Position numbers and translations under genes: made by a program. 64,000 nt of DNA from Diospyros lotus (lineage: Eukaryota > Streptophyta > Magnoliopsida > Ericales > Ebenaceae). Each line of letters begins with the position of its first letter. Position 1 is the first letter of the stretch. This document shows, piece after piece, positions 1 through 64,000 of the stretch. The DNA is taken from NCBI RefSeq assembly GCF_014633365.1, contig NC_068344.1, positions 33,106,670 through 33,170,669 on the forward strand, in the 5' to 3' direction. Below the pieces are notes generated by a model that was not told the DNA's origin, made no database searches, and worked only from the letters and a program-made list of their open reading frames with translations.

Positions 1-7
1 AGTTCTG

Positions 8-3000
8 ATGGATGGGGGAGCAACCCATAACTTTATCTCCTCCGAGTTGGTGCAACGCTTGAATTTACCGAGGACGGAAACGGCGGGATATGGGGTGATA
101 ATGGGAACTGGAATGGCGGTACAAGGTGCAGGAGTTTGCAAAGGGGTCAAATTGTCTTTGGATAACTTGCAAATAGTGGAAGAATTCCTTCCCCTTGAGT
201 TAGGAAGTTCGGATGTCATTCTTGGCATGAAATGGCTGGCTTCGTTGGGTAAGATGAGTGTGGATTGGAGGAATCTGACCATGAAGTTTTCAGTAGGGGG
301 GATGGCAGTGACTTTGCAGGGTGATCCTAGCTTAAGTAAAACATTAGTCTCCCTAAAAGCTATGATGAAGGCGTTGAAGGAGAGTGGGGAGGGAGTGTTG
401 TTGGAAATTGGAGAGGTGGCTGCGGAATGCAATGAGCTGCAAATGGGGTTGCCCGGAAGTTTGGAGGAATTATTGGTCGAGTTTGAAGGAGTTTTTTCCA
501 ACCCAGTGGGACTGCCACCCACTAGAAACAGAGATCATGCCATCAATCTCCTACCCGACACCCCCCCAGTTAGTGTTCGGCCTTACCGCTACCCGTATCT
601 TCAAAAGAATGAGATCGAAAAGATGGTACGAGAGATGTTGGCAGCTGGTATTATCAAACCTAGTGTTAGCCCTTTTTCTTGCCCGGTGTTGCTCGTTAAG
701 AAGAAGGATGGGGGATGGCGGTTTTGTGTAGACTACCGGGCTCTCAACAAGGTGACAATCCCCGACAAGTTTCCTATTCCAGTCATTGATAAATTGCTGG
801 ATGAACTACATGGCGCGAAGGTTTTTTCGAAATTGGATCTCAAATCTGGTTACCACCAGATTCGAGTCAAGGCTGGAGACGAACCAAAGACCGCCTTTCG
901 AACACATGAGGGCCATTATGAGTTCCTCGTCATGCCCTTCGGATTGACAAATGCCCCGGCCACCTTCCAATCCTTGATGAATGATGTCTTCAGGGAGTAT
1001 TTGCGTCGGTTTGTGTTGGTTTTTTTTTATGATATTTTAATCTATAGCCAAAATTTTGACCAACATTTGCAGCACTTACGTTGTGTGCTTTGTGCTGGCC
1101 GCAAATCAGTTGTTTGCCAACAAAAAGAAGTGCTCCTTTGGGCAGTTGGAGGTTGAATACCTGGGCCATATCATCTCCCAACAAGGCGTGTCGGCTGATC
1201 GTTGCAAGGTGCAAGCCATGATCGACTGGCCAGTGCCAAGTTCCTTGAAGGAGTTGCGGGGATTCCTAGGTCTTACGGGGTACTATAGGAGGTTCGTGAA
1301 GGATTATGGTAAGATGGCATGGCCCCTCACCGAGAAACTAAAGAAGAACAACTTTCGTTGGGATGGAGAGGCTGAACGAGCATTCCAGGAGCTCAAAACA
1401 GCCATGGTGTCGCTGCCAGTTCTTGCACTACCGGACTTCGATCAGCCCCTCATAATTGAATCCGATGCTTCAGGGCATGGAGTAGGGGCAGTGTTGATGC
1501 AGAATCATAGACCGATTGCATATTACAGCCATGCTCTTAAACCATCGGAGAGGAAAAAATCGGTTTACGAAAGGGAGTTGATGGCCATGGTGTTTGCAGT
1601 CCAGAAATGGAGACATTATCTTTGGGGAAGGAAGTTCATAGTAAGAACGGACCAAAAAAGCTTGAAGTTTTTGTTTGAGCAGCAAATGGTGAGCCCGGAT
1701 TATCAAAGGTGGATGCTGAAACTAATGGGCTTCCATTTTGAGATACACTACCGGCCGGGATTGGAGAACAAGGCTGCAGATAGCCTTTCGAGAATCAGCC
1801 ACCCAGCAGCTCTATTCGCTCTAACGGTGCCAAGGGTGGTGCAACTCGATCAGCTAGTCCAAGAAGTGGAGAAGGATGCTTATTTACAGGGAATCATACA
1901 GAAATTAAAGGCGGATCCAGCTTACAACTCAGATTTTCAGCTGGTAGGCGACCAACTCCTCTATAAGGGGCGGTTGTTCCTGCCTAAGAAGTCTTCCCTA
2001 ATTCCCTTGGTGCTCCAAGAGGGTCATGATAGCAGTGTAGGGGGTCATTCCGGGTTCCTAAAGACTTATAAGCGGATTGCAGCAAGTGTTTTTTGGGCGG
2101 GCATGAAGCGGGACATACGCCAATATGTGGAAAGGTGTGTCATTTGCCAGCAAAGTAAATATGAGTCCTTATCTCCAGGGGGTCTTTTGCAGCCTCTTCC
2201 GGTTCCTTGTCAGATTTGGGAGGATATAGCCATGGATTTTATTGACGGGTTACCGAAATCAGGTCATATGAATGCTATATTGGTGGTTGTAGATAGACTC
2301 AGCAAATACGGCCATTTTATTGGTCTCAAACACCCCTTTACAGCTGGAGCAATAGCTGGAATTTTCATAAAAGAGGTAGTACGGTTGCATGGTATGCCTA
2401 GGACTATTGTTTCGGATCGAGATAAGGTTTTTATGAGTCGTTTTTGGGAGGAGTTATTTCGACTTCAAGGCACTAAGCTTCAACGTAGTACGGCCTACCA
2501 CCCACAAACGGATGGGCAAACGGAAGTACTCAACCGGACCTTAGAGACTTATTTGCGCTGTTTTACATCAGCAAGGCCTTTAGGGTGGTATGTGTGGCTG
2601 CCATGGGCGGAATTATGGTACAACACCTCATACCACATTGCTTCACGGATTACTCCTTTCCAAGCTGTTTATGGGAGGGAGCCGCCAACCTTGATCCGAT
2701 TTGACAAAGGATCAACCCCGGTATCAACAGTGGAACAGCAGTTGTTGGAGAGAGATTTAGCATTGGATGAGCTCAAGAACCAGCTGGAACGAGCTCAGGT
2801 GATTATGAAGAAGGGGGCTGACCGGAGGAGAAGGGATGTGCAATTTGCAGTTGGTGATTTTGTCTACTTGAAATTACGTCCGTATAGAAGGAAGTCCCTA
2901 GCTGGCAGACCTAATGAGAAGCTGGCTCCGAGATACTATGGGCCATTTGAAATTGAGCAGAAAGTGGGGTCAATGGCTTATAGACTCAAACTCCCAGTCA

Positions 3001-3353
3001 ACTGCCGGGTTCACCCGGTTTTCCATGTGTCTCAGTTGAAAAAAGCTAAGGGCAGGCCCGGTGCAATGGAGCAGATTCCCCTAGAGCTGCAGGCTGACTT
3101 AGAAATGAAGGTTGAACCAGAAGCAGTGTTGGGAGTGCGGCCTGGGAAGGGTTCTAACTTAAGCGGGCTGGATATCCTGATCCAGTGGAAGGGCTTACCA
3201 CCGTTAGAGGCAACTTGGGAGCCCTACAACATGATTCAGCAACAATTTCCAGCTTTTCACCTTGAGGACAAGGTGAAAGTCCGAGAGGGGAGTATTGATA
3301 GGCCGTCGGTGCAACAAACCTATCATAGGCGTAACAAGCAACTGAAGGCTTGA
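8..3353 (+). pseudogene. Gypsy pol polyprotein, frameshifted (PR-RT-RNaseH-IN-chromodomain)
   Basis: The first segment (8 to about 1085) starts with a protease motif DGGATHNF, where the family usually has DSG, and runs through the RT palm ([18 protein letters not shown]). At the RT active site the first of the two catalytic Asp codons reads Tyr ([10 protein letters not shown]). Around 1075-1090 the homology moves to another frame, and the old frame stops at 1156. The second segment (about 1060-3353) has the rest of RT, RNase H (DASGHGVGAVL), an integrase HHCC finger (CVICQQSK), the D-D-E core (AMDFIDG, SDRDKVF, QTEVLNRTLE) and a chromodomain (LIQWKGLPPLEATWEPY). In a live element it would copy and integrate the retrotransposon; this copy cannot. 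Confidence 0.9.
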
Positions 3354-3383
3354 GGCTGGAATTAAGGGGACCGCACATGCAGG

Positions 3384-3744
3384 TGTAACAACCAGCATGT
3401 GCGCATGGGGAAGGAGGGGTAAAGTTGTAATCCACACTGCTGAAGGAATAATCAGCAGTGTGAATGGGGAATTCTGTTAGGAAAGCGTGGGAAGGTGGTA
3501 TAAGTAGGATAGGAGATGGAGAATTGGACAGCGAGCTTTTGGTAGAGAATTGGGAGAGTTAGGGCCTCTCGAATGCCCTGTTTCATTCTTGTTTTTCTGT
3601 TGAAAGGGATTGGAATATATTGATATTGGATTGTATTGGAATTCTATTGGAATCCTATCAGAAGTGCCTATCTATCTCCACTTGTTTAGTTCAATCATGA
3701 TGAATTGGATTCTTGGTTATACTTATAGCTGCTTAATTATTACA
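3384..3744 (+). repeat. Putative 3' LTR of the gypsy chromovirus
   Basis: The segment begins TGTAACAACC and ends in TTATTACA, giving TGTAA/TTACA inverted ends. A purine-rich AATTAAGGGGA lies about 15 bp upstream, and a TATA-like GGTATAAGTAGG lies near 3497. It follows the end of the chromodomain frame and abuts copia coding sequence at 3745. The partner LTR is off-window, so the borders are inferred from the terminal bases only. Confidence 0.5.
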
Positions 3745-5720
3745 CAATATGTTAATTAGATTACCTACTGCAATTTTGAGTTCAAGAAGTAATCGCTTTA
3801 ACCATATTCCTTCACATATTCCATGAGCCATTGCTCAGAATTCAGCTTCAACGCTACTCCAGGCCACAACTATTTGCTTTTTGTTGCGCCAGGTTTCTCC
3901 CATATATAAGTACAATATCCAGAAGTTGACTTGCAGTCATAATAAAACCAACATAGTTTGCATCAGTGAATACCTCAATATTCCTCTTCTTAGTCTTTTT
4001 AAAGTACAAACCTTCCCCAAGGGTTTTCTTTAGATATCTCAAAATGTGATACAATCGATTCATATGCTTTTCGATGGGATTTCATAAATTGCCTGGCTAT
4101 GCTTACTACAAAACAAATATCAAGTCTTGTGTGTGATAGGCAGAAATTTTTTCCATCAAGTCTCTAATATCTTCCTTTGTCAGCAAGAGCACTTTTTCCT
4201 TCTCCTCTATCATTAGTGACAATCTCCATTGGAGTATCTAAAGGGTTACATTCAAGCATTTCAATTTCTTTAAGTAGATCAAGAACATATTGGCGCTGAG
4301 AAACCACAATACCTATCTTGGATCTTACAATTTCCATCCCAAGAAAATATTTCAGATTTCCCAAGTCTCTAATTTCTAATTCATGTGCAAGAAACCTCTT
4401 GGGTTTTCCAATCTCCTCTTCATGATCTCCTATTAAGATTATATCATCCACATACACAATAATAATGGATATTCTTCCACTAGGAAAATTGTTTATAAAC
4501 AAAATATGATTAGATTGACATCATGAATAACCAAACTTCTTTACAGACTTAGTAAATCTGTCAAACTATGCTATAGGAGATGGTTTGAGACCACAAAAAC
4601 ATTTCAACTTATAGACTTTGTTTGGGTTTGTCCTATTCTCAAGACCTGCAGGTATCTCCATGTACACCTCTTCTAGTTCTCCATTGAGAAAAACATTCTT
4701 GATATCTAGTTGATATAATTTCTAGCCATGATTCATTACAAGAGATAAAAGTACTCGAATTGTGTTTAATTTGGCAACAAGAACAAAGGTCTCTTGATAG
4801 TCAATACCATAAGCCTATATGAAACCTTAAGCAACTAACCAGGCCTCGAACCTTTCAACACTTCCATCTTCTTTGTGGTAAAAATCCATTTATATCCAAC
4901 TAGATTCTTTCCAAGAGGCAAATTGACCACATCCCAACTTCCATTATTTTCAAGTGCTCTAATCTCTTCATTTATAGCTTGCTTCCATTCAGGTATTTGG
5001 AGAGCTTGTATATTGTTGGGAACTTGAATGTCTATGAGATTAGTAGTAAAAGCACCGTATTCCGAGGACAACCTCTTATAAGTTAGGAAGTTATAGATGG
5101 GATACTTCGTGCAAGACCTTACACCTTTTCTTTGGGCAATTGGTAGATCAAGATCATCTAAATTCACCTCTTCAGAATTAGAAACAATATTACCTTATTG
5201 TGTCTCTTTTGGATTTGAATTCGATTTAGCTTTATGGTTAGTAGTGAGTTGCACTTGTTCTTCTACATGCCCTTGATCTTTCTTCCTTCTAGAGTAGACA
5301 ATTAATTCTTTGTCATTGACAATTGAAGGAACACTAAGGGGCTATACCTTTGGTTGATTTTCTGTGACAATGACAATAGAAAGAAGGACCCTAGGAGTGG
5401 GTTCAAAATCCAAAAACTGAACTTTTGAGTTCTCACTCTCCCCCTGAATGTGGGTTTCAGAATAATATGGCTGTTTTTTTACGAAAATAGCATCCATAGA
5501 ATGATAAAATCTCTTTGTGAGAGGAGAATAACACTTATATCCATTCTAATTTGGAGTATAACCTAGGAAGATATATTTGATGGCTCTAGGGTCAAATTTA
5601 TATCGATTTTGATGAGGAATATGGACAAAAGAAGTACAACCAAACACTATAAAAGGTATAGATGAGTCAATGAGAAATGATGAGATTCTTGGTAATTTTG
5701 ATGTGGATAAGAATTGCAAA

Positions 5721-7197
5721 TGATGTGCTAAAATTTCCTACATATTTTCTATATCATTCTTGCTTAATTTTATGTTTAATTCTTGTCCTTTTATATGTTT
5801 TCTATATTAATTTTAGGTAATTTATCATGTTGATAGGATTTGAAGAAAAAGAGAGAAAGAAAAACAAAAATTATGGATTTCCGCTACTCAAAGGTCCGAT
5901 TAAAAATAAAAACTGGACCAATTGAAATTTCAAAAAATTCTGAAAAAATATATGTGAAAGCTCTATATGCCTACTTTTCAACGCTTTAAACGATGCATAA
6001 ATCCGAATTTTCTACAGAAAGTTACGGCTGTTGGAATGACAGAAGGTCAAAGCTATTAAAAAACCAGAATTACCTACGAATTTTTCATTCCATTTTTCCC
6101 AAGTTGGGTTGAGTTGTAGATGAATTAAGGGGCTTTTTAAGGGTTATTTGAGCTGCCTATTTCATGAAGAATTAGGCCAAAATTGACCAAAGAAGCCTAG
6201 CCCAAAAGTCTAATCAAATTAATCCCATATATTACAAAAATTCTTAAATTGTAATTCTTGATATTTTGATGGATTATTTTTGTACTTTTCCTTGAGTGTG
6301 GGACTTAAAATTTTGACTGGGCATGGGTGGCATGAAACATAGAAAGGGAAAAATGGAGGAGGAAATTAGGGAGGTAGGGTATGGTTTAATCCATGTTTTA
6401 AGGAGGAAATTAAGGAAAAGAAAAAAGTGATGAGTATAAAAAGAGAATGAAGGCTGAAAAATTGGGGAAGTTAGAGGTGAGAGAGCTTGAAGGATTAGAG
6501 AATTGGAGCATTCTTAGTGGAGGATTTCTTGTATTTTCTTCAAAGATTAGTGACAACATTTTTGGATAAGGAAATTCTACACATCAAAAGAATTTCTTTT
6601 CTCTTCTTCCATTTCCTTTAAATTCTATATTTATGTTCTTTTATTTTGTTATGAATTTTATCATTTGTAATATGAACTAAACTCTATAACTCGGGTGTTT
6701 TGATGTAATATGATAATTTGATTTTTATGGATTGATTTTCTTTATTCATGCAAGTGTTTATTATTATGCTTAATACTATCAAATACTTGGTCAATATTTA
6801 ATTGATATGTTGATATAGATTTAGCCCGGAAGGAAAAATCTATAACTTGATCTAGATAATAAACACCTCAAGAATATAATTGAAACAAAAGTAAAATTTT
6901 GACATGTGTGATTAATTATCTTTGCATGAATAATTAAGTTTGGATCATCAACCATTTAAATTAAATTAGATTATTTAGATGAAATTGAAATACCCTAGTG
7001 CTCTCCAAAACTTGAACTTCTTCATATTTATTTTCTATGTTATTATTTCATTTTGTTTCCTTAAATTAATTAATTATTTAAATAACATTTGGGTTAATAT
7101 AATTTTGGTAATTATCACCTGATCCTTGTGGGAACAATGCTCTTACTCACTACTTTATCACCTGTGCAATCCGTACACTTGTAAAAAATCGCTATCA
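5721..7197 (+). mobile_element. Solo LTR (1477 bp) with GCAAA target-site duplication
   Basis: The segment begins TGATGTGC and ends GCTATCA. It is flanked on both sides by GCAAA (5716-5720 and 7198-7202). It carries a TATA box (TATAAAAA at 6435-6442), which supports plus orientation. Copia integrase coding sequence stops exactly at one edge and resumes at the other. No internal element sequence remains, so it is a solo LTR left by LTR-LTR recombination. The length and the end sequence suggest a Ty3/gypsy origin, but the family is not proven. Confidence 0.88.
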
Positions 7198-7965
7198 GCA
7201 AACATGCTTTGACAATTGACAAGCTTCACAATGAATATCAACTATTTTTTTATTAAATAAGGATGAAAAGAGTTCTTTGACATACAAAAGACTAGGATGA
7301 CCTAAACGATAGTGTCATAACATAATTTCACTATTTTTACTAGACCTAAGAACTGAAAAAGAACATTTCCCTTCAACTGTCTTCTGATCATTTTGAACAT
7401 ATAAAGTCTTGAATGCAACTCAGCACTACCAATCATCTATTCCAAATTCAAATCCTAAAAAACACGAGTTCGGAAAATTTTAGTAGCACAGTTTTTTATC
7501 CAAGCAAGTTGACTAATACAATCCAACTTTGGAACCAATAAAACCGATTCAAGTGTGAGGTTCTCGGAAAGGATCACAAAACTCATGTCGGACACTTTTG
7601 ATATGGAACCATCACTAATACATAGTGTAATTTTTAGAGTCGTAGTGATTGATGCCTGTTGAGCTTGGGAGATCAATTGCTAAAGAATTTCCAGTTATTC
7701 TTTGTTGAATTGACCATTTTGAACTGCAATGGAACTCTCTTCTATTATAGTATGGTGTCCCCGACTTTCTTTCTTCTTGGTTTCCAATCAACAAGTTTGC
7801 CATGGATATTCTAGCAAATATCTTAGGTGTGACTTGCTTTTTTGCAATGACCACACCAGGGTCTTCCTTTCTTGGTGCAATGATCATCCGTTCCCCAAGA
7901 AAGCATGGCAGAAACTTCTGTAGTTGGTGGTTGAATTGCAATGCCCATCATAACCTTCTTTCGAC

Positions 7966-8215
7966 TTTCTTCGTGTTGCACTTTTGAGGCTACTTCACGC
8001 AGATTTGGTAGAGGTTTGATGGCCAATATCCTCCCCCGAACTTCATCTAGATTATTGTTGAGACCCAACAAAAACTTGTAAATTCATTCATTTCTTCGTG
8101 TTGCACTTTTGAGGCTACTTCACGCAGATTTGGTAGAGGTATGATGGCCAATATCCGCCCCCGGACTTCATCTAGATTATTGTTGAGACCCAACAAAAAC
8201 TTGTAAATTCATTTC
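7966..8215 (-). repeat. 125-bp tandem duplication inside copia gag
   Basis: Two consecutive copies, 7966-8090 and 8091-8215, differ at only a few positions. They cover the gag segment encoding the GLNNNLDEVRG region. The unit is not a multiple of three, so the duplication shifts the gag frame. Confidence 0.9.
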
Positions 8216-8845
8216 TTCTCAACAATCTTCTTAAACTTTCCAGCATCAGTTTGACATTCCCATGTTGTCTCATACATATTAAGCTATTGCCAATATCTTG
8301 TCAACCGAGTAAAATATTGGGTGACAGTAAGATCCCCTTAACGGAAATCATGGAGAATTCTTTCAATTTCGAAGGCTTCTGCTGCATCTTCTGTGTCAGA
8401 ATATGTCTCCTTGGCTGCAGTTCAAATTTCTTGTGTCATCCTGTAGAGTATAAAGTTTTCACCAACTTCATTCATCATGGAGTTGATAAGCCATGACATG
8501 ACCATATTGTTCTTTGTCTTCCACATCTAGTACATTGGGTCATCTGTCTTTGGTTTAGGGGCTACACTTGTGAGATAATCATCCTTACCTTTGCCGCAAA
8601 TGAACATCATGACTGAATGAGATCACTGAAGATAGTTGTTTCCATTCAGTTTATGTCTGGTAATTAGAAGAGCAGAGGAATCGAATCCTCTAGTAGGGGT
8701 CAAAATTGAGGGAATTTGAGAGGAAGAAGACACTTCAATGGTGGATGCCATTTCAGATGAAAAACTTGAAGGAAGTATGACAGAATTTTGGTGCAACAAT
8801 CGGAATCAGTCATGGATATGGGATGACCAAATTGGAATTAGGACT

Positions 8846-8857
8846 GCTCTGATACCA
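8846..8857 (-). other. Primer-binding site for initiator tRNA-Met
   Basis: On the minus strand the sequence is TGGTATCAGAGC, complementary to the 3' end of plant initiator tRNA-Met. It directly follows the CA end of the copia LTR, fixing both the LTR edge and the element's orientation. Confidence 0.9.
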
Positions 8858-9121
8858 TGAAGTTTTGCACAGAAAAACAACATACTCTCATTCAAATCTG
8901 ACAAGAAATATATGTGATACAGAGTAACCGTAACATAGGAGTTGGTTAAGAGTTGGAAACTGCCAGATAAGGCAGTAGGAAAAAGACAATCTCCTAGGGA
9001 CAAAAATGTAACAAACTGTACACTTAACAAAATATACAAAACTGCATTATTACATATTTTTCTACAGTTACTTCCCAAACTCTATGTAAGATGATCATTG
9101 ACAAGACCTCAAGGTTCAACA
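8858..9121 (-). repeat. 5' LTR of the copia element
   Basis: On the minus strand it runs from TGTTGAACC to CAAAACTTCA, 264 bp, immediately before the tRNA-Met primer-binding site. The inner edge is secure. The outer edge (9121) is chosen from the TG start typical of copia LTRs. The partner LTR is outside the window. Confidence 0.7.
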
Positions 9122-10440
9122 ATTTGATTTTTTACACCTACAAATGTGAGGTGGGCATGCACTTAATGCATTTGATGATTGCATTGACTTCCACATCATA
9201 CAACTAGATTTATCATAGTGAAAGTCAATGAATTCAGATATTTCTGAACTCATTTGATCCCCTATTTACATGCTTTGAATTTCAAGTATTTTAAGTCCAT
9301 CTGTATGAAGAAAATAATGAGAATATAGGTGTTTTTTCCCTGAAGAGATGCACACTGCCTGTAAATTTATGTAGATTTTATGCTATTGCAGTAGTTGTTA
9401 AATAATTTCCAATGTTCATTAATTATACAAAGTTAAAAATGAGTTAACTATGAGACTTGAACCTTGCTTGTTGGTAATGACTTATAAAACTCTGGAGATC
9501 CCTCTCAAGCTTTCATTTCTCATCAATTTCAACTGGAAATAAGGGGCATGGAAGCTACCATTTATAGAATGCAAGCAATATAGCTTGCTTAATCTTTGAC
9601 AAAAAAGCTCCCAATTAGGTCAGGAACCCCAATCAGAAACAATAAAGCTACTACAATATTTTAAACTCCTTTATCATTTTAAGAAATAAATGAGAGGCTA
9701 ACACGTAACCTGTTTCCATTGTCAAACACTATTCCAAGCTCACATGCACAAATGCATGTGTGCGAGCAGCACGAGAGAGAGAGAATCAGTCAGTGAAATT
9801 AAACCTACCATAGTTATTGTGTTATGAGATGGTTAAATACATAACCCTGAGACAAAAAGGAAATAAGCTTCTCAAGCAAAAATATAATTATGTAAGAGGA
9901 AACATGCTTCAATTATTGAAATCCAAACGGATTCTTATTCTAAGCTTAATTAATCTATATCATCTGCAATATGACAGGTAATTATAAAGGAAGCCTCAAA
10001 GCTCAAAAGGAAAAGGCAACAAGGAAACAGATATTTGTCAACAAACTTGCGTGGCATTATCCAACTCTAATGAGAATGTTTCTTCCAAATAAAAAGTCAG
10101 CGGGAACTGGTCATCCCACCATACAGTCATGAGGTTATTGTAGAAGTCAGATTATGTTATATTGTTTATGGATCAATTTTCAGATGACCAAATCATGTAT
10201 CATATTAGAACCTTGGGCATGAGGATGATAAAAGCAATACAGGTACCACATTACTTTGCACCAGCCTTACACTAGTTAATTGATATTTCAGGTGCAGCAC
10301 TAGAAGTAGCACATATGCCTCTCATCCCATAACACTTCCCTTCATGCCATTTGTCCATTTCAGGTTTAAGACAAACACACATCCACCCAAAAGATGAGTT
10401 CAAAAGCAGATGGAATTTCACAACTAAATAGGTGGATTAC
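9122..10440. other. Non-coding DNA between copia element and RIF1 exon 5
   Basis: No further RIF1 exon could be recognised on the minus strand, although the next conserved part of the protein should follow exon 5. A short GA microsatellite occurs near 9772. This is either the start of a very long intron that continues past the left end, or the point where the gene is lost. Confidence 0.5.
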
Positions 10441-13115
10441 CTTGGAGAGGTTTAATGGTGGAGGGCATATTATAGACTTAATCTTCAGCAAACATCTTTC
10501 TGACATATCTCTCAACCTTTTGTCATTGCTGATGAGTCTCCTGTATAATGTAGGAGCCCATATATTTGATGTTTCCTTCATGTTTTCATTTAACTGAGTT
10601 GCTAACTTCATCAATGCCTATAACAATAATAGCAAGTCAGTAGAAAATATTGGACCATAGACTTTTCAATTCAACACTCGTATGAACAGTGGAATTTAGA
10701 TTAATAAACCGAATAGAAATATGCAAGCCACTGATCTTAGACATTTTTGCACTAGATTCTCCAAATATTTGAGCTCAACAAGTGATAAAATCCAAGGTCA
10801 ACCAACATTCAGATAGACAAGCACGAATTTCAAGATACTTGTTGAAAAGGCAACCCCCCCCCCCCCAAAAAAAAATATATATATATATATATATACGTAT
10901 GAAATTTCACCAATGTGCCAGTTAACAGAAATAGCTAACAATTACAATACAATTTCACATGTGTAACAGCCATTGTCCAATGCATTGATTGATGGCTTAA
11001 GTAAGCATGAATAATTTCACATAAAAATGATGAAGATGAGCTTGAATCATCTAGAAATGCAAATGCTTTCCCCTGTAACTGATTTTGAAGCTTAAGCTTC
11101 ATTATTTTACTTGCATGCTGAATTTGGACATTTTAACAAACCCCAATTATTCCCCTTCGACAAATTTACACCAAACCCCAATTAGATTGCACTTGATGAT
11201 CTTTAATATCAAAAGGATGTTATCAACACTTGATTATAGTTACTATGTGCCCACGTTTTTTTTTTTTTTTATCTATCAAATCTATTGTCAGAAATTAAGC
11301 TGATGCAGACTAGTGGGAAAGTTATACAACGAAAAACAAAAACAAAATACAACATTGGAAATATTTTTCCTTCTTCCCTAGCCACTAAAGAGAAGGAAGG
11401 AATTCAGAAAGTATAGAGGGTTTAGTAGTCTACTTGTGGTCCTCGCAGATGAACAAAGTCAATCAAGTCTAGGAATGTTAAAAAAATAAAAAAAACAAAA
11501 AGAACAAGAGCACATCAATCAGTTAACTTAGACACACTTTAATATCCTTCCAAGGTAGCTGTAACACTGCAAACTCCTAATCACAATGCATAAGTAGGAA
11601 GCTTGCTAACCAACATGTATGGTAGATCTCTCTCAATATTAATATAGACATCAAAGAGTTTCAGTTATCAATTCATGTTCTATTCATCTCCAAGGATGTA
11701 GGAAAATGGTCTGGCAAGTGAATTCAGTAAACAGTAGTGTTTTCCCTATTAATGATGGGGCATTTCTATTATCCAAACAATTAATATAACAAGCAAGAAA
11801 AAAGCTGTATTACACAAAATAAAATAACCTGGATAGCCTCAAATGACGTAGACATGGAACCTGAAGGATTGTCAATGGCATGGACAACTGCCCTCAATAA
11901 GGAGTGCAAATTTGCAGATAAATATACCGCATCAAGTTGCTGGATTGATATACACCAAGCTCCTAAATTACAGACAGACTGTGACAACAGGGTAAACATG
12001 TTACAAAACCTTCAAGACCAATTGAACAATGAGAATTTGATACCAACAATCATGTTTCAAAATTTACCTTCATCTTTGTGGTTATGATGACTTCAGCCAA
12101 TGAAGCTAGAATGCGATAAGCATCAGCAGCTGCAATGCACAAAAGCTAACACTAGTTCAGAATTCTCTCTTTCCTTCTTCAATTATGGTGAAGTATAAAA
12201 CATGGCAATCATTATGGCATAGATCTAGACCACGTTTAATTTCAATTGAAGATTAGGATGGTGATGAGTGCGACATGACCATGGTGGCACCTACCCTGGG
12301 GCAAGTTGAAGGGATTGGAGGCACAGCAGGGACTCCCATACCTCACACAGAGACATTGGAGGTCTTTTCTAATAAGCATATGAGAAACAAATAAACACAA
12401 AGATTAAGCATGGTCACCACTGATGTCTAATCTTTTAACATAAGGAAGTAAGTGTGAGTTTCATTGAAATTTTCAGCAATTCCTTCACTTCTGTACTCAA
12501 TAGTCCCATCCAATGTCATTATTTTTATCGTTCCTCTATTTCCCATTTACCTCAAATTAATAAAATCTGCAAACTACAGAGAAATGCGTGTCATTAACAT
12601 AGTGTATTAAGAAACTCCAATTCCATGAACAATACCATGTCATCCTTCTAATACAAAATGAACGCTTACCAATCCATCAAACCGACAAGCAAGCACCCAA
12701 AATAAATCCGGAAAAGAAAACTTCAAAACTAAAACAGAACATTTCACTACCTGAAATTGCGGCTACAAGGGTCGGATGGTAAATCGTGAAACCCAAACAC
12801 TTCAAAGCCTGTGCAGCACTAAAAACCCAACAAAAACCAATACATAAACATAACATATATATACATACATTGATTTAATAGAAGTTCAAAGGCAAAAACC
12901 CACATTTCTTCATCGTCGTCTGAAACATCGGCTAGGATTGAAGAGAGGAGGGAGCGAGAAGCATTTGCCAGCGAGTGGATCAGAGAAGGATCGGCGCTGG
13001 AACTGGACTGTTCTTGGAGGTGTAGAAGGGAGGAGTAAGCGAATGGCCTGTTTGCTTTGGCGTTGGAGGACAAAAGGGTTTTGATTTCTTCGAGCTGTTC
13101 TATGAAATCCGCCAT
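10441..13115 (-). CDS. RIF1: RIF1 N-terminal domain protein, first five exons (partial gene)
   Basis: Five exons with GT/AG borders join in phase: 12904-13115, 12751-12818, 12068-12129, 11829-11978 and 10441-10617. They give 223 residues beginning MADFIEQLEEIKTLL. Key stretches are ALKCLGFTIYHPTLVAAIS, VCNLGAWCISIQQL, DNPSGSMSTSFEAIQ, NIWAPTLYRRLI and MSERCLLKIKSIICPPPLN. I recognise this as the helical-repeat N terminus of plant telomere-associated RIF1, a nuclear protein of the replication-timing and DNA-repair family; the recognition is by eye. Full-length RIF1 is over 1000 residues, so only the 5' end is here. No later exon is seen before the copia element at 9121. The gene either crosses a transposon-filled intron running off-window or is truncated. 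The exons show no stops or frameshifts. Confidence 0.78.
10853..10896. repeat. Poly-C / poly-A / (TA)n tract in RIF1 intron
   Basis: Thirteen C residues are followed by a run of A and then TA dinucleotides. It lies in the intron between RIF1 exon 5 and the left flank. Homopolymer length here may be unreliable. Confidence 0.9.
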
Positions 13116-13218
13116 TTTTGTTGGGGTTTTGGTCTGGGAAATGGGATTGTGAACGCTCGTCCGACCGAATTTTGGAGGGTAATTGAGCGGTTGAGCAGCA
13201 GAATTCGCGCCTTTTCAA

Positions 13219-15154
13219 GGTATGTGGAAGTGTGTGCCCTTGTATTTACTATTTACAAAAAAGTTTAATTGAATTAAAAATTTGACAATAAAATTATATT
13301 TAACATTGTTATTTAGATATTTAGTTTTTATTTTTATAGTAATATTTATAATATTTGTATCGTGTTATGTTAATATAAATATATAACACACAAAATATTT
13401 ATTAACAGTGATAGATATATTATATTTTGAATAATTTAAATAATTATTTAAATATTAAAAATAAGATAAAGTAAATGCACTTGATCTAAACCATTGCTCT
13501 TAAGAACAAATGATTAGCCTTACAATTACAAAAAAATGGGTTTAGCTAAAGTTCCTTAAATGAATATTAATTCATCCTACTAACTTATAATTAATCAAAC
13601 TTCTTTGTTATTTGTGTTTGACAATAGATACAAAGACTACTACCTTTAAACATTATCCTATAATGTAGAGAATATGCATGCTTAATGTTTAAAAACTAAC
13701 AGATCAATGGATAACTTTTCAATTTTGAAGTTAAAGAGAAAAAAAAGTTAATTTTGACAAAGTAAAATATATTATTTTACCCTCAAACAAATATAAAAAT
13801 TCATATATATTTTTATTCTTATCTTATTCATTATATTTTTTATTGTTCAATCTTGAATATCGCTATCTCGTCTCTAATGTTACTATCTTCATCTCTATTA
13901 AACGTTGACCGCTAACACCAAATGAAGAATAAGTAATATAATAATAATAAAAAAAGAATTAAGATGAAACAACAACAACCAAAAGAAGAAGATGAAGCAA
14001 TAATAAGTCGTTGTCGGCCGTTCCTCCATCTCTCTTTCTCTTTCTATCTATTTGTATATCTTTTTATTTGGGTTTCAAGTTGCATAAACCCATTAAAACG
14101 ACAATGAGTTAAAATGACAACGAGTTTAGTGATTAAGAAGCCATTAGTGCAATGGTGTTTTAAAACTAGAACCCATGGCAGCAATGGGTTCTAGTTGAAA
14201 TCTCTGGTTCCATTAATAATAGATTTTAGCAACTATCAATTATGGTTATCAACAAAACCCATCACCAATGAATTTTAGTCTCTTTCTCTCTCTCTCTCTC
14301 TCTCTTGCTTTTTGTATCGTTTTTTCTCTTAATATCTTTCTCCATTTATATCAATCTCTCTCTCTCTCTCTTGCATTTGTTGTATTTGATTATTGATGGA
14401 CAACTTTGTCACTAGTGAGCAACTCATTGCAAATAATAGGGTTGGAGATATGATTATATATATATATTAATATATTTATTTACATGAATAAGGGTATATC
14501 CTTTTTAGTTATTTTATAACTATTCACAACTTATAAACTTTTCTTTTATCAAATATATAATTGTATAACTAATAGCTTACAACACATCTTATTCAAACAC
14601 TTTATTAGTTTAAAATACTATATAAATTTTAAGTTTTAAACACCTTTAAGCTAAAACTAATTTAAAGCTTTATTTAAAAAAAAAAAAAAACCTAACCAAA
14701 CAGTCTCTTAATAAACTTTAATGAGCTTTTTTTTTTTGGGAGACACTTACTAACAAAATTGATAAAAAAAAAATATGATAAAATTAAGTTGTAAAATAAC
14801 ATGAATTTTTATAAAATTATGTTGGGATCTAAAATAATATATATTTATTATTATTTTAAGGCACAATATATTTATTATTATATTAATAAAATTACTTAAA
14901 AATAATATATATTTATCATTACTTAACCATAACCCTTAAAACAACCGTTAGCATTAATCATAAAAATTATTTAAGTTTTGTTAAGAGTTGTGTTTAGGAC
15001 ACTCATTAAAGTACATTTAATGGGCTTGTTTTTTAGTATTTAAATATTTGTGTTAATTAATACAATAATTTAAAATATAATATATTTATTATTAAATTAA
15101 TAAAAATGAATGCATATCTTTTAAATTACATTTTAAAAGATCAAACCCTATTGA
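13219..15154. other. AT-rich intergenic DNA upstream of RIF1
   Basis: No supported gene. It contains short A/T tracts and two CT microsatellites. Repeated AT-rich wording such as AATATATATTTATTATTA recurs near 14840-14930 and again near 18230, suggesting decayed transposon pieces. The RIF1 promoter should lie at its left edge, but no clear TATA box was seen. Confidence 0.6.
14281..14372. repeat. (CT)n microsatellites
   Basis: Two runs of CT dinucleotides (about 14284-14305 and 14354-14370) are separated by pyrimidine-rich sequence. They are simple repeats with no coding content. Confidence 0.85.
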
Positions 15155-15560
15155 ACTCCACGATGCGGTGAATCGAAGCCCAACCCTTCCCATTGGACCC
15201 ATTTTTCCATTTCGCGACAAGCAAGCAGAACTGACGAAGCGGACACGACTGAAACATCAACCTCAACTCTCCTCACGCGTGTGGCCACTCGCTCGATCCC
15301 CGTAGTCGTGGACAAAGATAATTGGACTTAATCGCCTGCTTCGCGGTTTACGATCGACACTCGTGCGGCTGCTGAAACTGAAAGCACGTGAATTGGAAGA
15401 GGAACCGTTGGACGGGTAAGGCGTCGATTGGATACAGTGTCCGTGTCTTTGATTGTTCCCGTAAATTACTGTACAGATTCGCTTCTAGTCACATGGGTCC
15501 GATCCAACTTGGTTACAACATGCCATGTTAGGGACCACATTATTCACCTAGTTCCAAACA
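15155..15560. other. CpG-rich island in AT-rich DNA
   Basis: Base composition changes abruptly from AT-rich flanks to a GC- and CpG-rich stretch of about 400 bp. It contains ACGCGTGTGG and CACGTG motifs, and the flanks return to AT-rich DNA after 15560. No convincing reading frame or RNA gene was found. It could be a regulatory island, a gene remnant or part of a mobile element. Confidence 0.5.
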
Positions 15561-16070
15561 TACGACATCTCTCCATAATTAAAAATATTAATTCTTAATT
15601 TTTAAAATATAAAACGTTAAATCTCAACTATTAAAAATTATTATTTTAAATTTTTATCATAATTAAGTGTAAATAAAATAATTATTTATATAACATAGAT
15701 GTCACATCATATAAAAAAATCATATAATCGATACACATTAAATTAAATTTAATACATAAATATAATATTTGATCGATTAATAATTAAAAAATTTAACATT
15801 TAGTCATTAATATCAAAAAATTTCAAATTTTATAAAAAATCTAAATCTCATAACAAAACTAAAAATATTTTTAAAAATACCTAAATTTTTTATAAATGAC
15901 TTAAAAATAATAAAAAGAGCATAAATTTCAACAAAAAAAAACCTGAAAATGTGATATATAACATGAAAAAGTATATTATATATAATATAAATGGTATATT
16001 ATATACATACAAGATTTTTACATGATAATTATATAATACATTTTTTGTATATATAACAGGGCAATTTTGA

Positions 16071-16337
16071 TACAATTTTATCTAACACCCAAGATTAATT
16101 TGGGAGACATGTGTCATTACTGATGTGACACGTCACATGTCATAAAAAATATATATGAGAAGGACCCACATGTATATATGTGAAAAAAATAAAAAATAAA
16201 ATTATATACGTAGATCTCATTTATATGTGTACATGTGAGCCTCACTCTCATATATATATTTTTTATGACGGGTGGCTTGTCACATTAGCAATGAGACATG
16301 CCTCCTAAATTGATTTCAGGTATTAGATAAAATTGTA
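16071..16337. mobile_element. Fold-back MITE-like inverted repeat (267 bp)
   Basis: The left arm starts TACAATTTTATCTAACACCC and the right arm ends GGTATTAGATAAAATTGTA. The arms stay complementary for about 110 bp each, including the shared CATAAAAAATATATATGAGA core, around a short centre. A transcript would fold into a long imperfect hairpin. Target-site duplications are not clear, so the superfamily cannot be assigned. A non-autonomous DNA transposon is the likeliest origin. Confidence 0.75.
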
Positions 16338-16481
16338 CCCAATTAAATCAATTGATATACAATTGTTAAAATTGAAACGCTTAAATAAATTTATAAATTC
16401 ACACAAAAATTTGAGTTTTTTTTTTCCTGTTGTTTACCCTATATAATATACTTTATGCTTTAAGCAATGCCATCTATTAGT

Positions 16482-16630
16482 GATCTTCCGCAAGAGAGGT
16501 GGCACTTCATGAGAGGGAAATGTTTGTTTTGAAAAGTTGAAAGATCAATTTAAATCTTTTTTTTTTATTAATGTGTATTGTCAGACAAACACTTATCCCT
16601 CACGAGCTGCCATGTCTCCTGCTGATGATC
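16482..16630. repeat. Second, more degenerate inverted repeat (149 bp)
   Basis: The left arm, starting GATCTTCCGCAAGAGAGG, pairs imperfectly (about three quarters identity by eye) with the right arm, ending CATGTCTCCTGCTGATGATC. Pairing continues through GGGAAATGTTTGT opposite ACAAACACTTATCC. It is probably an old fold-back transposon or hairpin remnant. Confidence 0.55.
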
Positions 16631-17489
16631 AATGATAAAGATGAATAACATTATTTATCTATTGAATTGTGACACGTGGATAATAGAAAACTAGTTTGAA
16701 TGCTTGAATGTCAGATGATGGTGTATCCCCATGTAAACAATCATATTATCTGAACATGATTAATGATGATTGTTTTTTTAAAATTCGTACGATCATGCTA
16801 CATTAACAAGATCAACGATGCACGAATATTAAATCACTATGATGATGGAGTCCATGTAACCTTGTTTGCTCATCAAGAACGAAAGAAATTTTTTTTCATA
16901 AAATTTGAGTATTTTATAATATCAAAGGTAAAAATCTTAAACTATCAATATGACAAAATTAGATTATTCATTTGTAAAAATCTTAAATCTTAGCTATAAC
17001 AATTTTGATGCTATCAACTGTTATGGATATTGTTATGTATTTAAATTTTGAGTAATGTTAAGAGTTACGACATCAATTATGTATTGTATTTTTATTAGAA
17101 AAGACGTTAAATAAAAAAAGATAATAATAATCCATAATATAACACTATTATCAATTACAAATTTTTATAATTATTCTTAAATTTTTGTATTGAACTAGAC
17201 TCTCATACAATTAATGGCAACCATCTTTGGGTCGTCTTATAGGTAGACGGAATAAATAGCAATGACTTTCCGTCCTACGTGGCACGACCATTCTTTCAAT
17301 AATTGGTCAAGTTACAAACACTTTCATTGACATTTTTCTACATTAAAATATTAATAAATGCCATTTTCCAAACAATAATTTGCTCGAATGATTAGATCTT
17401 CATCCACGCAAGCAGGTCGATGATCAGGCTACAGCTCATCCCCCAATCCCTTTACGTTAGCAAATCAAACTCCAACTGGGACCCGCAAT

Positions 17490-17890
17490 TACTCCACGTG
17501 GGTTCCCCCAAACCGCACTTCTCCGCAAGCAAAGATATTTTGGCTGCCTGATCAAACTATTCAACGGCTATGATCTTCCAGCCGTCATGGACTGCCACGG
17601 AAGTGGTATTTAATTCAATACTCAAGCCATGGTTATTGCCATTGATTGACTTGGCCCAATTAATTTTGTCGCAAGGAATCATCCGCCGTGGGTTCATGGT
17701 CACGTGAAAAGATCGACGACCGCTCCACGTCATCGCGGTAGCCCGGTCGTGCACGGGGTCTGTTTGCTACAAGCCACAGTGCTAACGTGGAAACAGATCA
17801 CCACTTTAATGATTGCACGCGAGATTAATCTTCAAACACCACCGGAACTACCAGCCTTCCGTCCACCCCATTCTAATCAACACGTGGCAT
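17490..17890 (+). promoter_or_regulatory. Cluster of ACGT-core (ABRE/G-box) motifs upstream of RFS6
   Basis: ACGTG cores occur at CCACGTGG (17494-17501), CACGTG (17701-17706), CCACGTCA (about 17726), AACGTGG (17784-17790) and CACGTGGC (17881-17888). A further GACGTGGC lies close to the promoter at 18493-18500. Such motifs bind bZIP factors in ABA, drought and sugar-starvation responses. The local rise in GC makes a real distal control region plausible. Assignment to RFS6, about 0.8-1.2 kb downstream, is an inference. Confidence 0.5.
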
Positions 17891-18492
17891 ATTGAAATAG
17901 GATAATGCTACTAAATTTGGGAAATTTGAGACCTTTTTTCACGTGTATATTTATCAATATTTGAATTAAATATGCAATAAATAAATATAATTATTCAAAA
18001 TTAGCTAAAAAAACGTGGAAACAATGCCTTAAGTTGGAACATTGCCATTGAGACATCTACAATCATTAATGAGTAAATATTTAATTTAACCGTGGTATTA
18101 CATTAATAAGTACAAGTTTAAAAATTAAATAGTAAATTATACTTGACATTTTAATGATTTTATTAAAATTCACAATCCCTGCCTTTAATTTAGTATTTTT
18201 AAAATAATTTTATTAATTAATAAAATATTATAAAATATAATATATTTATCATCAACCTATAGAAATGTTTATAAGATAAAAACAAAATATAATGAACAAA
18301 CATATTGTTTAAAAATAAATTATATTTGCAATATACCTTAACCATTACCTATTTTTATTAAGCAGAGGATAAGAAATATTTAATATCTTACAATAAATAA
18401 TATTTTTATCTATGTTGAAAATTAAAATTAAATCATGATGGTATTACTTGGGGGGAGGATTCCTCAGTTTGCGGGTGATTCGAGGTGGATCC

Positions 18493-18500
18493 GACGTGGC
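18493..18500 (+). promoter_or_regulatory. Proximal ABRE-like motif GACGTGGC
   Basis: An exact ACGTGGC core lies about 190 bp upstream of the RFS6 TATA box, a usual position for an ABA-response element. Function is inferred from sequence only. Confidence 0.45.
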
Positions 18501-18631
18501 CATCTGATCCGCCGTTAAGTTGGACGACGAAACCAGCGCAGTCGTTCCCACACCGTTAAAAAGGGATTAAATCCTGTTTCGTAGCAAAAAACAAGATATA
18601 GAGTCACAAGAAACCGAGGCAGGATCTGCCA

Positions 18632-18944
18632 TTGGTGGCCATGGTGGCGCATCCGTCATGCTACAGTTTCACGCAGTCCTTGGCCACCACTATAAATAAC
18701 CATTCCCTCCTCTTCCCTCCCATCACATCCACTGCCTTTCCCGTACCTGTCCAATTCTCAAAACTCACTTCAATCTCTCCGTTACCATCCATCTTTGCCT
18801 TTCAGGTAACCAAGTCGATTCTGTAAGTTGCAACATTTCAATCTCATTGATATTGTTGGCTCATCTTAGTAGTGATATTGCCGGATTTTGATTCTTTTCT
18901 AGAGGAGGGGTTTGGGATCGAGGGAAAAGAAGGTAAAGAGAGAG
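18632..18944 (+). other. RFS6 leader with intron; possible in-frame N-terminal extension
   Basis: A leader intron is predicted at 18806-18902 (CAG|GTAACC donor, TTTTCTAG acceptor). If transcription starts upstream of the TATA box, an ATG at 18632 opens a 58-codon frame that ends exactly at the donor. Splicing joins it in phase to 14 more codons and then the normal start at 18945. The 72-residue extension is rich in Ser, Thr, Pro and hydroxylated residues with few acidic ones, like a chloroplast transit peptide. The TATA box lies inside this frame, so the usual transcript would encode only the shorter form. Confidence 0.4.
18691..18698 (+). promoter_or_regulatory. TATA box of RFS6
   Basis: TATAAATA lies in the context CCACTATAAATAACC. 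It predicts a start of transcription near 18720, followed by a pyrimidine-rich leader and a short leader intron. Confidence 0.6.
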
Positions 18945-21664
18945 ATGACGATCAAGCCGGCGGTTCGGATCTCGGACCGGAAGCTGGTGGTGAAGGACCG
19001 GACCATCCTAACGAACGTGCCGGACAATGTGGTCGCTACGTCCGGTTCGACATCGGGCCCGGTCGAGGGAGTATTTCTCGGGCCGGTCTTCGACGAGGAG
19101 AGCAGCCGACACGTGGTGTCGCTCGGGAACCTGCGCGAGGTCCGGTTCATGGCATGCTTCCGGTTCAAGCTCTGGTGGATGGCCCAGAAAATGGGCGTCC
19201 GGGGGAGCGATATTCCGCTGGAAACGCAGTTCTTGTTGGTCGAAACCAAGGACGGGTCTCACCTCGAATCGGACGGTGGGAATGAAGAAAATCAGATCGT
19301 GTACACAGTCTTCCTCCCTCTGATCGAAGGCCCGTTTCGGGCCTGTTTACAGGGCAACGCGCAAGACGAAGTTGAGCTTTGTTTGGAAAGCGGCGACACT
19401 GAAACGACGTCGTCGGCTTTCAGTTATTCGGTGTATGTCAGCGCAGGGACGGACCCGTATGCGACCATCACGGACGCGATCAGGGCCGTCAAATCGCATC
19501 TGAAAACGTTCCGGCAGCGGCACGAGAAACGGTTGCCTGGAATCGTAGACTACTTCGGGTGGTGCACCTGGGACGCGTTCTACCAGGAGGTGACTCAGGA
19601 GGGCGTCGAGGCCGGCCTCCAGAGCCTCGCCTCCGGCGGCGCGCCTCCGAAGTTCGTGATTATCGACGATGGATGGCAGTCCGTCGGCGGCGACCTCGAA
19701 CAGCCGCAACCGCTGATGCGACTCACCGGAATCAAAGAGAACTCAAAATTTCAGAGCAAGGAGGATCCGGCGGCTGGGATCAAGAGCATCGTCAACATCG
19801 CCAAAGAGAAACACGGATTGAAGTACGTCTACGTCTGGCACGCAATCACCGGATACTGGGGCGGCGTCCGGCCGGGGGTAAAGGAGATGGAGCAATACGG
19901 ATCATTGATGAAGTACCCGATGGTGTCGAAGGGCGTGGTAGAGAACGAGCCGGGATGGAAGACGGACGCGATTGCGGTGCAGGGACTTGGTCTTGTGAAT
20001 CCGAAGAACGTGTACAAATTCTACAACGAGCTTCATACCTACCTGGCGGCGGCGGGGATCGACGGCGTGAAGGTGGACGTTCAGTGCATATTGGAAACCC
20101 TAGGCGCCGGGTTGGGCGGCCGGGTCGAGCTGACCCGACAGTATCACCAGGCGCTTGATGCTTCCGTGGCGAAGAACTTTCCGGAGAATGGCTGCATCGC
20201 CTGCATGAGCCACAATACTGATGCGCTCTACTGGTACATTTTCCGCTCTTTCTCCTTCCCATTCTTTTCTTTCTCATTTTCAAGTTCTTGGTCTGAGCTT
20301 TTATCTGATGCGTTGTGGTGCACCGGATGTTGTGGAACAGCTCTAAACAGACGGCTGTGGTGAGGGCATCAGACGATTTCTACCCGCGCGATCCGGTGTC
20401 GCACACCATCCACATAGCCGCGGTTGCATACAATAGTGTCTTCCTCGGAGAGTTCATGCAGCCTGACTGGGATATGTTCCACTCGCTCCATCAGGCAGCT
20501 GAGTATCACGCCTCGGCCCGAGCCATCAGCGGCGGGCCCGTTTACGTCAGGTATGAAATCCTAGCCGTCCATCATTCTCTTCATCATGTACTATATACTT
20601 AATTCGACGGCTGATGAGATGACTGTGTGTTCATTTTGACAGTGATGCACCTGGGAAGCATAATTTTGATCTCTTGAAAAAACTCGTCTTGCCCGATGGG
20701 TCGATCCTCAGGGCCCGCTTACCGGGCCGGCCCACCACAGATTGCCTCTTCTCTGACCCGGCCCGTGATGGTATTAGGTGAGCATTTTGCATCGACTCAG
20801 CTGAGCACTCCTATTTTAGCTATACTTGTGCTTGAAATATACTTCTGATCTTTAATGATGATTGAATTTCAATAAGTTTTAGTCGTCTTCTTACCATAAT
20901 TCTGAACTATTTATTGGTTTTGACTGGGACTTTGGCCATTTTGTCTGACTGACCAAAATTTGCTTGGTTTCAGCCTGTTGAAGATATGGAACATGAACAA
21001 ATACACTGGAGTTCTTGGAGTCTACAACTGCCAAGGTGCAGCCTGGAACATCATTGAGAGAAAGAACACCTTCCACCCCACCAGCGCCGAGGCGATAACC
21101 GGCTTTCTCAGGGGCCGGGATGTCCACCTCATCCGCGAGGCTGCCACAGATCCCGCTTGGAATGGTGACTGTGCAGTCTACTGCCATCTAAGCCGCGAGC
21201 TGGTCACACTGCCTTACAATGCTGCAATGCCCATATCCCTAAAGGTCCTCGAACATGAAATCTTCACCGTTACACCCATCAGGGTCTTGGGCCCTGGCTT
21301 TAGATTCGCACCCTTGGGGCTCATTGACATGTTCAATGCTGGTGGAGCAATTGAAGGGCTCAAATACGAAGTTAAAGCAGGTGCCAATTTGTTTGAACTA
21401 GAAGATGGGTATAGAGGTGAAGGAAATGAATTGGCCGCAGAGAAGATTGAGAACTTGAGCTCGGAATTGGTTGCCACTGTCTGGATGGAGGTTAAAGGGT
21501 GTGGCCGGTTTGGTGCTTATTCGTCTGCTAAGCCAAGGAAGTGCACTGTGGGATCAGCCATTGTTGATTTCAAGTACGATTCAGTGTCTGGTTTGGTGAC
21601 TTGGAGCTTGGATCATATGCCTGGGAAGGAGCACAAGTATCACATTGTTGAGATTGAGATATGA
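18945..21664 (+). CDS. RFS6: Raffinose synthase-family alkaline alpha-galactosidase (RFS6/DIN10/SIP type)
   Basis: Four exons (18945-20233, 20341-20550, 20643-20777, 20974-21664) with GT/AG introns give 774 residues, the usual family length. The start [20 protein letters not shown] matches the RFS6/DIN10 group. Family blocks follow: [62 protein letters not shown]. The GH36 catalytic Asp residues are visible as KVD (Asp378) and [11 protein letters not shown] (Asp441/442). Members hydrolyse or transfer alpha-galactosyl groups from raffinose, stachyose or galactinol; this subgroup is linked to sugar starvation, senescence and seed imbibition. It is probably cytosolic, with a possible plastid form. 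The exons are GC-rich compared with the surroundings. No lesions were seen. A degraded copy of the 3' half lies at 57661-58530. Confidence 0.93.
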
Positions 21665-22780
21665 TTGATTGTAGTTGAGCCACACAAGAGAGATTGAAGA
21701 GGGAACTTCTAGTAGTTATGATCTTTGTCATGAAACATATTGTATCGTTCCCTCTGGTATTGATTTAATTAGCTTCATGACTTTCAATGGTTTTATGTAA
21801 AACATTGGAAGGAGAAGTAAGAGATTCAAATAATTTCGTGCTTCTAGTTTTTTATTTTATTTTTTGCGCTAGAAACATATACCATCCTGCCAATCATATC
21901 ACAACGCTGCCAAGGCTTAGAGTTAGAAACAATCCAACATGATACCAAAAAGCTGAGATTTTTAAGCCAGCAGTCGTGTTTAGTTGTTGAAATAGAATTT
22001 AAGAAAATATATACGTAAATCTTTAAGTCTTTAACTCAAAATTTTACAACTATTCAACAGAAGTGTCTCTGTACAGAAAATGCATCAGAGAAACAATATA
22101 TCAGACCCTAATCTGATTGTCGAGTTGGCCACAACAAATGCATCACAGAGATCGAACTTTATAGTCGTGAATATTTTAATTTTCCAAGAAATTTCAAACA
22201 TTCACCTGGCAAACTACAGGTAAAATTCGTCTTCAAATTCAACTACTCAATGCAGTTTTCAGAAATCAAAGGATGATATCGAGCTAATAACAACAAAATC
22301 AATGCTTCAGCAATTAGTACAAACCAGTCATTCAAGATCAAAGCCGATCCATAGGTTGCAAACCTTGTCACAACCATGCCCCAAGATTAAGGAATGGAAA
22401 TCTATATATATATATATATGTTTATTATTTGGTTGATTGGAATGAGTTAATTTTGTGGTAGTTGGTTGGGAATGGTTTACTTTTGTAGGGACTAATTTTG
22501 AGGTGCTAGAAGAGTGGGACTCAATTTGAAAGGCTATGAAAATTGGAGGAAAAAGAATCAATTTATAAAAGAAGAAGATTTGACTTTAATATTACTCGCT
22601 TGTCTTTGCTTTAACTGCTTAAATACAAAATGCATACATTGAATATTTTAATTTGCTTTAACTGTTTCTATAGTCATGATGGATTGCTCCATTTTTTAAT
22701 ACAAATTCTAAATATTTCATGAGATTTTTTTGTTAGATATTGCTAGACAATTTTAGACACTTATTTAAATAATTCTATAT
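21665..22780. other. RFS6 3' flank, no gene seen
   Basis: It holds the RFS6 3' untranslated region (an AATAATTTCG-like AT-rich stretch near 21830) and AT-rich intergenic DNA with a short (TA)n tract near 22402. No supported coding region. This segment is missing from the duplicated copy at 58530/58531. Confidence 0.6.
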
Positions 22781-23740
22781 AAATATGTATTACTTATTTA
22801 TTTGTAGTACTAAATATTCTCAGTCCAATCCTAATAATATATATATATAGAGAGAGAGAGAGAGGCAGTGAGGGCATGTGCACATTAAAAGACAAACATA
22901 CAACATAAACTGATGTAGGAAGAAGTTAATGCCAATGGTTAGAAACTTCATAAAAATACTTTTGACAATAAAAAATTTACACACTCCAAGATCATTGAAT
23001 CGATGAGAAAATATCAAAAGAATCACTTCAATCAAAGTGTTTCTGCACAATTTAAAATAGAAACTTCAACTAACTATAATACCTAATAAAAGAAACATAT
23101 TAAACAAAATACTGATTAGCGAAAGGGAAACATGAAAAGAAAAAAGAAAACATATGCCAATCAGACCATGCGAGATTGTACATAGCTCAAGTGTTGACTC
23201 AAAACATTCTAACACCATATTATGTGCACTATTATGAAAAAATAACATATTAAGTTGGTAAAAGCTTGATTTGTTGCCTAGTTTCTCCAGGATAACATTC
23301 TATCAATTTCTTTTGTGAAGAGCATTAACCCATATATTTGAAGATTTATATGTTATAGTTATTCGAAAGATAATATATATTTGTTACAGTTCGTCATTAG
23401 AAAGTATTGGGTATTTCAGCTTTTTATTAAAATTCTCATTGCTGTGTGCCATTAAGGAGACTAAATGTTTTCATGTGTCTTAAGCTACCTAATCAAGTTA
23501 TTTGAGTCATTCACCACAAACTTAAGCTCAACTAGCAAAACAAATTAACCTGACAAACAATAAAGTAATCTCAGCTCTTGATGTAAATTTTGAAAAAATC
23601 CAATTTCTTTGCAAGAAATGAGACTCTTTCCTTGTAGCATTTCAGTGGGTGTTCATATCAAGAGTTAAGGTTATTGGAATTTTTAATTTGATGTTTCACA
23701 ATACTTACCAATAACAACATTTGAACTTGTCTAATTTCTA
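22781..23740. other. Duplicated non-coding flank of an RLP relic
   Basis: Non-coding on both strands as far as can be seen. It matches 58531-59521 with scattered differences and includes a TA/GA microsatellite near 22840-22865. On the minus strand it is the 3' flank of the RLP pseudogene. Confidence 0.6.
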
Positions 23741-24339
23741 CTACTTCAGTGGTAGTGATCTTGCTTTTTTAGCCTCTCTGCACTTCTGTCCTATACCTTC
23801 AATCATCCTCACAATCCATAAAGGTTTCCCTGTAGTGAATATTAGAAATCCCATAAGGCCAAGCACCAATCTGCATCCATAACCTGGCAATATGCCTACC
23901 CAATTAAGACCATCTGAAGATTGTGAATCCTCTTCTGCTGCTGCTTGTGGTGCTCGAGGATAGCTGCATGCCTTTGACATTGGTGGTCCACATAAGCCCA
24001 GGTTTCCAACATAAGAATTATTTGAAAATGTAGCAAATTGTCCTCCTCGAGGTATTCGTCTAGTTAGTTGATTCTGCAAAAGGTTTAGAACTCCCAAGAG
24101 AATTTAAATTTGTTAATTGCATCAAGATCTCCTCGACAAGCTTACTGGAAGAGAGGTCTAACCATTCGAGCATTATCAAATTCTCAAGAGACTTTGGTAT
24201 ATCCCTTGTAAGGCTGTTGTGAGATAAGATCAAGCCTCGAATTGAAATCAGTTCTCCAATCATCTCCGGAATTGCTCCTTGAAATTTGCTTCTCAATAGA
24301 TTAATGGCTGTGAAAATGGTCAAAACTTTCTCCATTTAT
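23741..24339 (-). pseudogene. LRR receptor-like protein relic A, C-terminal part
   Basis: On the minus strand it runs from MEKVLTIFTAINLLRSKFQG through LRR units (ISIRGLILSHNSLTRDIPKS, LEWLDLSSSKLVEEI). A frameshift near 24090 follows, then the end NNSYVGNLGLCGPPMSKAC, an acidic spacer, a membrane segment (GILPGYGCRLVLGLMGFLIF) and a short basic tail. It is homologous to the C terminus of the RLP gene at 40933-42425. At 24340-24355 it is cut by a hAT element; the missing upstream part resumes at 39505. Frame damage and the insertion make it non-functional. Confidence 0.85.
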
Positions 24340-25844
24340 AATGGCTGTGAAAATGGGCGGATCCAGCCCACGGGATGGAGCCCACTCAATTTTTTTAAAA
24401 AATAATTTTTTTAACCCAAAAATAATGATTTTTTTTCCAAGCCCACCCCAACCAGCCCAAACTCAATCTCTAATCCCTAATTCTCAAACCTAAACCCAAA
24501 GGTCCTAAACCTAAACTCAAATCCTCTTTGGCCAAGCGACGATCTTTTTCTTCTTCTTCTTCTTGTCTCAGCTGTCAGCTCTCTTAAATCTTCAACTCTT
24601 CCTCAACATTCAGCAAATATACATAGTAAGCCATGTCTTCTCTCTATCTCTTCCATTTATCTAGTTTAAAATTCGTTTAAAGTGTGTGTTTGGATCGCAA
24701 GAAAGAAGGAAAGAAAAAGAGAGTGTGAGAGAGAGAAAAAGTTGAGGCGACAAGAGAAAATAGCTGGAGGGGGTTTCGCCGGGGATGGCCCACGCCTGGT
24801 GCGAGATTCACCGGTCGGTTGACTGTAAATATTCTACATATTTTCTGAAAAAAAAAAATAAATATTCTACACATTTTCATTATAAAGGAACTCAATATCC
24901 GTCTTCTTTCAAGCACGGCTAGTACCCAATTATTATTCTCTCAATTGACTTTTTCCTTTTCCATGACATATGTTCTGTGAAGTGTTTTATTTATTTTCTT
25001 ATTTATTTCTTTATATGCTCAAACCATTTATTCATTATTTATTGGGTTTTTACATTCTTCAACTTGAAGTTGTTGTTGCTCCAGCATTATTTATTTTCTT
25101 ATTTATTCATTTGCTCTGGAAAAATCATTAGGATTTAGATTGCCATCAATTTAAGCATGCTTCAGTACCCAACTCATCTTGTCAACACATCGTTTAAGAG
25201 ACAAATAAAGAAATTTTCTGCCACTAAGGATATCTGGTAAAAGATCGAGATATACAAAAGCTGATTGCTGAAATTCTTGTTCTTGGCAGGCAGCTAGTGG
25301 GCATCCATTCATACTCTAGAGACTAAGAGACTAGAGGTAAGTTAATTTATTTGATTATGTTCTATTATTTATTTGATTATGTTCTATTTAATGTATTTTT
25401 CTATTTTGTTTTGACTAATTTAACACCTATGATGGGTTTAGTAAATAAGACTTTAGGGGTTTAATGATAAGGGTCAATATTTCCGATATCCTAATGAATT
25501 ATATCCCTATTTTGGCTTTATAATTATGCTTAAAATAAATAATTATTTGCATTATATATTATTACATGATGAAGCAAGAAAGCTGTCTTCTACAATTAAT
25601 TAGGGGCATAAATCGAAGACGTTGGATTACCCATTATTGTTGCTCAAAATCATGGGCCAACTATGGAGTCTAGAGGATGTTTCATGTGCACTTGGCCCAA
25701 CAATCAAATAGAATCCAACATAAGACAAGCCCAAGCCCAAGCTCAAGCCCAACACAAGGAAGGTCCAAGCCCAAGCCCAAGCTCAAGCCCAACACAAAGA
25801 AGGCCCAAAACCCAAAAACATGAAAAGCCCAAGTCCCACAAATA

Positions 25845-25959
25845 GGATGACATCATCGCTTACATCATGGGATATGATGACATCATCGCTTACATCATGG
25901 GATAGGATGACATCATCGCTTACATCATGGTTAAAATGACATCATCGCTTACATCATCA
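25845..25959 (+). promoter_or_regulatory. 30-bp repeat array in the U3 of the 5' LTR, as-1-like
   Basis: Four units share TGACATCATCGCTTACATCA. The reverse complement TGATGTAAGCGATGATGTCA matches the layout of the as-1 promoter element, two TGACG-type half-sites 12 bp apart, with both CG steps read as TG. The array ends about 60 bp upstream of the TATA box. The 3' LTR has five units (37256-37399). An enhancer role is inferred. Confidence 0.5.
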
Positions 25960-26019
25960 ATTAGATATTTTGTATTATTAAATTATATAATTAAGTGGTT
26001 TCCATTACATCTTTTAGCC

Positions 26020-26028
26020 TATAAATAG
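26020..26028 (+). promoter_or_regulatory. TATA box of the 5' LTR
   Basis: TATAAATAG lies in AGCCTATAAATAGAGC, in the usual position between U3 repeats and the transcribed leader. The same box occurs in the 3' LTR at 37461. Confidence 0.75.
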
Positions 26029-27096
26029 AGCACTTAGGTGCACTTGTAAAGGGGATGATTCTTGAATGAAATTTTAGTTGTTTTAATTGCTCTTGTTCTT
26101 TTTTATTTTCTCTTGCAAATCTTACTTCTTCTTTTTCTTATTTAAATTCTTATGTCATTTATTGTTACTTTATTATCCACCACCTAAATGGTCGGTTAAT
26201 TTCTGCCTTTAAATTCTTGCAATTTCAATTATTATCTTTCAATTATATACCGCCTATATGGTCGGTCAAAATAGTCTTTCAATTATTGTCTTTAAATTAT
26301 ATACCGCCTATATGGTCGGTTAAAAAATAGTCTTTTAAATACTGTCTTTTAATTCCCGTCATTTAAATTCCTGCCAATTTATTTTAAAAATGGAAATGAG
26401 TAGCTAAATCTAATCTTGGGTTAAGGCGAGGACAGTGTCCAATGTTCTTGAATCTCAAGATAAGCCAAACCTCGATGAATGCAAGATTTACCTGAGTTAA
26501 ACTCGAGTTGAGTGTATAAATGATTTTGTGAGTTTGGATTGGGTCATCATCCTAACTTAGAACTCTCATGCCATGTATGAAAGTTGCTAGAATTGGAGAT
26601 GAGATATACCCAAGCTCAGACGATCAGATCATAGTCTCTAGTATAATAAAATTTACAGTGATATCTTAACCCAGAACCATCATATCATGTATGAGGGTTG
26701 CTTAGCTAAGAATCATTCGTATCTTGAATTATAACTACGAAACGATCATCTGTTTATTTCAGATTAATATTGCTGTTTAAATTACTATAAGAGATTTATA
26801 AGGCATTGGTTCTGAACTCGCCTCAACCCAAGACCTTTTTAATATTCAAAAAAAAAAAAAAAAACCTTTTCACAATCAGGAAAACTTAGCTCTCTTTGGA
26901 TAAATCAACCCGAATGAACCATTCTTTTGTTAAATAAACCTCCAAGTGAATCGACCCGGACTTGTCCGGAATTTATATTTGTGCTACAACTACACTCACA
27001 CACTGGTGAGTTTAAACCTCCTCACCATTTCAACACTGAACATCCAAAACTGATTAACGCTATTTAAATTGTAGGGTGAGGAGTGCAGCCAAATTT

Positions 27097-27114
27097 TGGC
27101 GCCGTTGCCGGGGA
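27097..27114 (+). other. Primer-binding site for tRNA-Asp
   Basis: TGGCGCCGTTGCCGGGGA is an 18-base complement of the 3' end of plant tRNA-Asp, the primer used by Athila/Tat-type elements. It fixes the inner edge of the 5' LTR. Confidence 0.92.
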
Positions 27115-27204
27115 GGTACAACAGAAGAAAAAAATTCACTCCACGGGTAACTTTGTTCTTAATAATTTTTTTTTTCTTAACTGTTTGCATATTATTCAAA
27201 TTGT

Positions 27205-30200
27205 ATGAGACTTAGATCTGGTAGAATCTTAAGCCATCAGTTAAACCATTCTATAGATTCTTTATCAAAGACTGAAATATCACTTTTACAATCCATAATG
27301 TCTCAACAAAATGAAAACCTATCTGCTCATGGGAGTGATCATGGAGAACATGATGTTGATGAGATTAAACCTCTCAGGGATTATTTGAACCCTCCAAGGC
27401 AAACCACTCCCTCTTGCATAATCCTACCAATAAACCATCATCGATTTGTCCTTAAACCAGCTACCATACAAATGCTCCCCACATTTCATGGTATGGATTC
27501 TGAAAATCCATATACACACATGAGGGATTTTGAAGAGGTATGTGGTACCTGTGGGGATCAAAATATTCATGAGGACACTGTTAGACTAAAACTCTTCCCG
27601 TTCTCACTCAAGGATAAAGCAAAAATGTGGTTAGGGACTCTAGAGCCCAGATCAATAGGAACTTGGAGGGAGATGCAAACAAAATTTCTAAAAAAATACT
27701 TCCTAGCTAATAGAACAGCATCACTCCAAAGGAAAATGATGAATTTCGTCTGTAAACCAAATGAAACATTTGCTCAAACTTGGGAACGTTTCAAGGACCT
27801 CTTGCATTCTTGCCCACACCATGCCTTTGAACAATGGCGGGTAGTTAGTTTCTTCTTTAATGCCTTAACTCCTAATTTGAAAATGCTGGTGTCCACCATG
27901 TGTAATGGTGACTTTTATGAAAAAACTCCTGAAGAGGCTGTTGCATACTTTGACCATGTAGCTGAAAACTCTAGAAATTGGGAAGTTGGGCCATTAACCA
28001 TGGGAGATTTGAGAGACCAATACAATCCACAACCAAAGGGAAAACTCCAATTAAATGAAACTGATGACATCAGTGCTAGATTAGCTCTGTTGACAAAGAA
28101 AATGGAAGAATTGGAGATGAAAAAAATGAAGGCTATCAATGAGGTAGAGGTGCATTGTGTAGTCTGTGAAGCCAATAGCCATAGAACAGAGGAGTGTCCA
28201 ACTCTCCCTGCTTTCAAAGAAGTGTTGTATGGCCAAACTTCAAACTCACAACCAAGGCAAACAGAGGGTAGGATATACCAAAACCAGAACCAGGGTGGAA
28301 ATTATCAAGGGTACAACCCAAACTCAAACACCTACCATCCAAATTCTAGGAACCACCCAAATTTCTCTTGGAGAAATGACTCAGCACCTCAACCACACCA
28401 ACCATTTCCCTCACAACCACAGCCACAACCTCAGCCACAGCTCTACCAGCCTAACCAAGGACCATCTGGCTCATATCAGCCACCGCATAAGATATCCCTA
28501 GAGGATACTCTACAACAATTTATGCAAGGGCAGATGGGGAACAATGCTCAGGTAGCAAAATTCCAAGAGCAAACAAATAGGGCAATTGAGGACATGAGGA
28601 GTCAGCTAACCAAGCTAACTCAAACTTTGACTGTGAGAGAACCTGGGAAATTCCCTTCTCAACCAAATCCCAACCCCGTGAGGCAAACAAATCAAGTGGA
28701 ATCATCAAATAGTGGGAACTATAATCATGAGCAGGTGCAAGCAGTCACTGTCCTTAGGAATGGAAAAATAATTGACAAACCAGATGACCCTAGGACAAAC
28801 CAACCTAATGCACAAGAAGAAGAACAAAATGAAAATATAAAAAATGACAATGCTCCAGCTTTGGAGGAAAAACTTGAAAACAAAAAAAAGGAAGATAAAG
28901 AAAAAAATAAGGTGGAAGAATTCAAGAGCAACCCTGCACCACCATTCCCTCAAAGACTTACTCAAACAAAGAGGGAAAAACAAAATGCTGATATTTATGA
29001 AGTGTTCAAGCAGGTGAGGATTAACATTCCTCTACTTGATGCAATCAAACAGACACCATCTTATGCAAAATTCTTAAAAGACTTGTGTACTGTTAAAAGA
29101 AAGATCAACATCAAGGAGAAAACATTCTTAACCGAACAGGTGAGTTCCATCCTGCAACTTAAAACACCTCCTAAGTACAAAGACCCTGGTAGCCCAACCA
29201 TTTCTTGCATAATTGGAAGCCAGAGGGTGGACCAAGCACTCTTAGATCTAGGAGCAAGTGTCAATTTGCTTCCTTATAGTGTATATCAGCAACTGGGCTT
29301 AGGAGAACTCAAGCCAACAAGAGTTACCCTACAGCTTGCTGATAGGTCAATCAAAGTCCCTAGGGGGATAGTGGAGGATGTATTAGTGCAGGTGGACAAA
29401 TTTTACTTCCCTGTTGATTTTATAGTCTTGGACACACAACCCCATCAAGGCCCTCAACCCCCTGTTCCAGTCATTCTTGGTAGACCATTCCTAGCAACAT
29501 CAAATGCCATAATTAATTGTAGGAATGGAATACTTAAGTTATCATTTGGAAACATGACTGTAGAGATGAATATCTTTAGAGTTTCCAAACAACACATAGC
29601 TGAGAATGAGGTGGAGGAAGTAGATTTGGTTCAAACATTAGCTGAGGACTATTTTGCAAAAGAATTTTTGAACAAATCTATGAAAGAAGATCAAGAAGAG
29701 AGAAAGTTAAAAGAATTAGAGAACACTAGGGAGGAAGAAGCAATGCCTGTGGCTCAATGGATTCCCAAATCAGAACCATTGGGTTCTCTGAACAATGAGG
29801 AGTCACAATCTGATAATACCTCACCCACACCTGAAATGAAACCTTTGCCAAGTGAGTTAAAATATGCATTTCTAGGTGATGAGAACACACTCCCCGTAGT
29901 CATCTCTTCAAGTTTGACATCCCAACAGGAAATTCAGCTGATAAACATTCTGAGAGCTCATAAAAAAGCCTTAGGTTGGACCATCTCAGACTTGCATGGA
30001 ATTAGTCCTTTGACTTGCACTCATAGGATATTTCTAGAGGAGGATGCTAAACCTGTTAGGCAAATGCAGAGGAGACTCAATCCTAACATGAAAGAGGTGG
30101 TTAGGAAAGAAGTGCTAAAGTTGCTGGATGCGGGTATTATATACCCCATCTCTGATTCAAAGTGGGTCAGCCCCACTCAAGTGGTCCCAAAAAGGTCTGG

Positions 30201-32766
30201 AGTCACAGTGGTGAGAAATGAAAAGAATGAGTTGATCCCTACTCGCATCCAAACCGGATGGAGAGTGTGCATTGATTACAGAAAACTCAATGCAATGACT
30301 AGAAAAGACCATTTTCCATTGCCGTTCTTGGACCAAGTCCTTGAAAGAATAGCTGGACAAGCATTCTATTGTTTCCTTGATGGTTATTCATGATATAACC
30401 AGATTGACATTGCCCTAGAGGACCAGGAAAAGACCACTTTCACATGTCCATTTGGGACATTTGCCTATAGACGTATGCCTTTTGGACTATGCAATGCCCC
30501 TGCCACCTTCCAAAGGTGTGTGATGAGTATTTTTAGTGAGATGACAGAACACATTGTGGAGGTTTTTATGGATGATTTCTCTGTCTATGGAGCTAGTTTT
30601 GAGGCTTGTTTAGAGAATTTAGAGAGAGTTCTAGCTCGTTGTGAAGAAACCCACCTTGTGCTTAACTGGGAAAAATGTCATTTCATGGTCAAACAAGGTA
30701 TAGTCCTAGGGCATATTGTCTCTGCTAAGGGAATGGAGGTGGACAAAGCCAAAGTTGAAGCCATCCAAAAATTACCAGTCCCTAAGAGTGTTAAGGACAT
30801 CAGGTCTTTCCTTGGGCATGCTGGGTTCTATAGGAGATTCATAGCATCTTTTAGCAGCATAGCCCGGCCTCTGTGTAATTTGCTCTCCCAAGATGTTCCA
30901 TTTGAGTGGACATCATCTTGTCAAACCTCTTTTGAGAGGTTAAGAAATGCTCTCATCTCAGCCCCCATTATTCAACCACCAGATTGGTCATTGCCCTTTG
31001 AACTCATGTGTGATGCAAGTGATTATGCTGTAGGAGCAGTCCTAGGGCAAAGAAAAGATAAAAAACCTTATGTCATCTACTATGCCAGTAAAACCCTCAA
31101 TGAAGCGCAAAAGAATTACACAACAACTGAGAAGGAATTATTGGCAGTAGTGTTTGCATTAGAGAAGTTCAGATCATATCTGGTGGGGTCATTGGTCATT
31201 GTTTTCACTGACCATGCTGCTTTGAAATACTTGCTCACCAAACAAGACGCCAAACCGCGTCTTATTAGGTGGATTTTGTTACTCCAAGAATTCAACATAG
31301 AAATCAAAGATAAAAAGGGAGTAGAAAATGTGGTGGCAGACCATTTGTCTAGACTTCCATGCCAAGACCTTAATCTAGACAAGGAACCAATCAGGGACAC
31401 CTTTCCAGATGAACAACTCTTCCTTATCAATGATACCTCAACCTCTGTTACACCATGGTATGCAGATCTGGCCAACTATCTAGCCACCGGTCTAATTCCA
31501 AATCATTGGACCAAGCTAGATAAACAAAAATTCTTTAGGAAGGTTAGGACTTATTTCTGGGATGACCCTTACTTGTTTAAGTATTGTGCTGACCAAATTT
31601 TAAGAAGGTGCATCCCCGAGCATGAGCAACAGAGTGTTTTGAATTTTTGTCATACTCTTGCTTGTGGAGGTCATTTCTCCACAAGAAAAACATTGGCCAA
31701 GATCTTACAAAGTGGATTCTTTTGGCCTACCATGTTTAGAGATGTGCATCAGTTCTGTAGTTCATGTGATAGATGCCAAAGGCTAGGAAGCCTAACCAAG
31801 AGGAATATGATGCCCTTGCAACCCATTCAGGTGTTAGAAATTTTTGATTGTTGGGGAATAGACTTCATGGGACCATTTGTTAATTCAGGTGGACACGAGT
31901 ACATCTTGTTAGCTGTTGACTATGTGTCCAAGTGGGTAGAAGCAATCCCAACAAGAACAAACGATCATCGGGTTGTAATGAAGTTTTTGAAAGAAAATAT
32001 TTTTAGTAGGTTTGGAATGCCTAGGGCCATCATAAGTGATGGAGGTTCTCATTTCTGCAACAAACCAGTGGCTGAATTAATGAGAAAATATGGAGTAGTC
32101 TACAAGGTTGCAACCCCATATCACCCTCAAACCAATGGCCAAGCTGAATTGGCCAATAGGGAGATAAAAAGGATTTTAGAGAAAACAGTCAATTCTAATC
32201 GCAAGGATTGGTCCTTGAGGTTGATTGATGCACTTTGGGCCTATAGAACTGCTTACAAGACCATTCTAGGCATGTCTCCCTACAGGTTGGTATATGGCAA
32301 GCCATGTCATTTACCAGTTGAAATAGAGCACAAAGCCTACTGGGCCATTAGGAAGATTAATGAGGAATCAACAGAAGTGAGCCTTAATAGGAAATTACAA
32401 CTTAATGAACTTGAAGAACTTAGGGATGAGGCATTTGAAAATGCCAAATTGTCTAAGTTGCATATGAAAAAGTTGCATGACCAACACATCAACAGAAAAA
32501 AATTTCATGTTGGTCAGCAGGTGCTTCTCTACAACTCAAGGCTTCATTTGTTCCCAGGGAAGTTGAGATCAAAATGGACAGGACCCTATACAATCAAGAC
32601 CATATCAGAATATGGGGCAATGGAAATTGAAATCAAAGAGTCTGGACAATGTTTTAAAGTGAATGGTCAAAGGCTGAAACCATATCTAGGCATAGCTGAG
32701 AAAGAACTTGTTGAAGGAAATGAAGAAATGGTGGAGTTGGGTGATCCACCATCAATGGTTGAGTGA
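27205..32766 (+). pseudogene. Gag-Pol polyprotein, single frame with one in-frame TGA
   Basis: One frame of 1853 codons starts MRLRSGRIL. It contains gag (about residues 90-260), a zinc knuckle CVVCEANSHRTEEC (about 317-330), protease with LLDLGASVNLLP (about 680), RT with [12 protein letters not shown] (about 1121), RNase H ([12 protein letters not shown]), and integrase with an HHCC finger (CSSCDRCQ) and D-D-E residues ([25 protein letters not shown]). The only interruption is TGA at 30391-30393 (codon 1063), just before the RT fingers/palm block, where relatives have Gly. Everything after it continues in the same frame to 32766. There are no frameshifts. Unless the stop is read through, RT and integrase are not made, although complementation by intact relatives is possible. 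Confidence 0.93.
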
Positions 32767-33022
32767 CCTTTAGGAACACATTCGTCTGGGAATCTGACGT
32801 TAAAAGACCACCTTTCCATTTAGGTTAAATGGATGTTTCAAGATTTGAAAAAAAAAAAAAAAAAAAAAAAGTATATAAAAATTTGTTTCTTTTCTGCATT
32901 ACTTAAATAGTGTTTCTCTGTGTGCAGTCTAAATAAAAATTTTTGCATACGAGTTCATGCATTGAAGATCGCCAGGTATGCCTATCCTCTATCCTTTTAT
33001 TGCCGATTGAGGACAATGCGCA

Positions 33023-33038
33023 ATTCAAGTTGGGGGGT
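33023..33038 (+). other. Internal PPT-like motif 1
   Basis: ATTCAAGTTGGGGGGT follows a GAGGACAATG motif 257 bp after the end of pol. It is the same motif that directly precedes the 3' LTR, so it looks like a former or second polypurine tract at the start of the passenger module. Confidence 0.6.
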
Positions 33039-33362
33039 AAGGTGTACTTAGGAATTTATTGGTGTTTGAATTTAATCTATTGTGCAAGTAATTTTGTTTG
33101 ACTCGATAATAATACTTTGTGTGGTATATATGATTTTATTAAGCACCTAAAAAAAAAATTTTAACTAACCCCAAAAAATTAAAAAAAATAAAAAAATAAA
33201 TAAAAATAAAAACTAAAAAAATATATATATATTTCAAAAAAAAACCAAAAAAACAAAAAAAAGAAAAAAAAAATATATATATATAATAAAAAAAATTGAA
33301 TTGAGAGAGACAAAATTGGCACTGGTGGCGGCCATTTTCTCGGGCAGTGCAATCACACTGTC

Positions 33363-33500
33363 CTATAAAGGAAGAGGCGCACTGCCAAATGTTGAAAAAT
33401 GAGGCACCGAGCATTGAAAAAAAATAGACGCACCTGACCCTACAATTATGGCGTGCCTCGAGCCAAGTATAGAATAGTGACACCCATTGCTCTATAAGAG
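33363..33500 (+). promoter_or_regulatory. Candidate internal promoter of the passenger genes
   Basis: Within a GC-richer patch, two TATA-like boxes occur: CCTATAAAGG (33362-33371) and CTCTATAAGAG (33490-33500). They are followed by a pyrimidine-rich leader-like stretch ending in GATCAG|GTATTTT, a good splice donor. This resembles a plant core promoter plus first leader exon. No transcript evidence is available. Confidence 0.35.
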
Positions 33501-33578
33501 ACTCCATATCTGTATGAGCCAAACCACACTTCTGCAAGCAAGCTCAGTTTCCTCTCCTTCGTGTTGTTCTTCGATCAG

Positions 33579-34351
33579 GTATTTTCGTTCATTTTGTAAG
33601 ATTTATAGTTTCTACTTTTCTCTTATTATAGTTGTCTTTTGATTTAAAAAAAAAAAAAATGGATCTTCAACTATCAAAAATTCGCAAGTACTATCCATCT
33701 CTCCCAATGAATGATTTGAAACAAATTTATATTGGTAGGTGTGAAAGACTTAGGATATTGATGCGTAATAACATCCCTGAAGATATTCGTTGGCTGATCG
33801 AAGCAAAAGTTCGATTAGCTGGCGAAACTTCACCTAGTTTTAAGCACTTCCCGGGCTTAGGGAAGAGTAGTTTTGCAAAGAAACGAAGAGCTAAAAGAGT
33901 GAATGGTTGTCACAAGTGTGCTCGTTGGACCTGTAACACTCGATGCAAATCTGTGGGGTTTACGTCCGTAAATCGAGAAGATAAAATTAGTTTCATAAAG
34001 GATGGACTGAGTAAGGAGTCATTGGATGATATCCGATTGACTCTTGAGACGCATCCATGTGGAATAGTGCAAAGAGAACTTCTTGCTTTATGGACCCAGT
34101 TCATAAGTGACCACCAACGCTATAGTCTTGGGAATCTGACTAAAAACGACCCTGTTTGCCAATCTATAAGAAAATTGGATGGGAAGCTTATCCTCGCTTC
34201 ATAGAAAGTGTTTAAGCCGTTTCTGGACGTAAAACCAGAGGAAGATGTGAGCCACAATCACAACTACTTGTACATACGCATGATTTTTGTTTGTATTTAT
34301 TTCTTGTTGAATTGTTGTATAGCTACTTTTGATCGCCAAACCTCTTTCCAG
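33579..34351 (+). other. Predicted intron joining leader to LOG
   Basis: Donor CAG|GTATTT at 33579 and acceptor CTCTTTCCAG|GG ending at 34351, 20 bp before the LOG start codon, define a 773-bp intron that removes the Cys-rich frame. Unspliced RNA would expose the first gene; spliced RNA would expose LOG. This is a prediction only. Confidence 0.3.
33659..34204 (+). CDS. Basic Cys-rich putative nucleic-acid-binding protein (retrotransposon passenger)
   Basis: An intact 181-residue frame starts MDLQLSKIRKYYPSL after a poly-A run, 893 bp downstream of pol and on the same strand. Its centre has a basic stretch AKKRRAKR (residues 73-80) followed at once by a Cys cluster C84-x2-C87-x4-C92-x3-C96 with His85, then SFIKDGLSKESLDDI. 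The order of a short N-terminal helix-rich part, an Arg/Lys run, a CxxC finger and an FI-x-G segment resembles the small nucleic-acid-binding or silencing-suppressor proteins of carla- and allexiviruses (Viral_NABP family). This is a visual match and needs a profile search. No host gene was recognised. It precedes LOG by 168 bp and may share a transcript with it. Confidence 0.7.
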   Translation: MDLQLSKIRKYYPSLPMNDLKQIYIGRCERLRILMRNNIPEDIRWLIEAKVRLAGETSPSFKHFPGLGKSSFAKKRRAKRVNGCHKCARWTCNTRCKSVGFTSVNREDKISFIKDGLSKESLDDIRLTLETHPCGIVQRELLALWTQFISDHQRYSLGNLTKNDPVCQSIRKLDGKLILAS

Positions 34352-34371
34352 GGCATACAAAAGAAACAAAC

Positions 34372-35031
34372 ATGGAAGGCCAGTTAGTTCGTCGAATCAA
34401 AACCATATGTGTACTTTGTGGCTCTCAACTTGGGAGTGATATTTGTTACGCACTTGCAGCAAGCCAACTAAGCCAAAAATTAGGAGAGAAAAAGATTAAT
34501 TTGGTATATGGAGGGGGAAGTCGTGGGTTGAATGGTTATGTTTCACAAGCTGCACTTTTTGGAAAATCATATGTGGTAGGTGTAATGCCAATCCCTTTGG
34601 CTGAACCACGTATTTCTGGGATTACACGCGGTCAACTTGTAGAAACGACTTCTATGTCTGAGCGCATGGCTTGTAAGATTTATCAGTCAGACGCTTTCAT
34701 CGCTTTACCAGGAGGTTTTGGTACACTTGAAGAAATCTTCTGTATAATCTCTTGGGCCAAGAGCAATCTGCATACCAAACCCATTGGACTTTTAAATGTT
34801 AACCATTTTTTCGATGGGTTGCTCTCTTTTATTGATCAGGCTGTGGACCAACAGTTCATTTCTCCTTCAGCAAGAAAGATTCTTATTTCTGCATCCACCG
34901 TCGAGGAGCTGCTAGAGAAATTACATACTTATGTTCCACAACACGATCCTTATGAGCCTCGGATAGATTGGTCTAAGGCAATCAAAAACAAGCGGCAAAA
35001 AGGTTCGATTAATTTAGAATTATCCCTGTAA
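34372..35031 (+). CDS. LOG: LONELY GUY-type cytokinin riboside 5'-monophosphate phosphoribohydrolase
   Basis: An intact, intronless 219-residue frame, the usual LOG length. It has the LOG fold signatures ICVLCGS (residues 12-18), LVYGGGSRGLNG (44-55), VGVMP, the catalytic PGGFGTLEE (113-121, family PGGxGTxxE), the conserved Arg98 of the M-x-x-R segment, and GLLNVNHFFDGLLSFIDQAV. LOG enzymes release active cytokinin bases from their nucleotide monophosphates in one step, in cytosol and nucleus. The Lys that usually follows Arg98 is Met here. Host LOG genes have several introns, so an intronless copy inside an LTR element, on the gag-pol strand, points to capture through RNA. An open frame in a young element suggests it was under selection or captured recently. 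Confidence 0.93.
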   Translation: MEGQLVRRIKTICVLCGSQLGSDICYALAASQLSQKLGEKKINLVYGGGSRGLNGYVSQAALFGKSYVVGVMPIPLAEPRISGITRGQLVETTSMSERMACKIYQSDAFIALPGGFGTLEEIFCIISWAKSNLHTKPIGLLNVNHFFDGLLSFIDQAVDQQFISPSARKILISASTVEELLEKLHTYVPQHDPYEPRIDWSKAIKNKRQKGSINLELSL

Positions 35032-35032
35032 G

Positions 35033-35223
35033 GCAAGTCTATGATAAGATGGCTGAGTAAGGAGTACTTTTTGTACTCTTGAGACGCATCTCCTATGACT
35101 TGTACAAAATTTCTTTTCTTGTGTTCTTAAAAATAAAAAAAAATAAAAAAACTGTGGAATGTTGTTAGGCGAGTCTATGATAAGATGGCTGAGTAAGGAG
35201 TACTTTGTACTCTTGAGACGCAT
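35033..35223 (+). repeat. Duplicated GAGTAC...GTACTC hairpin motif downstream of LOG
   Basis: Two copies (35033-35089 and 35168-35223) share CTATGATAAGATGGCTGAGT and then GGAGTACTTT..GTACTCTTGAGACGCAT, which can form a short stem. A related sequence lies inside the Cys-rich gene at about 34004-34054 (CTGAGTAAGGAGT ... ACTCTTGAGACGCAT), so part of that gene, or its source, was copied into the 3' region. Confidence 0.75.
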
Positions 35224-35387
35224 TCTGTTTATCTTATGACTTGTATGAAATTTTTATTTTGGTGTGAAAATATAAAAATATATATATATGGTATGCTCAT
35301 TTGTTTGTTTTGAGTTTTAGCAGTTCACAGTAAATCTATGGACTTATGGAGTTACAGGTATTCCTAACAACCCTATTTTATTACTGC

Positions 35388-35404
35388 AATTCAAGTTGGG
35401 GGGA
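35388..35404 (+). other. Internal PPT-like motif 2
   Basis: AATTCAAGTTGGGGGGAG, followed by GTAAGGTATATTTATGAATT, matches motif 1 and its downstream flank (GGTAAGGTGTACTTAGGAATT at 33036). The pair marks a larger duplicated segment on either side of the two passenger genes. Confidence 0.55.
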
Positions 35405-36870
35405 GTAAGGTATATTTATGAATTATCTGGTCTATGTTTAACTGTGAATTTGCAATTGCATGCTTGTAGTTTTGTGTGAATTAAAAAAAATAAAAAAAAA
35501 ATGTGTGTGCTTTAAATAATGTTATCCCTAAAGCTTTGGAATTGTACACTGATAGCCAGTTGAATTTGCAATATGAATCATGAATGCATTAATTTCTTAT
35601 TTGAAAACGTATATGTATGGAATTAGAATAGATGATTTGCATGCATCGGGTGTTCAATAATTAGAAATTGGTTTATCTGTCATAAAGTCAAAGGCAATGG
35701 TAATTAGCTGATTAGCACACTGCATGATCCCTCAACAGAAGTAGAGACTATTACCCGAGTGAGTGTTTGAGCCTGATAATCGTTACTTTTGAGTGAAATA
35801 ACACTTACTCTAAATATGCTTTATTGTTTATCTCATCTTTTCAATAGCTTCAAAGCATCAATTAGCTTTGAATGTCTAGTATGATAGCGGATGAATTTGG
35901 CTGGTTTCAAACTCTGAATTAGTTGACTGAGTAACATTGTTTTATAGAAGTATGATAGGGGGAGCAATTTCTTTCAATTTGGGCTTATTAACCTTTTTCT
36001 TTCTTTACATTAACCTCCATTACTAGCCCATTTGAGCTGTTCCTAGCACAATTTCTTTCCTTACCTTCGTCTAAACCTATAACCATATGAAGTTTGTCCA
36101 ACCTGGTGTGTTTCTAGGAATCAGTCTATCTCGGTATTTTCATATAAAAAAAAAAAAAAAGAAAAAAAAAAGAAAAAAAAAAAAGAAAAGAAAAAGGGAA
36201 GTTCTCTTAGCTTTTCAGCATGAGTGTTTCAAAATAAATGCTAAAAAAAAAAAAATATGTCTAATTTGAGATTAGTGCTAAAAAAAAAAAAAAAAAAAAA
36301 AAATCCTGACACACCATTTGCACACTTTACCCTTTTCTTTGACAACCCGTATTAACCTCATAGCCCCATTACAACCCAGTTTGGTCCCTCTTGATGCTAT
36401 AAATCATGTGATCTCAAGATTCGAGTTCGGAGTAGGGAATTCTGTTTAAATTCAGAAGTTATTTATCTATGGCATTATTCCAGTCATGAAGCTATGTTAA
36501 TTTCCCTGTTCTTTCATGAAAATACGTTCTTTGTATTTGGGATGACACCGAGTTTGAACTTGTTATACATTTACTCTTATAACGGTGCACCCCCTTGTGT
36601 GTACACCTGAGGAATCGTTTTATTAGAGGGAAAATCCACAGTAAGATTTAAAGTCAAAACTTCGAGGGAGTAAATCTGTGTATTGATCATCCTGATTGCC
36701 ATTCCTAAGATTGTATGACCTTTAACCATAAATCTAATTTTGAATGTTCGACTTATTTTGAATGTTCTACTCTACGCATTTTGGTTTCGAATTTGAAATT
36801 TTTATATTCATGCAAGTATTGCGATTAGATCATGGCTGGTGTATAATCTAATTGCTAAGGGACTAGCAAT
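35405..36870 (+). other. Non-coding 3' region of the LOG-bearing element
   Basis: No coding region recognised. It contains A-rich runs at about 36147-36195, 36243-36255 and 36280-36303, interrupted by G. It belongs to the long untranslated region typical of Athila/Tat elements. Confidence 0.6.
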
Positions 36871-36887
36871 ATTCAAGTTGGGGGGTG
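36871..36887 (+). other. Polypurine tract before the 3' LTR
   Basis: ATTCAAGTTGGGGGGTG ends directly at the TGATGAGGG start of the 3' LTR and is the expected plus-strand primer. Confidence 0.85.
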
Positions 36888-38440
36888 TGATGAGGGTCAA
36901 TATTTCCGATATCCTAATGAATTATATCCCTATTTTGGCTTTATAATTATGCTTAAAATAAATAATTATTTGCATTATATATTATTACATGATGAAGCAA
37001 GAAAGCTGTCTTCTACAATTAATTAGGGGCATAAATAGAAGACGTTGGATTACCCATTATTGTTGCTCAAAATCATGGGCCAACTATGGAGTCTAGAGGA
37101 TGTTTCATGTGCACTTGGCCCAACAATCAAATAGAATCCAACATAAGACAAGCCCAAGCCCAAGCTCAAGCCCAACACAAGGAAGGTCCAAGCCCAAGCC
37201 CAACACAAAGAAGGCCCAAAACCCAAAAACATGAAAAGCCCAAGTCCCACAAATAGGATGACATCATCGCTTACATCATGGGATATGATGACATCATCGC
37301 TTACATCATGGGATAGGATGACATCATCGCTTACATCATGGGATAGGATGACATCATCGCTTACATCATGGTTAAAATGACATCATCGCTTACATCATCA
37401 ATTAGATATTTTGTATTATTAAATTATATAATTAAGTGGTTTCCATTACATCTTTTAGCCTATAAATAGAGCACTTAGGTGCACTTGTAAAGGGGATGAT
37501 TCTTGAATGAAATTTTAGTTGTTTTAATTGCTCTTGTTCTTTTTTATTTTCTCTTGCAAATCTTACTTCTTCTTTTTCTTATTTAAATTCTTATGTCATT
37601 TATTGTTACTTTATTATCCACCGCCTAAATGGTCGGTTAATTTCTGCCTTTAAATTCTTGCAATTTCAATTATTATCTTTCAATTATATACCGCCTATAT
37701 GGTCGGTCAAAATAGTCTTTCAATTATTGTCTTTAAATTATATACCGCCTATATGGTCGGTTAAAAAATAGTCTTTTAAATACTGTCTTTTAATTCCCGT
37801 CATTTAAATTCCTGCCAATTTATTTTAAAAATGGAAATGAGTAGCTAAATCTAATCTTGGGTTAAGGCGAGGACAGTGTCCAATGTTTTTGAATCTCAAG
37901 ATAAGCCAAACCTCGATGAATGCAAGATTTACCTGAGTTAAACTCGAGTTGAGTGTATAAATGATTTTGTGAGTTTGGATTGGGTCATCATCCTAACTTA
38001 GAACTCTCATGCCATGTATGAAAGTTGCTAGAATTGGAGATGAGATATACCCAAGCTCAGACGATCAGATCATAGTCTCTAGTATAATAAAATTTACAGT
38101 GATATCTTAACCCAGAACCATCATATCATGTATGAGGGTTGCTTAGCTAAGAATCATTCGTATCTTGAATTATAACTACGAAACGATCATCTGTTTATTT
38201 CAGATTAATATTGCTGTTTAAATTACTATAAGAGATTTATAAGGCATTGGTTCTGAACTCGCCTCAACCCAAGACCTTTTTAATATTCAAAAAAAAAAAA
38301 AAACCTTTTCACAATCAGGAAAACTTAGCTCTCTTTGGATAAATCAACCCGAATGAACCATTCTTTTGTTAAATAAACCTCCCAGTGAATCGACCCGGAC
38401 TTGTCCGGAATTTATATTTGTGCTACAACTACACTCACAC
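36888..38440 (+). repeat. 3' LTR of the LOG-bearing element, 3'-truncated
   Basis: It starts TGATGAGGGT and matches the 5' LTR nearly base for base up to ACTACACTCACAC at 38440, where hAT sequence begins. The last roughly 88 bp present in the 5' LTR (27003-27090) are missing. It has five instead of four 30-bp U3 units (37256-37399) and a TATA box at 37461. Confidence 0.9.
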
Positions 38441-39306
38441 TGCTAAAACATTTGAGTTTGTATTTATTTTGTTGTTGATGCATGAAGTGTTGGAAAAGTT
38501 TGATATTTTGTGTCAAGCATTGCAAATGAAAGATCAAGACATTTTGAATGCAATGGATTTTGTCTCAAGTACACAGCTTTTTCTTCAAGAGATGTAATGA
38601 TGATCGGTTGGAAAGTTTTATATGGTATGTGGAGCAATTTTGTAGAAGTCATGATGTTGATGTGCTAGAATTAATTGATTGCTATATGGATGGTATAAGA
38701 CGTTCTTGTCAACAAAAAAATAATATTACAGTGGAGGACTATTATCACTTTCAGATATTCAATGTTGTAATAGATTTTTAGTTGATGGAGTTGAATATTA
38801 GATTTATACAGAAAATAATAAAACTTCTTAAGCTATGCGAGACTTTAAACCCTACTGATGGTTTCAAATCATTCTCTATAATTGCTATTTGTCGTCTAGT
38901 CGATGAATTTTATCCTTCAAATTTTAATAAAGAATAGATAAAAGATTTGAGGAGACATTTGGATCATTACAAGTTTGATGTATTTCAGCATTTGTAGTTT
39001 CATAATCTTAATTTTCTTGCTCAATTATGTCGGATGTTGGTTGAAATGAAGAAGTCATATAATTATTTCTTGATTGATAGATTGATTCGTTTAGTGTTGA
39101 CTCTTTCAATTTCTATAGCAACAACATAATGAGCTTTTTTAAGGATGAAACTCATTAAAATATTACTTTGCAATAAAATGGAGAATAAATTTCTAGCAAA
39201 CACGATAATTATCTATATTGAGAAGGAGATTGCTCTTGGTATTGATACAAAGGTTCTTATTGACAAGTTTAATTTTTTGGAGAATCATATATTGCGTCTT
39301 AAGTAG
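38441..39306 (+). pseudogene. hAT transposase, C-terminal half (ZMYM1-like)
   Basis: A broken frame with segments LMHEVLEKFDILCQALQMKD, DILNAMDFVSSTQLFLQ, IDCYMDGIRRSCQQKNNITV, LCETLNPTDGFKSFSI and the C-terminal block EKEIALGIDTKVLIDKFNFL. This is the end of plant ZMYM1-like (DUF4371) hAT transposases with their dimerisation region. Several TAG/TAA codons and a frameshift near 38595 inactivate it. It lies just right of the retrotransposon and ends about 200 bp before the hAT terminus. The matching N-terminal half is found only in hAT copy 2 (61508-62140). Confidence 0.8.
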
Positions 39307-39504
39307 TTTTTTAAGGTATTTGTATTTCATTTTTTTGATATTTTTTGTTATTTTGAACTTTCTTTTTTAAGTTAATGAATTATTTTAAATATGTATGTAA
39401 AGTTCAATAAACTCTCATTTTTGTTTTTTTCTCCTATTGATGAAGTTTACGATGGAAATTTTTTTTTGAAGCCCCCAAGTAAAAAATTCAAGATCTGCCC
39501 CTAG

Positions 39505-40110
39505 CCATGATCAAGGAATTAAGATAATAATTATCACCGATGCCAAAGTATTGGAGTTTATAGTTGGCTTTGCTGATATTCATCATAGCGTTATATGAAA
39601 GGGATCTGAGATTTCCAATTGAATCAAGTAATTGGCTGATGTGAACTGTTGGAGTTCATAAATCTGGGAAAGTTACCAATGAGAGTATTGTTAAAGCATA
39701 GGTGGCAGTTGGAATATTCTATTAGGGATTTGTCCATGCAATTCACACCCTTCAAGATCTAGGGATGTTAAAGAATTGATTTCGAGGAAGGAAATATGTA
39801 ACAAGCAATTCAAATCCGTTTTTCTTGAATCTCAAACCATCATTATAAGAGTTGGAGATGAAGTAACTGTGTCAGGTAAGAAAGTTCCATTGGGATTTTT
39901 TTTTAAAAACTGAGGAGATGAGTAGGAAATTAACCGACGGGTTGAAGGTGAAACAAAGCACATGCAGCTCTGCTGTGGGCAGCAGCAGCAATAGCAGCAT
40001 CCCAACAAGTGATGTGAAAGAAGCAGATGAGATAGAAGAAGAAAGCACTACTACTGTTACTGTTACATAAAGTATTGTTTTTTTATGTTCTTCACCCAAC
40101 GCCAACGGCA
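39505..40110 (-). pseudogene. LRR receptor-like protein relic A, N-terminal part
   Basis: On the minus strand it begins with a signal-peptide-like region (LLLLLLPTAELHVLC). It then follows the RLP gene at 49798-50839 through the segments equivalent to RFKKTGFQLL, CELHGQ, LTGNFPKF and SIGNL, with stops, frameshifts and a large central deletion. It ends in NYKLQYFGIG...NYYL at the hAT target site. It continues at 24339 beyond the hAT insertion. Confidence 0.75.
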
Positions 40111-40932
40111 TCTCTTCTTCCAGTATTTTTTGCTATACTTTGAAGATTACGTAAATTCTGAAAAATTGAAGTGATTCTAATGAAGCTATTCTTCATGATG
40201 AAAAGACTCATGCATGCCTTTGACAAAACTTATAAAAGAAATTACATATTAACAACCCATTGTTTCATACAGTTCACACTACCAAGAAAAAGTTGTAAAA
40301 AGGAAAACAAATATAAAACAACATACTGACATAAATATATATTGTTAAGCACCAATCTAAACTCCTTGAAACGGAAAAAAAAAGGAAGAAAAATTAATCA
40401 AAGGTTCAAGATTTGGTGTTATAATATTTTGATTTTGTGATTATATTCAACATAAAAATGATAAAACAATTCTCATGCCCTTGATTTCATCTTCAGAAAA
40501 TGAAGCCACTGTTGCATCCACAAGCTCCATTAATCCACTCAGTTTGCTTTCATCTCAATCAATGTCTGTCATCATGTACAACACAAAGATGTTAAAATCT
40601 TTTTAAAGTGAGTGAAAAACCAAATCGTTAGCTGTTTTAAAGAAAATATACATCTCTTAATATAAAGATTCAAATTATAGTTAATCAAATATTAACAACT
40701 AAGTCAGTGTTCAACTCAAAGTTAAACAAAACTTGCAAAACCAAAGTAACTTTAACATCAGAAGTAGAGTAGATGTATAATCTCAGGTCTTGATGTAAAA
40801 TTCTGCACGTTGAAGTTCATTGCAACACTAGCAACTAAATTAGTAAGGTAAATGAAATCCTTTCCCTGTAACATTTCCACATTCGTGTTGATATTAAGAC
40901 TGAAGTTTCATAGTACTGACCAAGAAAATCTT
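40111..40932. other. Intergenic DNA between RLP relic A and the RLP gene
   Basis: AT-rich, with no supported gene. On the minus strand it includes the 3' untranslated region of the RLP gene ending at 40933. Confidence 0.6.
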
Positions 40933-43900
40933 TTACCTTCCATAATTTCTCCTGCATTTGCGGCCCTGACCCTGAGATTTCTTCTTCTGCCACTCCCTGC
41001 ATTTGTTTTCTGCACCTTCAATCATCCTCATAACCCCTCTGGGTTTTCCTGTAGAGAACATTAAATATCCTATAACGAGACCCAGTACCAATCCACACCC
41101 GTAACCTGACAGTATGACTCCCCAGTCGAAACCATCTGAAGATTGTGAATCCTTTTCTTTTGCTGGCTGGGGTGCATCAGGATTGCTGCATGACTTCGAC
41201 ATCGGTCGTCCACATAAGCCCAAGTTTCCAACATAAGAATCGTTTGAGAATGTATCAAATTGTGGTCCTTGAGGTATTCGTCCAGCTAGTTGATTATGCG
41301 AAAGGTTTAGAACTCCAAGAGAATTTAAGGCTGTTAGCTGTTTCGGGATCTCCCCGACAAGCTTATTGGAAGAGAGGTCTAACCATTCAATCTTTGTCAA
41401 TTTTCCAAGAGACTTCGGTATGCGCCCTGTAAGGCTGTTGTGAGATAAGTTCAACCCTCGAACTGAAGTTAGCTTTCCAATTATCTCTGGAATTTCTCCT
41501 TCAAATTTGTTTCTCGATAGATCAATGGCTATGAAAATGGTCAACACTCTCTCCATTTCAAGCACTGAACCTTTGATCACCATGGTCAAGGAATCAAGAT
41601 AATAATCAGAAGTATTTTGGCCAATGTATTCGAGTGTATAGTTGGCTTCGCTGATGTTCATCATAGCAGTAAAATTTCTAAAATATGTTGTTGGTAGTGG
41701 ACCAGTGAAACAATTTTCTGACAAATCCATAACTCGCAAGCTGGGGAAGGGATATTTAGTCTTGGAGATTGAAATGGGTCCATGGAATCTGTTGGCTCTC
41801 AAGGTAAGAACTCGCAAATTTGTCAAATTTTCCAACCAGTGTGGGTACTTATCAGAGAAATTGTTTCTTCCGAGATCTAGCACGCTTAGGTATGTGCAAT
41901 TGACTAAAGATTTCGGCACTGGTCCTTGGAATCCATTGCCATTAAGTTTGATAGTTTCCAAGTGATTATGTCTCACAAATGTGTCAGGGACAATCCCGGA
42001 AAAGTTATTGCTTCCCAAATCAAGAACAACTAATTCATTGAGGTTTCCCACACATTTTGGAATCACACCACTGAAGTTATTATTTGACACATCAAGAGCC
42101 CTGAGGGCATTTTGACTGCAGAGCATGTCGAAGTTTAAGTCACCACTAAAGTTATTTGATGAGATAATCAGATGGGTAAGCACTTCGAGTTTGAACGTTG
42201 AACTCCCAAGTGTACCAGTTAGCGTGTTGTGCTCCAGATTTATGAATTTCAGTGAACTGGAATTTATCTCATTTACGTGTCCCGTGAGCATATTGTGATT
42301 TAGCTGCAAGGAAGACAAAGTTGGCAAAGCAAATAACCAAGGTGGAATTGTACCGGTGATACAGTTATGATCTAAGGATAAATATTGTAAATTGGATAGT
42401 CCGATTAATCGTGAAGGAAGAGGACCTGTGAAATGATAACTCCCGATCAGATTTTGTTAGATTTTCATTGAAGTAAGAAAATTCAATCATTCACTAAGCA
42501 AATGAATGAAACATTATGTCATTACACTAATTGAGTCATAAATAAAATATATATATTTATTTTAAAATACTAAAAAATATAAAATTTCTAAATATTAAAT
42601 TCATGATTTATCATATTATACATTCCACTCTAGTCTATTTTAGTCCTTTGTGCGTTTAGATCTTCTATCCTTGTTCATTAGGGTTTTCCTCCTTTATTGA
42701 GGGTGTGATTTCCTTTTGGTTGTTTGGTGCGGGGTATGTTTTGCCTGCGTTTAATTTGTAGGTTTGGCCTTTTTTTTAATATAATTCTTACTTACAAAAA
42801 AAAAAAATCTTAATATAAAATTAGACTAACTGATGATCTAATTGTGACATATTTAAGATTAATTTTTTAAATCTATACCTATTTGTATATGTAAATAACA
42901 TCACAAATGAAAATATACACATACATATATATATATATATATATATGATAAACTCATAAACTCGAATCGGTAAATTTGGACTGATAAACTCGTGAATTAG
43001 GTCTGATTCTATAAAAATCTAATTCTACAAGTGAGTTGACTCGTTTTATATCTCATGACTCGTCAACTTATACGAATTAACTCACGATTTTAACAACAAT
43101 GAACATATTGTAACTTACATGCAAGGCATTCAAAATTGGCAAAGTAAATAACCCAGATAGAATTGTACCGGTGATATAGTTATGATCCAAGGCTAATGTT
43201 TGCAAATAATTGGGTAGTCCGGTTAATTGTGAGAAAAGAGGACATGTGAAATGATAAATCCCAATCGGATTTTGTTAGATTTGCATTGAAGCCAGAGAAT
43301 TAAATCATTCACTAAGCAAATGAATGAAACATTATACGATAATACTAATTAAGTCATAAATAAAAAATATATATTTATTTTAAAATATTAAATAATATAA
43401 AATTTCTAAATATTAAATTCATAATTTATTATTAATTCTTCATTCATCCATTCATAATTAAAATTTCAAACGACAAACATTACCATCATCATCAACAAAT
43501 ATTGTTAAATAAAAATAAAAAATATTATTAAATTTTTATATTATGTCATTACACTAATTAAGTTATCAATATCAAAAAGATATATTTGTTTCTTGCTAAT
43601 CATCAATCTTAATATAAAAGTAGTTCATCTCTCATGCGATGCATGAAAGTTCATATGTATTAAATTTATTTAAAATTAACAACCTTACAACCATAAATTC
43701 CATCTAGACGTTTCAAGAACTACATATTTTTCATAAACTAATAATTAATTTAATATATGATAAATATAAATAGATTATATAAAATAATAAATAATATGAC
43801 AACATATAATAAATTAGTAACATAAATAATAAAAAATATAAAACATAATAAAATTTTCAAAAGAAATATGACAACATATGATAAATATAAATAGCCTATA

Positions 43901-46900
43901 CAAAATATTAATTTTGTCAAAATAACTTAAACGATTTGTTTAAAATAATTCAATTTTGCCTAAATAACTAATTTAACATAACCTATAAACTAATTATTTT
44001 TTAAAATTAAGTAGTAACATAAACATATATAAGATTTGTATTTTTTTTTGCATGATTTTGAAACTAATTAAGGGTTTTAGAGTTTTGAGTGGTGGCTTTA
44101 TTGAGAGAGAATGAGAGGTAAATTATGAGAAATAAAATAAAAAATTAAATTTATTTTTTAAAAAAATGTACTTGGCAGTCGGTATTTGGCGGTATTACTT
44201 AATATCTCAAGATTTCTCCAAATTTAAAAAAGTCTAATTTTTTTTGTAATTTATTTTATTTAAAATTTTATGTTAATATTTAAAAATTAATAATATAGAT
44301 TAGATTTTGCCTCTTCATATACCAACATGCTTATACATTCTCCAAACATTATTCAATCATGAATAAAACCATTTACAGGGTTCCAAGAATTACATGTTTT
44401 TCGCAAATCTAGATTTAATTAATGATCTATAAAAATTTCATTTCGAGTAAGCAAAAAAATAAATAAAATATAATAAAATATTGAAATAAAAAGTGAAAAT
44501 GGGAGAAAAAAAATTTGACAGCTGTTTTGTTATAATATATATATATAAATTAGACCCATCCATAATTTAATTGTGATATATTTAAAATAATTATTTGAAT
44601 CTGCATCTATTTATACATGTAAATAACAACATCACAAATAAAAATATACACATATATATATGATAAACCCCTAAACTCAGACCAATAAATTCATAAACTT
44701 GGATTGGTAAACTTGTGAATTGAGTCTGATTCTATAAAAACCTGATCTTACAAGTGAGTTGACTCATTTTATATTTCATGACTCATAAACTCGTACGAGT
44801 TGACTTACGATTTTAATAACAATGAACATATTGTAACTTTGTTATTATGCATTCACAGTCGTCAAAGGAAATAACCCAGATAGGATTCTACCGATGACAT
44901 AGTTATGATCCAAGACTAATGTTTGCAAATTGGATAGTCTGATTAATCGTGAAGGAAGGGGACCTCTGAAATGATAATTCCCAATTAGATTTTGTTATAT
45001 TTGCATTGAAGTAATAGAACTAAGCAAAGCAAATTAATTAAACATTATGCCATTACATTAATTAAGTCATAAATAAAAAATATATATTTATTTTAAAATA
45101 TTAAATAATATAAAATTTTTAAATATTAAATATATCATTTATCATCAATTCTTCATTCATCCATCCATAATCAAAATTTCAAACAACAAACATTATCATC
45201 ATCATCAACATATATTGTTAAATATAAATACAAATACTAGGTCATAAAAATAATAAATATTGTTAAATTTCTATATTATGTCATTACACTAATTAAGTTA
45301 TCAATATAAAAAAGATATATTTGTTTCTTGCTAATCATCAATCTTAATATAAAATTAGACCCATCATAATCTAATTGTGACATATTTGAGATTAATTATT
45401 TGAATCTGCACCTATTTGTACATGTAGATAATAACATCACAAATAAAAATATACATATATATGGTAAACTCCTAAACTCGGACCAATAAACTCATAAATT
45501 CGAATTGGTAAACTCGTGAATCGGGTTCGATTCTATAAAAACCCGATCTCACAAGTGAATTGACTCGTTTTATATTTCATGACTCATAAACTCGTACGAG
45601 TTAACTTACGATTTTAACGACAATGAACATATTGTAACTTAGTTGTAAGGCATTCAAAGCTGGTAAAACAAATAACCCAGATGGAATTGTACTGATGATA
45701 TAATTATGATCCAAGACTAATGTTTGCAAATTGGGTAGTCTGATTAATTGTGAAGGAAGATGACCTCTGAAATGATAATTGCTAATTAGATTTTGTTATA
45801 TTTGCATTGAAGTAATATAACTAAGCAAAGCAAATTAATGAAACATTATGCCATTACACTAATTAAGTCATAAATAAAAAATATATATTTATTTTAAAAT
45901 ATTAAATAATATAAAATTTCTAAATATTAAATATATCATTTATCATCAATTCTTCATTCATCCATCCATAATCAAAATTTCAAACAACAAACATTATCAT
46001 CATCATCAACAGATATTGTTAAATATAAATACAAATGCTAAGTCATAAAAATAACAAATATTGTTAAATTTCTATATCATGTCATTACACTAATTAAGTT
46101 ATCAATATAAAAAAGATTTATTTGTTTCTTATTAATCATCAATCTTAATATAAAATTAGACTCATCCATAATCTAATTGTGACATATTTAAGATTAATTA
46201 TTTGAATCTGCACCTATTCTTACATGTAAACTCCTAAACTCGGACCAATAAACTCGTAAATTCGAACTGGTAAACTCGTGAATCAGGTTCGATTCTATAA
46301 AAACCCGATCTTACAAGTGAATTGACTCGTTTTATATCTCATGATTCATAAACTCGTACGAGTTAACTTACGATTTTAACAACAATGAACATATTGTAAC
46401 TTAGTTGTAAGGCATTCAAAGCTGGTAAAGCAAATAACCCAGATGGAATTGTACCGGTGATATAGTTATGATCCAAGAATAATATTTGCAAATTGGGTAG
46501 TTCGATTAATCGTGAAAGAAGAGGACCTGTAAAATGATAATTTCCAATCAGATTTTGTTAGATTTGCATTGAAGTAATAGAACTAAGCAAAGCAAATTAA
46601 TGAAACATTATGTCATTACACTAATTAAGTCATAAATAAAAAATATATTTTTATTTTAAAATATTAAATAATATAAAATTTCTAAATATTAAATCCATCA
46701 TTTATCATCAATTCTTCATTTATCAATCCATAATCCAAATTTCAAACAACACATATTACCATCATCATCAACAAATATTGTTAAATATAAATACAAATAC
46801 TAAGTCATAAAAACAATAAATATTGTTAAATTTGTATATTATGTCATTACACTAATTAAGTTATTAATATCAAAAAGATATATTTGTTTCTTGCTAATTA

Positions 46901-49900
46901 TCAATTTTAATATAAAATTAGACCCATCCATAATCTAATTGTGACATATTTAAGATTAATTATTTGAATTTGCACCTATTTGTACCTGTAGATAACAACA
47001 TTACAAATAAAAATGTACACACATATATATATGGTAAACTCCTAAACTTGAATCGGTAAACTTATAAATTCAGACCTGTAAACTCGTGATTCTAGTTCGA
47101 TTCTATAAAAATTTGATCCTACAACAATGAATATATTATAACTCAAATTTTAATAACAATGAATATATTATAATTTAGTTGCAAGGAAGACAAAGCCGGC
47201 AAAATAAATAACCCAGGTGAAATTGTACCGGTGATATAGTTATGATCCAAGTCTAATCTTTATAATTTGGGTAGTCCAGTTAATCGTGAAGGAAGATGAC
47301 ATGTGAAATGATAATTCCCATTCAATTTCTAAAATATGTTGTTGGTAGTGGACCAGTGAAGCAATTTTCTGACGAGTCCATAACTCGCAAGCTGGGGAAG
47401 GGATGTTTAGTCTTTGGGATTGAAATGGGTCCATGGAATCTGTTGGCTCTCAAGTTAAGAACTCGCAAATTTGTCAAATTTTCCAACCAATGTGGGTACT
47501 TTTCAGAGAAGTTGTTTCTTCCGAGATCTAGCACTTCTAGGACTCTGCAATTGACTAAAGATTTCGGCACTGGTCCTTGGAATCCATTGCCATTAAGTTT
47601 GATAGTTTCCAAGTGATTATGTCTCACAAATGTGTCAGGGACAATCCCGGAAAAGTTATTGCTTCCCAAATCAAGAACAACTAATTCATTGAGGTTTCCC
47701 ACACATTTTGGAATCACACCACTGAAGCCATTATTTGACACACCAAGAACCTTGAGGAAGTTTTGACTGCAGGGCATGTTTATGTCACCACTAAAGTTAT
47801 TTGATGAGATAATCAGATGGGTAAGGAATTCGACTTTGAACATTGAACTCCCAAGTGTACCAGTTAGCTTGTTGGACTGCAGATTAATAAGCCCCAGTGA
47901 ATTGGAATGTATCTCATTTACGCGTCCGGTGAATATATTGTAACTTAACTGTAAGATATATAAAGATGGCAAAGCAAATAATCCAGGTGAAATTGTACCG
48001 GTGATATAGTTATGATCCAAGACTAAAAATTTCAATTTGGGTAGTCCTGCAAATCGTGAAGGAAGAGGACCTGTGAAATGATAATTCCCAATTAAATTTT
48101 GTTAGATTTGCATTGAAGTAAGAGAATTCAATCATTCACTAAGCAAAGGAATGAATTATTATCTTATTACACTAATTAAGTTATAAATAAAATAGATGTA
48201 CTTATTTTTAAATTATTTTATTTATTAATTTTAAAAATACTAAATAATATAAAATTTTTAAATATTAAATTCATCATTTATCATCAATTCATCATTTATC
48301 CATCCATAATCAAAATTTCAAACAATAAATATTACCATTATCATTAACAAATATTGTTAAATATAAATAAAAATACTAAATCATAAAAACAACAAATATA
48401 TTTAAACTTCTACATTAGGCCATTACACTAATTAAGTTACTAATACCAAAGAGGTATATTTATTTCTTGCCATTAATCTTAATATAAAATTAAACTCACA
48501 TATGATTTGAACATATTTAAGATTAATTATTTGAATCTGTATTAATTTATATATGTAAATAACAACATTATAAATGAAAATGTACACACACACAAATATA
48601 TATATATATATGGTAAAATCGGATTGATAAACTTGTGAATCGGGTTTGATTTTATAAAAATCTGATCCTATAAGCGAGTTGACTTATTTTATATCTCATA
48701 ACTCATAAACTTGTATAAATTGACTCGCGATTTTAACAACACATATTATAACTTAGCTGCTAGGCATTCAAAGTTGGCAAAGCAAATAACCCAAGTGAAA
48801 TTGTACCAGTGATACAGTTATGATCCAAGGCTAAAAATTGCAAATTGGGTAGTTCAGTTAATTGTGAGGGAAGAGCACCCGTGAAATAATAATTCCCAGT
48901 CAGATTTTGTTAGATTTGCATTGAAGTAAGAGAATTCAATCATTTACTAAGCAAATAAAACATTATGTCATTAGATTAATTAACTCATAAGTAAAATATA
49001 TATACCTATTTTAAAAATACTAAATAATATAATTTTTTTAAATATTAAATCTATCATTTATCATCAATTCATCTATAGATAATCAAAATTTCAAACAACA
49101 AATATTACCATCATCATCAACAAATATTGTTAAATATAAAAAAAATATTAAGTCATAAAAATAACAAATATTTTTAAACTTCTATATTATATTATTATAC
49201 TAATTAAGTTACCAATATCAAAGAGATATATTTGTTTCTTGCTAATCATCAATCTTAATATAAAATTAGACTTACCATAATCTGATTGTGACATATTTAA
49301 GATTAATTTTTTGAATCTACACCTATTTGTACATGTAGATAACATCACAAATAAAAAAATATATATATATATACATATATACATATATATGAAAAACTCG
49401 TAAGCTTGGATCGCTATACTCGTAAACTTGAACCAGTAAACGTAGACTGGTTAACTTGTAAATCAGGTCCGATTCTGTAAAAAACCCGATTCTACAAATG
49501 AGTTAACTTTTTTATGATTCATGATTTGTAAACTCGTTCAAGTTGACTTGTGATTTTAACAACAATAAACATATTGTAACTTAGCTACAAGGCATTCAAA
49601 GCCGACAAAACAAATAATCCAGGTGAAATTGTACCGGTGATACAGTTATGATTCAAGACTAATAATTGTAGATTAGGTAGTCCAGTTAATTGTGAAGGAA
49701 GAGGACCTGTGAAATGATAATTCCAGTCAGATTTTGTTAGATTTGCATTGAAGTAAGAGAATTCAATCATTCACTAAGCAAATGAATGAAACATTACCTG
49801 ATAAACTGTTGTTTGAAAGATATATTCCCATGACTGAAGTCAGATTACCGAGCGACAAAGGAATTGCTCCATAGATGTTGCATTGGGCAGCATTTAACCA

Positions 49901-50839
49901 CTCTAGTGATCCGAGATTCCCAATTGAGTCAGGCAGTTGCCCCACAAAACTTGTGAATTCAAGTTGCAACCCTTTGAGAGAATTGCTCCAGTTTATGAAC
50001 TTTGGAAAGTTACCGGTGAGAAGACTGTTAAATCCTACATCAAATACTTCCAAATATGGTAGGTTGAACACTCCGTCAGGGAGTTGTCCATGCAATTCAC
50101 ACCCGTGGAGTACGAGAGTGTTTGAAGAAGTGAGATTGAGCAAGGAAATGGGAACGGTTGAAGATATGTTTATTGAACTGAGATGGAGTTCTCTTATTTT
50201 AGTTAGGTTTTGAACAAGCAACTGAAATCCAGTTTTCTTGAACCTCAAACCATCATTACTAGCAAGATTAAGATGCATTAGCTGTGTCAAGTAAGAGAGT
50301 TCCATTGGAATTTCTCCTGAAAATCCAGAATGTTGAAGTTTGAGATGAGTCAATCTAGAAAGGTGACCGAAAGAGGAGGGAATGCGAGAGCCGCCGAAGT
50401 CGTTGAAATCGAGGTAGAGCTCCTGGAGATGAGGAAAATGGTGGAAGACGGTGGTGTTGGGAGGGATGTTCCCTTGGAGCCAACCACAACTAAGGTCGAT
50501 GCCAACCACTTGACCGGTCTCGTTATCACAAGTGATCCCATCCCACAAGGAGCAGCAGTCAGTTCCCTCCTTCCAAGATCCCATAGGTGATTGCGAATTA
50601 AGGAGGCAATATGAGGGAGCTGACTGGCTGAAGTTGAAGTATGACTTGAATTCAAGCAACGCAGCGCTCTGCTCTGCACTGCACCTCCTCATCTTCATCT
50701 CCACCTCCTCCACTTCCATTTGGGCAGCAACCATAGCAGCATCCGAACAAGTAGTGAAAGTGAGCATCATCATCATCATATGAAAGAAGCAGATCAGATA
50801 CAGCAAGAAAACACTGACACGGTTGCAAGAAGAATCCAT
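40933..50839 (-). CDS. LRR receptor-like protein (Cf/RLP family), two exons and a 7.4-kb intron
   Basis: Exon 1 (50839-49798) encodes 347 residues: signal peptide (MDSSCNRVSVFLLYLICFF), LRR N-cap with W..GTDCCSLWDGITC, and LRRs up to SNNSLSG. Exon 2 (42425-40933) follows in phase after TTTCACAG and gives 497 more residues: LRRs, NLGLCGRPMSKSC cap, acidic spacer, a membrane helix (about 782-804) and a short basic tail. The total is 844 residues, typical of Cf-9-like RLPs, which perceive apoplastic ligands at the plasma membrane with SOBIR1/BAK1-type partners. Start 50839 is the first true ATG. The intron holds seven more copies of the exon 2 beginning; several acceptors nearer to exon 1 are intact, so correct splicing is uncertain. 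Alternatively, the two halves are remnants of two RLPs joined by unequal exchange. Confidence 0.65.
42426..49797 (-). repeat. Tandem array of about 0.8-kb units, each with the start of the LRR exon
   Basis: The beginning of exon 2 is repeated with its upstream intron. Exon-start positions on the minus strand are 49706, 48878, 48070, 47300, 46526, 45764, 44963, 43243 and finally the full exon at 42425. Spacing is mostly 760-830 bp. Short copies keep about 130 bp of LRR coding sequence and then switch to non-exonic sequence with TTAAAATC|GTAAGT, a strong donor, so units at 46526, 45764 and 44963 are 155-bp exons by splice signals. Acceptors are lost at 48878, 47300 and 43243. Each unit also carries (TA)n tracts and AAACTCGTGAATC-type repeats. 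About 0.9 kb of extra AT-rich DNA lies between 43500 and 44530. Confidence 0.85.
47322..48070 (-). other. Alternative long LRR exon ending in a stop (truncated RLP ectodomain)
   Basis: This unit keeps an intact acceptor (TTTCACAG at 48071) and 249 codons of LRR sequence very similar to exon 2 of the RLP gene (LSYNIFTGRVNEIHS to PLPTTYFRN). It then runs directly into the next unit and a TGA at 47322-47324. Joined to exon 1 in phase it would encode a 596-residue ectodomain without membrane helix. Whether it is used depends on splicing and a poly(A) site, which were not identified. Confidence 0.6.
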
Positions 50840-50875
50840 CTTAACGACGATCAACAGAAGAGACCCGGCCCAATG

Positions 50876-50883
50876 TATTTATA
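50876..50883 (-). promoter_or_regulatory. TATA box of the RLP gene
   Basis: On the minus strand TATAAATA occurs in GCCTATAAATACATTGG, 37 bp upstream of the start codon. This implies a very short leader. Confidence 0.55.
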
Positions 50884-51534
50884 GGCAAAATCAAAACAAA
50901 ATCCCAATCATCACATCAGCGATGAATACGATTAACACGCAACCAATTAAGACTGATAAAAGAGGAGAGCCCACATCCACATGCATTGCATTGGACGTGT
51001 TTGAAAATTTCTGGCCTTCAAAATTAATTTCCATGTGAAAACCCAAAAAGTTTCTCAAGTGGCTGTAAAGTTGAGTGGAAATTGTTCAACACGCCCAACA
51101 CAAATTAACCTCTTTTCGTGGAAATTACGTACGACATATTTCCGTCCTTATCAGCTCCTCACAAGTCACAAGTCTTTCCTCGCTTCCCCTGTTCACCCGA
51201 CATGATTAAATTAAAAATTACGTAAATTCTGAAAAGTTTTGCATGATGAGGTGGGAAAATGAAAATGGAAAATATTTTTGAAATGAAATAAAAACGAAAA
51301 AATGATATTTTTTTTGTTAAAAAAATAACACCTCCTAAGTATTTTCGTGTCCAAAACAGAAAACAGTTGCATTCAAAGGGTTCGAAAATGTAAAATAACA
51401 CCTCATTGGTGTTTCGCGCGTGCTACCTAAAAGTGGGTGACATTTATAAAAATTTTAGCAACGTTGAACCTTTGACCACAACGTTGAACCTTTGACATTT
51501 ATAAAAATGGCACATGTAGTGGGGGCTTAAAGTT
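50884..51534. other. RLP gene upstream region
   Basis: Promoter-proximal DNA of the minus-strand RLP gene. It has a few GC-richer patches but no supported coding region. A short direct repeat (ACGTTGAACCTTTGAC) occurs at about 51462-51500. Confidence 0.5.
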
Positions 51535-51640
51535 GGCTTCCCCAATCCAATTTTGGTAATGGACTCGTGAAATAAATTTCTGACAAGTCAATGACTTGCA
51601 AATCGATAAATTTGGCTTGGGTTGTCACATGATTCCACAT
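51535..51640 (-). pseudogene. Short RLP relic
   Basis: About 100 bp resembles the reverse-complement RLP segment encoding PSLRVMDLSENCFTGPLP; compare TTCTGACAAGTCAATGACTT with TTCTGACGAGTCCATAACTC at 47368. Isolated and too short to be functional, it suggests that the RLP cluster once extended further. Confidence 0.4.
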
Positions 51641-51699
51641 CCCAGGTTTACAATTTTCTAGTCTTTGCGAAGAAGTACGGATCGATTCTATAAATCACA

Positions 51700-53510
51700 G
51701 AGTTAGCTGATAATAAATCGATATCCCTAGTTTGAAAGAATTTCCAGACATGGCCTCTAATATAATCCAAATGATATTAACACACAGACACACACACACT
51801 GGCATCTAATAATTCTTCAAATAAACAGGAAATTTGTTAGCATGAGAAATACCAGAAGAACCTACCTCAAAGCATCTGCTAGATTCTTCCATTATTGTGA
51901 GTGAGTGAGCAGCAGTGGATGAACCCCCACTGTGATGCCAGGAAGCCAACACCGTGACATAGTCGACACTCATCCCACTGTACTTCTCCTTATTCTGTCT
52001 TATTATCAAATTTAGGTTCAGATTTAATCCTTATTCTGATTTGCTTCGAAATTTTAATTTGATTTGGAATTTAAAATTTTATAGTGATCAATCAATTGCT
52101 CTAGATCTCTACATCAATGGATCATTTTGAATTTTGCCAAATCACTTTGAAAATTAAGAAATTTATTGGAGAAGAAGTTTCACTGATGATTTATTATTGA
52201 CGAATTAGTCCATCTCTCTTTCATTGGTTAAAACTCATTGATTGATCACACGCATGAGTTTCAACCGTGACCATTGTTGGCCCCATTGATATATAATATA
52301 TATATATATATATATTTATTTTCTATTTTTTTATTTCTTGAAAGTTCTTTTTTATTTTCTAAATTTTTTTTCTATTTTTAAATTTTTTTCTTTTTATTTT
52401 CTAAGACAGAGATATAGAGGGAGAAAAATGCTGGTAAGTTTGGAAAAAAGAAAAGAAAAGAAAAGAAAAGAAATAGATGTGGACTAGATCTAGATCCATG
52501 AGGTCATATAGTCTAAATATAAATTGATCTGGACCTGACCATGACTTAGAGGATCTGGATGACCATGACGACTCCTCTTGTTTCCTAAATTAAACAAGAG
52601 GAGGAGTCTAAAGACTAGGGAAAATAATTACTCCTAACAAGGAATCCAGAAAAATGTTAGCTATATGATATCAATTTTTGATCTGATTCCATATAGATCA
52701 AAAAGGAAAACACAGAAAAGCTACAAAGAAAAAGGCAAGTACTTTTAAACAAACCAAAGTGTCATCCCTCTGCTATGATCAAAATGATATCAAGATAAAT
52801 ATACATACACGTGCACATCTAATACTTCAACAAATGTCACAAAATACCTTACTCAAAAACCATCTTCCAGATATTTCTGTCGCTTGCTGGAATGGAGAAT
52901 TCAAGATTAGACGTTCTGGAATGGAAGCCCTCTTGATATTGATAGCACACAACATATTATGAACTTTGTCATTTGTGAATGTTGTTTGTTAAATTTGGTA
53001 TACCATTTCCGAAAACAATTACTCCCAAAAAATAATTCCAAGGAATCTATACGACACCACAAAGAAAAACACAGATAAGTTAAAAAAAGGACGATTGAAC
53101 AAACCAAAGTTTTTCCAATCAAACACAGATTTATGTTCGTTTCTGCAAAAAGCTGGAATCAATTTTGAAGAATTTCCAGACTTCAAGAAAGATTAACAGT
53201 CCCTAGATTTAACTAACAACAAAACATTTCAAGAATTTCCAGACTTCCCTCTGCTATTATCCAAATGATATTGAGAGATTTACACAAACAGGCACATCTA
53301 ATAGCTTTTTCAATGAATTTTTTCTCGTGAGAAGTATCACAAAATACCTAATTCAAACCATCTGCAAGATCCTCCATCATAGGCTGGAATAGGGAATTCA
53401 GGCCTAGACGTTCTTGAACCAAATTATAGCCGAGGAAGCAACTGTCCTAGCCGCCTAAGATGAGTACTCGGTTGACACTATGGAAGGAACCTGGAAGCCA
53501 AGAGAATCCT
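51700..53510. repeat. Three related dispersed copies of an unidentified sequence
   Basis: Similar text occurs at about 51735-51900, 52755-52930 and 53225-53425. Shared features are CCAAATGATATT, then GCACATCTAATA, CACAAAATACCT, an ATCTGCAAGAT-like word and GAATTCA...AGACGTTCT. The third copy and the first share a further stretch (GGAAGCCA, GTTGACACT or GTCGACACT). The origin is unknown: a duplicated gene remnant or a mobile element. Confidence 0.5.
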
Positions 53511-53520
53511 AGTTGACATC

Positions 53521-53760
53521 TCAAGCTGTTAATCCATTGTTCTGCCCCGAAGAAGATGGTACCTGTTGTCTTTCCAGCTCCTCACCAAATTTTTCATCAT
53601 CTTCCAATAGTTCAAAGTGTTCATCATATTGCTGCTCAAAGTGTTCAGTTTCTTCCCGCTCAATGTTACCACCATCCTTCTTTTGTTTAAATAATTCATT
53701 GCCTTGCAGTAGTTGGGGTACTTCACCGGCATGTCGTTTCACTCCTGTTTGTTGATAAAA
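53521..53760 (-). other. Acidic reading frame of unknown nature
   Basis: The minus strand has an open stretch of about 73 codons, rich in Glu, Asp, Gln and Lys (EREETEHFEQQYDEHFELLE, then EDDEKFGEELERQQ), ending in a stop at 53521. It follows the third dispersed repeat. It may be an exon of a decayed gene. I do not recognise it, and no clear splice partners were found. Confidence 0.2.
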
Positions 53761-54762
53761 CGTGTCTTTCTGTGCATTCCAGTTTCTCCACCATTATGCT
53801 GACTCTCATCATTCTTCAGGATCATTGAGCACAGAAAATAGTTCATTGAGCACAGAAAATAGTTAGAACCCAGCACATGTTGACAGCCAAGATAGAAAAG
53901 TTGTCTTGTTAGACATCCAATTGACATTATGAATGTTGTGCCACCGATCCTAACTTGGTCATGATAAGGTGCAAGTGATGATGATGACACAACCAACTCT
54001 TAATTCTTCCTATCTTAATTGTGTATGTACATAGCTGACCCCACATAGTGGGATAAAGGCTTATTTATGTAGTTGTTCTTGTTATTGTTGTGTCTGAAAG
54101 GTGTGACACCTAGTGGGATTTAAGACTTGGTGTGTTGTTTTAGCGTTGAAAGTAGTAGTTTGATATGACATACCTTATGCCATCAAGTTTAGCACTGAAG
54201 TATTTCAAGTATTTCAGTCTTATTCTTAAAGCAACTCAGCATGAAAACACATATACAGTCAGAATTTGATAGTGAAAATTGCATCACTAACTTAGAAATC
54301 CAACTAAAATAAATTATGCCTCTTGGAATTACATGAGAACCTCAATAACAACACTGATTCATATATTTCTGTAGTTTCAGTTTGATCACTGATGGGCAAC
54401 AATGCATCATTCGCTTTTTCACAAATCAGAATCAATCACTGCATGATCTTGCAAATAATGCTGAAGGAGAATAAAACTCATCAATGTACCAAGGAATCAG
54501 AGACATAACATACCAAGGGATAAATATATTTTGACTGGAGGTTTGAATGGTTGAACCTCATAGAGGCAGCAAAGGCAATAGAGACCACCCAGTCTATGTG
54601 ACAAGGAAGCAGTGGAGATCATGTAACCTGGAAAATGAACAAGGTGGACAAAACAATACAACAAATGAACAGGACACTTCCAATCTTCTATAAGAAAAAA
54701 AAAAAAATACATTATCGGGATTTCTTAGAGATAACTTGCATGGATTCAACATTGATAAGTTT
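53761..54762. other. Intergenic DNA with a SINE-like 3' end
   Basis: A 26-bp tandem repeat (CATTGAGCACAGAAAATAGTT) occurs near 53824-53870. At 54030-54150 the text GCTGACCCCACATAGTGGGA followed by TAAAGGCTT and a TTGTT-rich tail, and a second weaker match (GACACCTAGTGGGATTTAAG), resemble the 3' ends of plant SINEs. The rest holds no supported gene. Confidence 0.4.
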
Positions 54763-54988
54763 TGTAATACCCCAAGAGCCCAGAGAAGTTAGTATATATC
54801 GAGGATAGTGTAAGGAAGGAAACAATACCAGCTGGATACCTTTTGGGCTAAATGTTGGCAAAGAACTCCCAAGTTAAGCGTGCTTAACCTGGGGTAATCC
54901 AGGGATGGGTGACTCCCCTGAGAAGTTCTCGTAGGCCCGTCAGGGTAAGTTGTTCCGGTCCTTCCTATCGCTCGATCGGGATGTTACA
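54763..54988 (+). repeat. 5' LTR of the Cassandra-type TRIM
   Basis: 226 bp, TGTAATACC to TGTTACA, with the 5S-like internal promoter region at 54863-54935. Confidence 0.93.
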
Positions 54989-54990
54989 GG

Positions 54991-55002
54991 TGGTATCAGA
55001 GC
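54991..55002 (+). other. Primer-binding site (initiator tRNA-Met) of the TRIM
   Basis: TGGTATCAGAGC two bases after the 5' LTR, complementary to initiator tRNA-Met. Confidence 0.92.
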
Positions 55003-55180
55003 TGACCCCCGAGCCTCTGAGCGCGGTGGTAGGGCAAACCTCAGCGAGGAGGCTGAGTCCCTGAGGGGGGTGTGTGTAGGCACCTTAGGCGAATCCCACA
55101 TCGGCCATGCATCGGGGGGAGATCTGGGATTGATTATAAGGTCGCATGACGAGGACATCATGTGCTTAAGGGGGGGAGAA

Positions 55181-55406
55181 TGTAATACCCCAATAGCCCA
55201 GAGAAGTTAGTATATATCGAGGATAGTGTAAGGAAGGAAATAACACCAATTGGATACCTTTTGGGCTGAATGTTGGCAAAGAACTCCCAAGTTAAGCGTG
55301 CTTAACCTGGGGTAATTCAGGGATGGGTGACCCCCCTGGGAAGTTCTCATAAGCCCATCAAGGTAAGTTGTTCCGGTCCTTCCTATCGCTCGATCGGGAT
55401 GTTACA
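55181..55406 (+). repeat. 3' LTR of the Cassandra-type TRIM
   Basis: 226 bp, the same length as the 5' LTR, preceded by a purine tract and followed by the AGTTT target duplication. Confidence 0.93.
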
Positions 55407-55440
55407 AGTTTGGTACTGGAAATACAACAATTTTAATCCT

Positions 55441-55500
55441 CTAGTGTAGCTTAATTGGCAAGTAACAAACAATACAAATTTTGTAGGTTGTAGTTCTAAC
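55441..55500 (+). other. tRNA-like SINE head remnant
   Basis: TAGCTTAATTGGCAAGT resembles a pol III A box. GGTTGTAGTTCTAAC, 40 bp further on, resembles a B box with the usual CGA changed. No folding tRNA gene is present. A decayed tRNA-derived SINE is the best guess. Confidence 0.3.
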
Positions 55501-57660
55501 ATGTGTGCTAACCAGCTCACTACCAATCTACCATTACCTACACCATTCTACTATAACATTTGTTACACTTCTGCTATTTTCTAAGCAAAACCCTTAGTGG
55601 GTGATGTGGATGAGATGACTTTAGCATTTTATGAAAGGCGAGAGGAGAACTGATGTAAGGAAAGTTTGAAAAGCAATGGTTATAGGCAATTATTTTTATG
55701 ACATTTTTGTAAATTTTGACAAGTTTGAAATGTGTGATTCGGGTGATTACAGAGGCTAGTTTTAATCGAATCGGGCTGAGGATTCAAAATCACTAGTGTT
55801 GCTAGTGAGATCCATCCTTTTCAGGCAAATGTCTCAAAATTAGCGTTTTTGCTATTTTAAGAAATAATTGATTTGGGAATAATTTCTATTAGGAAGTGAA
55901 TTTTAGTATGTCGTTTTGGGGGATTTTTTTATTTCCATCTAATTTTGATTCTGTAATGAAAACTCAAATTTGTCTTTTTTGGTAAGATTCGAATTTTAGG
56001 ATTTTGGGATATTTTTTAGTTTCGTAATCATATTGAGAATTGTAGCCTATAAATTCTATATTTATAAGATGTTTTTGTAGTGGATTTCAGAATTCTCAAT
56101 AAAATTTCTATTGAAATTTTCTCCATAATTCTTTTCACTTTTTCGGTATTCTTTAAAATCAATGAATTATTGATTGAGTCCTATAACCCTACATTCATGA
56201 GTGAATCAACAAGTTATTAGAAGGCTTTCGGGACATCAGTTGGGTCTTTCCTGAGACACCTGATTAACTTCTATATTGAACATTTCTTTGTATACTATGG
56301 ATTGGTTGTGGAAAATTGTAGAAGTCATTGTAACTTGCAAATTAGGGGTTTTCAAAAAAATCAGTGCACAACAGAAACAGGCCAAACTAAACTAAATTAA
56401 ACCAGACCGAATCGGTCATTTCTTTTTTTTTTTTTCCAGAACAAAACGGTTTGATGGTTGTACAAACTGCACGATTTGCGATTTGTATAGTTGGCGGTTC
56501 AGTTTTAAACCAAATCGTTCAAGAAAATATGAAAACAAATATATAAAAAATATATTATTATAAAAATTACCCCAACAACCCCTGTAACCCTTATTATTAT
56601 AAAAATCACCCTATATATTTATAATAATATAGAACAAATTTATAATAATATATAACTATTATAATTGCCGACAGATTATAATAGTTTATAATAATATATA
56701 ATTATTCTATCCAATATTTTTATAATAGGTTATAAATTCTAACAAGTTATATTAATATATTATATATTGTCAATAGTTATTTTTAAACCGTGGTAAATTG
56801 TACCAAATTAGATTGTAAATGCGGTGCGGTTTGATCGCACCCAAACCAGACAAGGGTCCGGTTTGATCGAAAAATCGCATCAACGGTTTGACTTACTGAA
56901 AATGATTCAAATTGGTCAAACATGCACAGTGTACACCCCTATTGCAAACCCCGGCTCCCCTTTCCCTCAACCGGAAAAAAAAAAGATTTTTTTTTTTTAT
57001 CATAGATCAATTTACAAAAATGATGCTCAGACTACGTTGATGTTGGTGGGATAATTAATAGCTGGAGGCTGGAGGTGGCCCCAAAGTTCCAGTTGGGTTG
57101 ATGATCTCCAGCGGTGTCCTTTTTTTTTTTTTTTTTTTTGTGCTGGATCGACAGTGGCGGTCGTTGTTGGGCTAAATTATAGCGGTGTGGATTCATATTA
57201 TTGTCTTGATCCCCAAATGATAGTTTAGTCTAACTTTGGAGAATGAGATGATGGAAGGTTGCATAGTTACAGGAAGTGTGTCACAGGAGATGTGATATGA
57301 AGCACAAATAACGTTTGGGATGAATTGTTTTAGACACAACATCTCATTGCACACTTTGAAATTAATTTGTGTCAAATTGCCCAACCAAACATATCATATT
57401 ATTTTCTAATATTTCTTACAATGGGACCTTTCATGACATCCACCTCTGTCACAAAATCTTGCTTGTATATTGGTTAAACAAAATAGAACCATATTATAAT
57501 TCTAAAAGTATAAGTTAAAATAAACTATATTATAAAAACAACGTAGATTTGTATTTACAGATCTTCTCTTAATTTTAAATTTTATGATAAGAGTTATCTG
57601 TTATTGAAAATATATATTGAGACTTTTTAGCCACATTTATTCTCTATTAAGAAATCCCAA
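55501..57660. other. Intergenic DNA, possible decayed LTR
   Basis: No supported gene. At about 56040-56200, GCCTATAAATTC is followed by CAATAAAATTTC and a pyrimidine-rich stretch, the order of a TATA box and poly(A) signal in a copia LTR, but no LTR ends were found. AT-rich repeats (TATAATAATATATAA) occur near 56600-56760 and a T-run near 57120. Confidence 0.4.
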
Positions 57661-58530
57661 CCGTTTACGTCAGGTCTGAAATCCTAACCGTCTATCCTGC
57701 TCTTCATCATGTATTATATACCTAATTGGACGGGTGATGAGATGACTTTTGAGCTCATTTTGACAGTGATGCACCTGGGAAGCATAATTTTGATCTCTTG
57801 AAAAAACTCGTTTTGCCCGATGGGTCGATCCCCGCTTACCCGGCCGGCCCACCAAAGATTGCCTCTTCTCCAACCCGGACCCTGATGGTATTAAGTGAGC
57901 GTTTTGCATCGACTCTCGTCTATGAGCACTCATATTTTACTATACTTGTGCTTGAAATATAATTCTGATCTTTAATGATGATTGAATTTCAATAAGTTTT
58001 AGTCGTCTACTTACCATATAATTCTGAACTATTTATCTGTTTTGACTGGGATTTTGGCCATTTTGTTATTTTGTCTGACTGACCAAAATTTGCTTGGTTG
58101 AAGATATGGAACATGAGAACTAGTACACTGGAGTGCTTGCAGTCTACTACCATCTAAGCCGCGGGCTGGTCACACTGCCTTACAATGCTGCAATGCCCAT
58201 ATCCCTAAAGGTCGTCGAACATGAAATCTTCACCGTTACACCCATCAAGGTATTGGTCCCTGGCTTTAGCTTCGCATCCTGGGGGCTCATTGACATGTTC
58301 AATGCTGGTGTGGTGGAGCAATTGAAGGGCTCAAATATGAAGTTAAAGCAGGTGCCAATTTGTCTGAACTAGAAGATGGGTATAGAGGTGAAGGAATGAA
58401 TTGGCCGCATAGAAGATTGAGAACTTGAGCTCGGAATTGGTTCCCATTGTCTGGATGGAGGTTAAAGGGCGTGGCCGGTTTTGGTGCTTATTCGTCTGCT
58501 AAGCCAAGGAAGTGCACTGTGGGATCAACC
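57661..58530 (+). pseudogene. Duplicated 3' fragment of RFS6, non-functional
   Basis: It matches RFS6 from the end of exon 2 (CCGTTTACGTCAG) through intron 2, exon 3, intron 3 and exon 4 up to GTGGGATCA, introns included. Exon 3 has lost about 10 bp. Exon 4 lacks about 150 bp between two AGTCTAC words and has several frameshifts. It lacks the first exon and the catalytic region, so no enzyme can be made. It continues directly into sequence matching 22781 onward, with about 1.2 kb of the RFS6 3' flank deleted. Confidence 0.92.
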
Positions 58531-59521
58531 AAATATGTATTACTTATTTATTTGTAATACTAGATATTCTTAATCAAATCCTAAAAATATATATGTATAT
58601 AAAGAGAGAGATGAAGACGGCGATGACGTGCACATTAAAGGACAAACAGACAACATAAATCGATGTAGAAAGAAGTTACATGTCAATGGCTAGAAACTTC
58701 ATAAAAATACTTGACAATAAAAACTTTACACGTTTCAAGGTCATTAAATCGGTGAGAAAATATCAAAAGAATCACTCCAATCGAAGTATTTATGCACATG
58801 ATTTAAAATAAAAACTTTAGCTAACTGCAATACCTAATAAAAGAAACATATATCAAACAGAATATTGATTACCGAAAGGGAAACATGAAAAGATAAAAGA
58901 AAGAAAAAATATACCAATTAGGCCATGCGAGACTGTACATAGTTTAGGTGTTGACTCAAAACATTCAAACACAACATTATGTGCACTATTATGAAAAGAA
59001 ACATATTAAGTTGGCAGAAGCTCGCTTTGTCGCCTATTTTCTCCTAGATAACATTCTATCAATTTCTTTTATGAAGAGCATCAACCCATATATTTGAAGA
59101 TTTATATGTTAATAGTTCTTCAAAAGATGATATATATTTGTCACAATTCCTTAATAGAAAGTATTGGGTATTTCAGCTTCTCATTAAAATACTCATTATC
59201 ATGTGCCATTAAGACAAATCGGAGGAGGAGTATTGAGGAGACTAAATGTCATCATGTGTCTTAAGCTACCTAATCAAGTTATTTGAGTCATTCACCACAA
59301 ACTTAAGCTCAACTAACAAAACAAATTAACCTGACAAAAAATAAAGTAATCTCAGCCCCTGATGTAAATTCTGAAAAAAATCATTTTCTTTGCAAGAAAT
59401 GAGACCATTTCCTTGTAGCATTTCTGTGGGTGTTCATATCAAGAGTCAAGGTTATTGGGATTTCTAATTTGATGTTTCATAGTACTTACCAATAACAATA
59501 TTTAAACTTCTCTAATTTCTA
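58531..59521. other. Duplicated RLP 3' flank, copy 2
   Basis: Matches 22781-23740 with small indels. An extra GACAAATCGGAGGAGGAGTA-like insertion occurs near 59213. No gene seen. Confidence 0.6.
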
Positions 59522-60139
59522 CTATTTCAGTGATAGTGATCTTGTTTTTTTAGCCCATTTGCATTTCTGTCCTATATCTTCAATCATCCTCACAACCCAT
59601 TGGGGTTTCCCTGTAATGAATATTACATATCCCATAAGGCCAAGAACCAATCTGCATCCATAACATGGCAATATGCCTTCCCAATTAAGGCCATTTGAAG
59701 ATTGTGAATCCTCTTCTGCTGCTGCTTGTGGTGCTTGAGGATAGCTGCATGCCTTTGACATTGGTGGTCCACATAAGCCCAGGTTTCCAACATAAGAATT
59801 ATTTGAAATGTAGCAAATTGTCCTCCTTGAGGTATTCGTCTAGTTAGTTGATTCTGCGAAAGGTTTAGAACTCCCAAGAGAATTTAAATTTGTTAACTGC
59901 ATCAAGATCTCCTCGACAAGCTTACTTGAAGAGAGGTCTAACCATTCGAGCGTTATCAAATTCTCAAGAGACTTTGATATATCCCTTGTAAGGCTGTAGT
60001 GAGATAAGTTAAAGCCTCGAATTGAAATTAGTTCGCCAATCATCTCTGGAATTGCTCCTTGAAATTTGCTTCTCAATAGATTAATGGCTGTGAAAATGGT
60101 CAAAACTTTCTCCATTTATAATGCTTGAACCCTTGATCG
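59522..60139 (-). pseudogene. LRR receptor-like protein relic, C-terminal part, copy 2
   Basis: On the minus strand, MEKVLTIFTAINLLRSKFQG (from 60115) leads through the last LRRs. A frameshift near 59875 is shared with copy 1. A second lesion (one A missing in the TTTGAAATGTAGC stretch near 59810) is private to this copy. The end has the cap, membrane segment (GILPCYGCRLVLGLMGYVIF) and tail. It is cut upstream by the hAT element at 60148, after the target copy CCATGGAC. Confidence 0.85.
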
Positions 60140-60147
60140 CCATGGAC

Positions 60148-62540
60148 CAGGGGCGGATCCAGCCCACGGCCAGGGTGGGATGGAGCCCACTCAATTTTTT
60201 TAAAAAATAAATTTTTAGTCCAAAAATGACGATTTTTTTTCCCAAGCCCACCCCAACAAGCCCAAAGCCAAACCCAAATATATTGCCAGCCCCAACCCAA
60301 TCTCTAATCTCTAATTCTCAAACTTAGACCCAAAGGTTCTAAATCTAAACTCAAATCCTCTTTAGCCAGGCGGCGATCTTTTTCTTCTTGTCTCAGCCGT
60401 CAGCTCTCTTCAATCTTCACGTCTTCCTCAGCATTCAACAAATTTACATTGTAAGCCATATCTTGTCTCTACCTCTTTCATTTATCTCGTTCAAAATTTG
60501 TTTTATGTGTGTGTTTGGATCGCAAGAAAAAGAGAGTGAGAGAGAGAAAAAGTTGATGCGGCAAGAGAAAATGGCTGGATGGGGTTTCGCCGGGGATGGC
60601 CCACGCCAGGCGGGAGCTTCACCGGCCGGTTGACTATAAATATTCTACTCATTTTCTGAAAAAAATATAAATATTCTACACATTTTCATTATAAAAGAAC
60701 TCAATATCCGTCTCCTTTCAAGCACGGCTGGTACCCGGCTATTATTCTCTCAATCGACTTTTTCCTTTTCCATGATATATGTTTTGTGGAGTGTTTTATT
60801 TATTTATTTATATACTCAAACCATTTTATTCATTATTTACTGGGTTTTTCACTCTTCAACTTGAAGTTGTTGTTGCTCCAGCATTATCCAGCCAACGGGC
60901 AGAGTTGGCTGGAGCCTGGAGCCTTATTTGTTGCTCCAGCTGTCTATTTTGTTGTTGCTCCAACATTATTTATTTTCTTATTTATTTATTTGCTCTAGGA
61001 ATATCATTAGGATTTAGATTGCCATGAATTTAAGCATGCTTGAGTACCCAACTCATCTTGTCAACACATCATTTAAGATATAAATAAAGAAATTTTCTTC
61101 TACTAAGGATATTTGGTAAAAGATCATGATATACAAGAGTCGATTGCAAAAATTCTTGTTCTTGGCAGGCATGTAGTGGGCATCCCTTCTCACTCTAGAG
61201 ACTAAGAGACTACATGTAAGTTAATTTATTTGATTATGTTTAGTTAATGTGTTTTTCTATTTTGTTTTGGCTAATTTAACACCTATGATGGGTTTAGGAA
61301 ATAAGACTTTAGGGTTTAACTATTGCATTTAGCTTTGCTAATTGTTATTTGACTATTGCATTTAGCTAGGAATTGCTCTGGCTGAGATTTGTTAATTATG
61401 ACTGAATATTTGAATTGCCTTGGCTGAGATTTGTTACTTGTGATTGAATATTTGAATTGCTCTAACTAGGATTTTGTTAACTGTGATTTGTAATTGTGAT
61501 ATACAGGTTTATTAAGATGCACAAACAGAATCATTTGCTTGTAAAGAGCTCCATAGAGAGTGTGAAGTGGTTAGCGTTGCAAGGTTGTGCATTTAGAGGT
61601 CATGATGAGTCTACTAACCGTGGGAATTATATTGAATTAATCAAATTGTACGGAAGAGCAAATGAAGAAATTGATGATGTTGTTCTAGAAAATGCAGCTA
61701 AAAATGCCAAGTACACATCATCTGGTATTTAGAAAGAGATATTAAAAATTATTGTTGATTGTTTGCGACATAAAATTCGTGAAGAAATTGGAGATGTTAA
61801 ATTTTGCATTATTGTTGATGAAGCAGTTTATAAATCAAATAAAGAATAAATGGCTATTATTTTGAGATATGTTGATAGTGATGAATTTGTTAGAGAACGA
61901 TTTTTTAAAGTTGTTAGTGTTAAAGATACAATTGCATTGACTTTCAAAAAAGAGATATGTATTGTATTAAGCCAATACAATCTTTTAGTTACAAATTTAT
62001 GAGGTCAGGGGTATGATGTAGCAACATGCTGGGGGAATGAAATGATCTGCAAACATTATTTCTTAGAGAATGTCCATCTGCTTATTACATTAATTGTTTT
62101 GCTCATTGACTATAATTAGCTTTAGTGGCAGTAGCCAGTAGGTAAGGATGTACATGATGTGTGGTTTTTTTTTTTTTCATTCATTAAGTTGGATTATTAA
62201 CTTTGTTAGTGTTGCTAAGTGATTAATGGTTAATTTTGTAAAAATTTTGTTATAATTATACCATTCTTTTGATCTTAAAAATGGTTTAAATTAGATATTA
62301 ATATCTATTTTATGGTTATATGCAAGTTTAAATTGAAAAATGAATGAAATGAAATTTTAAAGTAAAATTTAATAATAATAATAATAATATATAAAATTAT
62401 ATATAATACATATACATCATTATATGCATGTATGTAATATATATATATATATAATATAATCTAATATATATATGTGCCATGTGTAATACATATATATAAT
62501 ATATAATTTATTAATAACATTAAATTATTATTTTTTTTTA
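60148..62540 (+). mobile_element. hAT transposon copy 2, left and central part
   Basis: It starts with a clean terminus CAGGGGCGGATCCAGCCC, preceded by the 8-bp CCATGGAC (60140-60147). The 5' region matches copy 1 up to 61320. It continues with three roughly 60-bp repeats of the AATTGCTCTGGCTGAGATTTG type (61370-61480), the transposase N-terminal half and AT-rich sequence. The right end is not seen; LTR-like sequence begins near 62541. Confidence 0.8.
61508..62140 (+). pseudogene. hAT transposase, N-terminal half (ZMYM1-like, DUF4371)
   Basis: After an acceptor-like ATATACAG at 61507 the sequence encodes SIESVKWLALQGCAFRGHDE, NRGNYIELIKLYGRANEEI, EEIGDVKFCIIVDEA (with a catalytic Asp), MAIILRYVDSDEFVRERFF, SQYNLLVTNL and GYDVATCWG, then YYINCFAH. 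These are the DUF4371/RNase-H-fold blocks of plant ZMYM1-like hAT transposases. In-frame TAG, TAA and TGA codons (for example at 61730, 61847 and 62000) inactivate it. A donor-like GTAAGG follows ASR near 62141, so the rest may lie behind an intron that is interrupted here. Confidence 0.82.
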
Positions 62541-64000
62541 GGCATGAAGAATTCAAGCCCATGAAGAGTTAAAGTCCATGAAGAATTCAAGCCCATGAAG
62601 AATTAAGGTCCAATTTGAGCAACCCATGGAAGATATTATTTGGAGAAGACCCAAGGATTATTTTTAATCCTAATGAAGATTAAAAAACAAATTTATAAAA
62701 ATCTATTTTTATTTTTTATGTGAGAGCTTTATTAGGTGTGTTTTTTAGCTAAAATTCATTTAACTATTAGGTGGATATTATAGCTAAAATCCATTTAACT
62801 TTATGAGTGTTTTATTAGGTGTGTATTTTAGCTAAAATCCATTTAATATTAGGTGTGAATTATAGCTAAAATCCATTTAACTTTAAGTGTATGAGTGCCT
62901 ATTAGATATAATTATGTCTAATTGAATAATTGAAATTGTGTGATTTGTATTGCATCTTGTGGCTTATAAATAGCTCACTTGATTGTATTTGTAAGTGTGA
63001 TTATTATTCTTGAATCAAAGTTTAGTTATTTCCTTAGAATTCTCTCTTTGAGAATTGCTTTTGTTCTCTCTTATTTTCTTTAATTTTTTCTCTTGTGATC
63101 TTATTTCTTCATTTCTTCTTTTAAATTCTTATGTCATTTATTATTACTTTATTATTCACCGCCTAAATAGCCGGTTAATTTATATCTTTAAATTTCTATA
63201 ATTTTAATTCTTGTCATTTAATTATTCACCGCCTAAATGTCCGGTTAGTTTTTGCTATTTTAATTCCTGTCATTAAAATTCTGTTATTTAAATTATGTCA
63301 TTTAAATTCCTGTCAATTAATTAATGGAAATGAGTAGCTAAATCTAATTTTGGGTTAAGGCAAGGACAGTGTCCAACGCCAATGATTCCCAAAGAAAGCT
63401 GCGCTTTAAATGAATAACATTAATTTAAATTTCAATATGAGTCTGTATTAATTATTAAAAAATCACTAGGTTTGAATTGGAGCGTAAGCCTACCTTAGAG
63501 CTTTCATGCCATGTATGAGAGTTACTAGAACTGAAAACGCTATCATACCCAAACCCGGATGATTAATTTAGTGTTTTGTGTATTAATTGCAATTGGACTT
63601 ATGGTAGTTGCTTAAATTAGAATCTCGCATATCATGTATGGGGATTGCTTAAACTAGAACTATCATCATTTTTAATTGCATTTAATAACAAACCCTCATA
63701 TTTGAAATTAAATTAATGTTGCTAATCTTTTATGCTAAAATTTGGGAATCAACGGGTTGGCACTGAAATTGTCTTAACTCAAGTACTATCCAATTTTATA
63801 TTCTCACTTAAAGTATTTATTTCAATTACTGCCTTAATTTATTTCCTAGTATCTGTTGTTTAAAAAACCATAAAAAAACCTTGTTGCCAATTTGTCCAAA
63901 TGCGTGTGTGCTTGTGTGACATTCTTTTTATTTTGCCATAAATAAATCTCTCAGTGGACGATTTGGACTCATTCAGAAAATATAAATTTAAGTTTGGACT
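62541..64000 (+). repeat. LTR related to that of the LOG-bearing element, runs off-window
   Basis: It shares with the 25465 LTR the order of CTTATAAATAG TATA box (62965-62972), CTTGAATCAAAGTTTAGTT, CCGCCTAAATGGCCGGT-type repeats, GGAAATGAGTAGCTAAATCT, GGACAGTGTCCAA and CATGCCATGTATGAGAG. It is clearly diverged. It has its own repeats: CCCATGAAGAATTCAAG units (62545-62615) and four copies of TAGCTAAAATCCATTTAA (62745-62885). The left edge near 62541 is approximate. It is probably the 5' LTR of another element. Confidence 0.7.

Follow-up and report, generated by a model that had tools for sequence, protein, structure and literature searches.

The window, a 64,000-nucleotide stretch of the Diospyros lotus genome, contains a Ty3/gypsy-type LTR retrotransposon with two additional genes between the end of pol and the 3' LTR. 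The second of these is an open reading frame (ORF) of the LONELY GUY (LOG) family, here called retro-LOG, and the first encodes a putative nucleic-acid-binding protein, NABP. The features are as follows.

25465..27001, + strand: 5' LTR, paired with 36888-38440
27205..30393, + strand: gag, protease and the initial portion of reverse transcriptase (RT); ORF ending at an in-frame stop in the window copy
30394..32766, + strand: remaining RT, RNase H and integrase, in the same frame as 27205..30393; Pfam matches
33492..33497, + strand: TATA-like box CTATAA, in 5/5 aligned copies, two of them of sub-family A; candidate internal promoter
33579..33631, + strand: donor-like GTAYT (33579; 5/5 copies) and acceptor-like TATAG (33630-33631; 4/5 copies)
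33659..34204, + strand: NABP ORF, 181 aa; Viral_NABP and Carla_C4 matches
34205..34371, + strand: NABP-LOG spacer, conserved across sub-families, first ~60 bases nearly invariant
34372..35031, + strand: retro-LOG ORF, 219 aa; Pfam, 2a33 and TIGR00730 matches
34663..34668, + strand: codons of Arg98 (catalytic, kept) and Met99 (Lys in the compared host LOGs)
34987..35028, + strand: C-terminal tail NKRQKGSINLELSL, a basic stretch plus LxLxL (EAR-like)
36879..36887, + strand: polypurine-tract-like TGGGGGGTG, immediately 5' of the 3' LTR
36888..38440, + strand: 3' LTR, paired with 25465-27001

The frame at 27205-30393 matches Pfam Retrotrans_gag (3.4e-17) and Asp_protease_2 (3.1e-6), and the downstream pol ORF (30475-32766) matches RVT_1, RT_RNaseH, Integrase_H2C2 and rve; a single in-frame stop within RT (codon 1063) divides gag-pol into two frames in the window copy. 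Two LTRs thus enclose gag, protease, RT, RNase H and integrase in that order. Because the Ty3/gypsy assignment rests on the LTRs and this domain order, it holds without a target-site duplication, none of which is recognizable at the window copy (flanks TTTAA and TGCTA). At the candidate primer binding site, after the 5' LTR, stands TGGTGAGTTTAAACC. The RT motifs and the extra ORF space between integrase and 3' LTR resemble those of Athila-type Ty3/gypsy elements, a candidate lineage in which an env-like ORF is described where this element has NABP and LOG. The two LTRs, aligned over about 1.52 kb, differ by 5 substitutions and 3 indels, which marks the insertion as young, as the initial annotation had stated; a rate of 1.3e-8 substitutions per site annually would date it to roughly 0.1-0.2 million years, an age that would be higher if slower woody-plant rates apply.

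Several repeats accompany the element. The polypurine-like TTCAAGTTGGGGGG occurs three times, before NABP (33024-33037), behind LOG (35390-35403) and at the 3' LTR (36872-36885), and these stretches could act as extra plus-strand starts. A unit of ~120 bases stands in tandem behind LOG (35027-35282), as it does in five other sub-family A copies viewed; it holds the hairpin GAGTAC-TTTTT-GTACTC and by eye is similar to part of the NABP coding region. A different repeat is present in two copies, 86-94% alike, at 20538-25464 and 57661-61319, the former adjoining the 5' LTR as though the element had inserted into it. A dense array of diverged repeats, 77-93% alike and between a few hundred and some 1,400 bases long, fills 42285-49796.

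The retro-LOG frame runs for 219 codons without an internal stop and encodes YGGGS, Arg98 and PGGFGTLEE. It lies on the gag-pol strand between the integrase end (32766) and the 3' LTR (36888). An intact LOG frame in this position had been read from the sequence in the initial annotation; its translation and a match to Pfam Lysine_decarbox, the LOG domain (E 8.2e-34, 117.1 bits, cut-off 27), bear this out, and the ORF and LTR coordinates confirm the placement. The frame also matches TIGR00730 (E 2.9e-41, 141.2 bits, cut-off 96.35); the NCBIfam equivalog cut-off (300) does not discriminate here, since Camellia LOG1 misses it too (135.3). The closest named protein among the matches listed is from Diospyros lotus (88%), and the nearest solved relative is Arabidopsis At2g37210 (2a33; 1.4e-53), named AtLOG3 in PMC5379747.

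Retro-LOG has no introns. The genome also gave three host-like LOG matches, each exon-sized, which cover residues 4-40, 3-42 and 4-39 of a 62-residue query piece and, among the matches listed, are 92%, 80% and 72% identical to Camellia LOG1; the second contains a stop codon. Among the matches listed, those of retro-LOG type reach residue 62, whereas the host-like ones end earlier, so host LOG genes appear to be split by introns and retro-LOG is unsplit, as judged from the ends of protein matches. This agrees with the difference in introns that had been noted at the outset.

The NABP ORF, absent from the initial annotation, matches Viral_NABP (3.6e-8) and Carla_C4 (1.1e-5), both over the Pfam gathering cut-off. 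Among 24 NABP members scanned, that of the window included, 20 match Viral_NABP and 22 match Carla_C4 at E <= 0.01, and NABP is related to the nucleic-acid-binding cysteine-rich proteins of carlaviruses and betaflexiviruses. A PDB search with NABP gave no match up to E 10, and in a scan of viral contigs for NABP none of 51 pattern matches was confirmed. A database search returned 469 homologues; among the best 120 of these, the named hosts are Populus, Orobanche, Xanthoceras, Rhamnella and Acer, and three Orobanche gracilis proteins among the matches listed carry NABP and LOG domains in a single chain. Three pairs of LOG and NABP matches share a source and come from contigs of equal size (8,723, 4,511 and 2,128 nt), which suggests that each pair lies on one contig. 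Carlavirus p12 is described as a nuclear transcriptional activator and cytoplasmic silencing suppressor that affects small RNAs (PMC7588395).

Candidate expression signals precede both genes. Upstream of NABP, the donor-like context GATCAG/GTAYT is present in all five aligned copies, and an acceptor-like TTYCAG (AG 34350-34351) stands immediately before the LOG start in the same number. An intron bounded by the nearer acceptor, at 53 nt, would be short by plant standards; the donor may therefore serve the acceptor before LOG instead. We infer from these conserved motifs an internal promoter and splicing upstream of NABP and LOG. For the spacer between the two genes, identity is 97.6% when sub-family A is compared with B and 89.8% when it is compared with C.

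Active-site residues were compared across 183 of 189 LOG proteins (199-245 aa; six left out), comprising 45 host rows, 6 rows from Xanthoceras and 132 'retro' rows, the last being all that remained. The window retro-LOG has the catalytic arginine and glutamate and the PGGxGTxxE motif, and the retro rows keep Arg98 in 127/132, Glu121 in 129/132 and Thr118 in 131/132; active-site columns are nearly invariant across the retro-LOG clade. Position 99, beside the catalytic arginine, is Met, Leu or Ile in 125/132 retro rows and Lys in 5/132. The window protein has Met99 and so lacks the adenine-binding lysine. The presence of Lys in 45/45 host rows is partly a matter of choice, because the motif used to select them itself contains this residue; the solved LOGs 2a33, 1ydh and 5zbj, which are independent of that motif, also have it. 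Position 96 in the prenyl pocket is His in 45/132 retro rows and Ser in the window. The comparison thus shows a LOG part in which the predicted catalytic Arg/Glu pair and phosphate-binding motif have been kept and the predicted adenine-binding lysine lost.

The C-terminus differs as well. The last five residues of the window protein are LELSL, an EAR-like LxLxL in terminal position; EAR motifs of the LxLxL type can bind TOPLESS-type corepressors. LxLxL falls within the last 12 residues in 117/132 retro rows, in 0/6 Xanthoceras rows and in 0/45 host rows, and upstream of them in 3/132 retro rows; the motif is short, and it is missing from 15/132 retro rows. Adjacent basic residues occur within the last 18 positions in 123/132 retro rows, 6/6 Xanthoceras rows and 3/45 host rows. 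The alignment shows the prenyl-pocket His to be varied in the LOG part and what appears to be a basic tail ending in LxLxL to have been gained. All six Xanthoceras proteins, the first to branch, lack LxLxL and keep the lysine. A link between loss of the lysine and gain of LxLxL was considered and rejected, with too few independent changes: when the tail and column 99 are left out of tree building, the lysine requires 2 changes and LxLxL 8, and because the lysine was lost about once, a link with the tail cannot be shown.

Host LOGs promote cell division. The initial annotation had called the gene cytokinin-activating and suggested that locally raised cytokinin could favor division or meristem fate and thereby transmission of the element. 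We regard a working enzyme of this kind as possible, on the unlikely side. Nearly all retro rows retain Arg98, Glu121, Thr118 and PGGxGTLEE, which suggests that a phosphoribohydrolase reaction is still under selection, and LOG dN/dS is 0.24-0.32 between sub-families (see below). A protein serving purely as a scaffold would have little reason to conserve Arg98 and Glu121, and some activity, perhaps still on cytokinin nucleotides, is therefore possible. Against this reading stand the Met, Leu or Ile at position 99 in 125/132 retro rows (Met in the window), the retention of His96 in just 45/132 (Ser in the window) and the conserved tail, which it leaves unexplained. In bacterial enzymes, alanine at Arg155, Lys156, Thr175 or Glu178 each abolished the activity of CgLOGII (PMC5379747), and in CgLOG, where Lys100 lies in the adenine site, alanine at the site residues nearly abolished activity, except at Ser19 (PMC4979012). 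With the corresponding lysine replaced in retro-LOG, the label 'cytokinin-activating' is doubtful. Bacterial alanine data need not predict the effect of a Met, Ile or Leu change in a plant LOG, however, and plant LOGs with equal critical residues can yield different products (PMC11593424), so residues alone predict activity poorly.

Alternatively, the LOG-derived protein might be an N-glycosidase acting on another nucleotide, changing nucleotide pools and not hormone levels. A kept catalytic pair and phosphate loop beside a changed base pocket are what such an enzyme would have; with its substrate conjectural and the LxLxL tail unaccounted for, we consider it distinctly improbable.

The retro-LOG is one of many in this genome. 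The LOG protein was searched against the assembly (630 Mb; 43 contigs, among which 15 have lengths of 33-55 Mb), and 1,127 preliminary candidates emerged. Of these, the best 150 were scored, all with E <= 6.9e-128, and are 89-100% identical across residues 1-210 or more; 128 of these best 150 have no stop, a share that is biased upwards by their choice. The genome holds at least 150 close LOG copies.

Beside the window we read 40 places: 20 of sub-family A, to which the window copy belongs, 10 mostly of B, and 10 of C and D. NABP lies upstream of LOG at 40 of the 41 distinct loci, the window included (the exception is L032), so that the cassette is shown to be common to several element sub-families. 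At all 20 other A places the spacing between LOG and the upstream ORF is constant, and window-type gag-pol lies upstream in 16 of them (wholly, or in L024 partly). LOG lacks an internal stop in 18/20 A copies and NABP is open in 17/20; gag-pol is without a stop or frame-breaking gap in 7 of the 16 copies that bear it, one of which has a 12-nt in-frame insertion. Among the ten mostly-B places, LOG lacks an internal stop in nine, and NABP is found in nine and open in seven. An assembly chimera at the window is rejected because the same layout recurs at many independent loci.

Four of the 20 A copies (L010, L025, L026 and L028) have no pol and show the order LTR, gag piece, NABP, LOG, the gag piece being diverged, at 39-40% identity across about 290 residues, and in L025 forming a 337-aa ORF. 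Both frames are open in one of these four (L028), compared with 14 of the 16 copies with gag-pol; NABP is broken in L010 and L026, and LOG in L025. With one broken frame in three of four, a need of pol-less copies for the pair is not demonstrated, and these copies do not bear out the idea, considered as a proof, that the pair acts in cis.

A tandem array of element units is suggested at G000:C14:18448121-18471026, where four LOG copies follow one another in head-to-tail order, 7.2-7.5 kb apart. This spacing had raised the idea that sub-family B is a pol-less form; it was rejected for L039, the single B copy read from end to end, whose gag-pol is complete, and the pol-less copies seen are of sub-family A.

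In L039, an uninterrupted gag-pol of 1,835 codons is followed by NABP and LOG. Between this copy and the window, synonymous sites of gag-pol are saturated (894 of 1,135 differ; dN 0.14), whereas dS is 0.136 for NABP and 0.197 for LOG. Nucleotide identity stays at 0.63-0.81 across gag-pol; beyond about 32.9 kb and up to the LOG end it is 0.83-0.98, with the step located just after pol. Saturated gag-pol together with low NABP and LOG dS indicates that the 3' module was replaced long after the gag-pol lineages parted. This one element pair, the window and L039, shows that the NABP-LOG cassette was replaced between two old gag-pol lineages.

The cassette is also shown to be under purifying selection between sub-families. 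With one copy taken from each of A, B, C and D, giving six pairs that share sequences and are not independent, LOG dN/dS is 0.24-0.32 in all six (Fisher p 2.4e-7 to 3.1e-5). NABP dN/dS is 0.15-0.43, with p < 0.01 in five of the six pairs; the B-D pair is not significant (p 0.16). Within 21 A copies the ratio of nonsynonymous to synonymous changes is only mildly low (LOG 0.68, NABP 0.57), as expected where many changes are post-insertion. The dN/dS check proposed in the initial annotation therefore came out in favor of a selected gene. It had also named a lone, neutrally decaying LOG or a chimeric assembly as grounds for doubt; LOG is present in many copies, is under purifying selection and keeps its layout, and neither ground holds.

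That LOG is passive cargo, a host transcript picked up by the element and of no use to it, is very improbable. Although the mild depletion within sub-family A, the stops in 2/20 LOG and 3/20 NABP copies and the broken frames of three of the four pol-less copies would fit it, the between-sub-family LOG dN/dS (p <= 3.1e-5) contradicts it, as does a single clade whose named members span five eudicot orders and whose active-site columns hardly vary.

That clade, comprising the retro-type LOGs, has support of 98/100 in a tree of 46 hand-picked rows (29 retro-type and 14 host rows out of 121 proteins, 2 PDB plant LOGs and a bacterial LOG as root; tails removed, bootstrap not fully settled), where its stem measures 0.56 changes per site. 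In a larger tree of 115 of the 121 proteins, six being left out for length, the host LOGs form one supported clade. A second tree, made without the tail and column 99, adds Paulownia to the retro-LOGs and places nine host rows behind a fully supported branch. The named members of the clade are Diospyros, Rehmannia, Populus, Reevesia, Pterospermum, Diplodiscus and Xanthoceras. Diospyros belongs to Ericales, Rehmannia and Paulownia to Lamiales, Populus to Malpighiales, Xanthoceras to Sapindales, and Reevesia, Pterospermum and Diplodiscus to Malvales.

A single old capture before these five orders parted is the simplest account, and horizontal movement is another possible route to a shared clade. 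The idea that the element recently took up one of the LOG genes of its own host is rejected: the host-like matches are 72-92% identical to Camellia LOG1 and the element copies 46-50%, among the matches listed, and the separate retro-LOG clade also counters it. The proposal that the element had captured a LOG thus stands as to capture and selection and fails as to a recent date; the phylogeny suggested as a check does set retro-LOGs apart from host LOGs, and, barring horizontal movement, it places the capture deep in time.

In other plants, Populus members of retro-LOG type are annotated as LOGL10 genes, a cluster named after Pterospermum has 327 member sequences, and Reevesia supplies 18 entries among the 120 matches listed. 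A predicted Xanthoceras sorbifolium protein (P0006) has two LOG-like parts with a gag-like piece between them, a composition that would fit an element origin of the Xanthoceras LOG. That retro-LOGs of other plants lie in retrotransposons is concluded from kinship, cluster size, fused proteins and PMC9289625, not from their own DNA. It is hardly credible that they are ordinary host genes, element-borne only in Diospyros: the LOGL10 annotation in Populus favors this, whereas the 327-member Pterospermum cluster, the 18 Reevesia entries, the Orobanche NABP-LOG proteins, the gag-like piece inside the Xanthoceras LOG protein and a YgdH domain in Citrus and Populus LTR retrotransposons (PMC9289625) oppose it.

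Taken together, one LOG clade, a pair replaced between families and purifying selection indicate that the pair probably helps the element. LOG was probably captured and selected for something other than, or beyond, cytokinin production. The reading we favor, with a little less than even confidence, is that this high-copy Ty3/gypsy family carries NABP and LOG as a mobile host-manipulation module in which LOG has been repurposed. The cassette would work on the host cell instead of in reverse transcription. Like the carlavirus cysteine-rich proteins to which it is akin, NABP would be a nucleic-acid binder that weakens RNA silencing and has a role in the nucleus. The protein derived from LOG would reside in the nucleus and bind a nucleotide with altered specificity, and its EAR-like tail may recruit or titrate a TOPLESS-type corepressor; together, the two proteins would ease the expression or passage of the element. 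Stated in its most specific form, in which an ancestral LOG became a nuclear effector by losing the lysine and gaining a corepressor-docking LxLxL, and joined a carlavirus-type RNA-binding partner in an anti-silencing or host-reprogramming cassette that moves between element families, the proposal is tentative and unlikely to hold in full.

A LOG borne by a retrotransposon is already known, contrary to the initial annotation, which knew of none described. In PMC9289625, consensus LTR retrotransposons from Citrus sinensis and C. clementina are reported to contain a YgdH/LONELY GUY domain, as are those from Populus trichocarpa once a filter is removed; the paper cites Steinbauerova et al. 2011, and its 121-genome screen names no genera other than Citrus and Populus for YgdH. 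These elements share with ours a LOG-family extra domain in plant Ty3/gypsy elements, but in the passages on YgdH the domain is only named, with no NABP, single clade, lysine loss, LxLxL or replacement. With AtLOG3 (2a33) and AtLOG8 (1ydh), retro-LOG shares the fold family, PGGxGTxxE and the catalytic Arg and Glu; it differs from plant LOGs in its about 50% identity, changed Lys99 and His96, basic LxLxL tail, lack of introns and carriage by an element. NABP resembles the cysteine-rich proteins of Betaflexiviridae (e.g. Chrysanthemum virus B p12) in its Cys-rich, basic domain over Pfam cut-offs, and is unlike them in having 181 aa, lying inside a retrotransposon and adjoining LOG. Some flexiviruses also carry AlkB. 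An AlkB-type m6A demethylase ORF in Phalaenopsis Ty3/gypsy elements is likewise a captured enzyme, but a different one and, in PMC9289625, from two orchid species only, whereas retro-LOG has kin in several eudicot orders. Among the titles and abstract openings listed by searches of the open-access literature, we found no NABP in a retrotransposon, no LxLxL tail on a LOG and no such cassette, and the word cytokinin is absent from a 2026 review by term search (PMC13317346). Within the open-access literature so searched, the basic LxLxL tail, NABP partner, cassette replacement, purifying selection, deep single origin of LOG and loss of the lysine were not found and appear to be new.

Plant LTR retrotransposons are usually viewed as gag-pol machines with poorly explained extra ORFs. 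The cassette described here offers a testable route by which an element may act on host silencing, hormone or corepressor pathways, and it links plant RNA-virus proteins with retrotransposons. It also carries a warning, in that genes annotated as 'LOGL10' may in some cases belong to elements and produce no cytokinin. If the effector reading is true, it would amount to a viral-style effector operon within an LTR retrotransposon.
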